DNA from: a virus
DNA length: 41,140 nucleotides
Strand: one strand, 5' to 3'
IMG/VR virus record: IMGVR_UViG_3300007640_007576
Coordinates: 1-41,140 of that record
Position numbers and translations under genes: made by a program. Positions 1-41,140 of this stretch are shown here, piece by piece; within the stretch, counting starts at the first letter, position 1; every line of letters starts with the position of its first letter. The notes beneath the pieces were generated by a model, which was given only the letters and a program-made list of their open reading frames with translations, was not told the origin of the DNA and made no database searches.

Positions 1-72
1 CGCGTCGATTTCGTTTTGGTCGTAGGGGGTTTTGAGGATGAGTTTGTTGTTTTCTAGGTAGAGTTTTTTCAT
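1..72 (-). CDS. hypothetical protein, C-terminus beyond window
   Basis: This minus-strand reading frame starts with ATG at 72 and runs off the left edge, so only 24 codons are visible. The start is fixed by an ATGA overlap with the preceding gene, whose TGA occupies 71-69. The visible residues begin MKKLYLENNKLILKTPYD and match no family I recognise. It is the last visible member of a short minus-strand run of tiny genes. Confidence 0.55.
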   Translation of the reverse strand, partial: MKKLYLENNKLILKTPYDQNEIDA

Positions 73-233
73 GTTGTGTTTTTGATGTATTGGATTGCTT
101 CTTCGGTTGGGAGTAGGAGGAGGAGGGTGTTGGAGTGGTTGATGATGTATTGGCAGTCGTGTTTGGTTCCGCTGTAGAGTACGAATCGTTCGTGGGGGTC
201 TAGGACTGCCCAGTTGTGGTCTTTTTCGGTCAT
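69..233 (-). CDS. hypothetical protein, 54 aa
   Basis: A small minus-strand frame of 54 codons. It begins 1 nt after the stop of the upstream 104-aa gene and ends in an ATGA overlap with the next gene, the usual packing of translationally coupled phage genes. The product is soluble-looking, with a stretch of consecutive leucines (residues 37-41) and a C-terminus PTEEAIQYIKNTT. I do not recognise the family. Support is the tight junctions on both sides rather than homology. Confidence 0.55.
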   Translation of the reverse strand: MTEKDHNWAVLDPHERFVLYSGTKHDCQYIINHSNTLLLLLPTEEAIQYIKNTT

Positions 234-234
234 G

Positions 235-549
235 TTAGAGTTCGTACATGTCTTCGGGGAGTACGGGTGGTAGGGGGTTGTGTTTGTGCCATGCGAAGGT
301 GTCTACGTACATTGGTGTTCCTTCGCCTATCCACGCACAGTAGATGTTGAATTCTGCGTATTCGATGGCTTCGTCGTCGGTGAGGCCGTCGTTGGTCAGG
401 ATTTGGTGTACGGCGGCTTTTTCGTAGACGGCGATGGTGTGGCCTTTTCGTTCGGTTATGCCGATGAGGGCTTCGTCTAGTCCGTCTGCGATCATCGTGT
501 CGGGGTAGATTTCTTCTAGTTCTTTAAGGATCTTCTTGTACTTGAGCAT
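235..549 (-). CDS. conserved phage protein of unknown function, 104 aa
   Basis: The product (MLKYKKILKELEEIYPDT...) has the pattern of a small protein often seen in actinophages and marine phages: DEALIGI, then a Tyr/Lys stretch and QIL, then 'G(L/M)T.DEA.EY.EFN', then 'WIGEGTP'. Its function is unknown to me. The frame stays open to 690, but I place the start at the ATG at 549. A -10-like TATCAT ends exactly 6 nt upstream and a perfect TTGACA lies 17 nt further up, with no Shine-Dalgarno sequence, so the mRNA is probably leaderless. Starting at 549 also removes a 110-bp overlap with the membrane-protein gene upstream. Confidence 0.7.
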   Translation of the reverse strand: MLKYKKILKELEEIYPDTMIADGLDEALIGITERKGHTIAVYEKAAVHQILTNDGLTDDEAIEYAEFNIYCAWIGEGTPMYVDTFAWHKHNPLPPVLPEDMYEL

Positions 550-555
550 GTTTCT

Positions 556-584
556 ATGATAGGTGGGGGTGTGCTTTTTGTCAA
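556..584 (-). promoter_or_regulatory. sigma70-like leaderless promoter for the 104-aa gene
   Basis: On the minus strand TTGACA (584-579), a 17-nt spacer and TATCAT (561-556) are followed by AGAAAC and then ATG at 549. The predicted transcription start coincides with the start codon. The TGA inside TTGACA is also the stop codon of the upstream gene (583-581). Confidence 0.7.
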
Positions 585-853
585 GGTGTGGTTTCGAACG
601 TTTGTCTGAAAAGGTCGTAGCGTTTTGGTATCCATCGGAAGAGGTGTGCGGTGAGGTAGAACCAGAAGGTGATGAGGGCTGGTTGCCCAATTTTTGATTG
701 GGAGAATTTGTAGAACGCTGCGGACAGGGTAGGGTTTTTGGTTTTCATCGCAACGATGTCGTATGCGGCGATGTATGCGATTAATCCTATCCACGCTATT
801 TCACCGGTTTTTGGTGGTTTGTTTGTTTGGGGTGTTGTTTGTGTAGGTACCAT
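581..853 (-). CDS. small membrane protein, DUF7427-like
   Basis: A 90-residue product. After a polar, Pro/Thr/Gln-rich N-terminus, a hydrophobic helix (GEIAWIGLIAYIAAYDIVA, residues about 17-35) is followed by an amphipathic stretch and a second hydrophobic segment (ITFWFYLTAHLF), ending in RWIPKRYDLFRQ. This architecture (W.GL..YI..Y.., then HLF..IP.R.D.F) resembles the small actinophage membrane proteins grouped as DUF7427; that assignment is from memory and tentative. No Shine-Dalgarno precedes the ATG, but a -10-like TAAGAT ends 6 nt upstream, matching the leaderless pattern elsewhere in the window. Function unknown. Confidence 0.6.
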   Translation of the reverse strand: MVPTQTTPQTNKPPKTGEIAWIGLIAYIAAYDIVAMKTKNPTLSAAFYKFSQSKIGQPALITFWFYLTAHLFRWIPKRYDLFRQTFETTP

Positions 854-859
854 AGTTGT

Positions 860-865
860 ATCTTA
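860..865 (-). promoter_or_regulatory. -10 element, probable leaderless promoter
   Basis: TAAGAT on the minus strand ends 6 nt before the ATG at 853, the same geometry as the stronger promoters at 556-584 and 11955-11983. I see no convincing -35 hexamer 16-18 nt upstream, so this call is weaker. Confidence 0.4.
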
Positions 866-893
866 CTACACTTTTTGATAGGAGTTTTTGTCT

Positions 894-1043
894 GTGAGCT
901 ACCGTAATCATACTTCTTCTGGTTATGTTAAACGTTTCAAAGTTATGAAGGGTTCGCAGGGGGAGGTGAGTAAGGGTTTTAAGAAGGCGGGTAAGAAGCG
1001 TGATGACGTGGTTAGGTGTAAACAGAAAAACCCTCCCGCTTAG
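894..1043 (+). CDS. small basic hypothetical protein, 49 aa
   Basis: A plus-strand frame with a GTG start preceded by AGGAG at 9 nt spacing. The product (MSYRNHTSSGYVKRFKVMKG...) is strongly basic with clustered Lys/Arg, suggesting nucleic-acid binding or a structural accessory role; no family is recognised. The TAG stop lies inside the loop of an intrinsic terminator (1031-1050), so transcript end and coding end coincide. The gene is divergent from the DUF7427-like gene and convergent with the basic-protein gene at 1059-1193. Confidence 0.55.
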   Translation: MSYRNHTSSGYVKRFKVMKGSQGEVSKGFKKAGKKRDDVVRCKQKNPPA

Positions 1044-1054
1044 GGGAGGGTTTT
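1026..1054. terminator. bidirectional intrinsic terminator
   Basis: CCCTCCC (1031-1037) pairs with GGGAGGG (1044-1050) across a 6-nt loop. The stem is flanked by TTTT on the plus strand and AAAAA (TTTTT on the minus strand) on the other side. It sits between convergent genes ending at 1043 and 1059 and can stop transcripts from both directions. Confidence 0.85.
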
Positions 1055-1058
1055 GTCT

Positions 1059-1193
1059 TTATGGGCGTCCTTGCCCTCTGTAGCGTTTGCTGTAGTGTTT
1101 GGAATTCTTGTTTCGGGACTGCTTGTTTTTTGAGTGCTGCCCTTTTCGGCTGATGTTCTTCGGATTGTATGTGTTGCTTCCTAGCTTAGCCAT
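1059..1193 (-). CDS. very basic small protein, 44 aa
   Basis: The start at 1193 (MAKLGSNTYNPKNISRKGQ...) follows an AAGGAAAAAG ribosome-binding site. The open frame extends further upstream to 1265, but that part is out of frame with, and covered by, the zinc-ribbon gene it overlaps by 8 nt. The product is almost entirely Lys, Arg, Ser, Asn and Gln, with little hydrophobic content, so it is likely disordered and possibly nucleic-acid binding. No family recognised. Confidence 0.55.
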   Translation of the reverse strand: MAKLGSNTYNPKNISRKGQHSKNKQSRNKNSKHYSKRYRGQGRP

Positions 1194-1317
1194 TTTCTTT
1201 TTCCTTTTTTTGTGGCGGCATCTTGTGACCTTTGGGGCATGTTGCTTTTGCGCCGGGAGGCCCACCTATTGAGATGTCGCATTTTTCGCATCTGTATGTG
1301 ATCATTGTGTCGTTCAT
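1186..1317 (-). CDS. small zinc-ribbon-like protein, 43 aa
   Basis: This frame starts at ATG 1317 with AAGGA 6 nt upstream. The product MNDTMITYRCEKCDISIGG... carries CEKC at residues 10-13 and C-P-K-G-H further on, so a CX2C...CX3H zinc-binding site is plausible. It overlaps the next gene by 8 nt and has its own extended -10 promoter. The function is unknown; such miniature zinc ribbons in phages often modulate host nucleic-acid enzymes, but nothing here shows the target. Confidence 0.6.
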   Translation of the reverse strand: MNDTMITYRCEKCDISIGGPPGAKATCPKGHKMPPQKKEKENG

Positions 1318-1340
1318 GGCCGTTCCTTGAGTCGGTGTTT

Positions 1341-1349
1341 ATTATAGCA
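1341..1349 (-). promoter_or_regulatory. extended -10 promoter for the zinc-ribbon/basic-protein pair
   Basis: On the minus strand the sequence is TGC-TATAAT (1349-1341), a perfect -10 hexamer with the TGn extension. No good -35 is seen, which is typical of extended -10 promoters. The expected start near 1334 gives a short leader that includes the AAGGA site. Confidence 0.65.
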
Positions 1350-1358
1350 CTGTTTTTA

Positions 1359-1388
1359 TTGAGTGTTGTTACTCGTTGAGTTTATGCT
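1359..1388 (+). promoter_or_regulatory. leaderless promoter for the 46-aa gene
   Basis: TTGAGT (1359-1364), an 18-nt spacer and TATGCT (1383-1388), with ATG beginning 6 nt later at 1395. No ribosome-binding site is present. It lies back to back with the minus-strand extended -10 promoter at 1341-1349. Confidence 0.5.
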
Positions 1389-1394
1389 ATTTGT

Positions 1395-1535
1395 ATGACT
1401 GATAAGGATCGTATTATTGCATCTTTGTTTTTGATTGAGCAGTGTTCTCCTGATGTGTTTTGGGAGAAGGCGGCGTATTTGCTGCGCTCCGGTTTGTCTA
1501 GTAAACCTTTTGACGTTTCTCAGCTTGTGTCTTAA
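1395..1535 (+). CDS. small hypothetical protein, 46 aa
   Basis: A plus-strand frame starting MTDKDRIIASLFLIEQCSPD and ending DVSQLVS. No Shine-Dalgarno is present, but a promoter-like pair places the transcription start at the ATG. The stop codon is TAA at 1533-1535. The convergent thyX gene stops with TAA read from the same TTAA on the other strand (1534-1532), so both coding regions end inside one tetranucleotide. Probably a small helical protein; no family recognised. Confidence 0.5.
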   Translation: MTDKDRIIASLFLIEQCSPDVFWEKAAYLLRSGLSSKPFDVSQLVS

Positions 1536-2209
1536 GGGGCTACTCGCCCATTGTCGATAAAGTGGCCGTATGTGATAGGCATGGCTGCTTGGAAGAATTG
1601 TTCTAGCCCGTCTGCGTACTGACGGATTTCCCATTGAGCGGTTTCGTCACCTCGGAGGTTGATGAAGTTCATCAGTGCCCGTGCGTTGGTCGTGGCGTAG
1701 AACTCACTGTAGGTAGCTACTGGGAGTACCATGCGTGCTACTTCTTTTGCCACGCCTTCTTCTAGGAGCTTCTCATATGCGTAAAAGCTTCTGTTGTAGG
1801 CGGTCTTGATTTGCTCCATGGAAGGCTTGTAGTCGTCCATCGGCTCGAATGTGTACGCTCCGGGCTTTCCTACCTGTGTCCGCATTTGTTCTGCGTCAGG
1901 AATATACGCTTCAGTCGTCATCTGGGAGTACCGGCCCGAGTATTCGTTGTAGGACCAGCCGATGCGGTGACGGAACCATTCTCGCACTACGAAGATGGGT
2001 GCCTTGATGTGGAACCTGAAGAAGTTGTGTTCAAACGGGGTTCCGTGCTTTTCTCGCATCAGGAAACCGATGAGGCCCTTGTCTCGTTCGCTGAGTTGTT
2101 CGGTTTGGATTCCGAAGCTGACTCGTGCGGCGTTGACTACGCTTAGGTCGTCGGCGCAGGCTGCGTCAAGACGGATGAACCCGTTGTCTAGGATCGGGAT
2201 TTCCGTCAT
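1532..2209 (-). CDS. thyX: flavin-dependent thymidylate synthase
   Basis: ThyX converts dUMP to dTMP using FAD, NADPH and methylenetetrahydrofolate, giving the phage its own dTMP supply. The 225-residue product has the signature region RHRIGWSYNEYSGRYS, flanked upstream by REWF and downstream by PDAEQMRTQ; near the C-terminus are ATTNARALMNFINLRG and QWEIRQYA, the expected substrate- and FAD-binding blocks. The classical signature is RHR-X7-S; here RHR and the aligned Ser are separated by 8 residues, a one-residue insertion. I prefer the ATG at 2209, which overlaps the upstream stop as ATGA and has AAGGAG 11 nt upstream, over the GTG at 2221, which sits directly on that site. It is co-transcribed behind the RmlB-like gene. 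Confidence 0.93.
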   Translation of the reverse strand: MTEIPILDNGFIRLDAACADDLSVVNAARVSFGIQTEQLSERDKGLIGFLMREKHGTPFEHNFFRFHIKAPIFVVREWFRHRIGWSYNEYSGRYSQMTTEAYIPDAEQMRTQVGKPGAYTFEPMDDYKPSMEQIKTAYNRSFYAYEKLLEEGVAKEVARMVLPVATYSEFYATTNARALMNFINLRGDETAQWEIRQYADGLEQFFQAAMPITYGHFIDNGRVAP

Positions 2210-3237
2210 TCGGTTAGCCACTCCTTGTGCGCCATGGTCCAGAGCACAGTTCGCTTGAATGATTCTTCTAGCCCGATCGGAGCGGTCCAGCCGTGCTCCT
2301 TGAGCTTGCTGCCGTCTAGAGAGTAGCGCAGGTCATGACCGGGACGGCTGGTGTGGTAATCTACCATCTCGTACTTTGGTGTGGTATTAAGAATATCACC
2401 GATCATCTTTACGATCTCTAGGTTGTTGATCTCCTGCTCACCTGCAACGTTGAATCGCTGAATGTCCGGTGTGAATTCAGCGTCGCTGTACATTATGGGG
2501 TCTACGTTTTCCAACAGGTACTGAACGGCATCGGCGTGGTTTCGTGCGTGGAGCCACACTCTTGATCCAATGTCCCATGCCCACTCGTCGCCGTCTCCGG
2601 GGCGTCCGTGGACGTGAATGGTTTCGTTGTTGACGATTCGACGGATCACCATCGGCACATACTTCTCGGGGTGCTGACGTTCACCAAAGTTGTTCATGGT
2701 GTTGGTGATAGTGATTGGGACACCGTAGGTGCGCCAGTAAGAGTAGGCGATTGCTTCCTGCGCCGCCTTAGATGCCGAGTACGGGTTGGAGGGGCGGTGT
2801 GGTTCCCCTTCAACATGGTCGTGCCCTAGCGGGGCGGGGCCGTACACTTCATCGGTTGATACTTGAATAAACTTTTCTGGCTCAACGTAACGGGCGTACT
2901 CTAACATGTTGAGAACGAGGTTTACGTTGTTTTGTACAAAGTCAACCGGGTGAGTGATGGACCGGTCTACGTGAGAGTCCGATGCCATATTTACTATGTA
3001 GTCGATGTCACCTAGCTTTTCGATGAGCTGGGAGTGCACTGGTGATCGAAGGTCATGCCAGACGACTTCTACCCGTTTCGGGTCGTAGCCGTCCATGTCA
3101 GTTAACCTTTCAATACGGCCTGAGAACCGCAAGGCGTCCATTACTACAATGTCCCAGTCGGTGTTCTTCAGCCAATGTTCAACGGTGTGTGATCCGATGA
3201 AACCTAGGCCACCGGTTAGTAGTACTCGCTTGCTCAT
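2206..3237 (-). CDS. rmlB: dTDP-glucose 4,6-dehydratase-like nucleotide-sugar enzyme
   Basis: A 343-residue short-chain dehydratase/epimerase. It shows the N-terminal Rossmann motif GGLGFIGSH (residues 9-17), ASDSHVDRSI (85-94), the STDEVYG block (127-133) with the Asp-Glu pair typical of 4,6-dehydratases, and the catalytic Y153-X3-K157 in YSASK. The family makes 4-keto-6-deoxy sugar nucleotides, usually dTDP-sugars, for glycan or antigen synthesis. The start has AAGGAAA upstream. A strong promoter at 3348-3376 and an approximately 100-nt leader with a hairpin precede it, and thyX follows by ATGA overlap. Other dehydratases of this superfamily (for example GDP- or UDP-specific) cannot be excluded. 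It probably supplies a donor for the glycosyltransferases elsewhere in the window. Confidence 0.85.
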   Translation of the reverse strand: MSKRVLLTGGLGFIGSHTVEHWLKNTDWDIVVMDALRFSGRIERLTDMDGYDPKRVEVVWHDLRSPVHSQLIEKLGDIDYIVNMASDSHVDRSITHPVDFVQNNVNLVLNMLEYARYVEPEKFIQVSTDEVYGPAPLGHDHVEGEPHRPSNPYSASKAAQEAIAYSYWRTYGVPITITNTMNNFGERQHPEKYVPMVIRRIVNNETIHVHGRPGDGDEWAWDIGSRVWLHARNHADAVQYLLENVDPIMYSDAEFTPDIQRFNVAGEQEINNLEIVKMIGDILNTTPKYEMVDYHTSRPGHDLRYSLDGSKLKEHGWTAPIGLEESFKRTVLWTMAHKEWLTE

Positions 3238-3260
3238 ATTTTCCTTTGTGTTAGTTCGTT

Positions 3261-3289
3261 GGGGATCAGCCCCGTTTGGGACTGACCCC
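3261..3289 (-). other. stable hairpin in the rmlB leader
   Basis: On the minus strand GGGGTCAGTCCC and GGGGCTGATCCCC form a stem of about 11-12 pairs with one bulged base and one G-U pair, closed by a 4-nt loop. No T-run follows, so it is a poor intrinsic terminator. It lies between the predicted transcription start and the rmlB ribosome-binding site. Confidence 0.55.
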
Positions 3290-3347
3290 CTGCTTTTGAA
3301 AATACCCGTTTGTGTGTTTACTTTTGTATTTTTAAAAGCGTGTTTTT

Positions 3348-3376
3348 ACTATATGCGATGTGTTTGAAAGTGTCAA
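3348..3376 (-). promoter_or_regulatory. strong sigma70-like promoter for rmlB-thyX
   Basis: On the minus strand TTGACA (3376-3371), exactly 17 nt, then TATAGT (3353-3348). It lies just after the primase-helicase stop codon. The predicted start near 3341 leaves about 100 nt of leader, unlike the leaderless promoters nearby. Confidence 0.8.
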
Positions 3377-3377
3377 G

Positions 3378-5174
3378 TCACCAGGGCGTGACATCATCAT
3401 CAAAGTCGTCGTTTTCCAACGCTTCGTTGAGTTCTTCATCGCTGCGGGTCTGTTGCGAATCGTTGTACTGCGAGAATTCGACAACCTCAAACGGCCATGT
3501 GGTGCCTCGCTTGCAGAGTGCAGGCCACTCTCGTGCTTCGCGCTGACCACGGTAATGCTTGAATTCGATCAGTTCAGGATCGGTAGGGTCCGGTGCTAGC
3601 GCAATACCAAACTCGGACCAGCGGGACCAGACGGCTGAGCCGAACGGACGCAAGTCTCGTTGACCGCCTGATCCTAGTGGGGCGTGATGTTCAATCCATA
3701 GTGCACAGTTGTAGGTGTGCCGGATGTAGTCTAGGAACTTTGCGATTTCGATTGAGACTGATTCTGCTGTACGCCCACCGGGGTCAATGAATGCCTTGTA
3801 GAGCGGACCGAAGAACACAATGTCGGGTTCGATCGTGGCCACATATTCTTCGACTAGAGAGCGGTCGCTTGCGGTCAGCAAGTTTACTCCATCCGGCTTC
3901 ATCATCAGATGGGCGTCCATGCTTTCGTGCTTGTCATACCACTTGATCTTGTCGTAGATACGCATAGACGTTCTACGGATAATGCGTTCAGGGTTTTCAA
4001 GGTCGATCATGAGTGTGCGTGCGGGCTTCATTGCGTCCCGCCGGAACGGGTGAATACCTGCGGCAGACATGAGCGCTACCTGTCGTGCGAGTGTTGTTTT
4101 ACCTGCGCCTTCGGCAGCTACAACGATGACTCGCTCTTGGCGTTCTAGGACGTTAGGAATAACCCAATCGTAAGATAGGTCTACGTCTGTTTCTAGGAAC
4201 GGCGTCCATTCAACAAGGCTGCCCTTGTCACGGTTTTCGGATTCTCCGTCTGACAGGAACGCATCTAGGCTTGAGTTGATTTTGCCCAACACTAGCGATT
4301 CTGACAGCTTGTCTTCTTCGATCGAAGAAAGGTCAGTAATTAGCTTTTGGAGAGCGCTAGGCTCAGCGCTGGCTTCTTCGGTTCCCTCGTAGCTTTCACT
4401 ATCGAACGGCACTAGTGATTCGGCTAGCGTTTCTCCAGCAGCTAGCAGATCAGCTACGTCCTTGTGCTTTCCTGGCTTAAAAACCTTTACGTTGCATCCA
4501 GCATCGGTTAGCTGCTTATTGACAGACCTGGCGTGAATGTAACCGGCGTGGTCGTTATCGCAAATGATGATTACGTTGCCGCCAGCTAGAGCTTCAGTGT
4601 GGTGAGGCATCCACTTGTTCTGACCTTCAGCTCCAGCGCCACCAGGGTTAGTGGTTGCAACCTTACCTACAGATTCCAAAGCGTGTACGTCCTTCTCGCC
4701 CTCTACGACGTATACCGGAATACCTTCTGCTTTAGCTGCGATTACTTGAGGAAGTCGATACAGCGGCTTCTTCAGCTTGGACGTGCTCCAATTCCATCCG
4801 CCCTGATTATCGGGCTGGCGTTGACGGAACGTCTTCTTTCCGTTTTCGTCCACGAAACGCAGCACTTCCATGATGAGACTGCCGTCTTCATCAAAGTACT
4901 TGTAAGTGTCCTGTAGTTCTAGCTTTGCTTTTTTCGGCGGCTTAGTGTCTTTTGGAAAAAGATCACCGATCTCTACGCCGATCTCGGAACAGATCTGGTC
5001 TAGCTCACAACCTCCGCCCCTGAGGCACTTCATAAGTACCTGTCCCTGCTTGCCAACAGAGACTCGGAGAGATGGGTTGTCGTCATCGTTTCTACACGGG
5101 CATGTAGCGTCCCACTGGTTCTTGCCCGCCTTTTTGTGGTTGATACGTGACAGTACGTTATCAATTGGCTCCAT
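3378..5174 (-). CDS. primase-helicase (Toprim primase plus RecA-like ATPase)
   Basis: A 598-residue replication protein. A Cys cluster at the N-terminus (C25, C27, C50, C56) resembles a CHC2-type zinc finger. A Toprim domain follows with VVEGEKD (E158) and CDNDHAG (D206, D208). After an acidic, Ser-rich linker (about 255-320), a RecA-like ATPase has the Walker A AEGAGKTT (354-361) and a Walker B-like TLMIDLE. Later motifs include FFGPLYKAF and WIEHHAP, typical of RepA/AAA_25 phage helicases. Together these suggest primer synthesis and fork unwinding in one chain. The C-terminus is acidic (DDFDDDVTPW). The start codon overlaps the end of the upstream 155-aa gene by 14 nt with AAAGG upstream. 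No replicative polymerase is in view, so it must lie elsewhere or come from the host. Confidence 0.88.
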   Translation of the reverse strand: MEPIDNVLSRINHKKAGKNQWDATCPCRNDDDNPSLRVSVGKQGQVLMKCLRGGGCELDQICSEIGVEIGDLFPKDTKPPKKAKLELQDTYKYFDEDGSLIMEVLRFVDENGKKTFRQRQPDNQGGWNWSTSKLKKPLYRLPQVIAAKAEGIPVYVVEGEKDVHALESVGKVATTNPGGAGAEGQNKWMPHHTEALAGGNVIIICDNDHAGYIHARSVNKQLTDAGCNVKVFKPGKHKDVADLLAAGETLAESLVPFDSESYEGTEEASAEPSALQKLITDLSSIEEDKLSESLVLGKINSSLDAFLSDGESENRDKGSLVEWTPFLETDVDLSYDWVIPNVLERQERVIVVAAEGAGKTTLARQVALMSAAGIHPFRRDAMKPARTLMIDLENPERIIRRTSMRIYDKIKWYDKHESMDAHLMMKPDGVNLLTASDRSLVEEYVATIEPDIVFFGPLYKAFIDPGGRTAESVSIEIAKFLDYIRHTYNCALWIEHHAPLGSGGQRDLRPFGSAVWSRWSEFGIALAPDPTDPELIEFKHYRGQREAREWPALCKRGTTWPFEVVEFSQYNDSQQTRSDEELNEALENDDFDDDVTPW

Positions 5175-5628
5175 GGCCGTACCTTTCTAGAATGTAAGCC
5201 TCACGTGTCTTTTCGTAGAGCGACGTAAACATAGCACGGTCGGAGTTGGTTGTCAACGCCGTGGCGTTAGATCCTAACTTTTTGATTGTTTCTGTCAGCA
5301 CCGGATGAGGCTTTTCGTAATCGTATGTGCCGCTGTAAATTTTTTGCCCGATTGCTTGAAGGATAGTCCATGCTTGTTCAGGCTCCGGAGGGAGTTCTTC
5401 TGAACGCATGTTCGCTAGGACAAGAATACGAAGCTCGCCTGGGCGTGGCATCCATTTTCGGCCAGCAAGCCCAAGTTCTTTGACTCTGCTCTTCGTTTCT
5501 TCATATGGGAGATCTGAGATGTACTCCCAGAAACCTCGTGACCGTACAAGCAGGGTGTTGTTGTCAATGGGCTTGTCCCATGTGACGCTCAGTAGCTCTA
5601 CGATCTCTTTACACTCGCTCTTTTCCAT
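5161..5628 (-). CDS. possible helicase-loader-like replication protein
   Basis: A 155-residue protein with no catalytic motif. The N-terminal half reads ...IVELLSVTWDKP...FWEYISDLPYEETKSRVKEL...KWMPRPGELR. The spacing of W-Y-x-L-D/P and 'f.P..gELR' resembles small phage replisome organisers such as the SPP1 G39P loader/inhibitor family; this is inference from pattern only. The position directly upstream of, and overlapping, the primase-helicase supports a replication role. The start has no Shine-Dalgarno; a promoter places transcription initiation on the ATG itself, so this gene and the primase-helicase probably form one leaderless operon. Confidence 0.6.
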   Translation of the reverse strand: MEKSECKEIVELLSVTWDKPIDNNTLLVRSRGFWEYISDLPYEETKSRVKELGLAGRKWMPRPGELRILVLANMRSEELPPEPEQAWTILQAIGQKIYSGTYDYEKPHPVLTETIKKLGSNATALTTNSDRAMFTSLYEKTREAYILERYGHGAN

Positions 5629-5634
5629 AGTTAC

Positions 5635-5663
5635 AGGTTATCTCGCTTTGGTGAGGATGTCAA
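5635..5663 (-). promoter_or_regulatory. leaderless promoter for the replication operon
   Basis: On the minus strand TTGACA (5663-5658), 17 nt, TAACCT (5640-5635), then GTAACT and ATG at 5628. The -35 is perfect; the -10 keeps the conserved TA and final T. No ribosome-binding site is present. Confidence 0.65.
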
Positions 5664-5670
5664 TACGATA

Positions 5671-5697
5671 AAGCAAAAAGCCCCCCTTTCGGGGGGC
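5671..5697 (-). terminator. intrinsic terminator after ssb
   Basis: On the minus strand GCCCCCC-GAAA-GGGGGGC is followed by TTTTTGCTTT. The seven-pair GC stem with a GAAA tetraloop and U-tract is a textbook terminator 43 nt beyond the ssb stop, just before the next promoter. Confidence 0.92.
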
Positions 5698-5739
5698 CTT
5701 TCACCGCTCAATGATTAGCCATCACTCTACTATTAAGCT

Positions 5740-6192
5740 CTAAAAGTCTTCGAATGGGTCGTTGGACGGGAAGCCTCCACCTGCGGCTGCAGGCGTCGGC
5801 TGATTCTGGACTCGCTGACCGCCACCGCCAGAAGCCCCACCACGCTGACGCTCAAGCGAAGCAATACCGTACGAGTTCACCGCAATCGTGTCGGCAATAA
5901 CCTCAACAGTTGACCGCTTCTGGCCAGTCTCCTTGTCTTCCCAAGAGCGCTGCTCAAGGCGACCCTTGATGACGACAGGTAGTCCCTTCTCTAGAACACG
6001 TGCGCCATGCTCGGCGGTGTTCCGCCAAGCGACCACGTTGAAGAAAGAAGTTTCTTCCTGCCACTCTCCGTTAACTTGATAGCGGCGGTTCGATGCGATT
6101 GAGAAAGTCAATCGGGCTGCACCGTTACTCGCATGCTTGACTTCTGGGTCAGAAGTCAGGTTACCTGTAATTACTGTGTCTGCATTGCTCAT
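5740..6192 (-). CDS. ssb: single-stranded DNA-binding protein
   Basis: A 150-residue SSB with the OB-fold pattern VITGNLTSDPEVKHASNGAARLTFSIA, SFFNVVAWRNTAEH and VVIKGRLEQRSWEDKETGQKRSTVEVIADTI. A Gly/Gln-rich linker leads to the acidic tip NDPFEDF, the tail through which SSBs recruit partner enzymes. The start at 6192 follows AAGGAGACGAAC; the longer frame to 6432 lacks any SSB features. The gene is monocistronic between its own promoter and a terminator. It should coat ssDNA for the primase-helicase and for RecA/Rad52-type recombination. Confidence 0.95.
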   Translation of the reverse strand: MSNADTVITGNLTSDPEVKHASNGAARLTFSIASNRRYQVNGEWQEETSFFNVVAWRNTAEHGARVLEKGLPVVIKGRLEQRSWEDKETGQKRSTVEVIADTIAVNSYGIASLERQRGGASGGGGQRVQNQPTPAAAGGGFPSNDPFEDF

Positions 6193-6234
6193 GTTCGTCT
6201 CCTTAGATCGGTAGTGTTTAGCAGATATTGATAG

Positions 6235-6261
6235 ATTATAGTGGTTGACGTGGTTTGTCAA
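6235..6261 (-). promoter_or_regulatory. ssb promoter
   Basis: On the minus strand TTGACA (6261-6256) is 15 nt from a perfect TATAAT (6240-6235). A 17-nt alternative, TAATCT, overlaps it. The transcript would have a leader of about 35 nt containing the AAGGAG site, unlike the leaderless promoters. Confidence 0.6.
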
Positions 6262-6294
6262 GACCAGTTTGTGGAATTTTGTTTTTCTGTGGTG

Positions 6295-6300
6295 TAGACT
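6295..6300 (+). promoter_or_regulatory. -10 element, probable leaderless promoter
   Basis: TAGACT ends 7 nt before the ATG at 6308. The position 17 nt upstream carries TGGAAT, a poor -35. The same arrangement (TGGATG, N17, TAGAAT) precedes the plus-strand gene at 12005. Confidence 0.4.
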
Positions 6301-6307
6301 ATCTGTT

Positions 6308-6505
6308 ATGAGTCCTGAAAAAGCCCAAGAGGCATTGCACGCATATTTTGTAGACACGCTGGTTGATCTAGCTGATCCGTCGCCGTCCGAGGAAGAAAAC
6401 GTTCGTGGCGACATGGAAGGCGTCATGAACATTATTTTTGAGGGTCTCGGTGTTGAGGTTGTTTCGTCAGATGCGAATCAGGTTTTATTTTCTGTAACGT
6501 TTTGA
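6308..6505 (+). CDS. small acidic hypothetical protein, 65 aa
   Basis: A plus-strand gene starting MSPEKAQEALHAYFVDTLVDLA. It has a negatively charged middle (PSPSEEENVRGDME) and a hydrophobic C-terminus ending LFSVTF. It is divergent from ssb and runs 21 nt into the 3' end of tdk on the other strand. There is no Shine-Dalgarno; the predicted transcription start is at the ATG. No family recognised; the size and charge would fit an inhibitor or anti-host factor, but nothing proves that. Confidence 0.55.
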   Translation: MSPEKAQEALHAYFVDTLVDLADPSPSEEENVRGDMEGVMNIIFEGLGVEVVSSDANQVLFSVTF

Positions 6506-7096
6506 TTGAAACGAGATGTGTTCTAGAAAGTGGCGTCTGCACATAACGTGGTAGTCAACGAGTTCGGTGTTGTCTACGATTGTGTCACTTCCGGTATTTG
6601 CTTCTTCTCCACCGATAAACAGTCCGTTGTGGGTGGCGGGTTTGCCACACCAACATCTCATTCCGTTTTTTAGATGGTGAACATTGTCAGCGAGTTCGAT
6701 TAGACGCTTAGAGGCAGGGAACATCTCACCTTTGTACGTAGTGAGTAGGCCATATGCGTACACGTTGACTCCGCGGATATCTGCTAAGAAAGCAAGTTCT
6801 TCCACCTGTTCTATTGTCAGGAATTGTGCTTCATCGACAAAGATGTATTTGATTGTTTCGCTGGTGCTTTGTTCCTGACTGTCAATGAGGTCAGAAATGT
6901 ACTGATCGTCTCTAATGTTGATGGCCCATGCTCTTTGACCGAGCCTGCTGGTGCATACAGAGTCGCCTTCTCTGTCGTTTTTGCTCAATAGTATGGTTTG
7001 ATAGGGGAAGGCGTTATCAATGTTGAAATGGGCTTGCAGTAGGTGGGTTGTTTTGCCCGACGCCATGGTCCCTGTCATAAATACTAGCTCACCCAT
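6485..7096 (-). CDS. tdk: thymidine kinase (type II)
   Basis: A 203-residue enzyme phosphorylating thymidine to dTMP in the salvage pathway. It shows the P-loop GTMASGKTT (9-17), the FVDEAQFL block (Walker B with catalytic Glu), a lasso-like region around GLLTTYKGEMFP, and the zinc-site cysteines in CWCGKP and CRRHF. Length matches bacterial type II kinases. The start has AGAGAGG 4 nt upstream. With ThyX it gives the phage both de novo and salvage routes to dTMP. It ends convergently over the 65-aa gene. Confidence 0.93.
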   Translation of the reverse strand: MGELVFMTGTMASGKTTHLLQAHFNIDNAFPYQTILLSKNDREGDSVCTSRLGQRAWAINIRDDQYISDLIDSQEQSTSETIKYIFVDEAQFLTIEQVEELAFLADIRGVNVYAYGLLTTYKGEMFPASKRLIELADNVHHLKNGMRCWCGKPATHNGLFIGGEEANTGSDTIVDNTELVDYHVMCRRHFLEHISFQSKRYRK

Positions 7097-7131
7097 GTTG
7101 CCTCTCTTTTGTAAGTTAAGGTTATTTTACC

Positions 7132-7350
7132 TTATTCTTGCTGAGCAGAGTTCCACACCGCTGAACGGTTGGGGTTGTAGTTGGGGCTTACTGTTGCGGG
7201 GGTGGGGGTGAATCCCGAGATGCCCGGGGCGCTGTAGACCTTTTTTACTGAATCGCCGCATGTTGGACACTCCGTCAAGGAGTCTTCGGACATGTTTTGA
7301 AACTTTTCGAAGTGCCCGCATTGAGGGCAAGAGTAATTGTATGTAGGCAT
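7132..7350 (-). CDS. FmdB-family zinc-ribbon protein
   Basis: A 72-residue protein beginning MPTYNYSCPQCGHFEKFQ with a second CPTCG about 20 residues later, the CX2C...CX2C zinc ribbon of the FmdB putative regulatory family. The C-terminus is a disordered Pro/Ala/Asn tail. The ATG at 7350 is chosen because MPTY is the conserved family start and a perfect TATAAT ends 7 nt upstream; the open frame to 7599 has no supporting features and overlaps the divergent secreted-protein gene. The FmdB role is unclear in bacteria; here it could adjust transcription. Confidence 0.82.
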   Translation of the reverse strand: MPTYNYSCPQCGHFEKFQNMSEDSLTECPTCGDSVKKVYSAPGISGFTPTPATVSPNYNPNRSAVWNSAQQE

Positions 7351-7357
7351 AAACGTT

Positions 7358-7385
7358 ATTATAGCGAATCTCTCAGAAAGGTCAA
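7358..7385 (-). promoter_or_regulatory. leaderless promoter for the FmdB-like gene
   Basis: On the minus strand TTGACC (7385-7380), 16 nt, a perfect TATAAT (7363-7358), 7 nt, then ATG at 7350. No Shine-Dalgarno is present. Confidence 0.7.
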
Positions 7386-7444
7386 ACGGAGGCCAGATAC
7401 AATAAGTGTAGTGTGTTTTACTTTTTGTATTTGGGCGGTCGGCT

Positions 7445-9709
7445 GTGTTGAAAAAATTTTCAAAGTCATTTAAACGTATGGCTAAAGCTTCTTTTGCGCT
7501 ACTTTTAATCACAGCATGGATGGCTCCGGTGCCAGCAGCAGCAGCGACATACACAGTCACCGAAGAATCTGACTGGTATTTCGAAGTTTCGCAGGACAAT
7601 ACCGATGTCGTTATCTACGGTAACTCCAACCGGTCCTGTACGGAATCCGGTGCTGATCCATATTTATGGGTGTACGACCTGTCGGGAACCCTTCTAGCCA
7701 ACAATGACGACGGCAATCACAACAGCACAGATCAGTGTGTTTCGTCAAAGATCGACACCACGCTGGATGCAGGCGTTTATCGACTTCGAGCGGGATATTG
7801 CTGTAGTCAGGTGACTTTGGGATACGACGGATACGACTACGGACTTATCACTGACCTGACGCTTGCAACAAACTTCAGCACCTACAACGGTGTCCGCTTC
7901 ACTTATACGCCCGCATATATTGAGCAGACTATTAACGTTTCTTCATACGCAGGAGAGATTGATTCAATTATTGTTACCCCTCTTGTTAAACGGTCCTACG
8001 ATGTGAATGACTACGTTGCGACACAATATGCCGCATACGATTCTGCTGGGAACGTGCTTCAGGGCAACATAACTTCGTCTGCTCCAACATCTTGGGTTGA
8101 GGTTCCTTCCTTTTGGTTCTCAGCGTCTACCTCTACGAATGTGCAAGATTCAACATCGTGGGACACAGTAAAGATTCGTATCTGGGCAAAAGATGGCGAA
8201 GGTTGGGGAGGGAACTACGGAACCGAAATCAAAGAAGTCGCTTTCAAAGCAAAACTTGATGGGAGCACCGAATGGACAGACCTCACCAACCTGCTCACTA
8301 ATCCTCAGTTCAACTCTATTAACAGTAACTCTGCCCCGAATGGCTGGTCGTCTAATGCTTCGTGGGACACATGCCAAGGTTTGGATTCTTCTACACTTTG
8401 TGGTTTTGTTCAAAACACTTGGACGTGGGCTACACCAGTAACCACAACAACGACCACAACTACAACTACAACTACCACAACAGTTCCGCAATCAATCGGC
8501 CCACCTATGAATCTAACCGGTGAAATTACTGCAGATGGAGTGTTTCTAGATTGGGACGCACCCGACACCGGTAATGTTGACCCTGAGCGTTACGCTATTT
8601 CGTTTAGAATCCCACCTGACGCTGGATGGGGTGTCGCAACAGGGAACGTGGGGGATGAGAATGCCCTTAATACGGAATACACACTTCCTTTTAGCCTCTT
8701 TGAGCAGACGGGCGGTCTTGGTGAAGATTATGTGTTTGACGTTCGATCTGACAATGACACGCTTGCACTTTATTCAGGATGGTCTACTCAAGTAACACTT
8801 ACTGTTTCAGAACCCGTTCCGCCTACAACAACTACCACGGCCACAACCACCACTACTACCACAACAACGTTGCCTCCGACGACAACAACTACTACTACAA
8901 TACCTGTAACGACAACAACGACGTTGCCGCCTACAACTACGACGACGGTAGCGCCTACAACTACAACGACGGAGGCACCGCCATCTACCACTACGACGAC
9001 AACATCAACGACTACAACCCTACCGCCTACGACGACTACGGTAACCCCAACTACGAGTACTTCTTCAACGACAAGTACCACAACTACCACAAGCACGACA
9101 ACAACGCTGCCGCCAACGCCGACAACGACGACGCTGCCGGTAATAACGACCATTCCACCGACACCTGAAGAAGAAAAAGCCGCTGAAACTAAAGTGGAGT
9201 TTGAGGAACTCGGTATTGATACTCAAGGCGTTGAATTGCTTGAGGTTGATGAAGCAGAAGTCAAAGTTGTGGAACAACTAGACGAGCTTGATGAGAAACT
9301 TGCGGAAGATTTCTTGAATGTCGTTGACGGTGAAATCACCACGGAAGAAATCGAAAGCCTTGTCACTGACGAAAACTTTGACAACATCTCTGACGATGCC
9401 AAAGTTGTTCTCGTCGCTGCCGTTAACGAAGCCGACGACGAAGTAAAGGCAGAGTTTGAAGAGACTGTAGATATCTTTGACGATGAAGCTTTTAACGAAT
9501 ATGTCGCTGAGGGGTCTGTAGTCGATACGGAAACTCGGCGTACCGTTGTTGCGGCTGCCGCAGCGGTATCTGTAGCCGCTGCTGCGACATCTGCTGGTCC
9601 TGCTGGTGGAGGTGGTGGCTCTTCCGGTGGGGGAGGTGGAGGAGGCCCAGGCGGTGACTCTGGTGGCGGTAAAGGTAAAAAGGGTAATTCTAGAAGAAGG
9701 TCTCGGTGA
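7445..9709 (+). CDS. secreted multidomain Thr-rich surface protein, 754 aa
   Basis: A Sec signal peptide (basic KKFSKSFKRMAK, then FALLLITAWMAPVPAAAA) should be cleaved near residue 34. Next comes a PPC-like beta domain (YLWVYDLSGTLLANNDDG... DAGVYRLRAG), then a jelly-roll-like domain (to about 300). A first Thr run (about 331-347) leads to a fibronectin III-like domain (about 352-457) and a long Thr/Pro linker (about 459-573). An acidic helical region (about 575-690), an Ala/Val-rich segment (about 696-717), a Gly/Ser run and a basic tail (KGKKGNSRRRSR) finish it. This looks like an actinobacterial exported cell-surface protein, not a virion protein. It is followed at once by a small membrane-protein gene. 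The GTG start at 7445 is uncertain; TTG 7448 or ATG 7478 would also keep a signal peptide. Role unknown: adhesion, exclusion or envelope damage are possible. Confidence 0.85.
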   Translation: MLKKFSKSFKRMAKASFALLLITAWMAPVPAAAATYTVTEESDWYFEVSQDNTDVVIYGNSNRSCTESGADPYLWVYDLSGTLLANNDDGNHNSTDQCVSSKIDTTLDAGVYRLRAGYCCSQVTLGYDGYDYGLITDLTLATNFSTYNGVRFTYTPAYIEQTINVSSYAGEIDSIIVTPLVKRSYDVNDYVATQYAAYDSAGNVLQGNITSSAPTSWVEVPSFWFSASTSTNVQDSTSWDTVKIRIWAKDGEGWGGNYGTEIKEVAFKAKLDGSTEWTDLTNLLTNPQFNSINSNSAPNGWSSNASWDTCQGLDSSTLCGFVQNTWTWATPVTTTTTTTTTTTTTTVPQSIGPPMNLTGEITADGVFLDWDAPDTGNVDPERYAISFRIPPDAGWGVATGNVGDENALNTEYTLPFSLFEQTGGLGEDYVFDVRSDNDTLALYSGWSTQVTLTVSEPVPPTTTTTATTTTTTTTTLPPTTTTTTTIPVTTTTTLPPTTTTTVAPTTTTTEAPPSTTTTTTSTTTTLPPTTTTVTPTTSTSSTTSTTTTTSTTTTLPPTPTTTTLPVITTIPPTPEEEKAAETKVEFEELGIDTQGVELLEVDEAEVKVVEQLDELDEKLAEDFLNVVDGEITTEEIESLVTDENFDNISDDAKVVLVAAVNEADDEVKAEFEETVDIFDDEAFNEYVAEGSVVDTETRRTVVAAAAAVSVAAAATSAGPAGGGGGSSGGGGGGGPGGDSGGGKGKKGNSRRRSR
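8439..9155 (+). repeat. threonine-codon low-complexity tracts
   Basis: Two blocks (about 8439-8482 and 8823-9155) consist largely of ACN codons with interspersed Pro and Ser, written as irregular ACA/ACT/ACG/ACC runs. They encode the extended, probably glycosylated linkers on either side of the fibronectin-like domain. Use of all four Thr codons argues for selection on the protein rather than simple DNA slippage. Confidence 0.85.
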
Positions 9710-9720
9710 AAGGAGGCACC

Positions 9721-9942
9721 ATGAAAAACATAATCAAAGTAACAGTAGGGGCCGTCCGTCGTATGGGTAGAGAAATGCTCTATCTTGGGTGGACTTTAGC
9801 AGGCACCGGGTTGGTGCTAATCACTTTGTCATCAACCACGTTAACGCAGGGAATATATATTTCTCTTGCCGGTCTTGCACTACATTTGATGGGTACTGTA
9901 TTAGACTATGTGGATGATGAGAGAGAAAATGAAAGCAACTAA
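9721..9942 (+). CDS. small membrane protein with two TM helices, 73 aa
   Basis: It starts at ATG 9721 with a near-perfect AAAGGAGG 4 nt upstream; the site overlaps the end of the secreted-protein gene. The product has a basic N-terminus (MKNIIKVTVGAVRRMGREM) and two hydrophobic helices (WTLAGTGLVLITL and IYISLAGLALHLMGTVL), ending in an acidic tail DYVDDERENESN. Size, topology and position before two holin-like genes suggest a holin, antiholin or pinholin-like role, by inference only. It overlaps the next gene by 14 nt. Confidence 0.7.
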   Translation: MKNIIKVTVGAVRRMGREMLYLGWTLAGTGLVLITLSSTTLTQGIYISLAGLALHLMGTVLDYVDDERENESN

Positions 9943-10183
9943 TCAACTTGTGTGGAACACGGTAGGCCGTATTGCTGCAGTGTTCTGTATGAATGCTATG
10001 GCTATTGTTGGTAGCTCTAGTCTTATTGGTGGTATTGATCCGTGGAAGGCTGCCGTGTTGGCGGGCGCTACGTCGGCTGCGACTGTTATTCAGAAGCTCG
10101 CAGCAGCGTATGCTGATGACGGAAAGGTTACTGCTGATGAGATTGATGCAGCATTTAGCATGACACAGCCTAAGAAACACTAA
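9929..10183 (+). CDS. holin-like membrane protein, 84 aa
   Basis: The start at 9929 (MKATNQLVWNTVGRIAAVFCMNAMAIVG) overlaps the preceding gene by 14 nt. One or two hydrophobic helices are followed by AVLAGATSAATVIQKLAAAYADDGKVTADEIDAAF. That 'AV.AG....VQKLA.AYADDGK.T..EID.AF' pattern is one I associate with holin-like proteins of actinophages. The C-terminal half is charged and would face the cytoplasm. No endolysin is visible, so the lysis enzyme must lie outside the window or be unrecognised. Confidence 0.65.
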   Translation: MKATNQLVWNTVGRIAAVFCMNAMAIVGSSSLIGGIDPWKAAVLAGATSAATVIQKLAAAYADDGKVTADEIDAAFSMTQPKKH

Positions 10184-10230
10184 GGTAACGTTTACATAAA
10201 TCTGCATCTGAGCGCCAAAAGATTATGCAG

Positions 10231-10258
10231 TACAATATATGTAGAAGGAATTCCTTCT
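10231..10258 (+). promoter_or_regulatory. promoter with palindrome at the predicted transcript start
   Basis: TACAAT (10231-10236) is followed after 6 nt by the perfect 16-nt palindrome AGAAGGAATTCCTTCT (10243-10258), so the first transcribed bases would form a dyad. It could be an operator or a 5'-end hairpin protecting the holin mRNA. I see no strong -35. Confidence 0.5.
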
Positions 10259-10288
10259 AAAACTATTCCCTAATAAGGAGAAATGTAA

Positions 10289-10486
10289 ATGGATATGAAC
10301 ATGTACAAGCAGGTTGCAGAACGTGCCGCTATGACATTCATTCAGACTTTTGTCTCAATGTTTGTTGTTACCGACATGGCCTCAGCCAAAGGTGCTGCGA
10401 CTGCCGGTGTGGCTGCCGCACTTTCAGTACTGAAGTCATTTGTCGCCACCAAGGTTGGCGACAAGTCCTCTGCTTCACTCGTCTGA
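10289..10486 (+). CDS. holin, r1t-like
   Basis: A 65-residue protein: MDMNMYKQVAERAAMTFIQTFVSMFVVTDMAS... The start pattern 'AERA..TF.Q', a hydrophobic first helix, an Ala/Gly-rich second helix (KGAATAGVAAALSVLKSFVA) and the tail KVGDKSSASLV match the small two-helix holins of the r1t type common in actinophages. Holins accumulate in the inner membrane and open it at a set time for the endolysin. The gene has a clear TAAGGAG site, its own promoter with a palindromic leader, and is separated from the two membrane genes upstream, so expression may be timed separately. Confidence 0.8.
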   Translation: MDMNMYKQVAERAAMTFIQTFVSMFVVTDMASAKGAATAGVAAALSVLKSFVATKVGDKSSASLV

Positions 10487-10502
10487 AAGTAGACAGCACC
10501 GC

Positions 10503-10531
10503 TTGACGGAGCTATCTAGCAGGTGTTAATA
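10503..10531 (+). promoter_or_regulatory. plus-strand promoter with no downstream plus-strand gene
   Basis: TTGACG (10503-10508), 17 nt, TTAATA (10526-10531). The -35 is good and the -10 moderate. The next plus-strand gene is 1.5 kb away and a terminator follows after about 60 nt. Confidence 0.45.
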
Positions 10532-10537
10532 TAGATA

Positions 10538-10620
10538 AAGTTGAGCGGTAAGTTTTTAGCTCCTTTTGTACTTATCCTTAACGAGTGGAGGTCCCCGGCT
10601 TTTTGGTCGGGGACTTCTTC
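10538..10620 (+). ncRNA. candidate small RNA of about 80 nt
   Basis: The region between the promoter-like pair at 10503-10531 and the hairpin at 10591-10614 carries no plus-strand frame with a start and ribosome-binding site. The transcript would end in a 7-pair GC stem followed by TTCTTCTTT. Its 3' part is antisense to the end of the DUF7246-like gene, whose Lys/Ser/Pro codons form the hairpin. It may instead be only a read-through terminator for the holin gene. Confidence 0.3.
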
Positions 10621-10898
10621 TTTGTGCGTCGCTTAGGAATGTGCTTGATCCGCTCCACGGGCAGCGAACGATATTGTTCACGCCCGTAGGAGCCGCCGTA
10701 CACATCAACCCATTCTGAGATCGGGTTAAACTTGGTGTTGACGACGTGGCGTTTGAACGTGAAGACTCCGCGCTCGCCCCTCACCCTGCACTTGTCGCCA
10801 GAGTACAACGTGACCTGAGGAGAGATGGTGAAATGATTTTCAATCACCCATCCCTCTGGCGGCTGGACCGGAACCTTTGCTTTCTTAACTTTAGGCAT
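10578..10898 (-). CDS. conserved actinophage protein, DUF7246-like
   Basis: A 106-residue basic protein with AAAAGGAG upstream of ATG 10898. The middle reads DKCRVRGERGVFTFKRHVVNTKFNPISEWVDVYGG and ...RSLPVERIKHIPKR. This SH3-like pattern ('f.v.GerG.f.f.rHV.n.....eWvdv.gg......r...er+..i') resembles small actinophage proteins annotated DUF7246, an assignment from memory. The C-terminus is a Lys/Arg tail. The function is unknown; the charge suggests nucleic-acid binding. It lies downstream of recA but has its own leader and possibly its own promoter (TTGGTG, N17, TACACT, about 10920-10950). Confidence 0.6.
   Translation of the reverse strand: MPKVKKAKVPVQPPEGWVIENHFTISPQVTLYSGDKCRVRGERGVFTFKRHVVNTKFNPISEWVDVYGGSYGREQYRSLPVERIKHIPKRRTKKKSPTKKPGTSTR
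10591..10620 (+). terminator. intrinsic terminator
   Basis: GTCCCCG (10591-10597) pairs with CGGGGAC (10608-10614) across a 10-nt loop, followed by the pyrimidine run TTCTTCTTT. It is oriented to stop plus-strand transcription from the holin side and lies inside the last codons of the convergent minus-strand gene. Confidence 0.7.
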
Positions 10899-10958
10899 GT
10901 TGCTATCTCCTTTTCGTAATACGTAGTGTATAGCGAAAGAAGGTAAACACCAATCTGT

Positions 10959-11948
10959 CTAGGAAATATTTGGAAGAGCAGAGTAGATTGTGTCTGCAAT
11001 CGTTTCTCTAACATCGGGGTTTTCATCAAGGTACGTCTTGGTGTTGGCTCGACCCTGGCCGATGTTTTCGCCCTTGTATGCGTACCATGCGCCCTTCTTG
11101 TCGATGATTCCCATCTCTGTGGCGATGTCAACGATGTCGCCGGTACGGTTGATTCCTTCGCCGTAGGTGATTTCAAATTCGGCCTGACGGAACGGGGGAG
11201 CAACCTTGTTTTTGACAACTTTTACTCGGGTCTTATTTCCGGATGCTTCGCCACCGTCTTTGAGAGTTTCAATGCGTCGAATATCCAAACGGACTGACGC
11301 ATAAAACTTCAGCGCCTTGCCGCCTGTCGTAACTTCTGGGGACCCGAACATGACACCAATTTTTTCACGCAGCTGATTGATCATAATCAGGATGGTGTTT
11401 GAATGGTTTAGGTTTGCGACAATCTTACGCATGGCCTGAGACATAAGGCGGGCGTGAAGACCAACGTGGCTGTCGCCCATCTCTCCTTCGATCTCGGCTC
11501 GGGGAGTAAGGGCCGCAACTGAGTCAACGACGACCACATCTAGAGCACCTGACTCAATAAGCTTGTTTGTAATTGTAAGGGCTTGCTCGCCGGTATCTGG
11601 CTGGCTAACCAAGAGGTTGTCTACGTCGCATCCAATAGCTTTAGCATAGATCGGGTCTAGTGCGTGTTCTGCGTCAATGAAAGCGCACTTGCCTCCAAGC
11701 TTCTGCGCTTCTGCGATAACATGCAGAGCAATAGTGGTCTTGCCTGATGACTCTGGACCGTAAATTTCAGTGACTCGTCCCTTGGGCAGCCCGCCTGCGC
11801 CTAGTGCAAGGTCTAGGGCAATGGAGCCAGTTGAGACGGTTTCGATTTCCATAGATGCTGCGTCGCCTAGGCGCATTACTGTGCCAGCACCGAACTGTTT
11901 TTCAATTTGCCCTAAGGCATCTTCTAAAAGTTTTTCTCTATCTACCAT
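10959..11948 (-). CDS. recA: RecA recombinase
   Basis: Full-length RecA of 329 residues: Walker [10 protein letters not shown] (64-72), [12 protein letters not shown], the [12 protein letters not shown] block, [21 protein letters not shown] (Walker B and loop 1), loop 2 [25 protein letters not shown], and the C-terminal KNKVAPPF. It forms ATP-dependent filaments on ssDNA for strand exchange. The ATG at 11948 is chosen because the residues [12 protein letters not shown] match family N-termini and a promoter places transcription start on this ATG; the extension to 12023 is unsupported. The phage also encodes a Rad52-like annealing protein, so it has two recombination routes. Confidence 0.96.
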
Positions 11949-11954
11949 GTTTCT

Positions 11955-11983
11955 ATTGTATGTGTCTAGTGGATGCACGTCAA
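11955..11983 (-). promoter_or_regulatory. leaderless promoter for recA
   Basis: On the minus strand TTGACG (11983-11978), 17 nt, TACAAT (11960-11955), AGAAAC, then ATG at 11948. The AGAAAC-ATG junction is identical to that of the 104-aa gene at 549. No SOS-box-like sequence was noticed. Confidence 0.7.
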
Positions 11984-11992
11984 GTGTGCTTG

Positions 11993-11998
11993 TAGAAT
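11993..11998 (+). promoter_or_regulatory. -10 element, probable leaderless promoter
   Basis: TAGAAT ends 6 nt before the ATG at 12005. Only TGGATG is found 17 nt upstream. The region is shared, back to back, with the recA promoter on the other strand. Confidence 0.4.
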
Positions 11999-12004
11999 AA
12001 ATGT

Positions 12005-12364
12005 ATGGAGAAACGCGGCCCAAAGCGACTTGTCAAAGATGCGATCCGTGTCGGTGAGTATGGTGATACTCATTGGCGCTTAGTGCTGTCGTGTTCTCAT
12101 GAGCTAGATAGTAAACGGAAGCCGAAGGTGGGTGAAGACAAAGTTTGCTGCAAGAAGTGTATTTCCTCTGAATCACTTGCTGTTGTAACGGCTCCCGCAG
12201 AGCTTGTCTATGATTTACTTGATCCTGAAGATCCTATGGCAGAGTTGAAGGCAAAGGCCACGATTGCTTCGCATTTTGATGTGTCTTTGGACCAGATTGA
12301 GCTGAGGGGCAGTACTGCGACTATATTTATTGATGCTCAACAGTTGAGGAATATTTTGAGATGA
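12005..12364 (+). CDS. hypothetical protein with Cys cluster, 119 aa
   Basis: A plus-strand gene divergent from recA. The N-terminal half contains CSH (residues 30-32) and CCKKC (48-52), separated by a Lys/Arg stretch, giving a likely small metal-binding unit. The C-terminal half ([27 protein letters not shown]...) is alpha/beta without known motifs. It lacks a Shine-Dalgarno and fits the leaderless pattern. It overlaps the next gene as ATGA, so the two are translationally coupled. No family recognised. Confidence 0.6.
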
Positions 12365-13083
12365 CTGATTTTTTACCTGTTGAGGAAGATGAGGACTTTG
12401 CAACTTGGGAGCGATTTAGGGATAACCCGGAAGTTCGTTGGGTGTTCAATAAGTTGGAAGTCGCTTTACGTCAAGGGCTGGAAGCTGGACCGGCTGGATG
12501 TGCTCCACGGTATGAAGGTTTTTACATTCATCGCCCTGTTTACAATTTATTTGGTATGGGTATTGAAGCATCAAAGTTTGTTTATGAGTCGCAGATGGAG
12601 GAAGACTTTTTGAACAATGCCGTAGTACCTCCCGGTAGCTTTTGGTGTGAGTGGCTAGAGGGTCCACACCTATCTATTGACTTTCAAAAGGACTCCCAGG
12701 GTGATTGGCATACAGTGTCGGTATGGGAAGGATTCCATTCGAGCGATGATAACTTAACTAGGTTTAGTCATTGGGAAAGACTTCCCGAAACAGATGTTCC
12801 TGATATTAACCAATGCTCACATTTCATAAATCTTGTTGATTTGCCTGTCAACGGTATCAATATTGAAACTCGGGAAGGCTTTATTACTGAGATTCATTTA
12901 CGCCATGGCAACGACCCGTTTGAAACTCTTCCGGTCGGTACACGAATTACGCCTATTTGGCAGGACATGGATATTCCTGAAGGTGGCGTGTTTATGCCGA
13001 ACCTGCATGAAGACTTAGAAAAGTACTCTGCGCATGGTCATTTGTCGGATGTGCGTCGAGGGTTTGTCATAGAGACGCCTTGA
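12361..13083 (+). CDS. conserved hypothetical phage protein, 240 aa
   Basis: A 240-residue soluble protein coupled to the preceding gene by ATGA. Notable blocks are RWVFNKLEVALRQG, HRPVYNLFGMGIEASK, PPGSFWCEWLEGPHLSIDF and the later GTRITPIWQDMDIPEGGVFMP. The 'RPVYNL.GMG....PPG.FWCEWL.G.H.S.D' pattern looks like a conserved fold seen in other phage proteins, faintly reminiscent of ATP-grasp-like enzymes, but I cannot assign a function. It ends 3 nt from the stop of the convergent glycosyltransferase gene. Confidence 0.6.
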   Translation: MTDFLPVEEDEDFATWERFRDNPEVRWVFNKLEVALRQGLEAGPAGCAPRYEGFYIHRPVYNLFGMGIEASKFVYESQMEEDFLNNAVVPPGSFWCEWLEGPHLSIDFQKDSQGDWHTVSVWEGFHSSDDNLTRFSHWERLPETDVPDINQCSHFINLVDLPVNGINIETREGFITEIHLRHGNDPFETLPVGTRITPIWQDMDIPEGGVFMPNLHEDLEKYSAHGHLSDVRRGFVIETP

Positions 13084-13086
13084 CAG

Positions 13087-13707
13087 TTAAATTTTGCAGT
13101 CGATAAAGTTTTCTCGGTGCCTGCGGTAATACAGTAGAGGTTCAGGCACATTTGATACCGTAGCCCCGAGGGCTAGCATCCTGTCCCACAGCGCCCAATC
13201 TTCACATGCGGCGTTGCCTACAGCGAACTGCTCGTGTGCCACGTAGCCTGCTTCTTGACCGATAGATGTACGATACATCATTGATCCGTGGTGACCTTCC
13301 CACCGCCAGTAGACATCTCCTTGTCTCATAACATCTGGAAGCTTTGCGTCTCGATGACCCATCTTGTGTTCACCAGTCACCATAATGTGATACGTGACAA
13401 TATCTGTATCTTGCTTCAGTAATGTTTCCACTGCGTCTGAACGTAGCCAGTTGTCTGCACCGATGAACATGGTGTATTCGGTGTCTACTTTCATCAACAT
13501 GTCTTGAAAGTTGTCTACGGTGCCGAGGTTTTTCTCTCGTAGGGTGTATTCGACTTCAGGGTAAACAGCGGGCAGGTGCTTGCAGTCGCCTACGCCGTCG
13601 TCTACAAATAGGATCTTTGCAGGCTGAACTGTCTGGGACAGAATGCTTTCGATACAATGAGCGGCTAAGTGCCCATAATAATATGATGCGATTACTACAG
13701 TTAACAT
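13087..13707 (-). CDS. family 2 glycosyltransferase
   Basis: A 206-residue GT-A enzyme. It has the N-terminal nucleotide-binding pattern TVVIASYYYGHLAAHCIESILSQT, then ILFVDDG, the metal-binding GADN (in place of DxD), and a downstream EDWALWDRM (ED catalytic-base motif) followed by EPLLYYRRH. GT2 enzymes move a sugar from a nucleotide donor to a glycan, lipid or protein; donor and acceptor cannot be read from sequence. It is the last gene of a four-gene operon with methyltransferase, deacetylase and PhyH dioxygenase, starting 1 nt after the dioxygenase stop, and is slightly short for the family. Confidence 0.88.
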   Translation of the reverse strand: MLTVVIASYYYGHLAAHCIESILSQTVQPAKILFVDDGVGDCKHLPAVYPEVEYTLREKNLGTVDNFQDMLMKVDTEYTMFIGADNWLRSDAVETLLKQDTDIVTYHIMVTGEHKMGHRDAKLPDVMRQGDVYWRWEGHHGSMMYRTSIGQEAGYVAHEQFAVGNAACEDWALWDRMLALGATVSNVPEPLLYYRRHRENFIDCKI

Positions 13708-13708
13708 A

Positions 13709-14458
13709 TTAGGGAATCCTAGTTGGGTCGATTTGTTCTACAACACTTCCATCTGACAGATAGTCAGGGTAGTCTTTTACACTATCAGATTTACAGAAGC
13801 CGTTCATGTACGTCATTCTTGGACTATCTGAAACATTAGCCTCGCTGCCGTGAACAATTTTTACTGACCAGATTAGCACGTCACCTTTATTTGCCGTGTA
13901 CTTAGTTCCTGAAAGGTTTCCGCGCTCAAACTGACGTAAGTCTGGTGGGCGATCAAACTCCGGCCAAAGATGTGAGCCTTCTATAAACTCCACGGCCCCG
14001 TTAGTCTCTGTTATGTCATCTACGGCAATAACGGTTTGTAAGTAATCAGTTTCCACCGTCTTTGCAAACTGTGAGCTTTCGCGGAAGATCGTATCTCTAT
14101 GCCAAGCAAAAGTATCTTTGTCTCCGGCTTCCCTGAAGTAAACTTGATTGTTGATTTGTCTAACGTTCCGACCTAAAAGCTCTTTTACAAGCGATACCAT
14201 TCTCGGGTCAATGCGGATAGAGTTTAAGTAATCGCTAGCTAATGCCGGAAAGAAGATTAATGACTTTTTGTTGTGTGCCTGTTCGCTAGGAACGTGGGGA
14301 TAGCCGGATGATTGTATCTGCTCATCTGAAACAGCATACGCTGCGCTCTTAATAGCATCGCACTCTGCGGGCGTGAACACAGAAGGGATTTTGACAATAC
14401 CCTTTTCGTATAATTCACCCTTTTCGTATAATTCGTTTAACCTAGTCGAACGATACAT
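13709..14458 (-). CDS. PhyH-type Fe(II)/2-oxoglutarate dioxygenase (first copy)
   Basis: A 249-residue member of the phytanoyl-CoA dioxygenase family: the iron-binding H120-R-D122 in FAWHRD, the distal H203 in IVHGS, and R214, which should hold 2-oxoglutarate. Supporting blocks are AVEFIEGSH and KGDVLIW. These enzymes hydroxylate small molecules or modified sugars and lipids. The start at 14458 overlaps the deacetylase gene by 17 nt. Residues ELYEKG occur twice in tandem near the N-terminus because of an exact 18-bp duplication (14399-14434). The co-translated neighbours suggest its substrate is the product of the same modification pathway. Confidence 0.85.
   Translation of the reverse strand: MYRSTRLNELYEKGELYEKGIVKIPSVFTPAECDAIKSAAYAVSDEQIQSSGYPHVPSEQAHNKKSLIFFPALASDYLNSIRIDPRMVSLVKELLGRNVRQINNQVYFREAGDKDTFAWHRDTIFRESSQFAKTVETDYLQTVIAVDDITETNGAVEFIEGSHLWPEFDRPPDLRQFERGNLSGTKYTANKGDVLIWSVKIVHGSEANVSDSPRMTYMNGFCKSDSVKDYPDYLSDGSVVEQIDPTRIP
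14399..14434. repeat. 18-bp exact tandem duplication inside the PhyH gene
   Basis: ACCCTTTTCGTATAATTC occurs at 14399-14416 and again at 14417-14434. It adds six residues in frame near the N-terminus of the dioxygenase (YEKGEL repeated) and keeps the gene open. Confidence 0.9.
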
Positions 14459-14963
14459 AGTCACTGTAAATTTTGTAATCGGCGTCTTCAGCAAATTCGT
14501 TACGGACACCCTGCGTTACGGAATACGCTTTCTCATAGCCTGCAGCTTTCACAAGGGCTACAACTCTGTCATCGTACTCGCCGTAAGGATACCTCAAATA
14601 TTTTGTAGGAAAGGGTGCGGTAATTTCTTTGATGATATCTCGATCGGAAAGCTTCGTCAAGTCTCTATGCGACCACGTATGCCAACCAATCTCAAAGTTG
14701 TACAAAGAACACAACTGCTTCACTTGAGATAGTGTGCAGTACCTCTCTAGCTTTGGTACATGTTCTAGGTCGAAAGTGTTATCTTTCCCCATTTCGTTTC
14801 CCATTACGAACATGATCCCTGACTTGCCTTCTAAAATGTCTTGGTTTTCAAAAACGTTTAAGTATACGCCGTCGAAACCGATCGGTTCACCGCACGCCAG
14901 GATTTGCTCCCGTGTGTGATAGTTAGAGTGCTTTTCTGTCCCAATGTTGTGGGCAAGTCTCAT
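14442..14963 (-). CDS. polysaccharide deacetylase (NodB-like)
   Basis: A 173-residue protein with CE4-type motifs: H95-TWS-H99 in GWHTWSHRDL (metal-binding HxxxH), R124-YPYG in LRYPYGEYD, and a C-terminal AAGYEKAYSVT block. Motif 1, usually TFDDG, reads GFDGVY (D31), so the second Asp is absent; the enzyme may be divergent or altered in activity. The family removes N- or O-acetyl groups from sugars. The start at 14963 makes an ATGA overlap with the methyltransferase, preferred over the upstream TTG. It is shorter than most CE4 domains, perhaps a minimal core. Confidence 0.78.
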   Translation of the reverse strand: MRLAHNIGTEKHSNYHTREQILACGEPIGFDGVYLNVFENQDILEGKSGIMFVMGNEMGKDNTFDLEHVPKLERYCTLSQVKQLCSLYNFEIGWHTWSHRDLTKLSDRDIIKEITAPFPTKYLRYPYGEYDDRVVALVKAAGYEKAYSVTQGVRNEFAEDADYKIYSDYVSFD

Positions 14964-15454
14964 CGGTACTCCCAAATATCAATTACATGTAAGTATTCAC
15001 GGTACTGAATTTCAAAGTGACGTATGCGGGTGCCAAAGTTGTAAGGTTTCAACCAGCTTTTGATTCCGGCAATCATGACCAACGTTTCGTGCGTGTCGGA
15101 CGCTGCTTCATGAATCAAGTTAGCCATCGCCGCATGATCATACTGCTCGTAGAGAACACCTGTAGCAATAACCAGATCGTACTTGCTGTCGATTTCTGTT
15201 ACCCGTTCTACCCCGTCAGGAAGACGCTTGGCAGCAGCGTCGCTTATTTCAAAAGCGTGCTTTTCGATCGCTGGAAGGTCCTTGGTTATCCAGCCTTCTC
15301 CAGCCCCAATATCAAGTGCTCGGCTAAAGACTGGGCCTACGTCTTCTAGGACGGCCATATAGAAGTTCTTACGGTAAAGATCTTCGGGGTCTTGCTGGTA
15401 GTTCCAGGGGTCACTGTCTTCGTACCAGTTTTCGAGTTCTTGCTTAGTCTGCAT
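14960..15454 (-). CDS. SAM-dependent methyltransferase, NodS-like
   Basis: A 164-residue class I methyltransferase. It starts with a region resembling NodS (DPWNYQQDPEDLYRKNFYMAVLED, DPW at 15-17) and then motif I LDIGAGEG (47-54), with YDLVIATGVLYEQ as motif IV region. NodS N-methylates a chito-oligosaccharide amine after NodB deacetylation; here the same two activities lie in adjacent coupled genes. That parallel is suggestive only, since NodS-like folds act on many substrates. It is the first gene of the operon. The ATG has no Shine-Dalgarno and sits on a predicted transcription start. Confidence 0.8.
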   Translation of the reverse strand: MQTKQELENWYEDSDPWNYQQDPEDLYRKNFYMAVLEDVGPVFSRALDIGAGEGWITKDLPAIEKHAFEISDAAAKRLPDGVERVTEIDSKYDLVIATGVLYEQYDHAAMANLIHEAASDTHETLVMIAGIKSWLKPYNFGTRIRHFEIQYREYLHVIDIWEYR

Positions 15455-15460
15455 GGTCTT

Positions 15461-15489
15461 ATTGTATCCTGGGGGCTGTATTTAGGCAA
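15461..15489 (-). promoter_or_regulatory. leaderless promoter of the methyltransferase-GT2 operon
   Basis: On the minus strand TTGCCT (15489-15484), 17 nt, TACAAT (15466-15461), AAGACC, then ATG at 15454. It is the only promoter-like sequence I see for the four-gene operon. Confidence 0.65.
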
Positions 15490-15800
15490 TAAGGTCCCTC
15501 CCGTTCGTGTGGTAGTTGCTGCTACTCACAAACGGCATAGGCGAACCCGTATCTTCATTCTCAGGTCTGTTCACTGCATCGACCCCAAGCACCGCCTATT
15601 TTTTCAGCGATGCCCACTCTCCCTAGATATGGCTCTAGTAGCCCGTGTGCCGGAACCGCATGGGCGTTTGCTTGTTCCGAACCTGTTCCTCAAGGCTTGA
15701 TGTTCTACGTGCAGGGACTGGCGTACTAGCAGGTACGGGGTTCCAGTTTATCGTGTGATCCATATCGTTCCTCTTTGGGCAGGCGTGCCCTCTTTTTCTT
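15490..15800 (+). ncRNA. candidate structured noncoding RNA
   Basis: No convincing gene lies here, but the plus strand is rich in pairing. CCGTTCGTG...CACAAACGG (15500-15534) forms a long imperfect stem. ATAGGCG (15537-15543) pairs with CGCCTAT (15593-15599), followed by TTTTTT. GGCT/AGCC and GGAAC/GTTCC hairpins follow. ACTGG-CGTAC (15717-15726) pairs with GTACG (15733-15737) and CCAGT (15743-15747). The run ends at an intrinsic terminator. The T-tracts imply plus-strand transcription, but I found no clear promoter. The start is arbitrary, and a tRNA or known phage RNA fold was not recognised. Confidence 0.35.
15777..15800 (+). terminator. intrinsic terminator in the gene-free region
   Basis: GGGCA-GGCG-TGCCC (15777-15790) followed by TCTTTTTCTT. 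The U-rich tail is on the plus strand only. No plus-strand protein gene precedes it for more than 2 kb, so it implies a noncoding plus-strand transcript. Confidence 0.75.
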
Positions 15801-16019
15801 AAGTGTTAGTACCAGTTGCGTAACGAGTGTAACCCACCGGTCCTGTAGTGAACGTTTATGTCATCGGGATTTCCCGGCGTCAGTCTTGTGGCGTGAGGCT
15901 CCTTCTGTAGTTTGCAGGTAGCCTACCGTTCTGGTTGGTGTCGGTCAAGCCACGTTTCTTCTGGTTTGCTTGACACGAAACATTTATAATATTTTTGTTA
16001 CTGATCGAAAAGGAGTCGA
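15801..16019 (+). other. gene-free stretch upstream of whiB
   Basis: It holds no start-codon-supported frame. Small hairpins are present, for example CGGG-ATTT-CCCG near 15865-15876 and GGTA-GCC-TACC near 15917-15927. The right end contains the dyad and promoter of whiB. Confidence 0.5.
15944..15990 (+). promoter_or_regulatory. whiB promoter with an overlapping 7-bp dyad
   Basis: A perfect TATAAT lies at 15985-15990. A perfect inverted repeat GTCAAGC (15944-15950) / GCTTGAC (15968-15974) ends inside TTGACA (15970-15975). The TTGACA-TATAAT spacing of 9 nt is too short for a joint promoter, so TTGACA may be part of an operator instead. An AAAGGAG site precedes the whiB ATG. Confidence 0.5.
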
Positions 16020-16256
16020 ATGTTTTCAGTTAAGTCACCGTATTGGTTCAAAAATTCTCCGTGTTCTGGGCAAGATCGTTTATTTTTCTCAAGTAAGTCC
16101 TCGAATCGGCGTCTTGCTGTCAAGGTATGTAATTCTGAATGCGATAATCGTTCTGAGTGTCTGAAGTTTGCGGTTTCAGAAGGAATTACCATCGGTGTTT
16201 GGGGAGGTAAAACAGGACCGGAGTTAGCAAGGCTGGTGGAACATGATGCTGGATGA
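16020..16256 (+). CDS. WhiB-family iron-sulfur transcription factor
   Basis: A 78-residue protein with the four cysteines of WhiB-like proteins (C15, C37, C41, C47) and the turn GVWGG (59-63), followed by a basic/helical tail. Wbl proteins bind a 4Fe-4S cluster and act with the principal sigma factor; they occur in Actinobacteria and their phages, so this gene is the best host indicator here. The spacing between the second and third Cys is CX3C rather than the usual CX2C. It follows a clear AAAGGAG site and a TATAAT promoter and overlaps the next gene by 14 nt. It heads the plus-strand block and may redirect host transcription. Confidence 0.85.
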   Translation: MFSVKSPYWFKNSPCSGQDRLFFSSKSSNRRLAVKVCNSECDNRSECLKFAVSEGITIGVWGGKTGPELARLVEHDAG

Positions 16257-16635
16257 CGAGGCTATTTCCCACGATACTTTAGCCGTGCTTGAACGCAGCG
16301 GCACCAGAATCCAGTTTGTTGTCAGCAAAGCTGTTACTCTTGATAGCAAAGATTACAAAGTGTTGTTGTGGGACGAAGATTACATGCTGATTGGTCTTGC
16401 TGACGAGTTTTTAAATTCAGAGTTTGATTCAAAAATTGTTTCGGACATCATTCGGGAGCTTGATGAGCTAGAACCCAACCAAGTCGATCAAAAAGAGTAT
16501 GTTCGTGAACGTTCTAAAGAGTTATTGATTGAAGCTTTAGAAAACATTATTGATGCTTTGATACTTGCAGAAGATGCCCCTACAGAGACCACCAACATTG
16601 ACATTTTGATTGACAAGCTCTTGGAAGAAGACTAA
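16243..16635 (+). CDS. acidic hypothetical protein, 130 aa
   Basis: It starts MMLDDEAISHDTLAVLERSG inside the 3' end of whiB (14-nt overlap; the second ATG at 16246 is an alternative). The product is strongly acidic and mostly helical, with Leu/Ile heptad-like spacing in the C-terminal half (ELLIEALENIIDALILAED). No family is recognised. Coupling to whiB makes a partner or regulatory role possible. Confidence 0.6.
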   Translation: MMLDDEAISHDTLAVLERSGTRIQFVVSKAVTLDSKDYKVLLWDEDYMLIGLADEFLNSEFDSKIVSDIIRELDELEPNQVDQKEYVRERSKELLIEALENIIDALILAEDAPTETTNIDILIDKLLEED

Positions 16636-16637
16636 AA

Positions 16638-16677
16638 TAGGCTTGTTACTATTTACTTAGGCTTGTTACTATTTACT
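16638..16677. repeat. 20-bp exact tandem duplication upstream of the 172-aa gene
   Basis: TAGGCTTGTTACTATTTACT occurs at 16638-16657 and 16658-16677. The first copy supplies TTGTTA and the second TACTAT at 18-nt spacing, so the duplication may have created a promoter for the recombination genes downstream. Confidence 0.85.
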
Positions 16678-16688
16678 AAGGAAACATA

Positions 16689-17207
16689 ATGTCTGTATTA
16701 GAGAATCCGACGCACTCACTGCAAGAAGCTTTCACGGCATTGCGAAGTTTTGAGAGCGACATCCGAGAGATGGGTGGCATCTCAAACTTGGATTACGCAT
16801 CTGTTGAAGAGATGATGCAGCTTGCTAGCGACGCTCACCTAGTTAAGTCGTACGCTACTGAGTTGTTTAATGAGCTTCAGTCTATGCTGACTGAAAAGAT
16901 TGGCAGTCTACCAACTCCCGTGACCGTTGATGGGGGCACGGTAGAGATTAAGTCTGGTTCTGCTCGCAAAACGTGGGATCATAAGGCGCTGATGAACGAA
17001 GTTAGTCGCCGGATCGTTGATAAGAGTGTGGATATGGAGACCGGCGAAATTACCATGTCGTCGCAGGAAATGATTCAGCACGCTATGGAGTACATGGGTG
17101 TTTCTTATTGGAAGGTCGGTAACTTGAAAGATCTCCACATTGACGCAGACGACTACTGCGAAGTTGGAGAACCGAAGAAGAGTCTAGTTATTAGGAGAGA
17201 TAAGTGA
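16689..17207 (+). CDS. conserved phage protein next to recombination genes, 172 aa
   Basis: A 172-residue protein with an AAGGAAA site upstream. The N-terminal half is helical (EAFTALRSFESDIREMGG..). The C-terminal half contains 'TPVTVDGGTVEIKSGSARKTWDHKALMNEVSRRIVD' and 'YWKVGNLKDLHIDADDYCE'. I know this WDH.AL...V.......YW+VG.L..L..D.DDYCE pattern from actinophage genes next to recombinases, with no assigned function. It overlaps the Rad52-like gene (GTGA), so it may be an accessory of that module. Confidence 0.65.
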   Translation: MSVLENPTHSLQEAFTALRSFESDIREMGGISNLDYASVEEMMQLASDAHLVKSYATELFNELQSMLTEKIGSLPTPVTVDGGTVEIKSGSARKTWDHKALMNEVSRRIVDKSVDMETGEITMSSQEMIQHAMEYMGVSYWKVGNLKDLHIDADDYCEVGEPKKSLVIRRDK

Positions 17208-17845
17208 GTATTTTGCAAGCATTGTCGGAGCCTTTTCCGCGAGAAGTTGAGCGCCAGCTAAAGAAGGGCGGCGCTTCTCTAACATACATCCCGGTTAGTG
17301 AAGTCATCACGCGCCTAAACAAGGTACTGGGTGTAGACATGTGGTCGTATGAGGTTGTCTCTTGTGCGAGAGACTCACTAGACCCTGACTATATTGTGGC
17401 TCATGTCCGTCTGACGACCACGTTTGTTCCCACAGACAGCGCTCCTGCCCTTACCGTCGTCAAGGACGGCATCGGTGGGCAGAAGATTAAGCGCACACGG
17501 GCTGGAGACATTGTTGATCTGGGCGACGAAATGAAAGGTGCCGTTTCCGACGCCCTCAAGAAAGCGGCGCAGCATCTCGGCGTCGGCATTTATCTCGCAC
17601 GTTCTGAAGAGGCAATGAATCTCGAATACGTTGAAGAGATGTCTGATCAGCCTGTGGCGGAAGAGCATTTTACAAAGCTACGAGAACTTCTTAACTCACT
17701 AGATCAGGAACATGCTGCAAAGTGCAAGGAATATTGGGCGACCATTTCGGAAGGCAAAGAGTTTGTGAACGAAAACGTCACCAACGATCTTCTTCAGAAG
17801 ATTTTGGTTTTTGTAAAGTCGCTACGTAACGCTGAAGCACAATGA
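17204..17845 (+). CDS. Rad52/Rad22-like single-strand annealing protein
   Basis: A 213-residue protein with the Rad52-family core: LTYIPVSEVITRLNKVLGVDMWSYEVV, GDEMKGAVSDALKKAAQHLGVGIYLA and an intervening beta region. Such proteins anneal complementary ssDNA without ATP. The GTG start (17204) overlaps the preceding stop, with AGGAGA upstream. The C-terminal 60 residues are helical and charged, as expected for SSB or partner contacts. The adjacent, ATGA-coupled RecB-like nuclease would generate the ssDNA it anneals. Confidence 0.85.
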   Translation: MSILQALSEPFPREVERQLKKGGASLTYIPVSEVITRLNKVLGVDMWSYEVVSCARDSLDPDYIVAHVRLTTTFVPTDSAPALTVVKDGIGGQKIKRTRAGDIVDLGDEMKGAVSDALKKAAQHLGVGIYLARSEEAMNLEYVEEMSDQPVAEEHFTKLRELLNSLDQEHAAKCKEYWATISEGKEFVNENVTNDLLQKILVFVKSLRNAEAQ

Positions 17846-18636
17846 TGCAGAGTCCTCTACCGATTGATCCGGTACCTTATGAGTTCCCGAAGTATATGTC
17901 GCCAAGTTCGATTAGTACCTTTCAGCAGTGTCCTCTGAAGTACAAGTATGCCAAGCTAGACAAACTCCCAAGTGTTTCCACAGAACCTCAAGTCCTTGGC
18001 TCTTTTGTGCATGAGGTGCTAGAGGAGTTATTTAAGCTTCCTGCGGAAGAGCGGACGGAAAAAGCTGCGAGCAGCCTTGCGAAGAGCTTGTGGGAGTCGA
18101 AGTGGGCTGATGAGTATTTTGGATTAGATGACCGTGACGATGATCCCAACAACTTCAAGTGGAAGGCGTGGTGGTGCATCGAAAACTACTTCGGTATGGA
18201 AGATCCCACGAAGTTTGACGCTGAAGGCATTGAAGCCAAGATGGACGGCGATATTGACGGTGTACCCATCTTTGGCATCATTGACCGTTACACGATTGAG
18301 GACGGCAAGCTAGTAATCTCGGATTACAAGACAGGTAAGAAGCCTCGCAAGCAGTACGAGTGGGAGAAGAAGATGCAGATCACGATCTACAGCATTCTTC
18401 TCAAAGAGATGACAGGTATGGACGTTAAACGTGCAGAGTTGCTTTATGTCAAATCTGGCCAGTTTGCACGGTATGATGTAGACGAAGAGCTTGAGAACGC
18501 TGTTCGTGTTGAGGTTCGTAACACATGGGATCAAGTAAAGTCCATGTGTGAGTCGGGCGAGTTTGAAACCCGGACTGGCCCTCTTTGCAACTGGTGTGAT
18601 TATCAGCATATCTGTCCTGAGTTTGGAGGCATCTGA
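17842..18636 (+). CDS. RecB/Cas4-type PD-(D/E)XK exonuclease with Fe-S cysteines
   Basis: A 264-residue nuclease. It has an N-terminal SPSSISTFQQCPLKYKY, H57 in GSFVHEVLEEL, D148 in GIIDRY, the catalytic D161-Y-K163 in ISDYKTG, and QITIYSILL (Gln motif). C30 together with C249, C252 and C258 (CNWCDYQHIC) forms a four-Cys set of the kind that holds a 4Fe-4S staple in AddB/Cas4 nucleases. It should resect DNA ends. Overlap with the Rad52-like gene suggests a synthesis-coupled exonuclease/annealase pair. Confidence 0.88.
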   Translation: MMQSPLPIDPVPYEFPKYMSPSSISTFQQCPLKYKYAKLDKLPSVSTEPQVLGSFVHEVLEELFKLPAEERTEKAASSLAKSLWESKWADEYFGLDDRDDDPNNFKWKAWWCIENYFGMEDPTKFDAEGIEAKMDGDIDGVPIFGIIDRYTIEDGKLVISDYKTGKKPRKQYEWEKKMQITIYSILLKEMTGMDVKRAELLYVKSGQFARYDVDEELENAVRVEVRNTWDQVKSMCESGEFETRTGPLCNWCDYQHICPEFGGI

Positions 18637-18639
18637 GTC

Positions 18640-19098
18640 ATGTCGCAGACCGATAACTTTGCAATGTTGGTGTCTGAAGACATCAAGAACAACGCTTCTC
18701 AGCAGGATAAAGATTTTCTTCGCCTCCCAGAGAATCAGGTAAAATGGAGAGATGCACTAATCACTATCGTTGAGACGGTCACTGCAAAGATCGCAAGTCT
18801 AGACGAAGAGATTTCTCGCCTTCGTGGAACATATACTACCTTCACGATCGACCCTGCTGCGGGGTTAGAAGAACAGCGCTACAAAGCAGCACGGTTTCGG
18901 TTTTATGCGGAAAAGCGTTTGGTCGAAGTAGACAGGTTGCTTACCCTCGGAGAAGAAGCCGACCCTGAACTGTCGCTTGCCACGTTTTTGCGAAATGCAA
19001 TTGTAGCCCACAAGCAGTGGCATATAGATAACGACATGGTTAATTCAGAAGGCGATGATTGCTTGTATAAAGCTTTAGACGGGGTTTGGGGTTTCTAA
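18640..19098 (+). CDS. conserved hypothetical phage protein, 152 aa
   Basis: It starts 3 nt after the nuclease stop. The product is helical with a likely coiled-coil middle (VETVTAKIASLDEEISRLRG). Its C-terminal half reads 'RFRFYAEKRLVEVDRLLTLGEE...SLATFLRNAIVAHKQWHIDNDM...LYKALDGVWGF', a pattern I associate with actinophage proteins of unknown function. The stop forms a TAATG overlap with the glycosyltransferase gene. Confidence 0.6.
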   Translation: MSQTDNFAMLVSEDIKNNASQQDKDFLRLPENQVKWRDALITIVETVTAKIASLDEEISRLRGTYTTFTIDPAAGLEEQRYKAARFRFYAEKRLVEVDRLLTLGEEADPELSLATFLRNAIVAHKQWHIDNDMVNSEGDDCLYKALDGVWGF

Positions 19099-20195
19099 TG
19101 AAGATTGGGTTTGCTACGAACGACTGGTCTCGTAGTGCTACGGATGCTATGGGTCATCCCGTGATTGGTGGTTCTGGTTTTATTCGCATCGGTCAGTACA
19201 TTAAGCCTTTGCGTGAAGCTGGTTATAATGTCGTGATTGGCATTTTGGCACAGAACAAGTTGACCGGAACGTTCGGTGTTCATTCGTGGGATGGTGTTGA
19301 CTCATTTGATTGTGATGTGATTGTTATGCAACGTTACATGCACATGCAGGTGCTTCCTGACATGAAACGTGCGCAGGCTGCAGGTCAGATCATTTTGAAT
19401 GATGTAGATGACTGGTACTGGGGTCTTAGTGATAAGAATCAGGCCAAGTCGGCGTCAGATCCTGAGGTGAACAAGAGCGAAAACGTTTTGTGGTATAAGA
19501 ACATTTTGGAGCAGTGTGACGGAATCATTACGTCTACTCCATTTCTTCATCAAAAAATGAAGGAGTGGAATCCAAATACTATGCTGCATGGTAACTATGT
19601 GAATCGTTCAAAGTACACCACTCGTCGCATTCATGAAATACATAGCGGTAAGATGGTTGTAGGGTGGATGGGGTCCACTGCTCATAGAAGCGGTGATTTG
19701 GAGATTCTTCAGCCTTATTCAGATGCTATTAGCAAGTTTGCTACGTGGCATCACACTGGACACATGCAGGCTCCTAATATTCCTTTGTTCCATAAGGAAA
19801 TTAAAGTTAGTGCGGGCTGTGTGACGACCCATCCCTTCTTAGCTCCTTATGAGCTGGAGAAGGGGTTCCTCTTTGATGTAGGGATCGTGCCGCTTACAAA
19901 CATTCCTTTCAACCATGCCAAGTCTTATATCAAAGGTCTGGAGTATGCTTGTGGCGGCGTTCCATTTGTTGCTTCTTGGTCACCCCAGTATGAAGAGCTA
20001 GCGGAAGAGCACGGCATCGGTGAGATTGCTCGTGACCCGAAGGATTTCGTAAAGCTTTTAAAGAAGTACCAAGACGTTGATTATCGACAAGAAATTTCAG
20101 ATTTGAATTGGAAGCGGGTCAAGAAATTTGATGTAAAAATTGGGGCGACTCGTCTTATCAAGACGATCAAGAACCTAGTGAAGCGTGCGAGATGA
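19098..20195 (+). CDS. GT-B-type glycosyltransferase
   Basis: A 365-residue protein: MKIGFATNDWSRSATDAMGHPVIGGSGFIRIGQYIKPLREAGYNVVIG at the N-terminus, then VGWMGSTAHRSGDLEIL and a C-terminal GIVPLTNIPFNHAKSYIKGLEYACGGVPFVAS, the donor-binding layout of GT4/GT1-like enzymes. It resembles phage glycosyltransferases acting on virion proteins, DNA bases or host glycans; the acceptor is unknown. The start is taken at the TAATG overlap (19098) rather than the GTG at 19086. It is followed directly by HNH and PhyH genes. Confidence 0.82.
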   Translation: MKIGFATNDWSRSATDAMGHPVIGGSGFIRIGQYIKPLREAGYNVVIGILAQNKLTGTFGVHSWDGVDSFDCDVIVMQRYMHMQVLPDMKRAQAAGQIILNDVDDWYWGLSDKNQAKSASDPEVNKSENVLWYKNILEQCDGIITSTPFLHQKMKEWNPNTMLHGNYVNRSKYTTRRIHEIHSGKMVVGWMGSTAHRSGDLEILQPYSDAISKFATWHHTGHMQAPNIPLFHKEIKVSAGCVTTHPFLAPYELEKGFLFDVGIVPLTNIPFNHAKSYIKGLEYACGGVPFVASWSPQYEELAEEHGIGEIARDPKDFVKLLKKYQDVDYRQEISDLNWKRVKKFDVKIGATRLIKTIKNLVKRAR

Positions 20196-20668
20196 AGCGA
20201 GGTAAGCCTCTAAAGAGAACACCGTTGAAGCGTGGTAGTAGTCAGTTGAAGAGAACTCCTTTAAAGAAGCGTTCCGATAAGATGTCGGAAAAGTATGTGG
20301 GCCGTCGAAGCATTGTTAAGCAACTTCTGTCTGAACGCCCGCATTGTGAAGCTTGTTTGGTGTGGGCTTCTTACGATTATCAGACCGGCAATAGTGATTC
20401 TCTTTTCGTTAAGCATAATAAAAGTAAAGACATTCACGAACTTGTGAATAGGTCACAAGGCGGAAGCATCTTGGAGTATGAGAATCTACTGGCTGTGTGC
20501 AGGCCATGTCACAGTAGAATAACTACAGAACCTTTAATTTCTGAAATGCTTGGCCTTCATTTAAAAAGCACGTCAAACAAAATGTCGCATTTCCTCGAAG
20601 CAGAAAGGGTAAGAAATGCCTGGAAAAACGGAACTCCTGCAGAACCTTATTGGTTCAGCTCTAACTGA
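20192..20668 (+). CDS. HNH-family nuclease-like protein (first)
   Basis: A 158-residue protein with a very basic N-terminus containing repeated K-R-T-P-L-K-R units, then CX2C (52, 55), IHELVNR (H82), N/L-rich block, and CRPCH (103-107). These match an HNH fold with a structural zinc site. HNH proteins cut or nick DNA in packaging, homing or recombination. The gene overlaps the glycosyltransferase (ATGA) and extends 53 nt into the PhyH gene. No intron or inserted flanks are evident, so homing is not supported. Confidence 0.75.
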   Translation: MKRGKPLKRTPLKRGSSQLKRTPLKKRSDKMSEKYVGRRSIVKQLLSERPHCEACLVWASYDYQTGNSDSLFVKHNKSKDIHELVNRSQGGSILEYENLLAVCRPCHSRITTEPLISEMLGLHLKSTSNKMSHFLEAERVRNAWKNGTPAEPYWFSSN

Positions 20669-21515
20669 GCATCCCGATCTACTAGACGAAATCAACAGCC
20701 TATCTGGAGGGTTCGCTGATAGCGATCTTCCATTTTTAGATAGAGAGGAAGTTAACGAATCGTTTCTTTCTGATATCCAGAAGGGATGGAGGCATAACGG
20801 TGTTGTAATTGTTGACTCGTTGATTCCCGACGACATGATTGAAGCATACCGTCAAGACTGGATTCAGCATAATCGTGTCAACCATGATCGTCCTTTGGGC
20901 TACCCTGGCGAGTGTGCTTACTTTCAGGTAGAAAGTCTAATGAATATCGCTACCTATGCTCCATTAAGTAATATCCTTGAGCATCTTATTGGCGATCAGA
21001 TGGGTATTCATTTGAACTTGACTGGTTGGAAGTCCACAGAACGGAACTGGCACCAAGACGGGTATTTGAATCCTGACACGAATAAGGATCATTACTTGGC
21101 TGTGTGGGTTGCATTGGATGATGTGCATGAAGATGCTGGCCCATTTGAGTATGTTCCGGGTAGTCATGTTCTTCCGGTTATTACGCAAGATGCAACAAAG
21201 TCTAGGTTAGAGCCTCATGAGCGAGATGATCCTAACTGGCCTAAGTACTCGGAGCGCTTCCTTACTCCCATGTTTGAAGACATCTTACATCGTGGCAACC
21301 TTTCGACTGAAAAGTTTATCGCCAAGAAGGGTGATGTATTAATTTGGCATGCACGCTTGATGCATCGAGGCGCAATTCCAAACAATCCAGACTTGTGGAG
21401 AGAGACAGCAATTCTCCACTATTCAGGTGTGAATCATCGTCCCGATATGCCACAAGGGTACCAGTATCAGGACGGTGGATGGTTCTTCCCAATCAATCAA
21501 AACATTCCTTTGTGA
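20616..21515 (+). CDS. PhyH-type Fe(II)/2-oxoglutarate dioxygenase (second copy)
   Basis: A 299-residue paralogue of the first PhyH enzyme, with H146-x-D148 in NWHQDGY, H250 in RLMHRGA, and R262. Blocks PFEYVPGSH and KKGDVLIWHARLMH match the family. An extra N-terminal helical region of about 55 residues is present. The start at 20616 overlaps the HNH gene by 53 nt with a weak AAGGG site. Sequence divergence from the other copy suggests a different substrate. The upstream glycosyltransferase and downstream methyltransferase give it similar company to the first copy. Confidence 0.85.
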   Translation: MPGKTELLQNLIGSALTEHPDLLDEINSLSGGFADSDLPFLDREEVNESFLSDIQKGWRHNGVVIVDSLIPDDMIEAYRQDWIQHNRVNHDRPLGYPGECAYFQVESLMNIATYAPLSNILEHLIGDQMGIHLNLTGWKSTERNWHQDGYLNPDTNKDHYLAVWVALDDVHEDAGPFEYVPGSHVLPVITQDATKSRLEPHERDDPNWPKYSERFLTPMFEDILHRGNLSTEKFIAKKGDVLIWHARLMHRGAIPNNPDLWRETAILHYSGVNHRPDMPQGYQYQDGGWFFPINQNIPL

Positions 21516-21516
21516 G

Positions 21517-21897
21517 ATGGCTGCCAATTACGGGACAGCGGCTAAAGCTAAAGCCACAAAGTTACACAGTCTACTTGTGAGGACTCGTGATGGGTTTCGC
21601 TGTCGCTGGTGCGGGGTTCACAAAGATGACGGCAAGCAGATACAGTGCGCTCATATAATCAGTCGGTCTATCTCGGCTACTAGGACTGATGAAAAGAATG
21701 CGGTTGCCTTGTGTGCGTCGTGCCATTGGAAGCAGTCTAAAAACCCGCTGGTTTGGGCGAGATGGCTTGAAGATGAGCTAGGTAGAGAGCATTTAGACGA
21801 TCTGCTGGAACGTGGCGTTTCGGGGGTGAAGGTTGACTGGGGCAGTGAAGCCGAACGCCTACAGTCTATTATTGACGAGATGAATGGAAATGGATAG
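21517..21897 (+). CDS. HNH endonuclease-like protein (second), 126 aa
   Basis: The start at 21517 (MAANYGTAAKAKATKLHSLL) lies 1 nt after the dioxygenase stop. The zinc/active-site set is CX2C (29, 32), CAHIISR (44-50, H46), N61 and CASCH (66-70), followed by an acidic/helical tail. This resembles NinG/HNH-type recombination nucleases. Its position in a block with RecB-like and Rad52-like genes would fit a junction-processing role, but substrate specificity cannot be read from sequence. Confidence 0.78.
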   Translation: MAANYGTAAKAKATKLHSLLVRTRDGFRCRWCGVHKDDGKQIQCAHIISRSISATRTDEKNAVALCASCHWKQSKNPLVWARWLEDELGREHLDDLLERGVSGVKVDWGSEAERLQSIIDEMNGNG

Positions 21898-21906
21898 AAT
21901 AGCGAC

Positions 21907-22257
21907 ATGAATAGTACGAGAACTGCGCCAATCAGTCAGGTTGAAGTTGAGTCTGAACTTGTCCGCTTGATTGGTGAAATTGAGCAAGAAACTGAAGCAT
22001 TTGAGATCCTGTGCAAGGATCATGCCCAAAAAGAAGCGTCTTACAAGAGCGCTTGGTATAAGGAATATCTAGCAGCGGAAGGTGCCGTGAAGCAGAAAGA
22101 AAGCTGGGCGGGTTACAAGACAAGCGATCTTCAGTACGATTCTATGATCGCTGAAGCGTTGGTTAAAGCGAAGCGTGAACGTCTTCATTCATTACGCACT
22201 GCCTGCGATGCCTTGCGCACGATTGCAGCAAATGTCAGATCGCAAGTAAAGTTTTAG
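21907..22257 (+). CDS. conserved helical phage protein, 116 aa
   Basis: A 116-residue, largely helical, coiled-coil-prone protein: ELVRLIGEIEQETEAFEILCKDHAQKEASYKSAWYK..., ending EALVKAKRERLHSLRTACDALRTIAANVRSQVKF. The 'AK.erL..LR...DALRTiAAnvR' ending is common in actinophage small proteins near recombination or terminase genes; the function is unknown. It begins 10 nt after the second HNH gene. Confidence 0.65.
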   Translation: MNSTRTAPISQVEVESELVRLIGEIEQETEAFEILCKDHAQKEASYKSAWYKEYLAAEGAVKQKESWAGYKTSDLQYDSMIAEALVKAKRERLHSLRTACDALRTIAANVRSQVKF

Positions 22258-22266
22258 GAGAACACT

Positions 22267-22890
22267 ATGGAAAAGCAGTTACTCAATGTGGGGTGCGGTA
22301 CCCACTATATCGACGGATGGGTCAACACAGATGTGTGGGAAGATCATTCCACAACACCTGATGTTTTGGTAAAGATGGATGAACCGTATCCGTTTGAGGA
22401 TGACACATTTGATGCGATCTATCTCGGCCATGTGCTTGAGCATATTGCGTGGCCGAAGCTGGGTGTCTTTTTGACAGATATGGTTCGCATCGCTAAGCCG
22501 GGTGCCCCGGTCCTTGCTGTCGGTCCTGATGTTCATAAGTGTATTAAGCGGTGGGCTGAGAAACTAGAGCCTTGGGACATGGTTGTTTCTACGATGGAGC
22601 ATCAGGATGTTGACTCGCAAATTTATCACATGTCCGACGATGGTCAATATCTTACTAAGACTCCGCCGGAGTGGTGGGATGGAGCAGCGCACCATTGGAA
22701 TTGCTATGAAGATCGCTTAGAGCTGGTCATGAATACACACTTCGAGAATGTACAGGTTTACTCTCCTTACATTGAGCGGGACCTACCCGGCAACCGACAT
22801 GATTGGTATGACTCACGCACAAACATGCGCTGGCCTACGGTCGGGTACTGGTGGTGGCAATGTGCAGTTATGGGGTATGCGCCGTCATGA
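22267..22890 (+). CDS. SAM-dependent methyltransferase (type 11-like)
   Basis: A 207-residue class I methyltransferase with TTTTAGGAG-like upstream sequence (AGGAG). Motif I is LNVGCGTHYIDGWVNTDV, followed by YPFEDDTFDAIYLGHVLEHI (acidic loop and motif IV), then LAVGPD. The family methylates small molecules, sugars or lipids; no DNA-methylase motif (such as DPPY) is present. The C-terminal half is Trp/Tyr-rich. The stop overlaps the next ParB gene by ATGA, so it may belong functionally to the ParB/PAPS-reductase cassette or to the glycan set. Confidence 0.8.
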   Translation: MEKQLLNVGCGTHYIDGWVNTDVWEDHSTTPDVLVKMDEPYPFEDDTFDAIYLGHVLEHIAWPKLGVFLTDMVRIAKPGAPVLAVGPDVHKCIKRWAEKLEPWDMVVSTMEHQDVDSQIYHMSDDGQYLTKTPPEWWDGAAHHWNCYEDRLELVMNTHFENVQVYSPYIERDLPGNRHDWYDSRTNMRWPTVGYWWWQCAVMGYAPS

Positions 22891-23669
22891 TCCATAACAT
22901 CGCTTCAAATATTCAGTCGTTGGCTGTAGACATTGAGCTACTGAAGCCTCTTGAGGTTAACGCACGTCGTGGTAATGTTGATGCAATCATGGCGTCTTAC
23001 AACAAGTTTGGACAAGTGAAGCCCATTGTGGCCGTAGAGGATGGCGATAAACTTTTAGTTATCGCTGGCAATCATCAGTTAGAAGCTGCTAAGCGTTTAG
23101 GTTGGCAAGAAATTGCTGTGTCCATCGTTGATTTAGATTCAGAAGACGCTCTTGCTTTCTCGCTGGCAGACAATAGGATTTCTGAGCTTGGTGAGACTGA
23201 TGAAAGCGCTCTTATCGACTTGCTATCGGATGCTGTTAGCTTGGACGAAGATTTTTACAGCACCCTTGGTTGGGACGATTTTTCGATTGCCACGATTGAA
23301 AACAATGTAATTTCTTCGCAGGTATCAAGTGCGCCTAATGACGGTTGGACTGCCCCAGAGATCACGGTAAACAGGGTTCCTGAAGAGAACAACGTTCCTG
23401 CTTTCGTGAGTGACAGTACAGATGAGGCCCCAACTCAAACGTTCAACCCTGAAGGTGTAAGCACTGATACGATTGTGACTCAAGGAAGCACCACAGTCGG
23501 TGCGGCTGGTAGCAAGAACGTCGCTATTCAGTTTACTCTTGTTTTCGAGAACACCGATCAACAGGCGGGCTGGTACCGCATTCTTCACAAGTTGAAGGAG
23601 AGTCCTGTGTACGAAGGCGCTACAACGACAGAACTTTTGTTTGATTTCTTTGACCAGCATCTGGAGTAA
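22887..23669 (+). CDS. ParB-like protein (first)
   Basis: A 260-residue protein starting MIHNIASNIQSLAVDIELLKPLEVNARRGNVDAI. The ParB/Srx-fold core is at 44-100: VKPIVAV...LLVIAGNHQLEAAKRLGWQEIAV, then AFSLADNRISELGE. The usual G.HR pattern reads GNHQ, so the Arg of the CTP/NTP-binding box is changed. The C-terminal part (about 190-260) is a separate domain with QFTLVFENTDQQAGWYRILHKL. Phage ParB-like proteins act as DNA-binding or NTP-hydrolysing factors. It starts by ATGA overlap with the methyltransferase and is 5 nt from the PAPS-reductase-like gene. Confidence 0.83.
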   Translation: MIHNIASNIQSLAVDIELLKPLEVNARRGNVDAIMASYNKFGQVKPIVAVEDGDKLLVIAGNHQLEAAKRLGWQEIAVSIVDLDSEDALAFSLADNRISELGETDESALIDLLSDAVSLDEDFYSTLGWDDFSIATIENNVISSQVSSAPNDGWTAPEITVNRVPEENNVPAFVSDSTDEAPTQTFNPEGVSTDTIVTQGSTTVGAAGSKNVAIQFTLVFENTDQQAGWYRILHKLKESPVYEGATTTELLFDFFDQHLE

Positions 23670-23674
23670 GTCTC

Positions 23675-24844
23675 GTGCCTCGTAAGCAAATGTATTTGGA
23701 TATAAATTGTGTAGAGGCTGCTAGGCAGCGAATTCGTCACGTTTATGATATCTTTGATACAGTTTGCGTTCAGTTTAGTGGCGGTAAAGACAGTACGGCT
23801 GCGCTGTATCTTGCGAAAGAGGTTCATGAAGAGCGTGGGCTTGGACCTGTCAAAACGATTTTCCGTGACGAAGAGATCATTTCTCCTGCAGCAGAAGAGT
23901 TTGTTACTGAAGTAAGTAACTACGATTGGGTTGACATGGAATGGTACTGTCTCCCTCAGCTGCAAGAAGTTTGGTCCATGGGTACCCGTGAGCTAGTTTT
24001 GTTGTGGTCGGCGTTTAGGGAAGAGTGTGGCTTGCTGGTCCGGGACTTTCCGCCAAACTCTATTCGGGCCGAGCATTTTGGATTGTCTGGTAATCTACCC
24101 CTCCCTAAACGAATAGATGAGTATACAATGCAGGGCAAGCGTGGCCGAACTGCGTTTATTACCGGAGTAAGGGCGAATGAGTCAATGGTCCGGTACCGAT
24201 CTGTTACTCAGAAGCTTCACGAAAATTACATCAATCGTCCTCAGGGTTTACCCAAGTCAATTCCACTACGGTTTGCAAAAGTTCTATACGATTGGACTTC
24301 TGATGATGTTCTTAAGTTTATCACAGAAGAGCATGGTGCTCCTTATTGCAAGTACTATGATTACGCTATGTTGGGTGGAGCAAATCAACGAGTTGGTACG
24401 CCCTTGTTTTCTACTGCAGCTAGAAGGTTGACTGACGTAATCAAGACCGAGCCAGAGTTTTACGATCGGCTAGTTGAAACGTTCCCTGAGATAGATACTC
24501 AGCGTCAGCTCTGGGGAGAGTACGATATAGAAGCGCTCATAGATGATTTTGTTGCAGATGGGTGGGATGGCGTTAAGGAATGTATCGAAATGCATTTTAT
24601 TGATGCCGACTATAAGCGTCTAGCTTTTTCTTTTGCAGATAAGTTTAGAACATCACATAAGAAAGACCCTTTTGCATATCCGATTGATCATCTAGTTCGA
24701 ACCTTGCTTCTGAATTCCGTTGTGGGGAACCCTTCCCCAGTTGGTCCGCAAACGATTGCACACAAGAAGAGGATGCAGGCTCTCTATCAAGATATAGCTG
24801 ATGCCGATAGCCTTGACTTGCACGACGATTTTAGGTTAAGTTAA
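23675..24844 (+). CDS. PAPS-reductase-family PP-loop enzyme (IbrA-like)
   Basis: A 389-residue protein with the PP-loop SGGKDS (35-40) near the N-terminus in VCVQFSGGKDSTAALYLAKEV, followed by RDEE, ITGVRANES...R and LYDWTSDDVLKFI. This is the adenylate-activating fold of PAPS reductases, DndC and IbrA. No C-terminal ECG-type Cys for true PAPS reduction is visible, so a non-metabolic role is likelier. The GTG start has GGAG 8 nt upstream (ATG 23690 is an alternative). It sits between two ParB-like genes with 5- and 4-nt gaps. E. coli IbrA/IbrB pairs the same two families, with effects on prophage gene expression. Confidence 0.85.
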   Translation: MPRKQMYLDINCVEAARQRIRHVYDIFDTVCVQFSGGKDSTAALYLAKEVHEERGLGPVKTIFRDEEIISPAAEEFVTEVSNYDWVDMEWYCLPQLQEVWSMGTRELVLLWSAFREECGLLVRDFPPNSIRAEHFGLSGNLPLPKRIDEYTMQGKRGRTAFITGVRANESMVRYRSVTQKLHENYINRPQGLPKSIPLRFAKVLYDWTSDDVLKFITEEHGAPYCKYYDYAMLGGANQRVGTPLFSTAARRLTDVIKTEPEFYDRLVETFPEIDTQRQLWGEYDIEALIDDFVADGWDGVKECIEMHFIDADYKRLAFSFADKFRTSHKKDPFAYPIDHLVRTLLLNSVVGNPSPVGPQTIAHKKRMQALYQDIADADSLDLHDDFRLS

Positions 24845-24848
24845 GTAA

Positions 24849-25376
24849 ATGTACATTTCAGTTTCTCCAAATAAATTGCAGCCTTCTTTTTGGGGTTCAG
24901 TGAACTATGTTGTTTCACCGGACTTCAATAGATTGCGTACCTCTGTTGAAAAGTTTGGCATACTTCAACCAATTGTATGTCAAGCATCTACTGCATGTAT
25001 CATTGATGGGTTCCATCGTTGGGAGATTGCTAAGCTTCTAGAGCTAGAAGAAGTCCCTATTGTAAAGGTAGACGTGGATGATGTTGAGGCAGCGATACTC
25101 CACGTGAACCTGAACCGGAACCGTGGCGTTGTAGTCAATAAGTTCTTGTCAGAGCTTTTGCGAGAGTTGTTTTTAGATAACGATATTGATGGTGAAGATT
25201 TCCAAGATCAGCTAGGCTTAGATGATGATGAGTTTATGTTGCTCATGGAAGGTTCTTTAATCAAGATGCGTAAGATTAAAGCACATAAGTATTCGCCTGC
25301 CTGGGTGCCGATTGAATCGGCAACAGGAGAGAGCGTTAAGATTGAGCGACCGACGGGCGATCCCGAGTCGCTGTGA
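24849..25376 (+). CDS. ParB-like protein (second, IbrB-like)
   Basis: A 175-residue ParB-fold protein: YVVSPDFNRLRTSVEKFGILQPIVCQ, IIDGFHRWEIAKLLELEEVPIVKV (D53, H56, R57) and LHVNLNRNRGVVV. Unlike the first ParB-like protein it keeps the intact G-F-H-R box. The short length and 'IIDGFHRW' resemble IbrB. The C-terminus carries HKYSPAWVPIES. It lies 4 nt after the PAPS-reductase-like gene. The mazG gene follows with its AGGAG site overlapping the end of this gene. Confidence 0.82.
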   Translation: MYISVSPNKLQPSFWGSVNYVVSPDFNRLRTSVEKFGILQPIVCQASTACIIDGFHRWEIAKLLELEEVPIVKVDVDDVEAAILHVNLNRNRGVVVNKFLSELLRELFLDNDIDGEDFQDQLGLDDDEFMLLMEGSLIKMRKIKAHKYSPAWVPIESATGESVKIERPTGDPESL

Positions 25377-25387
25377 CAGGAGATAAA

Positions 25388-25723
25388 ATGGGAATGGAAT
25401 TTAATGCGTATCAGGTTGGTGCTAAGACGACCGCTATTTATCCGAAGGAATCAGCGGTTGAGTACCTGACTCTTGGTCTCGCTAGCGAAGCAGGCGAAGT
25501 TGCTGACAAGGTAAAGAAGCACATTAGAGACAGTGACGGGGACTATACTGATTCGGTATTCCGCTCTGCTATCAGTAAAGAAATCGGTGATGTGCTTTGG
25601 TATGCTGCCGTGCTCGCCTGGGAGCTTGGTATTGATCTCAACGACATTGCTAAAGAAAATATCGAAAAGCTTTTTGACCGATACGATCGGAACGTGATTC
25701 AGGGGTCCGGGGATGAGCGATAA
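25388..25723 (+). CDS. mazG: MazG-like nucleotide pyrophosphohydrolase
   Basis: A 111-residue all-alpha NTP pyrophosphatase with the EXXE-(n)-EXXD metal site: E34-A-G-E37 in LASEAGEVADK and E65-I-G-D68 in KEIGDVLWYAA. It hydrolyses (d)NTPs to monophosphates, adjusting nucleotide pools or, in the host, ppGpp-type signals. The start at 25388 has AGGAGATAAA upstream. The 3' end and stop fall in a 61-bp tandem duplication shared with the start of the next gene. Confidence 0.9.
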   Translation: MGMEFNAYQVGAKTTAIYPKESAVEYLTLGLASEAGEVADKVKKHIRDSDGDYTDSVFRSAISKEIGDVLWYAAVLAWELGIDLNDIAKENIEKLFDRYDRNVIQGSGDER

Positions 25724-25821
25724 GTCATGGCTTGACCTTGGGACTAGGATTTCGTCTGAGCCGGGGTCCGGATATGAGCGATAAGTCATGGCTTGACCTT
25801 GGGACTAGGATTTCGTCTGAG
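25702..25821. repeat. 61-bp-period tandem duplication at the mazG/DUF932 junction
   Basis: Positions 25702-25760 and 25763-25821 are 59-nt copies differing at two adjacent bases (GG versus AT, at 25711-25712 and 25772-25773 roughly). Each copy carries the same mazG end and the same ATGAGCGATAAG start. The first copy opens a 23-codon frame (25713-25784) that stops where the second copy starts. Confidence 0.92.
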
Positions 25822-26715
25822 CAATCGAACAACGAGATTTTACTCAAGTCCAAAGGCGACTATACTGTTACACTAAGCCCGGTCTTGATGCATGACGACG
25901 TTATGGGCAAGATCGCCACGTTCCCTAACCGCTTTATCATTAACCGAGTTAGTTTGGATCAGACTCACCGCATCATGTGGGAGGTCGTGAAAGAACGTTA
26001 CTCGGTTGTACCCAACTCTAGCATTTTAGATAGAGCTAGAGATATCGTGGCAAAAGCAAACGGCGCAGCCTCTTTGCATAGTTGCGGGGTGCTTGAGGAA
26101 GGTCGTAAGTTTTTCGTGGCCGTTAAGCATAGTAGCACAAAGATCCTGTCTACCATGGGTGAGGATTCTGTAGATAACTATATCGTTGTCATTACTTCCC
26201 ACGATGGCAGTATCCCTATTTGCTATTACAACCTAGATGTTCGGGCTGAAACAAATTCTGTTTATCGTTTTTCTGCTGATGCAGATTTTAGTTTGCGTAA
26301 GCGACACACACCGAATGAGACGATTGATCCTATGGATGCGACAGAAGCTCTCACGATGCGTCAGATTTGGTCGGAGAAGCTTGACCTTATCATCAGCGAG
26401 TTTACATCTTCTCACATGTCTGCTGATAAAATGTTCAAGGTGATGGAAAAGTTCTGGTCCACTCAAGGAGCTTCTTCTGCTAAGAAGCGTTCCAACGCTG
26501 AAGATGTGCACGAGAAGATCAATACTATTTACCGTCAGCCTCATAATCTTGGCCGGTTCGGTGAAACGAAGTGGGCGGCGTATAACGCTATTACGGAATA
26601 CATAGATTTCCACAGAGATATTCCACCGATTGAAGCAGCACAGCACTCGTTAGAGTTAGACAACTTCAGTCATCGGCTTAAAGTAAATGTCTTTAATGCG
26701 GTAAGAGACGCTTAG
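25774..26715 (+). CDS. DUF932 phage/plasmid-like protein
   Basis: A 313-residue protein beginning MSDKSWLDLGTRISSEQSNNE. Blocks IMWEVVKERYSVVPN, NGAASLHSCGVLEEGRKFFVAVK, DNYIVVITSHDGSI and CYYNLDVRAETNSVYRF fit the DUF932 (phage/plasmid-like) family, whose function is not established. I start it at the second copy of the duplicated ATG (25774); the first copy (25713) leads to an early stop. The stop TAG abuts the terL stop on the other strand with no base between. No terminator was seen between these convergent genes. Confidence 0.8.
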   Translation: MSDKSWLDLGTRISSEQSNNEILLKSKGDYTVTLSPVLMHDDVMGKIATFPNRFIINRVSLDQTHRIMWEVVKERYSVVPNSSILDRARDIVAKANGAASLHSCGVLEEGRKFFVAVKHSSTKILSTMGEDSVDNYIVVITSHDGSIPICYYNLDVRAETNSVYRFSADADFSLRKRHTPNETIDPMDATEALTMRQIWSEKLDLIISEFTSSHMSADKMFKVMEKFWSTQGASSAKKRSNAEDVHEKINTIYRQPHNLGRFGETKWAAYNAITEYIDFHRDIPPIEAAQHSLELDNFSHRLKVNVFNAVRDA

Positions 26716-28032
26716 TCAGATTATAATCTCAATCTTTTTGCGACGCCCCATACCAAGTCCTGCACAATAGTTGAAAGCGTGTACTGCAGCGTCAACTTGA
26801 TCGTCGTGTACTCGTGCTTCCGGGAACGAAGAGATTTCGTCCAAAAAGTCTGTGTTCCACTCTGCCATCATAAGGCGAACATTTCCGTTGGCTACAGCTG
26901 CCGCAAGTGGCTTGGCTCTGGTGACTTTATCACCAGTAGCGCGTTGGCCTTTGAAGTCATAGCCGGGTAGCACATATCTAGCGTATTGGTCAATAAGGTT
27001 TTTACCTGCAGACCCTGGCTCTTGCTCCATCATGATCGGGATTTCGGGACCATCTTCCGCAGCGGTGGCTCTAATGAACTTTTCAACTTTATCGCCCTTC
27101 GCCCTAATTCTACGGATATCCAAGATATAGAACACGCCATTGTCAAACGCTCCGAGACAGCCAACGGTCCAGTCAGGGTCCGGGTTTGATTGTGTTGGTT
27201 CTGAGCCAGCGAGGTCCCAGAATCTGACGATTTGTGTATCGTTCGAGAATGATGGGATCTCGTTATGGTCGATAACCTCAAAACTTTCACGGTTGAAAAG
27301 TGATCCTAAAGCAGTTGACCACCAGTCACCAAACTCCAAACGTTTTCTTTCAACAGGATCTAGCTCCTGCAAAACTGCACGGTAAGAAGCCGGATCAATA
27401 CCAGGGTTATCGGTCAGCATCGAAGGAATAAAGATTCGTCCACGATTTTTTCCTTCAACAAGGAATCGCTGTCTGACCCAGTTAGGTGCAGGGTTTGTAG
27501 CTGCCCGCATTCTCAGCGGTACTTGAGCTAGCGGTCCTGATGCTGGACGACGAAGACGAGAGAACATGTAACGGTAGTCAGATTCTCTAATTTCTGTTAC
27601 CTCGTCCATTCCGATGAATTGGAATTCCGAACCCTTGTATCTGAGGTAGTCGTTGACGTTGTTGAGGTAACCGAATGTGACTCTTGCACCGCTAGGGAAA
27701 GTTGCTGTGTAGCTGTTGGCATTCCAGTGAACGTCGTCGTATTGCATAGTCCAGTCTCTGAAGCGGTCCATGAGGGCGCCGGGTAGTGCAAGGTCAGCGT
27801 ATGTACGCCTAAACAGGATTGCGCTGTAACCGGGTACGTCTACGTATTGTAGGGCTGCCATGATTAGAGCACTAGATTTTCCACCGCCTGCGGCTCCACC
27901 GAAGAGAACTTCTTGTGCAGTGCTTTTTAGGAAGACTTTTTGTGTCATCGACGGTTCTTCGATCCAATATTCGGAACGTTTTGGTTCTAGGTATTGCCGA
28001 ATTTTGTTCCAGTCTGGAGCTTCGTTAGACAT
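26716..28032 (-). CDS. terL: terminase large subunit
   Basis: A 438-residue packaging motor. The ATPase has Walker A GGAAGGGKSS (45-54), an adenine-contact region before it, and FIGMDEVTEI as Walker B with catalytic Glu. The RNase H-like nuclease has RFWDLAG, the acid-rich middle and HDDQVDA near the C-terminus. It translocates DNA into proheads using ATP and cuts concatemers. It is the only minus-strand gene between 16 and 41 kb; the portal lies divergently upstream. A likely AAGGA ribosome-binding site lies 11 nt before ATG 28032. No small-subunit terminase gene was recognised nearby. Confidence 0.95.
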   Translation of the reverse strand: MSNEAPDWNKIRQYLEPKRSEYWIEEPSMTQKVFLKSTAQEVLFGGAAGGGKSSALIMAALQYVDVPGYSAILFRRTYADLALPGALMDRFRDWTMQYDDVHWNANSYTATFPSGARVTFGYLNNVNDYLRYKGSEFQFIGMDEVTEIRESDYRYMFSRLRRPASGPLAQVPLRMRAATNPAPNWVRQRFLVEGKNRGRIFIPSMLTDNPGIDPASYRAVLQELDPVERKRLEFGDWWSTALGSLFNRESFEVIDHNEIPSFSNDTQIVRFWDLAGSEPTQSNPDPDWTVGCLGAFDNGVFYILDIRRIRAKGDKVEKFIRATAAEDGPEIPIMMEQEPGSAGKNLIDQYARYVLPGYDFKGQRATGDKVTRAKPLAAAVANGNVRLMMAEWNTDFLDEISSFPEARVHDDQVDAAVHAFNYCAGLGMGRRKKIEIII

Positions 28033-28038
28033 ATCTGC

Positions 28039-28067
28039 TTGAATCCTTGACTATTTAGCTGTAAAGT
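28039..28067 (+). promoter_or_regulatory. leaderless promoter for the structural block
   Basis: TTGAAT (28039-28044), 17 nt, TAAAGT (28062-28067), ATAAAC, then ATG at 28074. It lies in the divergent gap between terL and the small membrane protein, overlapping a possible terL -10 (TATACT at 28070-28065 on the minus strand). Confidence 0.5.
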
Positions 28068-28073
28068 ATAAAC

Positions 28074-28232
28074 ATGATGAATTTTTTTAGCCGATCAACG
28101 TGCGCCCATCTACTTATGTGTTTTTCTGTGATTCTAATTGGGCTTGGTCTTAGTATACTAAGTTTAGGGTGGGGTTTGGCAAGTGCTGGCCTTGCGTGCG
28201 GTATTTATGGGTATCTCTTAGGGGCTGAATAA
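28074..28232 (+). CDS. small membrane protein, 52 aa
   Basis: A short frame missed by a length cut-off: MMNFFSRSTCAHLLMCFSVILIGLG... with one long or two short hydrophobic helices (HLLMCFSVILIGLGLSILSL and GLASAGLACGIYGYLLG), ending GAE. The stop TAA overlaps the portal ATG (TAATG), so the two are coupled. No Shine-Dalgarno is present; the promoter geometry places initiation on the ATG. It could be an inner-membrane or virion-associated protein; no family recognised. Confidence 0.6.
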   Translation: MMNFFSRSTCAHLLMCFSVILIGLGLSILSLGWGLASAGLACGIYGYLLGAE

Positions 28233-29734
28233 TGGCATGGAATTCCACATCTAACAAATCACTTCGCAACATTGCTGTAGGGCCAGAGGAGCAGAAAGCT
28301 GCTCCTATTTCTGTTGGCGCCCCAGTTTCGTACAGCCCTTCTTTGGCGGATAATCGTGGTTATCATGATGGGTGGGACATTGTTAAGGCTTATAAAGAGG
28401 GCGTCGCTAAGGTCACTTGGGTGTTTAGAAGCATTGATGTGATCGCTTCAAACCAAGCACGCCTTCCCATGATTTTACGCAAAGACAACAATCCCTTTGG
28501 TGAGATTGTCCAAGACGCTGATTTGTTGAAAATCTTCAATAACACTGCCAACCAGGGCGAGAATGCGTTTGCGTTTAGGTATCGTTTGTCTGCTCAGCTT
28601 CTCATGAGTAGTCGTGGTGTTTTTGTTGAGGTTGTACGAGGTAGAGGTGGTGTACCCATTGCGCTTCACCTTTTGCCGCCTCAGAATACGTCACCTATTC
28701 CTGATGTTCAGAAGTTTGTGAAGGGTTTTGAAGTCAAGATTAGTGCACATGAGAAGCGTACGTTGCGTCCAGAGAATGTCATCTGGATTCGCCGTCCGCA
28801 TCCTTTGGATCCTTACTTGTCGATGACCCCAATGGAAGCTTCTGGGGTTGCTATCGAAGTCGAAAGTTTGGCTAAAATCTACAACAGGAACTTCTTGATT
28901 AACGACGGTCGTCCCGGCGGTCTACTTGTTCTACGCAGCGAGATCGCTGACGAGGATAAAGAGGAGTTACGTTCCCGTTTCCGTGGCAATATCGGTAGAG
29001 CAGGCGCTGTAGGTGTAATTTCCGCCGATGATGGTGCAGATTTCGTTGATACTGCAGCCAGTCCTCGTGATGCTGCGTATATCCAGATGCGAACAATCAC
29101 CAAAGAAGAGATTTTGGCAGCATTTGGTGTACCTGAGTCGATTATCGGCAACTCTTCTAACCGTACTTTCGCTAACGCTTCTGAAGAGGGGAAGGTTTTC
29201 TGGATGGAAACCATGTCTCCGCACTTGGACTTGATTGCACGATCGTTCGACAAGATTGATCCTACTTACTACATTGATTTCGATACCGGTAATGTTCCCA
29301 CGCTGGTTTTAGCTAGTCAGGAGCGGGCGATGCACTATTTGTCAGAGTTCCAGCAAGGTCTAATTAGTGTTAATGAGTATCGTCAAGCGGTGAGCCGTAA
29401 GCGTGTTGATGGCGATATTGCTGATTCGTTGTTGGCTAACCCGAATCAGACGCCGATTGCGAATACTGAGAAAACGCAGGAGGAGATTGCTGCTGAGCAG
29501 GAGGAAGCAGCGGCGGCTGAGGGCGGTGCAGTTCCGACCAGTATTGCTCCTGGCGGCGGTGCTCCCGGTGCAGGTGTTGGTGAATCATTGGATGCGCAGA
29601 GGTCTGCTGCGTTTAGTCAGGATGTTGCTGAGTTTAGTCCTGAGGTTGGCGGGTTTGTTCCTGCTGGCACTGTGCAGGGTACTGATAATATTGAAGCTCC
29701 TGCATCAAGAGTTCCTAGCGAATCTGCACTATAG
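28232..29734 (+). CDS. HK97-type portal protein
   Basis: A 500-residue portal forming the DNA entry ring of the prohead. Family blocks: VFRSIDVIASNQARLPM, FAFRYRLSAQLLMSSRGVFVEVVRG, LLPPQNTSPIPD, VIWIRRPHPLDPYLSMTPMEA, YNRNFLINDGRPGGLLVL and EEILAAFGVPESIIGN...FANASEEGKVFWMET. The C-terminal 90 residues are Glu/Ala- and Gly/Pro-rich and probably disordered. Start by TAATG overlap with the membrane-protein gene. Confidence 0.93.
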   Translation: MAWNSTSNKSLRNIAVGPEEQKAAPISVGAPVSYSPSLADNRGYHDGWDIVKAYKEGVAKVTWVFRSIDVIASNQARLPMILRKDNNPFGEIVQDADLLKIFNNTANQGENAFAFRYRLSAQLLMSSRGVFVEVVRGRGGVPIALHLLPPQNTSPIPDVQKFVKGFEVKISAHEKRTLRPENVIWIRRPHPLDPYLSMTPMEASGVAIEVESLAKIYNRNFLINDGRPGGLLVLRSEIADEDKEELRSRFRGNIGRAGAVGVISADDGADFVDTAASPRDAAYIQMRTITKEEILAAFGVPESIIGNSSNRTFANASEEGKVFWMETMSPHLDLIARSFDKIDPTYYIDFDTGNVPTLVLASQERAMHYLSEFQQGLISVNEYRQAVSRKRVDGDIADSLLANPNQTPIANTEKTQEEIAAEQEEAAAAEGGAVPTSIAPGGGAPGAGVGESLDAQRSAAFSQDVAEFSPEVGGFVPAGTVQGTDNIEAPASRVPSESAL

Positions 29735-29836
29735 TTTATATAATTACCCGTTTTTCAGTTTATATAAATACGCTAAAGTAACAACCCTCGCCCCGATAAC
29801 ATATACTCAGGGCGCTCTTAGACCTTAAGGAGAGAC
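29735..29836. other. portal-protease intergenic region with direct repeats
   Basis: A 102-nt AT-rich gap. AGTTTATATAA occurs at 29733-29743 and 29757-29767, and CGCCC/GGGCG near 29789-29814 can form a short hairpin. A TTAAGGAGAGAC site leads into the protease gene. It may contain a late promoter, but no clean -35/-10 pair is seen. Confidence 0.4.
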
Positions 29837-31414
29837 ATGACTTCTGTCGTTATGGAAAATGCATCTGAAAAGGAAGAAGACTTCACTTTTAAGGCCATTT
29901 CAGGCCAGATTGGCATTGATAAAGCCGAAGGTATTGTCGAAGCATTTGTTTCAGGTATTGGCAATCGCGATTCAGTTGGCGATGTTGTTATTTCTGGGGC
30001 TTTTAACGAATCTTTAAAGCGCCGTAAGCCCCGAGTTGTTTGGGGCCACGATTGGAATCAGCCCATCGGTAAGGTTCTGGAGATTTACGAAGTTTCTAGA
30101 AATGATCCAAGACTGCCTGAGAAGATGAAGAATGCTAAGATTGGCGGACTTTACGCAAAAGTTCAGTTTAACCTCAATACTGAGCGTGGTCGTGAGGCGT
30201 TCGCAAATGTTGCATTTTATGGAAATGATCAAGAGTGGTCGATTGGTTACAAAACACTAACCGCCGATTACGATGCTATGCAAAAAGCAAACATGCTTAA
30301 AGAAGTTGAACTATACGAGATTTCTCCCGTACTACACGGCGCTAATCAGCTAACCGGTACTATTTCTGTAAAAGACGATGAAGAAGGCACAGTGACAAAA
30401 ATGCATATGGATGACAACGGAATGGGTAAGCCGTCAAATAGAGCCGACGCAATGTCATCAATGATTGGCAATGCGCTTTCTCAAGCTCTTCGTAAGCCGG
30501 TAAAAATTATCAGTGTTGACGGAAACTCGGTAATCTTTGAGACAGGCGAAGACATGACATGGATGGCCACGTTCTCAATGGACGAAGGCAACATCATGGT
30601 TGGGAAGCCTACGAGAGTGAAGCCTACGATGTCGTATACGCCGGTTGGTGATTCGGCTCCTCCTTCGATGATGGTTAAGGACCCTGACGAGAAGGACGCT
30701 GAAGAGCCTGAAGGTATCCGTGACGCAGAGGACGAGCACGGTACTTGGGCGACTCCTGATATTGCTTTAGCATGGTCGAAAACATTTGGTTGTTCTGGCA
30801 CCCACTCACATGGTGGTGGCTATCTTCCTTGTGACACGCACGAGGAGTACCTTGAGGCACTGAAACGTTTTGATGGTAATGCTAACATCAATGTTCACAA
30901 CAACTACTTGGCCGGTGTGGAGGTCGAAGAGGCAAAGGATGCTACTGGCGGCTGTTCTTGCGGTACCGAAGAAAAGGGTCATGGGTACGGGGAGTCAAAG
31001 ACACCTGAGTATCTCAAAGACCCCATGGCGCTTCTTTTGATGGCTTACAACGAGATGTTGAAGCTTCGTGGTGCAGGCACACTACGTGAAGCCACGCTTG
31101 AGCTTATTGCTGGCGTTGAGGATTATCTGACGGAGGCTCCGATGTCTCGTCCAATGGAGCAGGGCGAAAAGGCTGTTTCTGGTTTCGTGGTACACGTTAA
31201 GTGCTCTGATGATGAGGCTCTTGATGTTTCGTCTGCGCTTTCGGCTGTGCCTGTTTTCTCCTTCAAGACAGATGAGGGCGTGGATGTTCACTTCTCTACG
31301 AAGATGGATCATGATGAACTTATGGTTAAGGTAGCGGATTCTTTGGCTACTTTGGAATTTGTTCCTAGCATTAGCATTACAGAACCCATTGACACCGATG
31401 AGGGTGCTCAATAA
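29837..31414 (+). CDS. prohead protease with long C-terminal extension
   Basis: Residues 15-170 match the HK97 prohead protease (S78): SGQIGIDKAEGIVEAFVSGIGNRDSVGDVV, GAF, the His in VVWGHDWNQPIGKV (H71) and the Ser in EWSIGYKT (S135), with ELYEISPV..GAN after it. The family matures capsids by cutting scaffold and coat. Unusually, the protein has a 350-residue C-terminal extension with an acidic linker and two Cys/His clusters (FGCSGTHSHGGGYLPCDTHEEY and GGCSCGTEEKGHG). The first of these recurs in the next gene product. The Shine-Dalgarno is strong (AAGGAGAG). Confidence 0.88.
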   Translation: MTSVVMENASEKEEDFTFKAISGQIGIDKAEGIVEAFVSGIGNRDSVGDVVISGAFNESLKRRKPRVVWGHDWNQPIGKVLEIYEVSRNDPRLPEKMKNAKIGGLYAKVQFNLNTERGREAFANVAFYGNDQEWSIGYKTLTADYDAMQKANMLKEVELYEISPVLHGANQLTGTISVKDDEEGTVTKMHMDDNGMGKPSNRADAMSSMIGNALSQALRKPVKIISVDGNSVIFETGEDMTWMATFSMDEGNIMVGKPTRVKPTMSYTPVGDSAPPSMMVKDPDEKDAEEPEGIRDAEDEHGTWATPDIALAWSKTFGCSGTHSHGGGYLPCDTHEEYLEALKRFDGNANINVHNNYLAGVEVEEAKDATGGCSCGTEEKGHGYGESKTPEYLKDPMALLLMAYNEMLKLRGAGTLREATLELIAGVEDYLTEAPMSRPMEQGEKAVSGFVVHVKCSDDEALDVSSALSAVPVFSFKTDEGVDVHFSTKMDHDELMVKVADSLATLEFVPSISITEPIDTDEGAQ

Positions 31415-31444
31415 GATACTCTATAAAGGATTTAGGAGTTTATA

Positions 31445-33337
31445 ATGAGTGAAAATCTTAACGAAGACCTTCAGAAGTTTGAAGAAATTCAGGCGATGCT
31501 GGACGGTGAAGAGAAGGGCATGCATGAGGACGAGAAGGGTGCGCCTTCTGTTTTCATGACCGATATCCGTTTCAAGGAGATGCAGGATGCTGGTGAGCTA
31601 ATTTCTGAAGAGGAGTTTGCTGAGCTTTCTGAAGAAGATCAGCTGCTCATGGAGAAGGTTCTTGTCATGGACGAGAAGGGTGATACTCCTATGGGTTGGA
31701 TGTTCCGTTTCAAGTCAGAAGATGACGAGGACGAGGCTGACGAAGACGAAGCTGATGAGGCGGACGAGGATGACGAGGATGACGAGGACGCCGAGGAAGC
31801 CGACGAAGATGGCGAGGAAGCCGACGAAGATGGCGAGGAAGCCGACGAAGAAGAAGCCGACGAAGACGCCGAAGACGACGAAGATGATGATGTGAGCGAA
31901 AAGGCCGCAGTCATCATGTCAATGATGCGTGCGCCTAAGAGTGACAAGCCTTCAATTTTCTTGACCGACTCTCGGTTTAAGGAAATGATGGAAGACGGTG
32001 AGCTAGTTTCCGATGAAGACTACGATGGTCTTGACGAAGACGCTAAGGGAGCTTTTGAGGCTGTCGATGTTTACGAAGAGGGCACCGGCAAGGGCTATGG
32101 TGGACGCTATCGTCGTCGCAGTCCCCTTGAGCTGAACGCTATGCGGAAGGCAGAAGACGAGAACGCTGTTGAAGACGTATTTGAAACTGCTGAAGAAGCG
32201 ATGGAACGTGCTGAAGCTCTTGGTTGCGAAGGCATGCACCGTGCAGGTAAGATGTTCATGCCTTGCGCTTCCCACGATGAGTGGATGGATCTGAGCAAGA
32301 AAGAAATGGCTGCCAAGAAAGAGCGTGAAGCCGAACAGGCTGAAGCTGCTCGTGAAGCTCGGCAGGCTGCTCAGCAGCAGGCACAGGAAGATGCTCCTGC
32401 AGGAATGCCCGCAGAGGGCATGAAGTCAGATGACTTCCTGTGCGGATTTAGCCGTAAGTCAGTTAATCAACCATGCGAGTTTTGTCAAGGAGGGTGTATG
32501 CCTACCGAAGATCTCCCCGGTTTAGGAGATATTGAGTCCCAGGTCAAGTCACTACATCAAGGTTCAGAGATTGTTGGTTCTGGTTACTCAACAGCAGACG
32601 ACATTTTCGTTGTCGATGTGAAGCGTGCCGATGGTTCGTGCATTCAGGTCTTCCTGTCCGGCGAGGGCGAGGAGATGGGCTGGCTGCGTATTGATGAAGA
32701 TGAGATGGATGCCAAGTCTGGTGAGATGCAGGACATTGTATCTCAGGCCGACGCCGAAGACGCTGCCGTTAAGGCTCTTGAGGATCTCGACATCAAGGGC
32801 GACGTGATGGGCGTTCTGGTCGATGTGTTTGCTAATCAGGACGTGTACGTCGTTGAGGTTGATACCAACGAGAAGAGCTACGATGTGTTCGTTTCTCCTG
32901 AGGGCAAGGTCCTTGGCTTCGATGAGTACGAAGTTGAGAATCCTTTCGACTACGACATGGACGAGGAAGATGAACTGAAGGCTCTTGAGGCTGAGCTTGA
33001 GATCAAGCGCATGTACTCTCGTGAACAGCGTGAGGCCATGGCTGAGTCTGGCGACGCTCTTCCTGACGGTTCTTTCCCAATTGCTGATGCTGCGGATCTG
33101 GATAACGCTATCCAGGCTTACGGTCGTGCCAAGGATAAGGCTGCGGCTAAGGAGCACATCATGAAGCGTGCTAAGGAGCTTGGCAAGGAAGACATGATTC
33201 CTGCGGATTGGAACGAGGAAGAGCCAGAGGCACCTGAAGCGGAGGCTGATGCGCCTGCGGAGAAGGAAGAAGACGTTGAGCTTATCAACGCTTTGGCCGA
33301 ATTCCAGAACATGCTCGATGGTGAAGATTTGGCCTGA
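31445..33337 (+). CDS. acidic head-morphogenesis/scaffold-like protein, 630 aa
   Basis: A highly acidic 630-residue protein right after the protease. It contains two copies of 'PS(V/I)F(M/L)TD.RFKEM...GEL(I/S)S(E/D)E' (from about residue 34 and about 168) and, between them, a Glu/Asp/Ala-rich stretch written in 21-bp repeats. A Cys/His element (GCEGMHRAGKMFMPCASHDEW, about 258-280), a Cys-rich patch (CGFSRK...CEFCQGGC), and a C-terminal domain SREQREAMAESGDALPDGSFPIADAADLDNAI...HIMKRAKELG follow. The last resembles DUF6582-type tails in phage head proteins. Its position and charge suggest a scaffold or decoration role. No major capsid protein was identified; this one does not look like a capsid fold. 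Confidence 0.65.
   Translation: MSENLNEDLQKFEEIQAMLDGEEKGMHEDEKGAPSVFMTDIRFKEMQDAGELISEEEFAELSEEDQLLMEKVLVMDEKGDTPMGWMFRFKSEDDEDEADEDEADEADEDDEDDEDAEEADEDGEEADEDGEEADEEEADEDAEDDEDDDVSEKAAVIMSMMRAPKSDKPSIFLTDSRFKEMMEDGELVSDEDYDGLDEDAKGAFEAVDVYEEGTGKGYGGRYRRRSPLELNAMRKAEDENAVEDVFETAEEAMERAEALGCEGMHRAGKMFMPCASHDEWMDLSKKEMAAKKEREAEQAEAAREARQAAQQQAQEDAPAGMPAEGMKSDDFLCGFSRKSVNQPCEFCQGGCMPTEDLPGLGDIESQVKSLHQGSEIVGSGYSTADDIFVVDVKRADGSCIQVFLSGEGEEMGWLRIDEDEMDAKSGEMQDIVSQADAEDAAVKALEDLDIKGDVMGVLVDVFANQDVYVVEVDTNEKSYDVFVSPEGKVLGFDEYEVENPFDYDMDEEDELKALEAELEIKRMYSREQREAMAESGDALPDGSFPIADAADLDNAIQAYGRAKDKAAAKEHIMKRAKELGKEDMIPADWNEEEPEAPEAEADAPAEKEEDVELINALAEFQNMLDGEDLA
31796..31837. repeat. 21-bp tandem repeat coding for Glu/Ala/Asp
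   Basis: GAAGCCGACGAAGATGGCGAG appears at 31796-31816 and 31817-31837, with a partial third copy starting at 31838. It encodes EADEDGE units in the acidic region of the 630-aa protein and could vary in copy number. Confidence 0.85.
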
Positions 33338-33357
33338 TCCGGAAGGGGTTGCAGCTT

Positions 33358-33540
33358 ATGAGACCCGCTCGCTTAGAGCAAGTGATCAGTCAGGCAAATG
33401 AGGCATTATTTAATGTAGGCAGCAATGCTGTTGTAGGCGATAGTTGGCACAAAGATACGGTAAAATACTTTTATCAGGATGATGTGCTTGTAGAGTACGT
33501 TCCCTTGGACGATGGAAAGGCTTCTGATGATGGAAACTGA
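33358..33540 (+). CDS. small hypothetical protein, 60 aa
   Basis: It starts at ATG 33358 with GGAAGGGG 9 nt upstream; the TTG at 33349 is less likely. The product MRPARLEQVISQANEALFNVG... is alpha/beta with VKYFYQDDVLVEYVPLDDGK and an acidic end. Its stop overlaps the start of the giant gene by 14 nt, so the two are coupled. I do not recognise the family; its place between head genes suggests a virion or assembly role. Confidence 0.6.
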   Translation: MRPARLEQVISQANEALFNVGSNAVVGDSWHKDTVKYFYQDDVLVEYVPLDDGKASDDGN

Positions 33541-36500
33541 AACTCCTGAAATCGGACCTTATTTTTCTAAGGTTGGTCCTGAAATTGGGCCTAACGCCGA
33601 CCAGTTAACTGCTTTAACTCGTGGCCGTGGTCCTCGTCGTGGCAATCTTGAAGATCTGCTGAAGTATTGGCGTCCGATCATGAAGAAGCCGGGTGGCTTT
33701 CGTCGGTGTGTCGTTATTTTGATGGACAAGCCGCAGTTTGGTGGTAAGCCGCAGCGTATTTGTGCTTGGCTTCACCACGAGTTGACTGGTAAGTGGCCGA
33801 ATGAGGGCAAGGGTAAGCGTGGCGCTGGTAAGGGGAACCGGAAGCGGCGTGGCAAGTTGACTCGTCGTGTTCGTTCTGCTGCTCGAAAAGCAAAGTCTGT
33901 TGATTTGAGTCAGCCAGAGTATTCTGGTTCTTCTTTGCGTTATGCTGTGAGCGAGTCTCGTGCTTATGGCGGCATTTTGGTTCAGCCGATTGCGGGTCGT
34001 CAGAATGTTGTTGATATGAAGGCTGCTATTTTTAGGCAGTATTTGGATACACCAATTGCTGTTGAGCATGATGAGTTTTCTGTTAAGCGTGTAGGCTTGT
34101 TTGGTTCTAACAGTCGCTTTGGTCAGGTAGCTCAGGCTGTCGGCTCCAGTGCTCTTCCTGGCAATGTTAGTGTTGTCAGAAGTCCTGTGCGTTCAGGGAT
34201 TTATCGTGCGCTAACTCCGGGTGGAGGTAGCGGTCGTGGCCGTCGTTTGGCGGGCGCTGGTCGTCGCTTATTGGGCCGTTCGGGTCGTGGTGCCCGTAAC
34301 CGGTTCCGTTGTCCGCCTGGGTTTGAGAATGGCGGTACGTTCACTGATCGTCGTTTCAGTACTTGTGGTGCCCAGGTTTTGGGTATTCCGGGGGTTGGTC
34401 CGGGATCTCTCATCGGTGGTACGGGTCGGGCGCTGGCTAGGTTAGCTAGAAACGCTGAACTTATTTCGAGTATTGGCGATTTGCGCTCTCAAAGAAATCC
34501 TGGCGTCTTTATTCGTGCTGCCCAGATTCCGACCACTCCGAAGAAAGTCAATGTCACTGCTCGTGCCGCTGGTGTTAACACGGTTCTGAACGCTATTGAT
34601 GATGATCGTTGGAGCATTCGGGTTTCTAAACGAGATGGTGTTATTCTTGAGCCTGTTGCAGGTTTGAGTTTCTTCGCTAATCAGACCGGCGACTTTGACG
34701 ATGTTGTGGACGGCTCGTTGATTATCAAGAATCCTGATGCTTCGTTTGATTCTCCTGAAATCGTTGAGGCTGTTCAGTCTATCAATGCGGGCTTTAGGGA
34801 TGTGTACTTTGCGATTCCTGAGGTCGGTGTTGTTCGTTTCGGTAGAGAGGGCGGTGAGCTTAGTCCTGCAGATCGTGCGTCTTTAAGTCGTACTCTACCT
34901 ACTCGCATTTCTCGTGATGCTGATCTTCCGGATCCGACTGCCGGTCTGCGAGGGTTTGCTGACGATTCTGGCGGTAAGTTCGTTGTCGAGTTCGGCAATC
35001 TTAATGAGCAGGGCCGCTTTAATGTTGAACAGGCCGACAACAAACTAGTTAAAGTACAGGGGCCGGGGGGCACGGTTCGTCAGGTTCCTCAGTGGGTTTA
35101 TGAAACGTTTTTGTCTCGTTCTGCACCACGTCGTGCTAAGGACGATCCGATCTTTGAGCTTGTTCCGGAGGGCAAGTCCGTAAACCCTTTTTTCATAACC
35201 GCAAAGGCGGTCCAACCCGATACACTCTATAAAGAGTATCAGGCGGATATTGCGTTTAAGATAGATGCCTATAAGGATCAGGCGTATTTGGGCGGGGTGA
35301 ACTTTAAGCGTGTCCGTCCTGGCGGTGTTCCTTTGCGTCGGGCGTTGGGCGGGTTTGCTTCGGCATTAGCGTTCTTTGATCCGTCGATCAGTCGTTATCG
35401 TTGTCCCCCTGGTTTTACTGGGGGCGGTCAGTTAACGAATATGCGTGGCACTACTTGTGGCCGTAGTTTGAGGTCTTCCACGATGTTAAGCTTGGGTAAT
35501 TTGCAGGATGCTCGTGGTAAGTTTGCCCGCAACAGACCCGGCTCAGGTCGCTTGGCTGGTGTCATTGTAGATGATATCGAAGAGGGAAGTTTCAGGCAAG
35601 GTGTCTTTGAGACTCAGGCTGCTTTCGATGAGGTTATTGCTGACTTTGATAAGTTGTCAGAGCGGCTTCCTCCTGTTGATCAGTTGGATAGGCTGACTCC
35701 TGTGAATATGCCTCCGTTGACTGATGATGTGCGTGCAGCTTTGGATAACATCGGTAATGATTTATCTGCTGCTTTGCGTCGTGTTCAGTTTAGTGGGGCT
35801 GATGAGTTGGATGAGCCGTCTTGGGAGGCGTTGGCTTCACGGTTGCAGGATATCGCCACGGTTGAGGCGCAGCGTCAGGCGTATCTAGATTTTTACGGCA
35901 TTCGGTCGCCGGGTTTGGAGTCTGCTGCTCGACTTGATAGCGATATTGATGAGTTTGCTGGTCGTCTTGTTGGTATTGCAGAGAATCGACGTGTAGCGAC
36001 TACGGTTGATGAAGTCGCAGAAGAGGGTGTGACGGCCCTGTCTGTAGGTGAGCGTGCAGAAGAACGCATTGAAGCTTTGATAGATTTGAACGATCAAGAC
36101 GGTTTGTGGGATGTGGCAAGCATGGTTGATTATGCTGATCTGCTTGACCAGTTACCGATGCCCGAGACTGATGAGGAAGATCGCAGGTTGGGGCTTACGC
36201 AGGAGCAGTTCCGTGATGCCATGGTAAATCAGGTGTCGAAGTATGTGGCGAAAGTTGGTGAGGATCCGGATAGTCTTTCTTTGGAAGAGTACTCGTATTT
36301 GTCTTATGCGTTAGGGCGGATTGCTGAGACTGAAGGATACGGCCCGGATCGTAGAATGTTAAGCATGGCGTATGACACCATTTACAATTTAACGGCAGAT
36401 AGAAGAAGGCGAGAGTTAGGTCAGTTGGATCGCCCAAGTTCTGAAAGATCTGAAGAGGCTTTGATTTACCTCATCTTGTCTACTTCAGAAAACGAGTATC

Positions 36501-38335
36501 TTGATAATGTTGAAGATTATGCGGCACGTATGGTTGATCGTGTTTACGCTCAGTTAAATGCTTCGGAAGGCGATGCGTACGATCTTTTCACTAAGAACGT
36601 TGTTATGGAAAAAGAGCTTGAGAGAATGTTGGGACGTTCTGTTAAGGATATACACAACGTGAGCATGTATGAATCAGTTGCTGATGCCATGATTAATGAT
36701 ATGTTTAGGCGTGCTGATGCTGCTGGATTAACTTATTCGGCAGAAGATAAAGCAGTGACTGAAAGAGTTCTGAAAGACACGATCTCTCATATGAAGCGTG
36801 GTTTTGAACTGCAGCGTGTTAGCTCAAACATGTCCAGAGCGGGCGAGGATCTGGACAGATTGTATAGTCAGTTCTTAGATAACGATCGAGATATTGAGAG
36901 ACTTGTCAGAAGTATTAGCGATCGTGAGTTTGTGGTCGCTATGGCATCTTTGCAGATGTCTATTGATAACTTGTATGGGGTGGACGGCGCAGAACAAAAT
37001 TTGGCGGCTTTGATTGCTTTCAAAACAGAATTTAGAGATGCCCGTGCCAAAACAATAGGCGATGTTGCTGGAAAAATTAATTATGTTGTGAATGACCCTG
37101 ATTTGCTGCCTGGACCAAACGATGTTCCTGTCTGGCAGGTTGCTATCCGGGAAAGGAAGAAAGCAAGCACGCAGGGAATTCTGACGTTGGGGCTTTCGGG
37201 GCTAACACCAGAGGAATATGATGTTTCGCTTCCGGGCGAAACACCTTATGACACTTTATATCGGCTTCAGTCTGAAGGAAAGCTAGGCGAGTGGGCGTTG
37301 AAGCTTTTAAATGCGTCTGATCCAAAGGATGCTAAAGATCGTAGCAAGCGTACGATCGTAGCTGCGTATGATGCTAGAACAGATGACGATAGACCAGTAA
37401 TGGTTGAGATTGATAACGTGTCAAATGCAGACAGTGTTTATATCTCCACATTCGATGAATTGGGTTTGGTTTCTGATCTGTATGTGACGGTATTTGATGA
37501 GGACGGAAATGAGTTAACTCGTCAGAAGGTCAGCCCCACGGGTAATGTGGTACGTACTTTAGCTTTCTCATCTGATGGAAGTTATAGCGTACAGCACGAC
37601 TATGTGGTTGTAAACAGTAGAGATGATCCAGAGTTTCCTTTTTCAGTGCCCTTACCTGATGGCAGTATTCTAAAGCTGGACAATAGAAAGCGTGGAATTT
37701 CTGATTTGCTCAACGCTAGATATTTGGGCATGGCGTTTGCTGCGGGCTTTAAAGAAAATCATAATCTTGATGTGGGTTGGGACGGTAAATATGTTTGGCC
37801 GAAGAAAGGTGTCCGTTCTAACACAGAGTATAAGATTAAAAATTTGAATTTAGCGTTTAGGGATTTGGTTAAGAATTATGACGGGGCTAAAGACGCTATA
37901 GATAAAGGCCAGTCGTTGTCTCGTTACCAGATTACTGCGTTGCTGGTTTTCGACGGAGACGACAGTAAGCGAGATCGTGTAGCCTCGCTACTGAATCAAA
38001 ATTTGCAGCTCGGTGATGATAAATTTAAAGACTGGGCGCAGTATCCTGAATTCGTACAAGCTTTGCGGGCTAAGACTGGCAGCAAGCATGAGGGCCACGT
38101 TGTGAAGTTGTTCAAAGACTCTTATCTATCATTTAACAATGCTGAGGCCCTCGCTTTGATGGATGAAGTCAATGACTTCATTCCGGCAGGTTCTGTTAGT
38201 AGAATAACATCTGTTGATGAGATTAATGCTTTGGGTAGTTATGCAGATAGAAGCAATCAGAAGCTTGGTGATTTTACTATTGATGAAGGTGTTATTGATC
38301 TTTCTTCGGCAGACATTAACGAGATAGGGTGTTAG
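33527..38335 (+). CDS. giant head-region protein, about 1602 aa
   Basis: The start at 33527 follows GGAAAGG at 6 nt. The N-terminus contains a phage-typical block, YWRPIMKKPGGFRRCVVIL...KPQRICAWLHHELTGKWPNEG, followed by a Lys/Arg/Gly-rich tract (about 95-130). Two matching Cys elements, RFRCPPGFENGGTFTDRRFSTCG (about 270) and RYRCPPGFTGGGQLTNMRGTTCG (about 630), flank a beta-rich region. From about residue 700 to 1150 the chain is mostly charged helix. The C-terminal third has no motif I recognise. It lies where a capsid-maturation or tape-like protein would be, but neither a MuF nor a tape-measure repeat was seen. A large virion-borne protein, perhaps ejected with the DNA, is a reasonable guess. 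Confidence 0.7.
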   Translation: MMETETPEIGPYFSKVGPEIGPNADQLTALTRGRGPRRGNLEDLLKYWRPIMKKPGGFRRCVVILMDKPQFGGKPQRICAWLHHELTGKWPNEGKGKRGAGKGNRKRRGKLTRRVRSAARKAKSVDLSQPEYSGSSLRYAVSESRAYGGILVQPIAGRQNVVDMKAAIFRQYLDTPIAVEHDEFSVKRVGLFGSNSRFGQVAQAVGSSALPGNVSVVRSPVRSGIYRALTPGGGSGRGRRLAGAGRRLLGRSGRGARNRFRCPPGFENGGTFTDRRFSTCGAQVLGIPGVGPGSLIGGTGRALARLARNAELISSIGDLRSQRNPGVFIRAAQIPTTPKKVNVTARAAGVNTVLNAIDDDRWSIRVSKRDGVILEPVAGLSFFANQTGDFDDVVDGSLIIKNPDASFDSPEIVEAVQSINAGFRDVYFAIPEVGVVRFGREGGELSPADRASLSRTLPTRISRDADLPDPTAGLRGFADDSGGKFVVEFGNLNEQGRFNVEQADNKLVKVQGPGGTVRQVPQWVYETFLSRSAPRRAKDDPIFELVPEGKSVNPFFITAKAVQPDTLYKEYQADIAFKIDAYKDQAYLGGVNFKRVRPGGVPLRRALGGFASALAFFDPSISRYRCPPGFTGGGQLTNMRGTTCGRSLRSSTMLSLGNLQDARGKFARNRPGSGRLAGVIVDDIEEGSFRQGVFETQAAFDEVIADFDKLSERLPPVDQLDRLTPVNMPPLTDDVRAALDNIGNDLSAALRRVQFSGADELDEPSWEALASRLQDIATVEAQRQAYLDFYGIRSPGLESAARLDSDIDEFAGRLVGIAENRRVATTVDEVAEEGVTALSVGERAEERIEALIDLNDQDGLWDVASMVDYADLLDQLPMPETDEEDRRLGLTQEQFRDAMVNQVSKYVAKVGEDPDSLSLEEYSYLSYALGRIAETEGYGPDRRMLSMAYDTIYNLTADRRRRELGQLDRPSSERSEEALIYLILSTSENEYLDNVEDYAARMVDRVYAQLNASEGDAYDLFTKNVVMEKELERMLGRSVKDIHNVSMYESVADAMINDMFRRADAAGLTYSAEDKAVTERVLKDTISHMKRGFELQRVSSNMSRAGEDLDRLYSQFLDNDRDIERLVRSISDREFVVAMASLQMSIDNLYGVDGAEQNLAALIAFKTEFRDARAKTIGDVAGKINYVVNDPDLLPGPNDVPVWQVAIRERKKASTQGILTLGLSGLTPEEYDVSLPGETPYDTLYRLQSEGKLGEWALKLLNASDPKDAKDRSKRTIVAAYDARTDDDRPVMVEIDNVSNADSVYISTFDELGLVSDLYVTVFDEDGNELTRQKVSPTGNVVRTLAFSSDGSYSVQHDYVVVNSRDDPEFPFSVPLPDGSILKLDNRKRGISDLLNARYLGMAFAAGFKENHNLDVGWDGKYVWPKKGVRSNTEYKIKNLNLAFRDLVKNYDGAKDAIDKGQSLSRYQITALLVFDGDDSKRDRVASLLNQNLQLGDDKFKDWAQYPEFVQALRAKTGSKHEGHVVKLFKDSYLSFNNAEALALMDEVNDFIPAGSVSRITSVDEINALGSYADRSNQKLGDFTIDEGVIDLSSADINEIGC

Positions 38336-38336
38336 T

Positions 38337-40910
38337 ATGTCTGATTTTTCTACACAGAGTTTTATTACTAACAAAATAATTGAACAGATTGCTGAGAAGA
38401 TGTTCTGCGAAGTTCATCCTACTCGTCCACGTACCCCTAATGGTGTGGCGCAGCGGTATAATCCAGATTATCGTTCTGATCTTGATCCGAAGCGTGTGGT
38501 TACTGGTGCGCCCACGGTTGTTAGTAGAGAGAACGGAAATACGTCGATTGGTGATGTTGAGTCGGCGGTTTATCATGTTGTTGATGGCGGTTCGTTGTCT
38601 GCGGTGCCTGACGAGTTTTTAGGTGAAACGATTGTTCGGGATATTGCTGATGGTGGTGGCCGGTTTGAGGTTATTGCGGATCGTACAACTCCGGACGGTA
38701 TGTTGAAGTTTCGGGATACGTCTACTGGCGTGGTGTATGGTTTGAAGCATCATGATGGTGAGGATGCTTTGGAAGATGCTGGCCGTGTAGAGATTTTGGC
38801 TTCTCGTGTTGCTGAGGAGTTTGGTTTTGCTCAGGGCCGTATGCGTGTGGCTAGTAACGTTGGGGAGAATGGTTCGTTTGCGGTTTTGATGGAGATGCCT
38901 GATTCGGTTGTGGTTGGGGATACTCGTGATTTGCGTCCGGAGATGAGTGTGTCGCAGGCGGATACTGATGATGTGGTTCGTTTGGCTTTGATGGATTTTG
39001 TTTTGTCTAATCCGTCTCGGAGTCCTTTGGACATTATGGGTTCTTCGGATGATGATGGGATGAGTTTGCATCCGGTTTCGCATTCGGGTGTTTTGGTTGA
39101 TGGCGTGAATTTGAGAGATCAAGAGGCGCTTGCTGATTTCCTTGAAAAGGCTTCTGAGTCGAATCATCCTGCTGTTGTTGAGTTGCGTCGCCGTTTGGAT
39201 GATGGCCGTGCTGATGAGGTTGCGGCGTCGGTTACTTCGTTGGTTGCGGAGTTGTCGGAGCAGGGTAACTCTGTTGGGGTTAAACGGTTTATGGCTGATA
39301 CTGGTCGTTTACCTACTTCGGATTATGATACGATGCGTGGTAAGCAGGATTCTGTTACGGATCGGCTTATTACTTTGAGGCAGGCTGATGCGGATGAGAT
39401 TGTTGGTTTGCTTCGTGGTGATGCGGCTAGAGAACGTGCGGGTGTTGTCGTAGGAAATCCGGGTGCTACTCCCAGAGTTGCTGCAGAGACTCAACGTCTT
39501 GCTGATGTTACTGATGCTGAACGCAAGTCTATTGTTGCGGATATTTTTAAAGGCTATCCGCATCTAAATGATTTGATGGAGAATGCTGGAATTGGTCCTG
39601 ATGCTTCTGATGAGGAGAAGCTTGATTGGGTGATTGGTCACATGGAGGCTAATCTTGAAGAAACTATGCGGCGTGGAAGCATGGTTGATGCTGATGGCAA
39701 TTTGACTGATGATGCTAGACTTACGCAGGTTTGGTATGATGCGGCTAATCGTTTGGCTAACAATACGGCTGATAAGCATGGCGTGCGGGTAGAGACCGCT
39801 GCAGCAGCAATGGCGGTTTTGTCTGCTGGTACTTCCTGGGAGCGCAATGTACCTTCGGCAATTAATGCTGTTAGGATTTTTAAAGAAGATCCCCCTATGG
39901 CTGATGTGGCGGAGCGTATGTTTGCGTCCGCTGCTGCCACAAAAGCAAACTCGTTGATGGCTGCTCAAAAAAGATTAAGCGAGTTAAAACAGAAGAAGAG
40001 TAGAGCGAAAAAGCATTTAGCTTCAGTTAAAACGGCACAGGCCCGTGTTGATCGCTTAACAGAAGAACTGTCTGTGTTTAATACCACGACAGCTGCCGAG
40101 TGGGTCGAGTCTATGGGCGGAAATATGGCGGGTAGAATTTCTGATCAGCCAGATATTGTTTTGGGTAAAGTTCTAAAAGCTTCAGAATCGTTTGGTTTGG
40201 ATGGGGATGTTATTCGAGAAGTTGGAATGTCTCCGAACGCTGATGGCTCATTTTCTTTTGTTTTGAAAAAAGCGAAGGGAACTACTTCTCATGCTGCTAA
40301 TGCTGAAAATGATCCTTGGACTAAAGTTGCTCGTATTCTTAAGGCAGATAAAGAGAATCCTGATTTGGGTACAGGGGAATTCGTGCAGCGGTTTATCACT
40401 GATAACTTGAGCACGCAGTCAAAAGTTAGATCTTTCTATAACAACATTGTTGATCCTAACGATACTAGGTTCAAGAGTTTGACTGCAGACACGCACCATT
40501 TTAACGCATCTCTGTTGATGCTTATTGGTTCCAACGATGAGATAATGAAGACTTCGTTTAAACCAAAGCCGGGGTCGGGCGGGTTCAATGGAAACTATTG
40601 GGCAGCCAGGGAAGCAGCTATTCGGATAGCTGAGAAATATGGATTGAATCCTCGTGAGGTACAGTCTATTGTGTGGGAAGCGCAGCGCCGCCTGTGGAAT
40701 TATCCTACGGATTATGCTCGTAGAAAAGCTAAAGTAATGGAAGGTCTTCGTGAGGCCATGGAGCGGATTCCTAAAACAGAGCAAACTGAAGAATGGTATA
40801 GGCGCACGTTGTGGAATCTGTACGAGGAAGTGTATGCTGGAGCGAAAGTCCCAGATGTTGCCATCTTTGATGGTGACCCTGGCGACTTCTTAGTTGATTT
40901 GGATAAGTGA
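38337..40910 (+). CDS. polyvalent-like protein with kinase-like domain and DUF7178-like C-terminus, 857 aa
   Basis: It begins 1 nt after the giant gene's stop. Residues about 85-260 resemble a HipA/PI-kinase-like fold: VYGLKHHDG (beta3 Lys), VEILASRVAEEFGF (Glu helix), FAVLMEMPD hinge and ALMDFVLSNPSRSPLDIM as catalytic loop. There the expected NxDR...N is NPSR...D and the DFG-like Asp reads HPVSHSG, so activity may be lost. The C-terminal region KVRSFYNNIVDPNDTRFKSLTADTHHFNASLL...REVQSIVWEAQRRLW resembles DUF7178-type phage proteins. This domain mix is typical of large 'polyvalent' phage proteins delivered to the host. The N-terminal third is written in a very G/T-rich codon style, unlike the C-terminal third. 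Confidence 0.65.
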   Translation: MSDFSTQSFITNKIIEQIAEKMFCEVHPTRPRTPNGVAQRYNPDYRSDLDPKRVVTGAPTVVSRENGNTSIGDVESAVYHVVDGGSLSAVPDEFLGETIVRDIADGGGRFEVIADRTTPDGMLKFRDTSTGVVYGLKHHDGEDALEDAGRVEILASRVAEEFGFAQGRMRVASNVGENGSFAVLMEMPDSVVVGDTRDLRPEMSVSQADTDDVVRLALMDFVLSNPSRSPLDIMGSSDDDGMSLHPVSHSGVLVDGVNLRDQEALADFLEKASESNHPAVVELRRRLDDGRADEVAASVTSLVAELSEQGNSVGVKRFMADTGRLPTSDYDTMRGKQDSVTDRLITLRQADADEIVGLLRGDAARERAGVVVGNPGATPRVAAETQRLADVTDAERKSIVADIFKGYPHLNDLMENAGIGPDASDEEKLDWVIGHMEANLEETMRRGSMVDADGNLTDDARLTQVWYDAANRLANNTADKHGVRVETAAAAMAVLSAGTSWERNVPSAINAVRIFKEDPPMADVAERMFASAAATKANSLMAAQKRLSELKQKKSRAKKHLASVKTAQARVDRLTEELSVFNTTTAAEWVESMGGNMAGRISDQPDIVLGKVLKASESFGLDGDVIREVGMSPNADGSFSFVLKKAKGTTSHAANAENDPWTKVARILKADKENPDLGTGEFVQRFITDNLSTQSKVRSFYNNIVDPNDTRFKSLTADTHHFNASLLMLIGSNDEIMKTSFKPKPGSGGFNGNYWAAREAAIRIAEKYGLNPREVQSIVWEAQRRLWNYPTDYARRKAKVMEGLREAMERIPKTEQTEEWYRRTLWNLYEEVYAGAKVPDVAIFDGDPGDFLVDLDK

Positions 40911-40915
40911 TAACG

Positions 40916-41140
40916 ATGAGTAATTTTGAAGATTCGCTTCTAGATGTTGATTTTGATGATCCGGGTGACCCTGATTTTGATGACCCCGGTGAAGAAGATG
41001 TTTTGTCGATATCAGATTATGTTGATCTCATCCCATTTTTAAGAGAAGCTGGTTTTAGTTCTCTGGCAGATGCGTTCGAGAAGACTATTCAGGCACAGAC
41101 TGAAAACCCGAATGATGCTAATATAACTACAGGTGATTCA
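40916..41140 (+). CDS. hypothetical acidic protein, 3' end beyond window
   Basis: It starts at ATG 40916, 5 nt after the preceding stop, and runs off the right edge with 75 codons visible. The N-terminus is strongly acidic with two near-identical DFDDPG units (MSNFEDSLLDVDFDDPGD..., then DFDDPGEED), then a helical stretch DYVDLIPFLREAGFSSLADAFEK. No family recognised; it continues the head-gene operon. Confidence 0.6.
   Translation, partial: MSNFEDSLLDVDFDDPGDPDFDDPGEEDVLSISDYVDLIPFLREAGFSSLADAFEKTIQAQTENPNDANITTGDS

Follow-up and report, generated by a model that had tools for sequence, protein, structure and literature searches.

Four genes, encoding a NodS-like methyltransferase (MT), a CE4-type deacetylase, a PhyH-type dioxygenase and a short GT2 glycosyltransferase, make up a cassette that, judged from comparison of its sequences, is mobile and spread over unrelated water-borne phages. 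The arrangement is beyond chance, as the set and its order recur over many loci and the MT has a dN/dS of ~0.09 against its counterpart in locus L006 (dS had reached saturation in the other two genes of the comparison). As for the chemistry alone, the formation of one de-acetylated, methylated amino sugar is likely. The cassette was analysed in the window, the whole 41,140-nucleotide stretch of IMG/VR virus record IMGVR_UViG_3300007640_007576.

All four minus-strand open reading frames (13087–15454) were confirmed as real, in the order MT, deacetylase, PhyH and GT2 (Table 1). Their start and stop positions agree with the first-pass annotation in that the genes overlap or abut, with an ATGA overlap between MT and deacetylase, a 17-nt overlap between deacetylase and PhyH and a 1-nt gap between PhyH and GT2. 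A TTG start at 14975 in the open reading frame list is unneeded for the deacetylase, because its relatives begin M(R/K)LAHNIG. The single promoter proposed earlier is weak: the TTGCCT-17-TACAAT site is a 9/12 match, and six such sites in the region, compared with 3.9 ± 1.7 in shuffles, are not above the shuffle expectation. This site, if used, would give a nearly leaderless mRNA.

Table 1 Cassette genes and possible partner features in the window
Feature	Position	Strand	Start and stop	Basis or context
NodS-like class I SAM methyltransferase (MT), first gene, 164 aa	14960..15454	-	ATG 15454; TGA 14962-14960	NodS profile and fold matches
CE4/NodB-homology deacetylase, IcaB/PgaB/PplD-like, 173 aa	14442..14963	-	ATG 14963; TAG 14444-14442	PF01522
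PhyH-type Fe(II)/2-oxoglutarate dioxygenase, 249 aa, optional member	13709..14458	-	ATG 14458; stop at 13709	PF05721
Short GT2 (GT-A) glycosyltransferase, 206 aa, last gene	13087..13707	-	ATG 13707; end 13087	PF00535
Promoter-like site TTGCCT-17-TACAAT, weak	15461..15489	-		6 nt ahead of MT start
NDP-sugar 4,6-dehydratase, RmlB-like, STDEVYG, possible donor-sugar partner	2206..3237	-		TIGR01181 2.7e-77, below cut-off
Second glycosyltransferase, GT-B-like, possible partner	19086..20195	+		phrog_7162 1.3e-25

Among solved structures, NodS comes closest to the MT in profile, Foldseek and VIA comparisons alike, as the earlier assignment had it. The best PDB profile match was NodS 3ofj (1.3e-9; next 2.5e-5), with an alignment that begins before the DPW segment of the conserved N-terminus (DPW..Y....D..R). 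The predicted structure (AF2 pLDDT 96.2) had NodS 3ofk as its top Foldseek matches (TMq 0.73–0.81), and VIA likewise ranked NodS at the top with a Z of 18.4 (rmsd 2.3, 161 aligned; next entry Z 16.1), so that a structure in an unrelated family, which was looked for, was not what the model revealed. The window MT falls below every Pfam cut-off, with NodS (PF05401) at 14.6 bits versus 24, and the best PF05401 E-value among 29 phage MT members was 0.0026. The NodS-like assignment is well supported by these profile and predicted-fold matches. Resemblance to NodS is no proof of N-methylation.

The deacetylase retains the CE4 fold (PF01522, 43.3 bits versus a cut-off of 23.1, 4e-11), but the NodB likeness proposed for it holds only at that level. 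Its predicted structure (AF2 pLDDT 95.9) matched IcaB, PplD and PgaB best in Foldseek, and VIA returned Z scores of 15–17.7 over 162–174 residues for the group of IcaB, PgaB and PplD (17.2–17.7 for the best entries, with IcaB, PplD and BA0330 at Z 17); these better matches rule out NodB proper as the nearest relative. The enzyme has the HxxxH and YPYG motifs in common with IcaB, PgaB and PplD, its nearest solved structures, but is smaller (173 aa), is paired with a NodS-like MT and carries FDG in place of FDDG at motif 1. Residues F34-D35-G36, H99/H103 and Y129-P130 are invariant in the alignment of relatives, including the first Asp and both His of the CE4 metal site, while the second Asp is replaced by Gly in phage and bacterial relatives alike. 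In characterised CE4 enzymes, the second Asp of FDDG is a metal ligand; as it is absent here, activity is deduced from conservation. We do not judge the enzyme dead, because the motif does not vary among relatives and the second Asp is likewise missing from PdaA-type enzymes, whose aligned structures read FDNG. The subfamily is very rare in genomes: a pattern scan of 84,980 species genomes found nine relatives, two of which are complete four-gene cassettes on short MAG contigs that are probably viral, and a search of plasmids gave no deacetylase match. This rarity rules against genes borrowed from the host.

PhyH scored 95.3 bits against PF05721 (cut-off 22, 8e-27), and its iron triad (H137, D139 and H220) and 2-oxoglutarate-binding Arg (R231) are invariant in 28 relatives, which are 230–260 aa long. 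The nearest solved structures are EctD and a leucine hydroxylase. GT2 scored 41.3 bits against PF00535 (cut-off 23.3, 2e-10), with GADNW, HHGS and Y.R.H.EN invariant over 28 relatives and ADN as the DXD-type motif. The parallel with NodC drawn in the first-pass annotation was not sustained; a NodC-like enzyme is ruled out by the size of 206 aa and by the PDB profile matches, which were to 3bcv and TagF. GT2 is apparently soluble.

The cassette is conserved in ~90 IMG/VR loci from ~16 phage backgrounds, which share at most one flanking gene pairwise and range in GC from 0.26 to 0.67. We asked whether the genes occur independently of each other. A search led by the MT found the deacetylase in 76 of 77 newly fetched loci, the lone exception stopping at a contig end, and the two genes went together wherever this could be tested. 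In the search led by the deacetylase, the MT was adjacent by a strict rule in 74/77 loci, and two of the three exceptions have it at slightly different spacing; GT2 was linked in 54 and PhyH in 42 of 61 testable loci, PhyH being absent from the other 19. The cassette genes also co-vary in pairwise identity (r 0.69–0.88). MT, deacetylase and GT2 thus form a conserved unit, and the functional gene set claimed earlier is upheld by this and by the fusion of deacetylase and GT2 that follows a NodS-like MT in bacteria. Two other claims were not: the pathway is not self-contained, because genes for donor-sugar synthesis are absent from the cassette, and PhyH is missing in about one third of loci; nor is the cassette an actinophage feature, since T4-like phages and others carry it too. 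WhiB genes are present in the window and in L104, T4-like replication genes in L145, and the carriers apparently infect hosts of different phyla. No DNA-level similarity of the window to named phages was found, and in protein searches the single named record found to carry the greater part of the cassette was the metagenomic MW202801.

The rare bacterial relatives of the deacetylase are fused to GT2 and lie directly behind a NodS-like MT, in Xylophilus, Aureimonas, Flavobacterium, Neomarinimicrobiota and Patescibacteria. Four bacterial MTs that were scanned pass PF05401 (30–42 bits versus 24), and one scored 47 of 300 for NF041650. In Xylophilus, Aureimonas and Flavobacterium, the MT and deacetylase-GT2 lie directly behind Wzm and a Wzt that bears a Wzt_C domain. 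Neighbouring Wzm/Wzt exporters were confirmed by family search for three bacterial relatives. In two bacterial genomes the unit follows FlgK-FlgL-FliW, a context resembling a protein-glycosylation setting. The bacterial unit has homologues of three of the four cassette genes, in the order seen in the phages. It differs in the fusion, in some cases with TPR or further GT2 domains, in having no PhyH alongside and in its chromosomal location at O-polysaccharide-export or flagellar loci.

The surroundings of the cassette differ among phages. In MW202801 it begins one gene past the annotated major capsid protein, and in L151, where it sits between the terminase and tape-measure protein genes, one small open reading frame past a gene whose product matches a major capsid protein of solved structure (8.6e-5). 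Packaging genes adjoin it in L158, with a capsid gene, recognised by its match to annotated capsid proteins, ~5 kb further. In the window it lies near recA with no adjacent capsid genes, in T4-like phages it occupies the replication region (near DNA polymerase, UvsX and helicase genes in L145), and on the L134 jumbo phage contig it sits amid many glycan genes. In three backgrounds the cassette is linked to relatives of the 4,6-dehydratase, which overlap the MT start in L156–L158. Distant relatives of the second glycosyltransferase (mostly 22–27% identity) adjoin the cassette in MW202801, L151 and L153 and lie near it in L150 and L158.

MT, deacetylase and GT2 probably act on one amino sugar, because a NodS-like MT occurs with an IcaB-type deacetylase and because bacteria carry the fusion behind a NodS-like MT. 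We infer the single shared sugar and its identity, N-methylation, the order of the steps and the acceptor from these associations. The cytosolic GT2 would transfer an N-acetylated amino sugar onto an acceptor, the IcaB-like deacetylase would liberate the amine of the transferred sugar, the NodS-like enzyme would N-methylate the freed amine and PhyH, where present, would hydroxylate the product. Taking chemistry and acceptor jointly, we tentatively favour an amino-sugar tailoring cassette with a virion protein (head or tail) as acceptor, a reading that falls somewhat short of probable. The particle would then bear a methylated, probably cationic sugar. A virion protein is preferred to a host glycan because the cassette follows a capsid gene in L151 and MW202801 and because the host phyla are apparently different. 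Its recA-side or replication-region placement counts against a virion acceptor, as do several bacterial relatives that look envelope-directed.

Alteration of a host envelope glycan or a lipid-linked precursor in the cytosol, blocking superinfection through the receptor or capping chain growth, is a serious if less favoured possibility. It would fit the bacterial relatives behind Wzm/Wzt with Wzt_C, the glycan genes around the cassette in L134 and the proximity to replication genes in the window and in T4-like phages, which may mean early expression. There is also a precedent in WbdD of E. coli O9a, whose terminal methyl-phosphate cap can halt O-antigen growth and mark the chain for Wzt export (PMC3482155); several bacterial relatives sit in surroundings that recall this glycan-end modification tied to Wzm/Wzt export, although WbdD is a kinase-methyltransferase without a deacetylase or GT2 partner of the cassette kind. 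However, a single GT2 type, invariant at many residues, is found across apparently different host phyla that have few common envelope glycans, and the cassette comes without a flippase, polyprenol transferase or membrane enzyme.

Synthesis or modification of a small molecule or free nucleotide sugar, with no macromolecule decorated, is improbable: PhyH enzymes and class I MTs often use small molecules, and the structures closest to PhyH are those of EctD and an amino-acid hydroxylase, but the closest matches to the deacetylase are enzymes that act on polymers or wall linkages, and GT2 is a near-constant partner. Still less probable is glycosylation of phage DNA, in which a methylated amino sugar on a base would shield it from nucleases. 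The neighbouring recA in the window and the T4-like DNA polymerase, UvsX and helicase genes in L145 speak for it, whereas the bacterial relatives are housed in surface-glycan and flagellar loci and PhyH is optional and nearest to small-molecule hydroxylases such as EctD. A search for a gene of the thymidylate-synthase fold (PF00303, hydroxymethylase-like), which could supply a hydroxymethyl anchor on the base, gave no match in 11 of 12 records; these may be fragments, though they included the 173-kb T4-like and 211-kb contigs, and other anchor routes exist. A chance cluster of unrelated morons is hardly credible and was rejected. Each family is common alone, and three or four loci have a GT2 but neither MT nor deacetylase; yet the order recurs in ~16 backgrounds, the MT-deacetylase pairing is obligate, the set in L236 is permuted yet intact and the genes are fused in bacteria.

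The rhizobial NodC, NodB and NodS genes likewise combine a GT2, a CE4 deacetylase and a NodS-type MT in one set. The phage-borne cassette differs in its IcaB/PgaB-like deacetylase, its short GT2 and its extra PhyH, and its substrate is not known to be a chitooligosaccharide; no acyltransferase, the activity of NodA in Nod-factor clusters, came to notice among the neighbouring genes. In mycobacteriophage Che8 and its relatives, phage-encoded glycosyltransferases have been connected with glycans that the major capsid protein carries (PMC11256854). That report does not mention a deacetylase, NodS-like and PhyH set. In the cassette phages, the tie to virions is the genomic linkage to capsid genes in MW202801, L151 and, more loosely, L158. 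No description of the cassette set was found in the literature searched for phages or viral contigs with deacetylase, PhyH and glycosyltransferase genes; a mangrove virus paper reports single viral deacetylases as AMGs.

Phage sugar genes are common and are usually viewed singly, with no idea of their product or target. A fixed enzyme set that recurs in unrelated phages predicts a specific chemistry, that of a de-acetylated, methylated amino sugar, and with this defined chemistry and four small, apparently soluble proteins, the role of phage sugar morons becomes testable. If the target is the particle, virion glycosylation would extend well beyond mycobacteriophages, with a defined and transferable machinery. 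It is conceivable, though rather doubtful, that a horizontally exchanged cassette puts an N-methylated amino sugar, in some cases also hydroxylated, on the capsids or tails of aquatic phages that are unrelated to one another, irrespective of host phylum, and that it is kin to a bacterial surface-glycan or flagellin tailoring unit. The cassette may give particles or infected cells a sugar coat that these phages have in common.

The four adjoining genes for a NodS-like SAM methyltransferase (MT), a CE4 deacetylase, a PhyH-type dioxygenase and a family 2 glycosyltransferase (GT2) form a conserved cassette. The first-pass annotation was borne out in its four minus-strand ORFs, their coordinates and their junctions, namely ATGA between MT and deacetylase, a 17-nt overlap between deacetylase and PhyH, and a 1-nt gap before GT2; the site for the single promoter that it proposed is only a weak match to the consensus. 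Pfam scored the window MT alone below threshold. An 18-bp unit, GAATTATACGAAAAGGGT, is repeated in tandem within the PhyH N-terminus (NELYEKGELYEKG). The phrog_3577 gene, which adjoins the cassette at its 3' end and has relatives within a few kb of the cassette in three unrelated contigs (L032, L045 and L074), may be a further member.

Coordinates of cassette genes and other features in the window
Feature	Position	Strand	Remark
MT	15454-14960	minus	ORF
Deacetylase	14963-14442	minus	ORF, Pfam above gathering score
PhyH	14458-13709	minus	ORF, Pfam above gathering score
GT2	13707-13087	minus	ORF, Pfam above gathering score
Tandem 18-bp unit	14399-14434		
phrog_3577	12361-13083	plus	protein of unknown function
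4,6-dehydratase	2206-3237		STDE motif
754-aa ORF	7445-9709	plus	
WhiB	16020-16256	plus	PF02467, 9.2e-12
Second glycosyltransferase	19086-20195		phrog_7162
HNH-type ORFs	20192-20668, 21475-21897		
Second PhyH-type gene	20616-21515	plus	
Second methyltransferase	22267-22890		
ParB-like to DUF932 series	22851-26715		

Three single-protein searches of IMG/VR converged on the same neighbourhoods, and profile searches followed, led in turn by the deacetylase, MT and GT2. Of 77 testable loci in the deacetylase-led search, 74 have an adjacent MT; two of the remaining three place it at slightly different spacing, and only L153 is without it. GT2 is linked in 54 and PhyH in 42 of 61 loci. Led by MT, the search recovered a deacetylase in 76 of 77 loci, the exception (L285) stopping at a contig end. 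Both MT and deacetylase accompanied 64 of 77 GT2-led loci; nine of the 13 exceptions begin at or near a contig start, and real GT2-only cases are L210, L235, L237 and perhaps L239. PhyH is cleanly absent from L004 and L005, close relatives whose other three proteins are 95-98% identical to those of the window, and its step is therefore optional. One locus group has GT2 in inverted orientation, and in L236 the genes run GT2-PhyH-MT-deacetylase. About 16 backgrounds can be told apart (GC 0.26-0.67), with no more than one flanking ORF in common; the figure is rough, because many contigs are near-duplicates and loci were grouped by single linkage over 10 kb of flank or less. In one background the clamp loader, DNA polymerase, UvsX and replicative helicase are T4-like. 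Across the four genes, pairwise identity values are correlated (r 0.69-0.88).

The AlphaFold2 model of MT (pLDDT 96.2) ranked Bradyrhizobium NodS first in the PDB by Foldseek and VIA, as did profile search, whose alignment includes the DPW N-terminal segment. The deacetylase model (pLDDT 95.9) is closest to BA0330, IcaB, PplD and PgaB (VIA Z 15-17.7), followed by other CE4 enzymes at ~Z 7-10. Its conserved motifs are an N-terminal HN.G...H.NY (phage members), FDG, HxxxH and YP.G; Gly replaces the second Asp of FDDG in phage and bacterial members alike, and this Asp is also absent from PdaA-type enzymes. The turret, a virion protein, of Haloferax tailed virus 1 matches the model over 137 residues (VIA Z 11.3), so a CE4-like fold may already be present on a virus particle. 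PhyH, nearest to EctD and a leucine hydroxylase, retains the iron triad and 2-oxoglutarate Arg, and the short GT2 has invariant residues in both halves.

A deacetylase profile run over 84,980 species genomes yielded nine relatives. Two, on short contigs of Verrucomicrobiales and Chloroflexi MAGs, contain the complete cassette and are probably viral contigs binned by mistake. In all seven chromosomal-looking relatives (three Xylophilus, Aureimonas, Neomarinimicrobiota, Patescibacteria and Flavobacterium), the deacetylase domain forms the N-terminal part of a protein that runs on into a GT2 domain, with an MT homologue directly upstream; scanned singly, the MTs of the last four passed the NodS cut-off. 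The phage GT2 profile scored 77-100 bits on the fused domains versus 20-32 bits on other GT2s of the same loci, indicating that phage and fused GT2s correspond. Directly upstream, Xylophilus, Aureimonas and Flavobacterium encode Wzm and a Wzt with Wzt_C, and Neomarinimicrobiota encodes FlgK, FlgL and FliW, the latter trio recurring, as recognised by sequence, in one further genome of that phylum. The strong form of this unit is rare, at 1/299, 1/198 and 2/100 genomes sampled in three phyla, the sole match in the first two samples being the centre genome itself.

No donor-sugar synthesis is encoded within the cassette, and therefore the proposal of a self-contained pathway was too strong. In three backgrounds the cassette is linked to relatives of the window 4,6-dehydratase, and in L156-L158 the dehydratase gene and the MT start share 11 nt, giving a five-gene operon. 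Distant relatives of the phrog_7162 glycosyltransferase lie beside the deacetylase in the metagenomic phage record MW202801, L151 and L153; in L150 and L158 they are found close to the cassette.

Genes for terminase, portal, head-protease, RecA (recognised by its sequence), Rad52, ThyX, thymidine kinase, SSB and primase/helicase suggest that the window, an IMG/VR virus record of 41,140 bases, is a tailed phage of Actinobacteria, the host being supported by WhiB, which is also present in the L104 lineage. A series of ParB-like, PAPS-reductase-like, ParB-like and DUF932 genes is possibly a DNA-modification or host-takeover block. The second PhyH-type gene lies between two HNH-type ORFs, near the second methyltransferase and glycosyltransferase; its relatives adjoin the inverted GT2 in L106, L107, L109 and L118. 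The 754-aa ORF opens with a signal-like N-terminus, contains long mucin-like stretches rich in Thr and Pro, and ends in a basic, Gly-rich tail; a family search with it gave no match, and its product is a possible glycosylation target. In L104 and L107, large lipoprotein-like ORFs with Thr-rich starts are located upstream of the cassette.

Phage glycosyltransferases and virion glycosylation are already known (PMC11256854), and single viral deacetylases are on record (PMC6460857). Neither the four-gene set nor its bacterial two-gene relative was found described in the open papers that the search covered, a scope too narrow to prove absence.

The evidence on the acceptor is divided; we tentatively favour the virion, partly from linkage to capsid genes. 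The block in MW202801 begins one gene past the major capsid protein named in the annotation and stops short of a phage stabilization protein. L151 reads terminase, portal-position gene, capsid protein (matching a solved major capsid protein at 8.6e-5), a single small ORF, glycosyltransferase, PhyH, MT, deacetylase, GT-B, 4,6-dehydratase and tail genes with a tape-measure protein, and in L158 the GT2 end adjoins packaging genes, a capsid gene with annotated relatives following ~5 kb further. Modification of the host envelope, which we consider rather doubtful, would agree with the position of several bacterial relatives beside Wzm/Wzt, with the precedent of WbdD (PMC3482155) and with placement of the cassette in the replication region of the window and T4-like phages. 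Other acceptors, DNA among them, are unlikely; for DNA, 11 of 12 records searched, which may be fragments, contained no thymidylate-synthase-fold gene. Against the envelope, close relatives of one GT2 occur in phages of apparently different host phyla, a distribution that a phage-borne acceptor would fit better than an envelope glycan.
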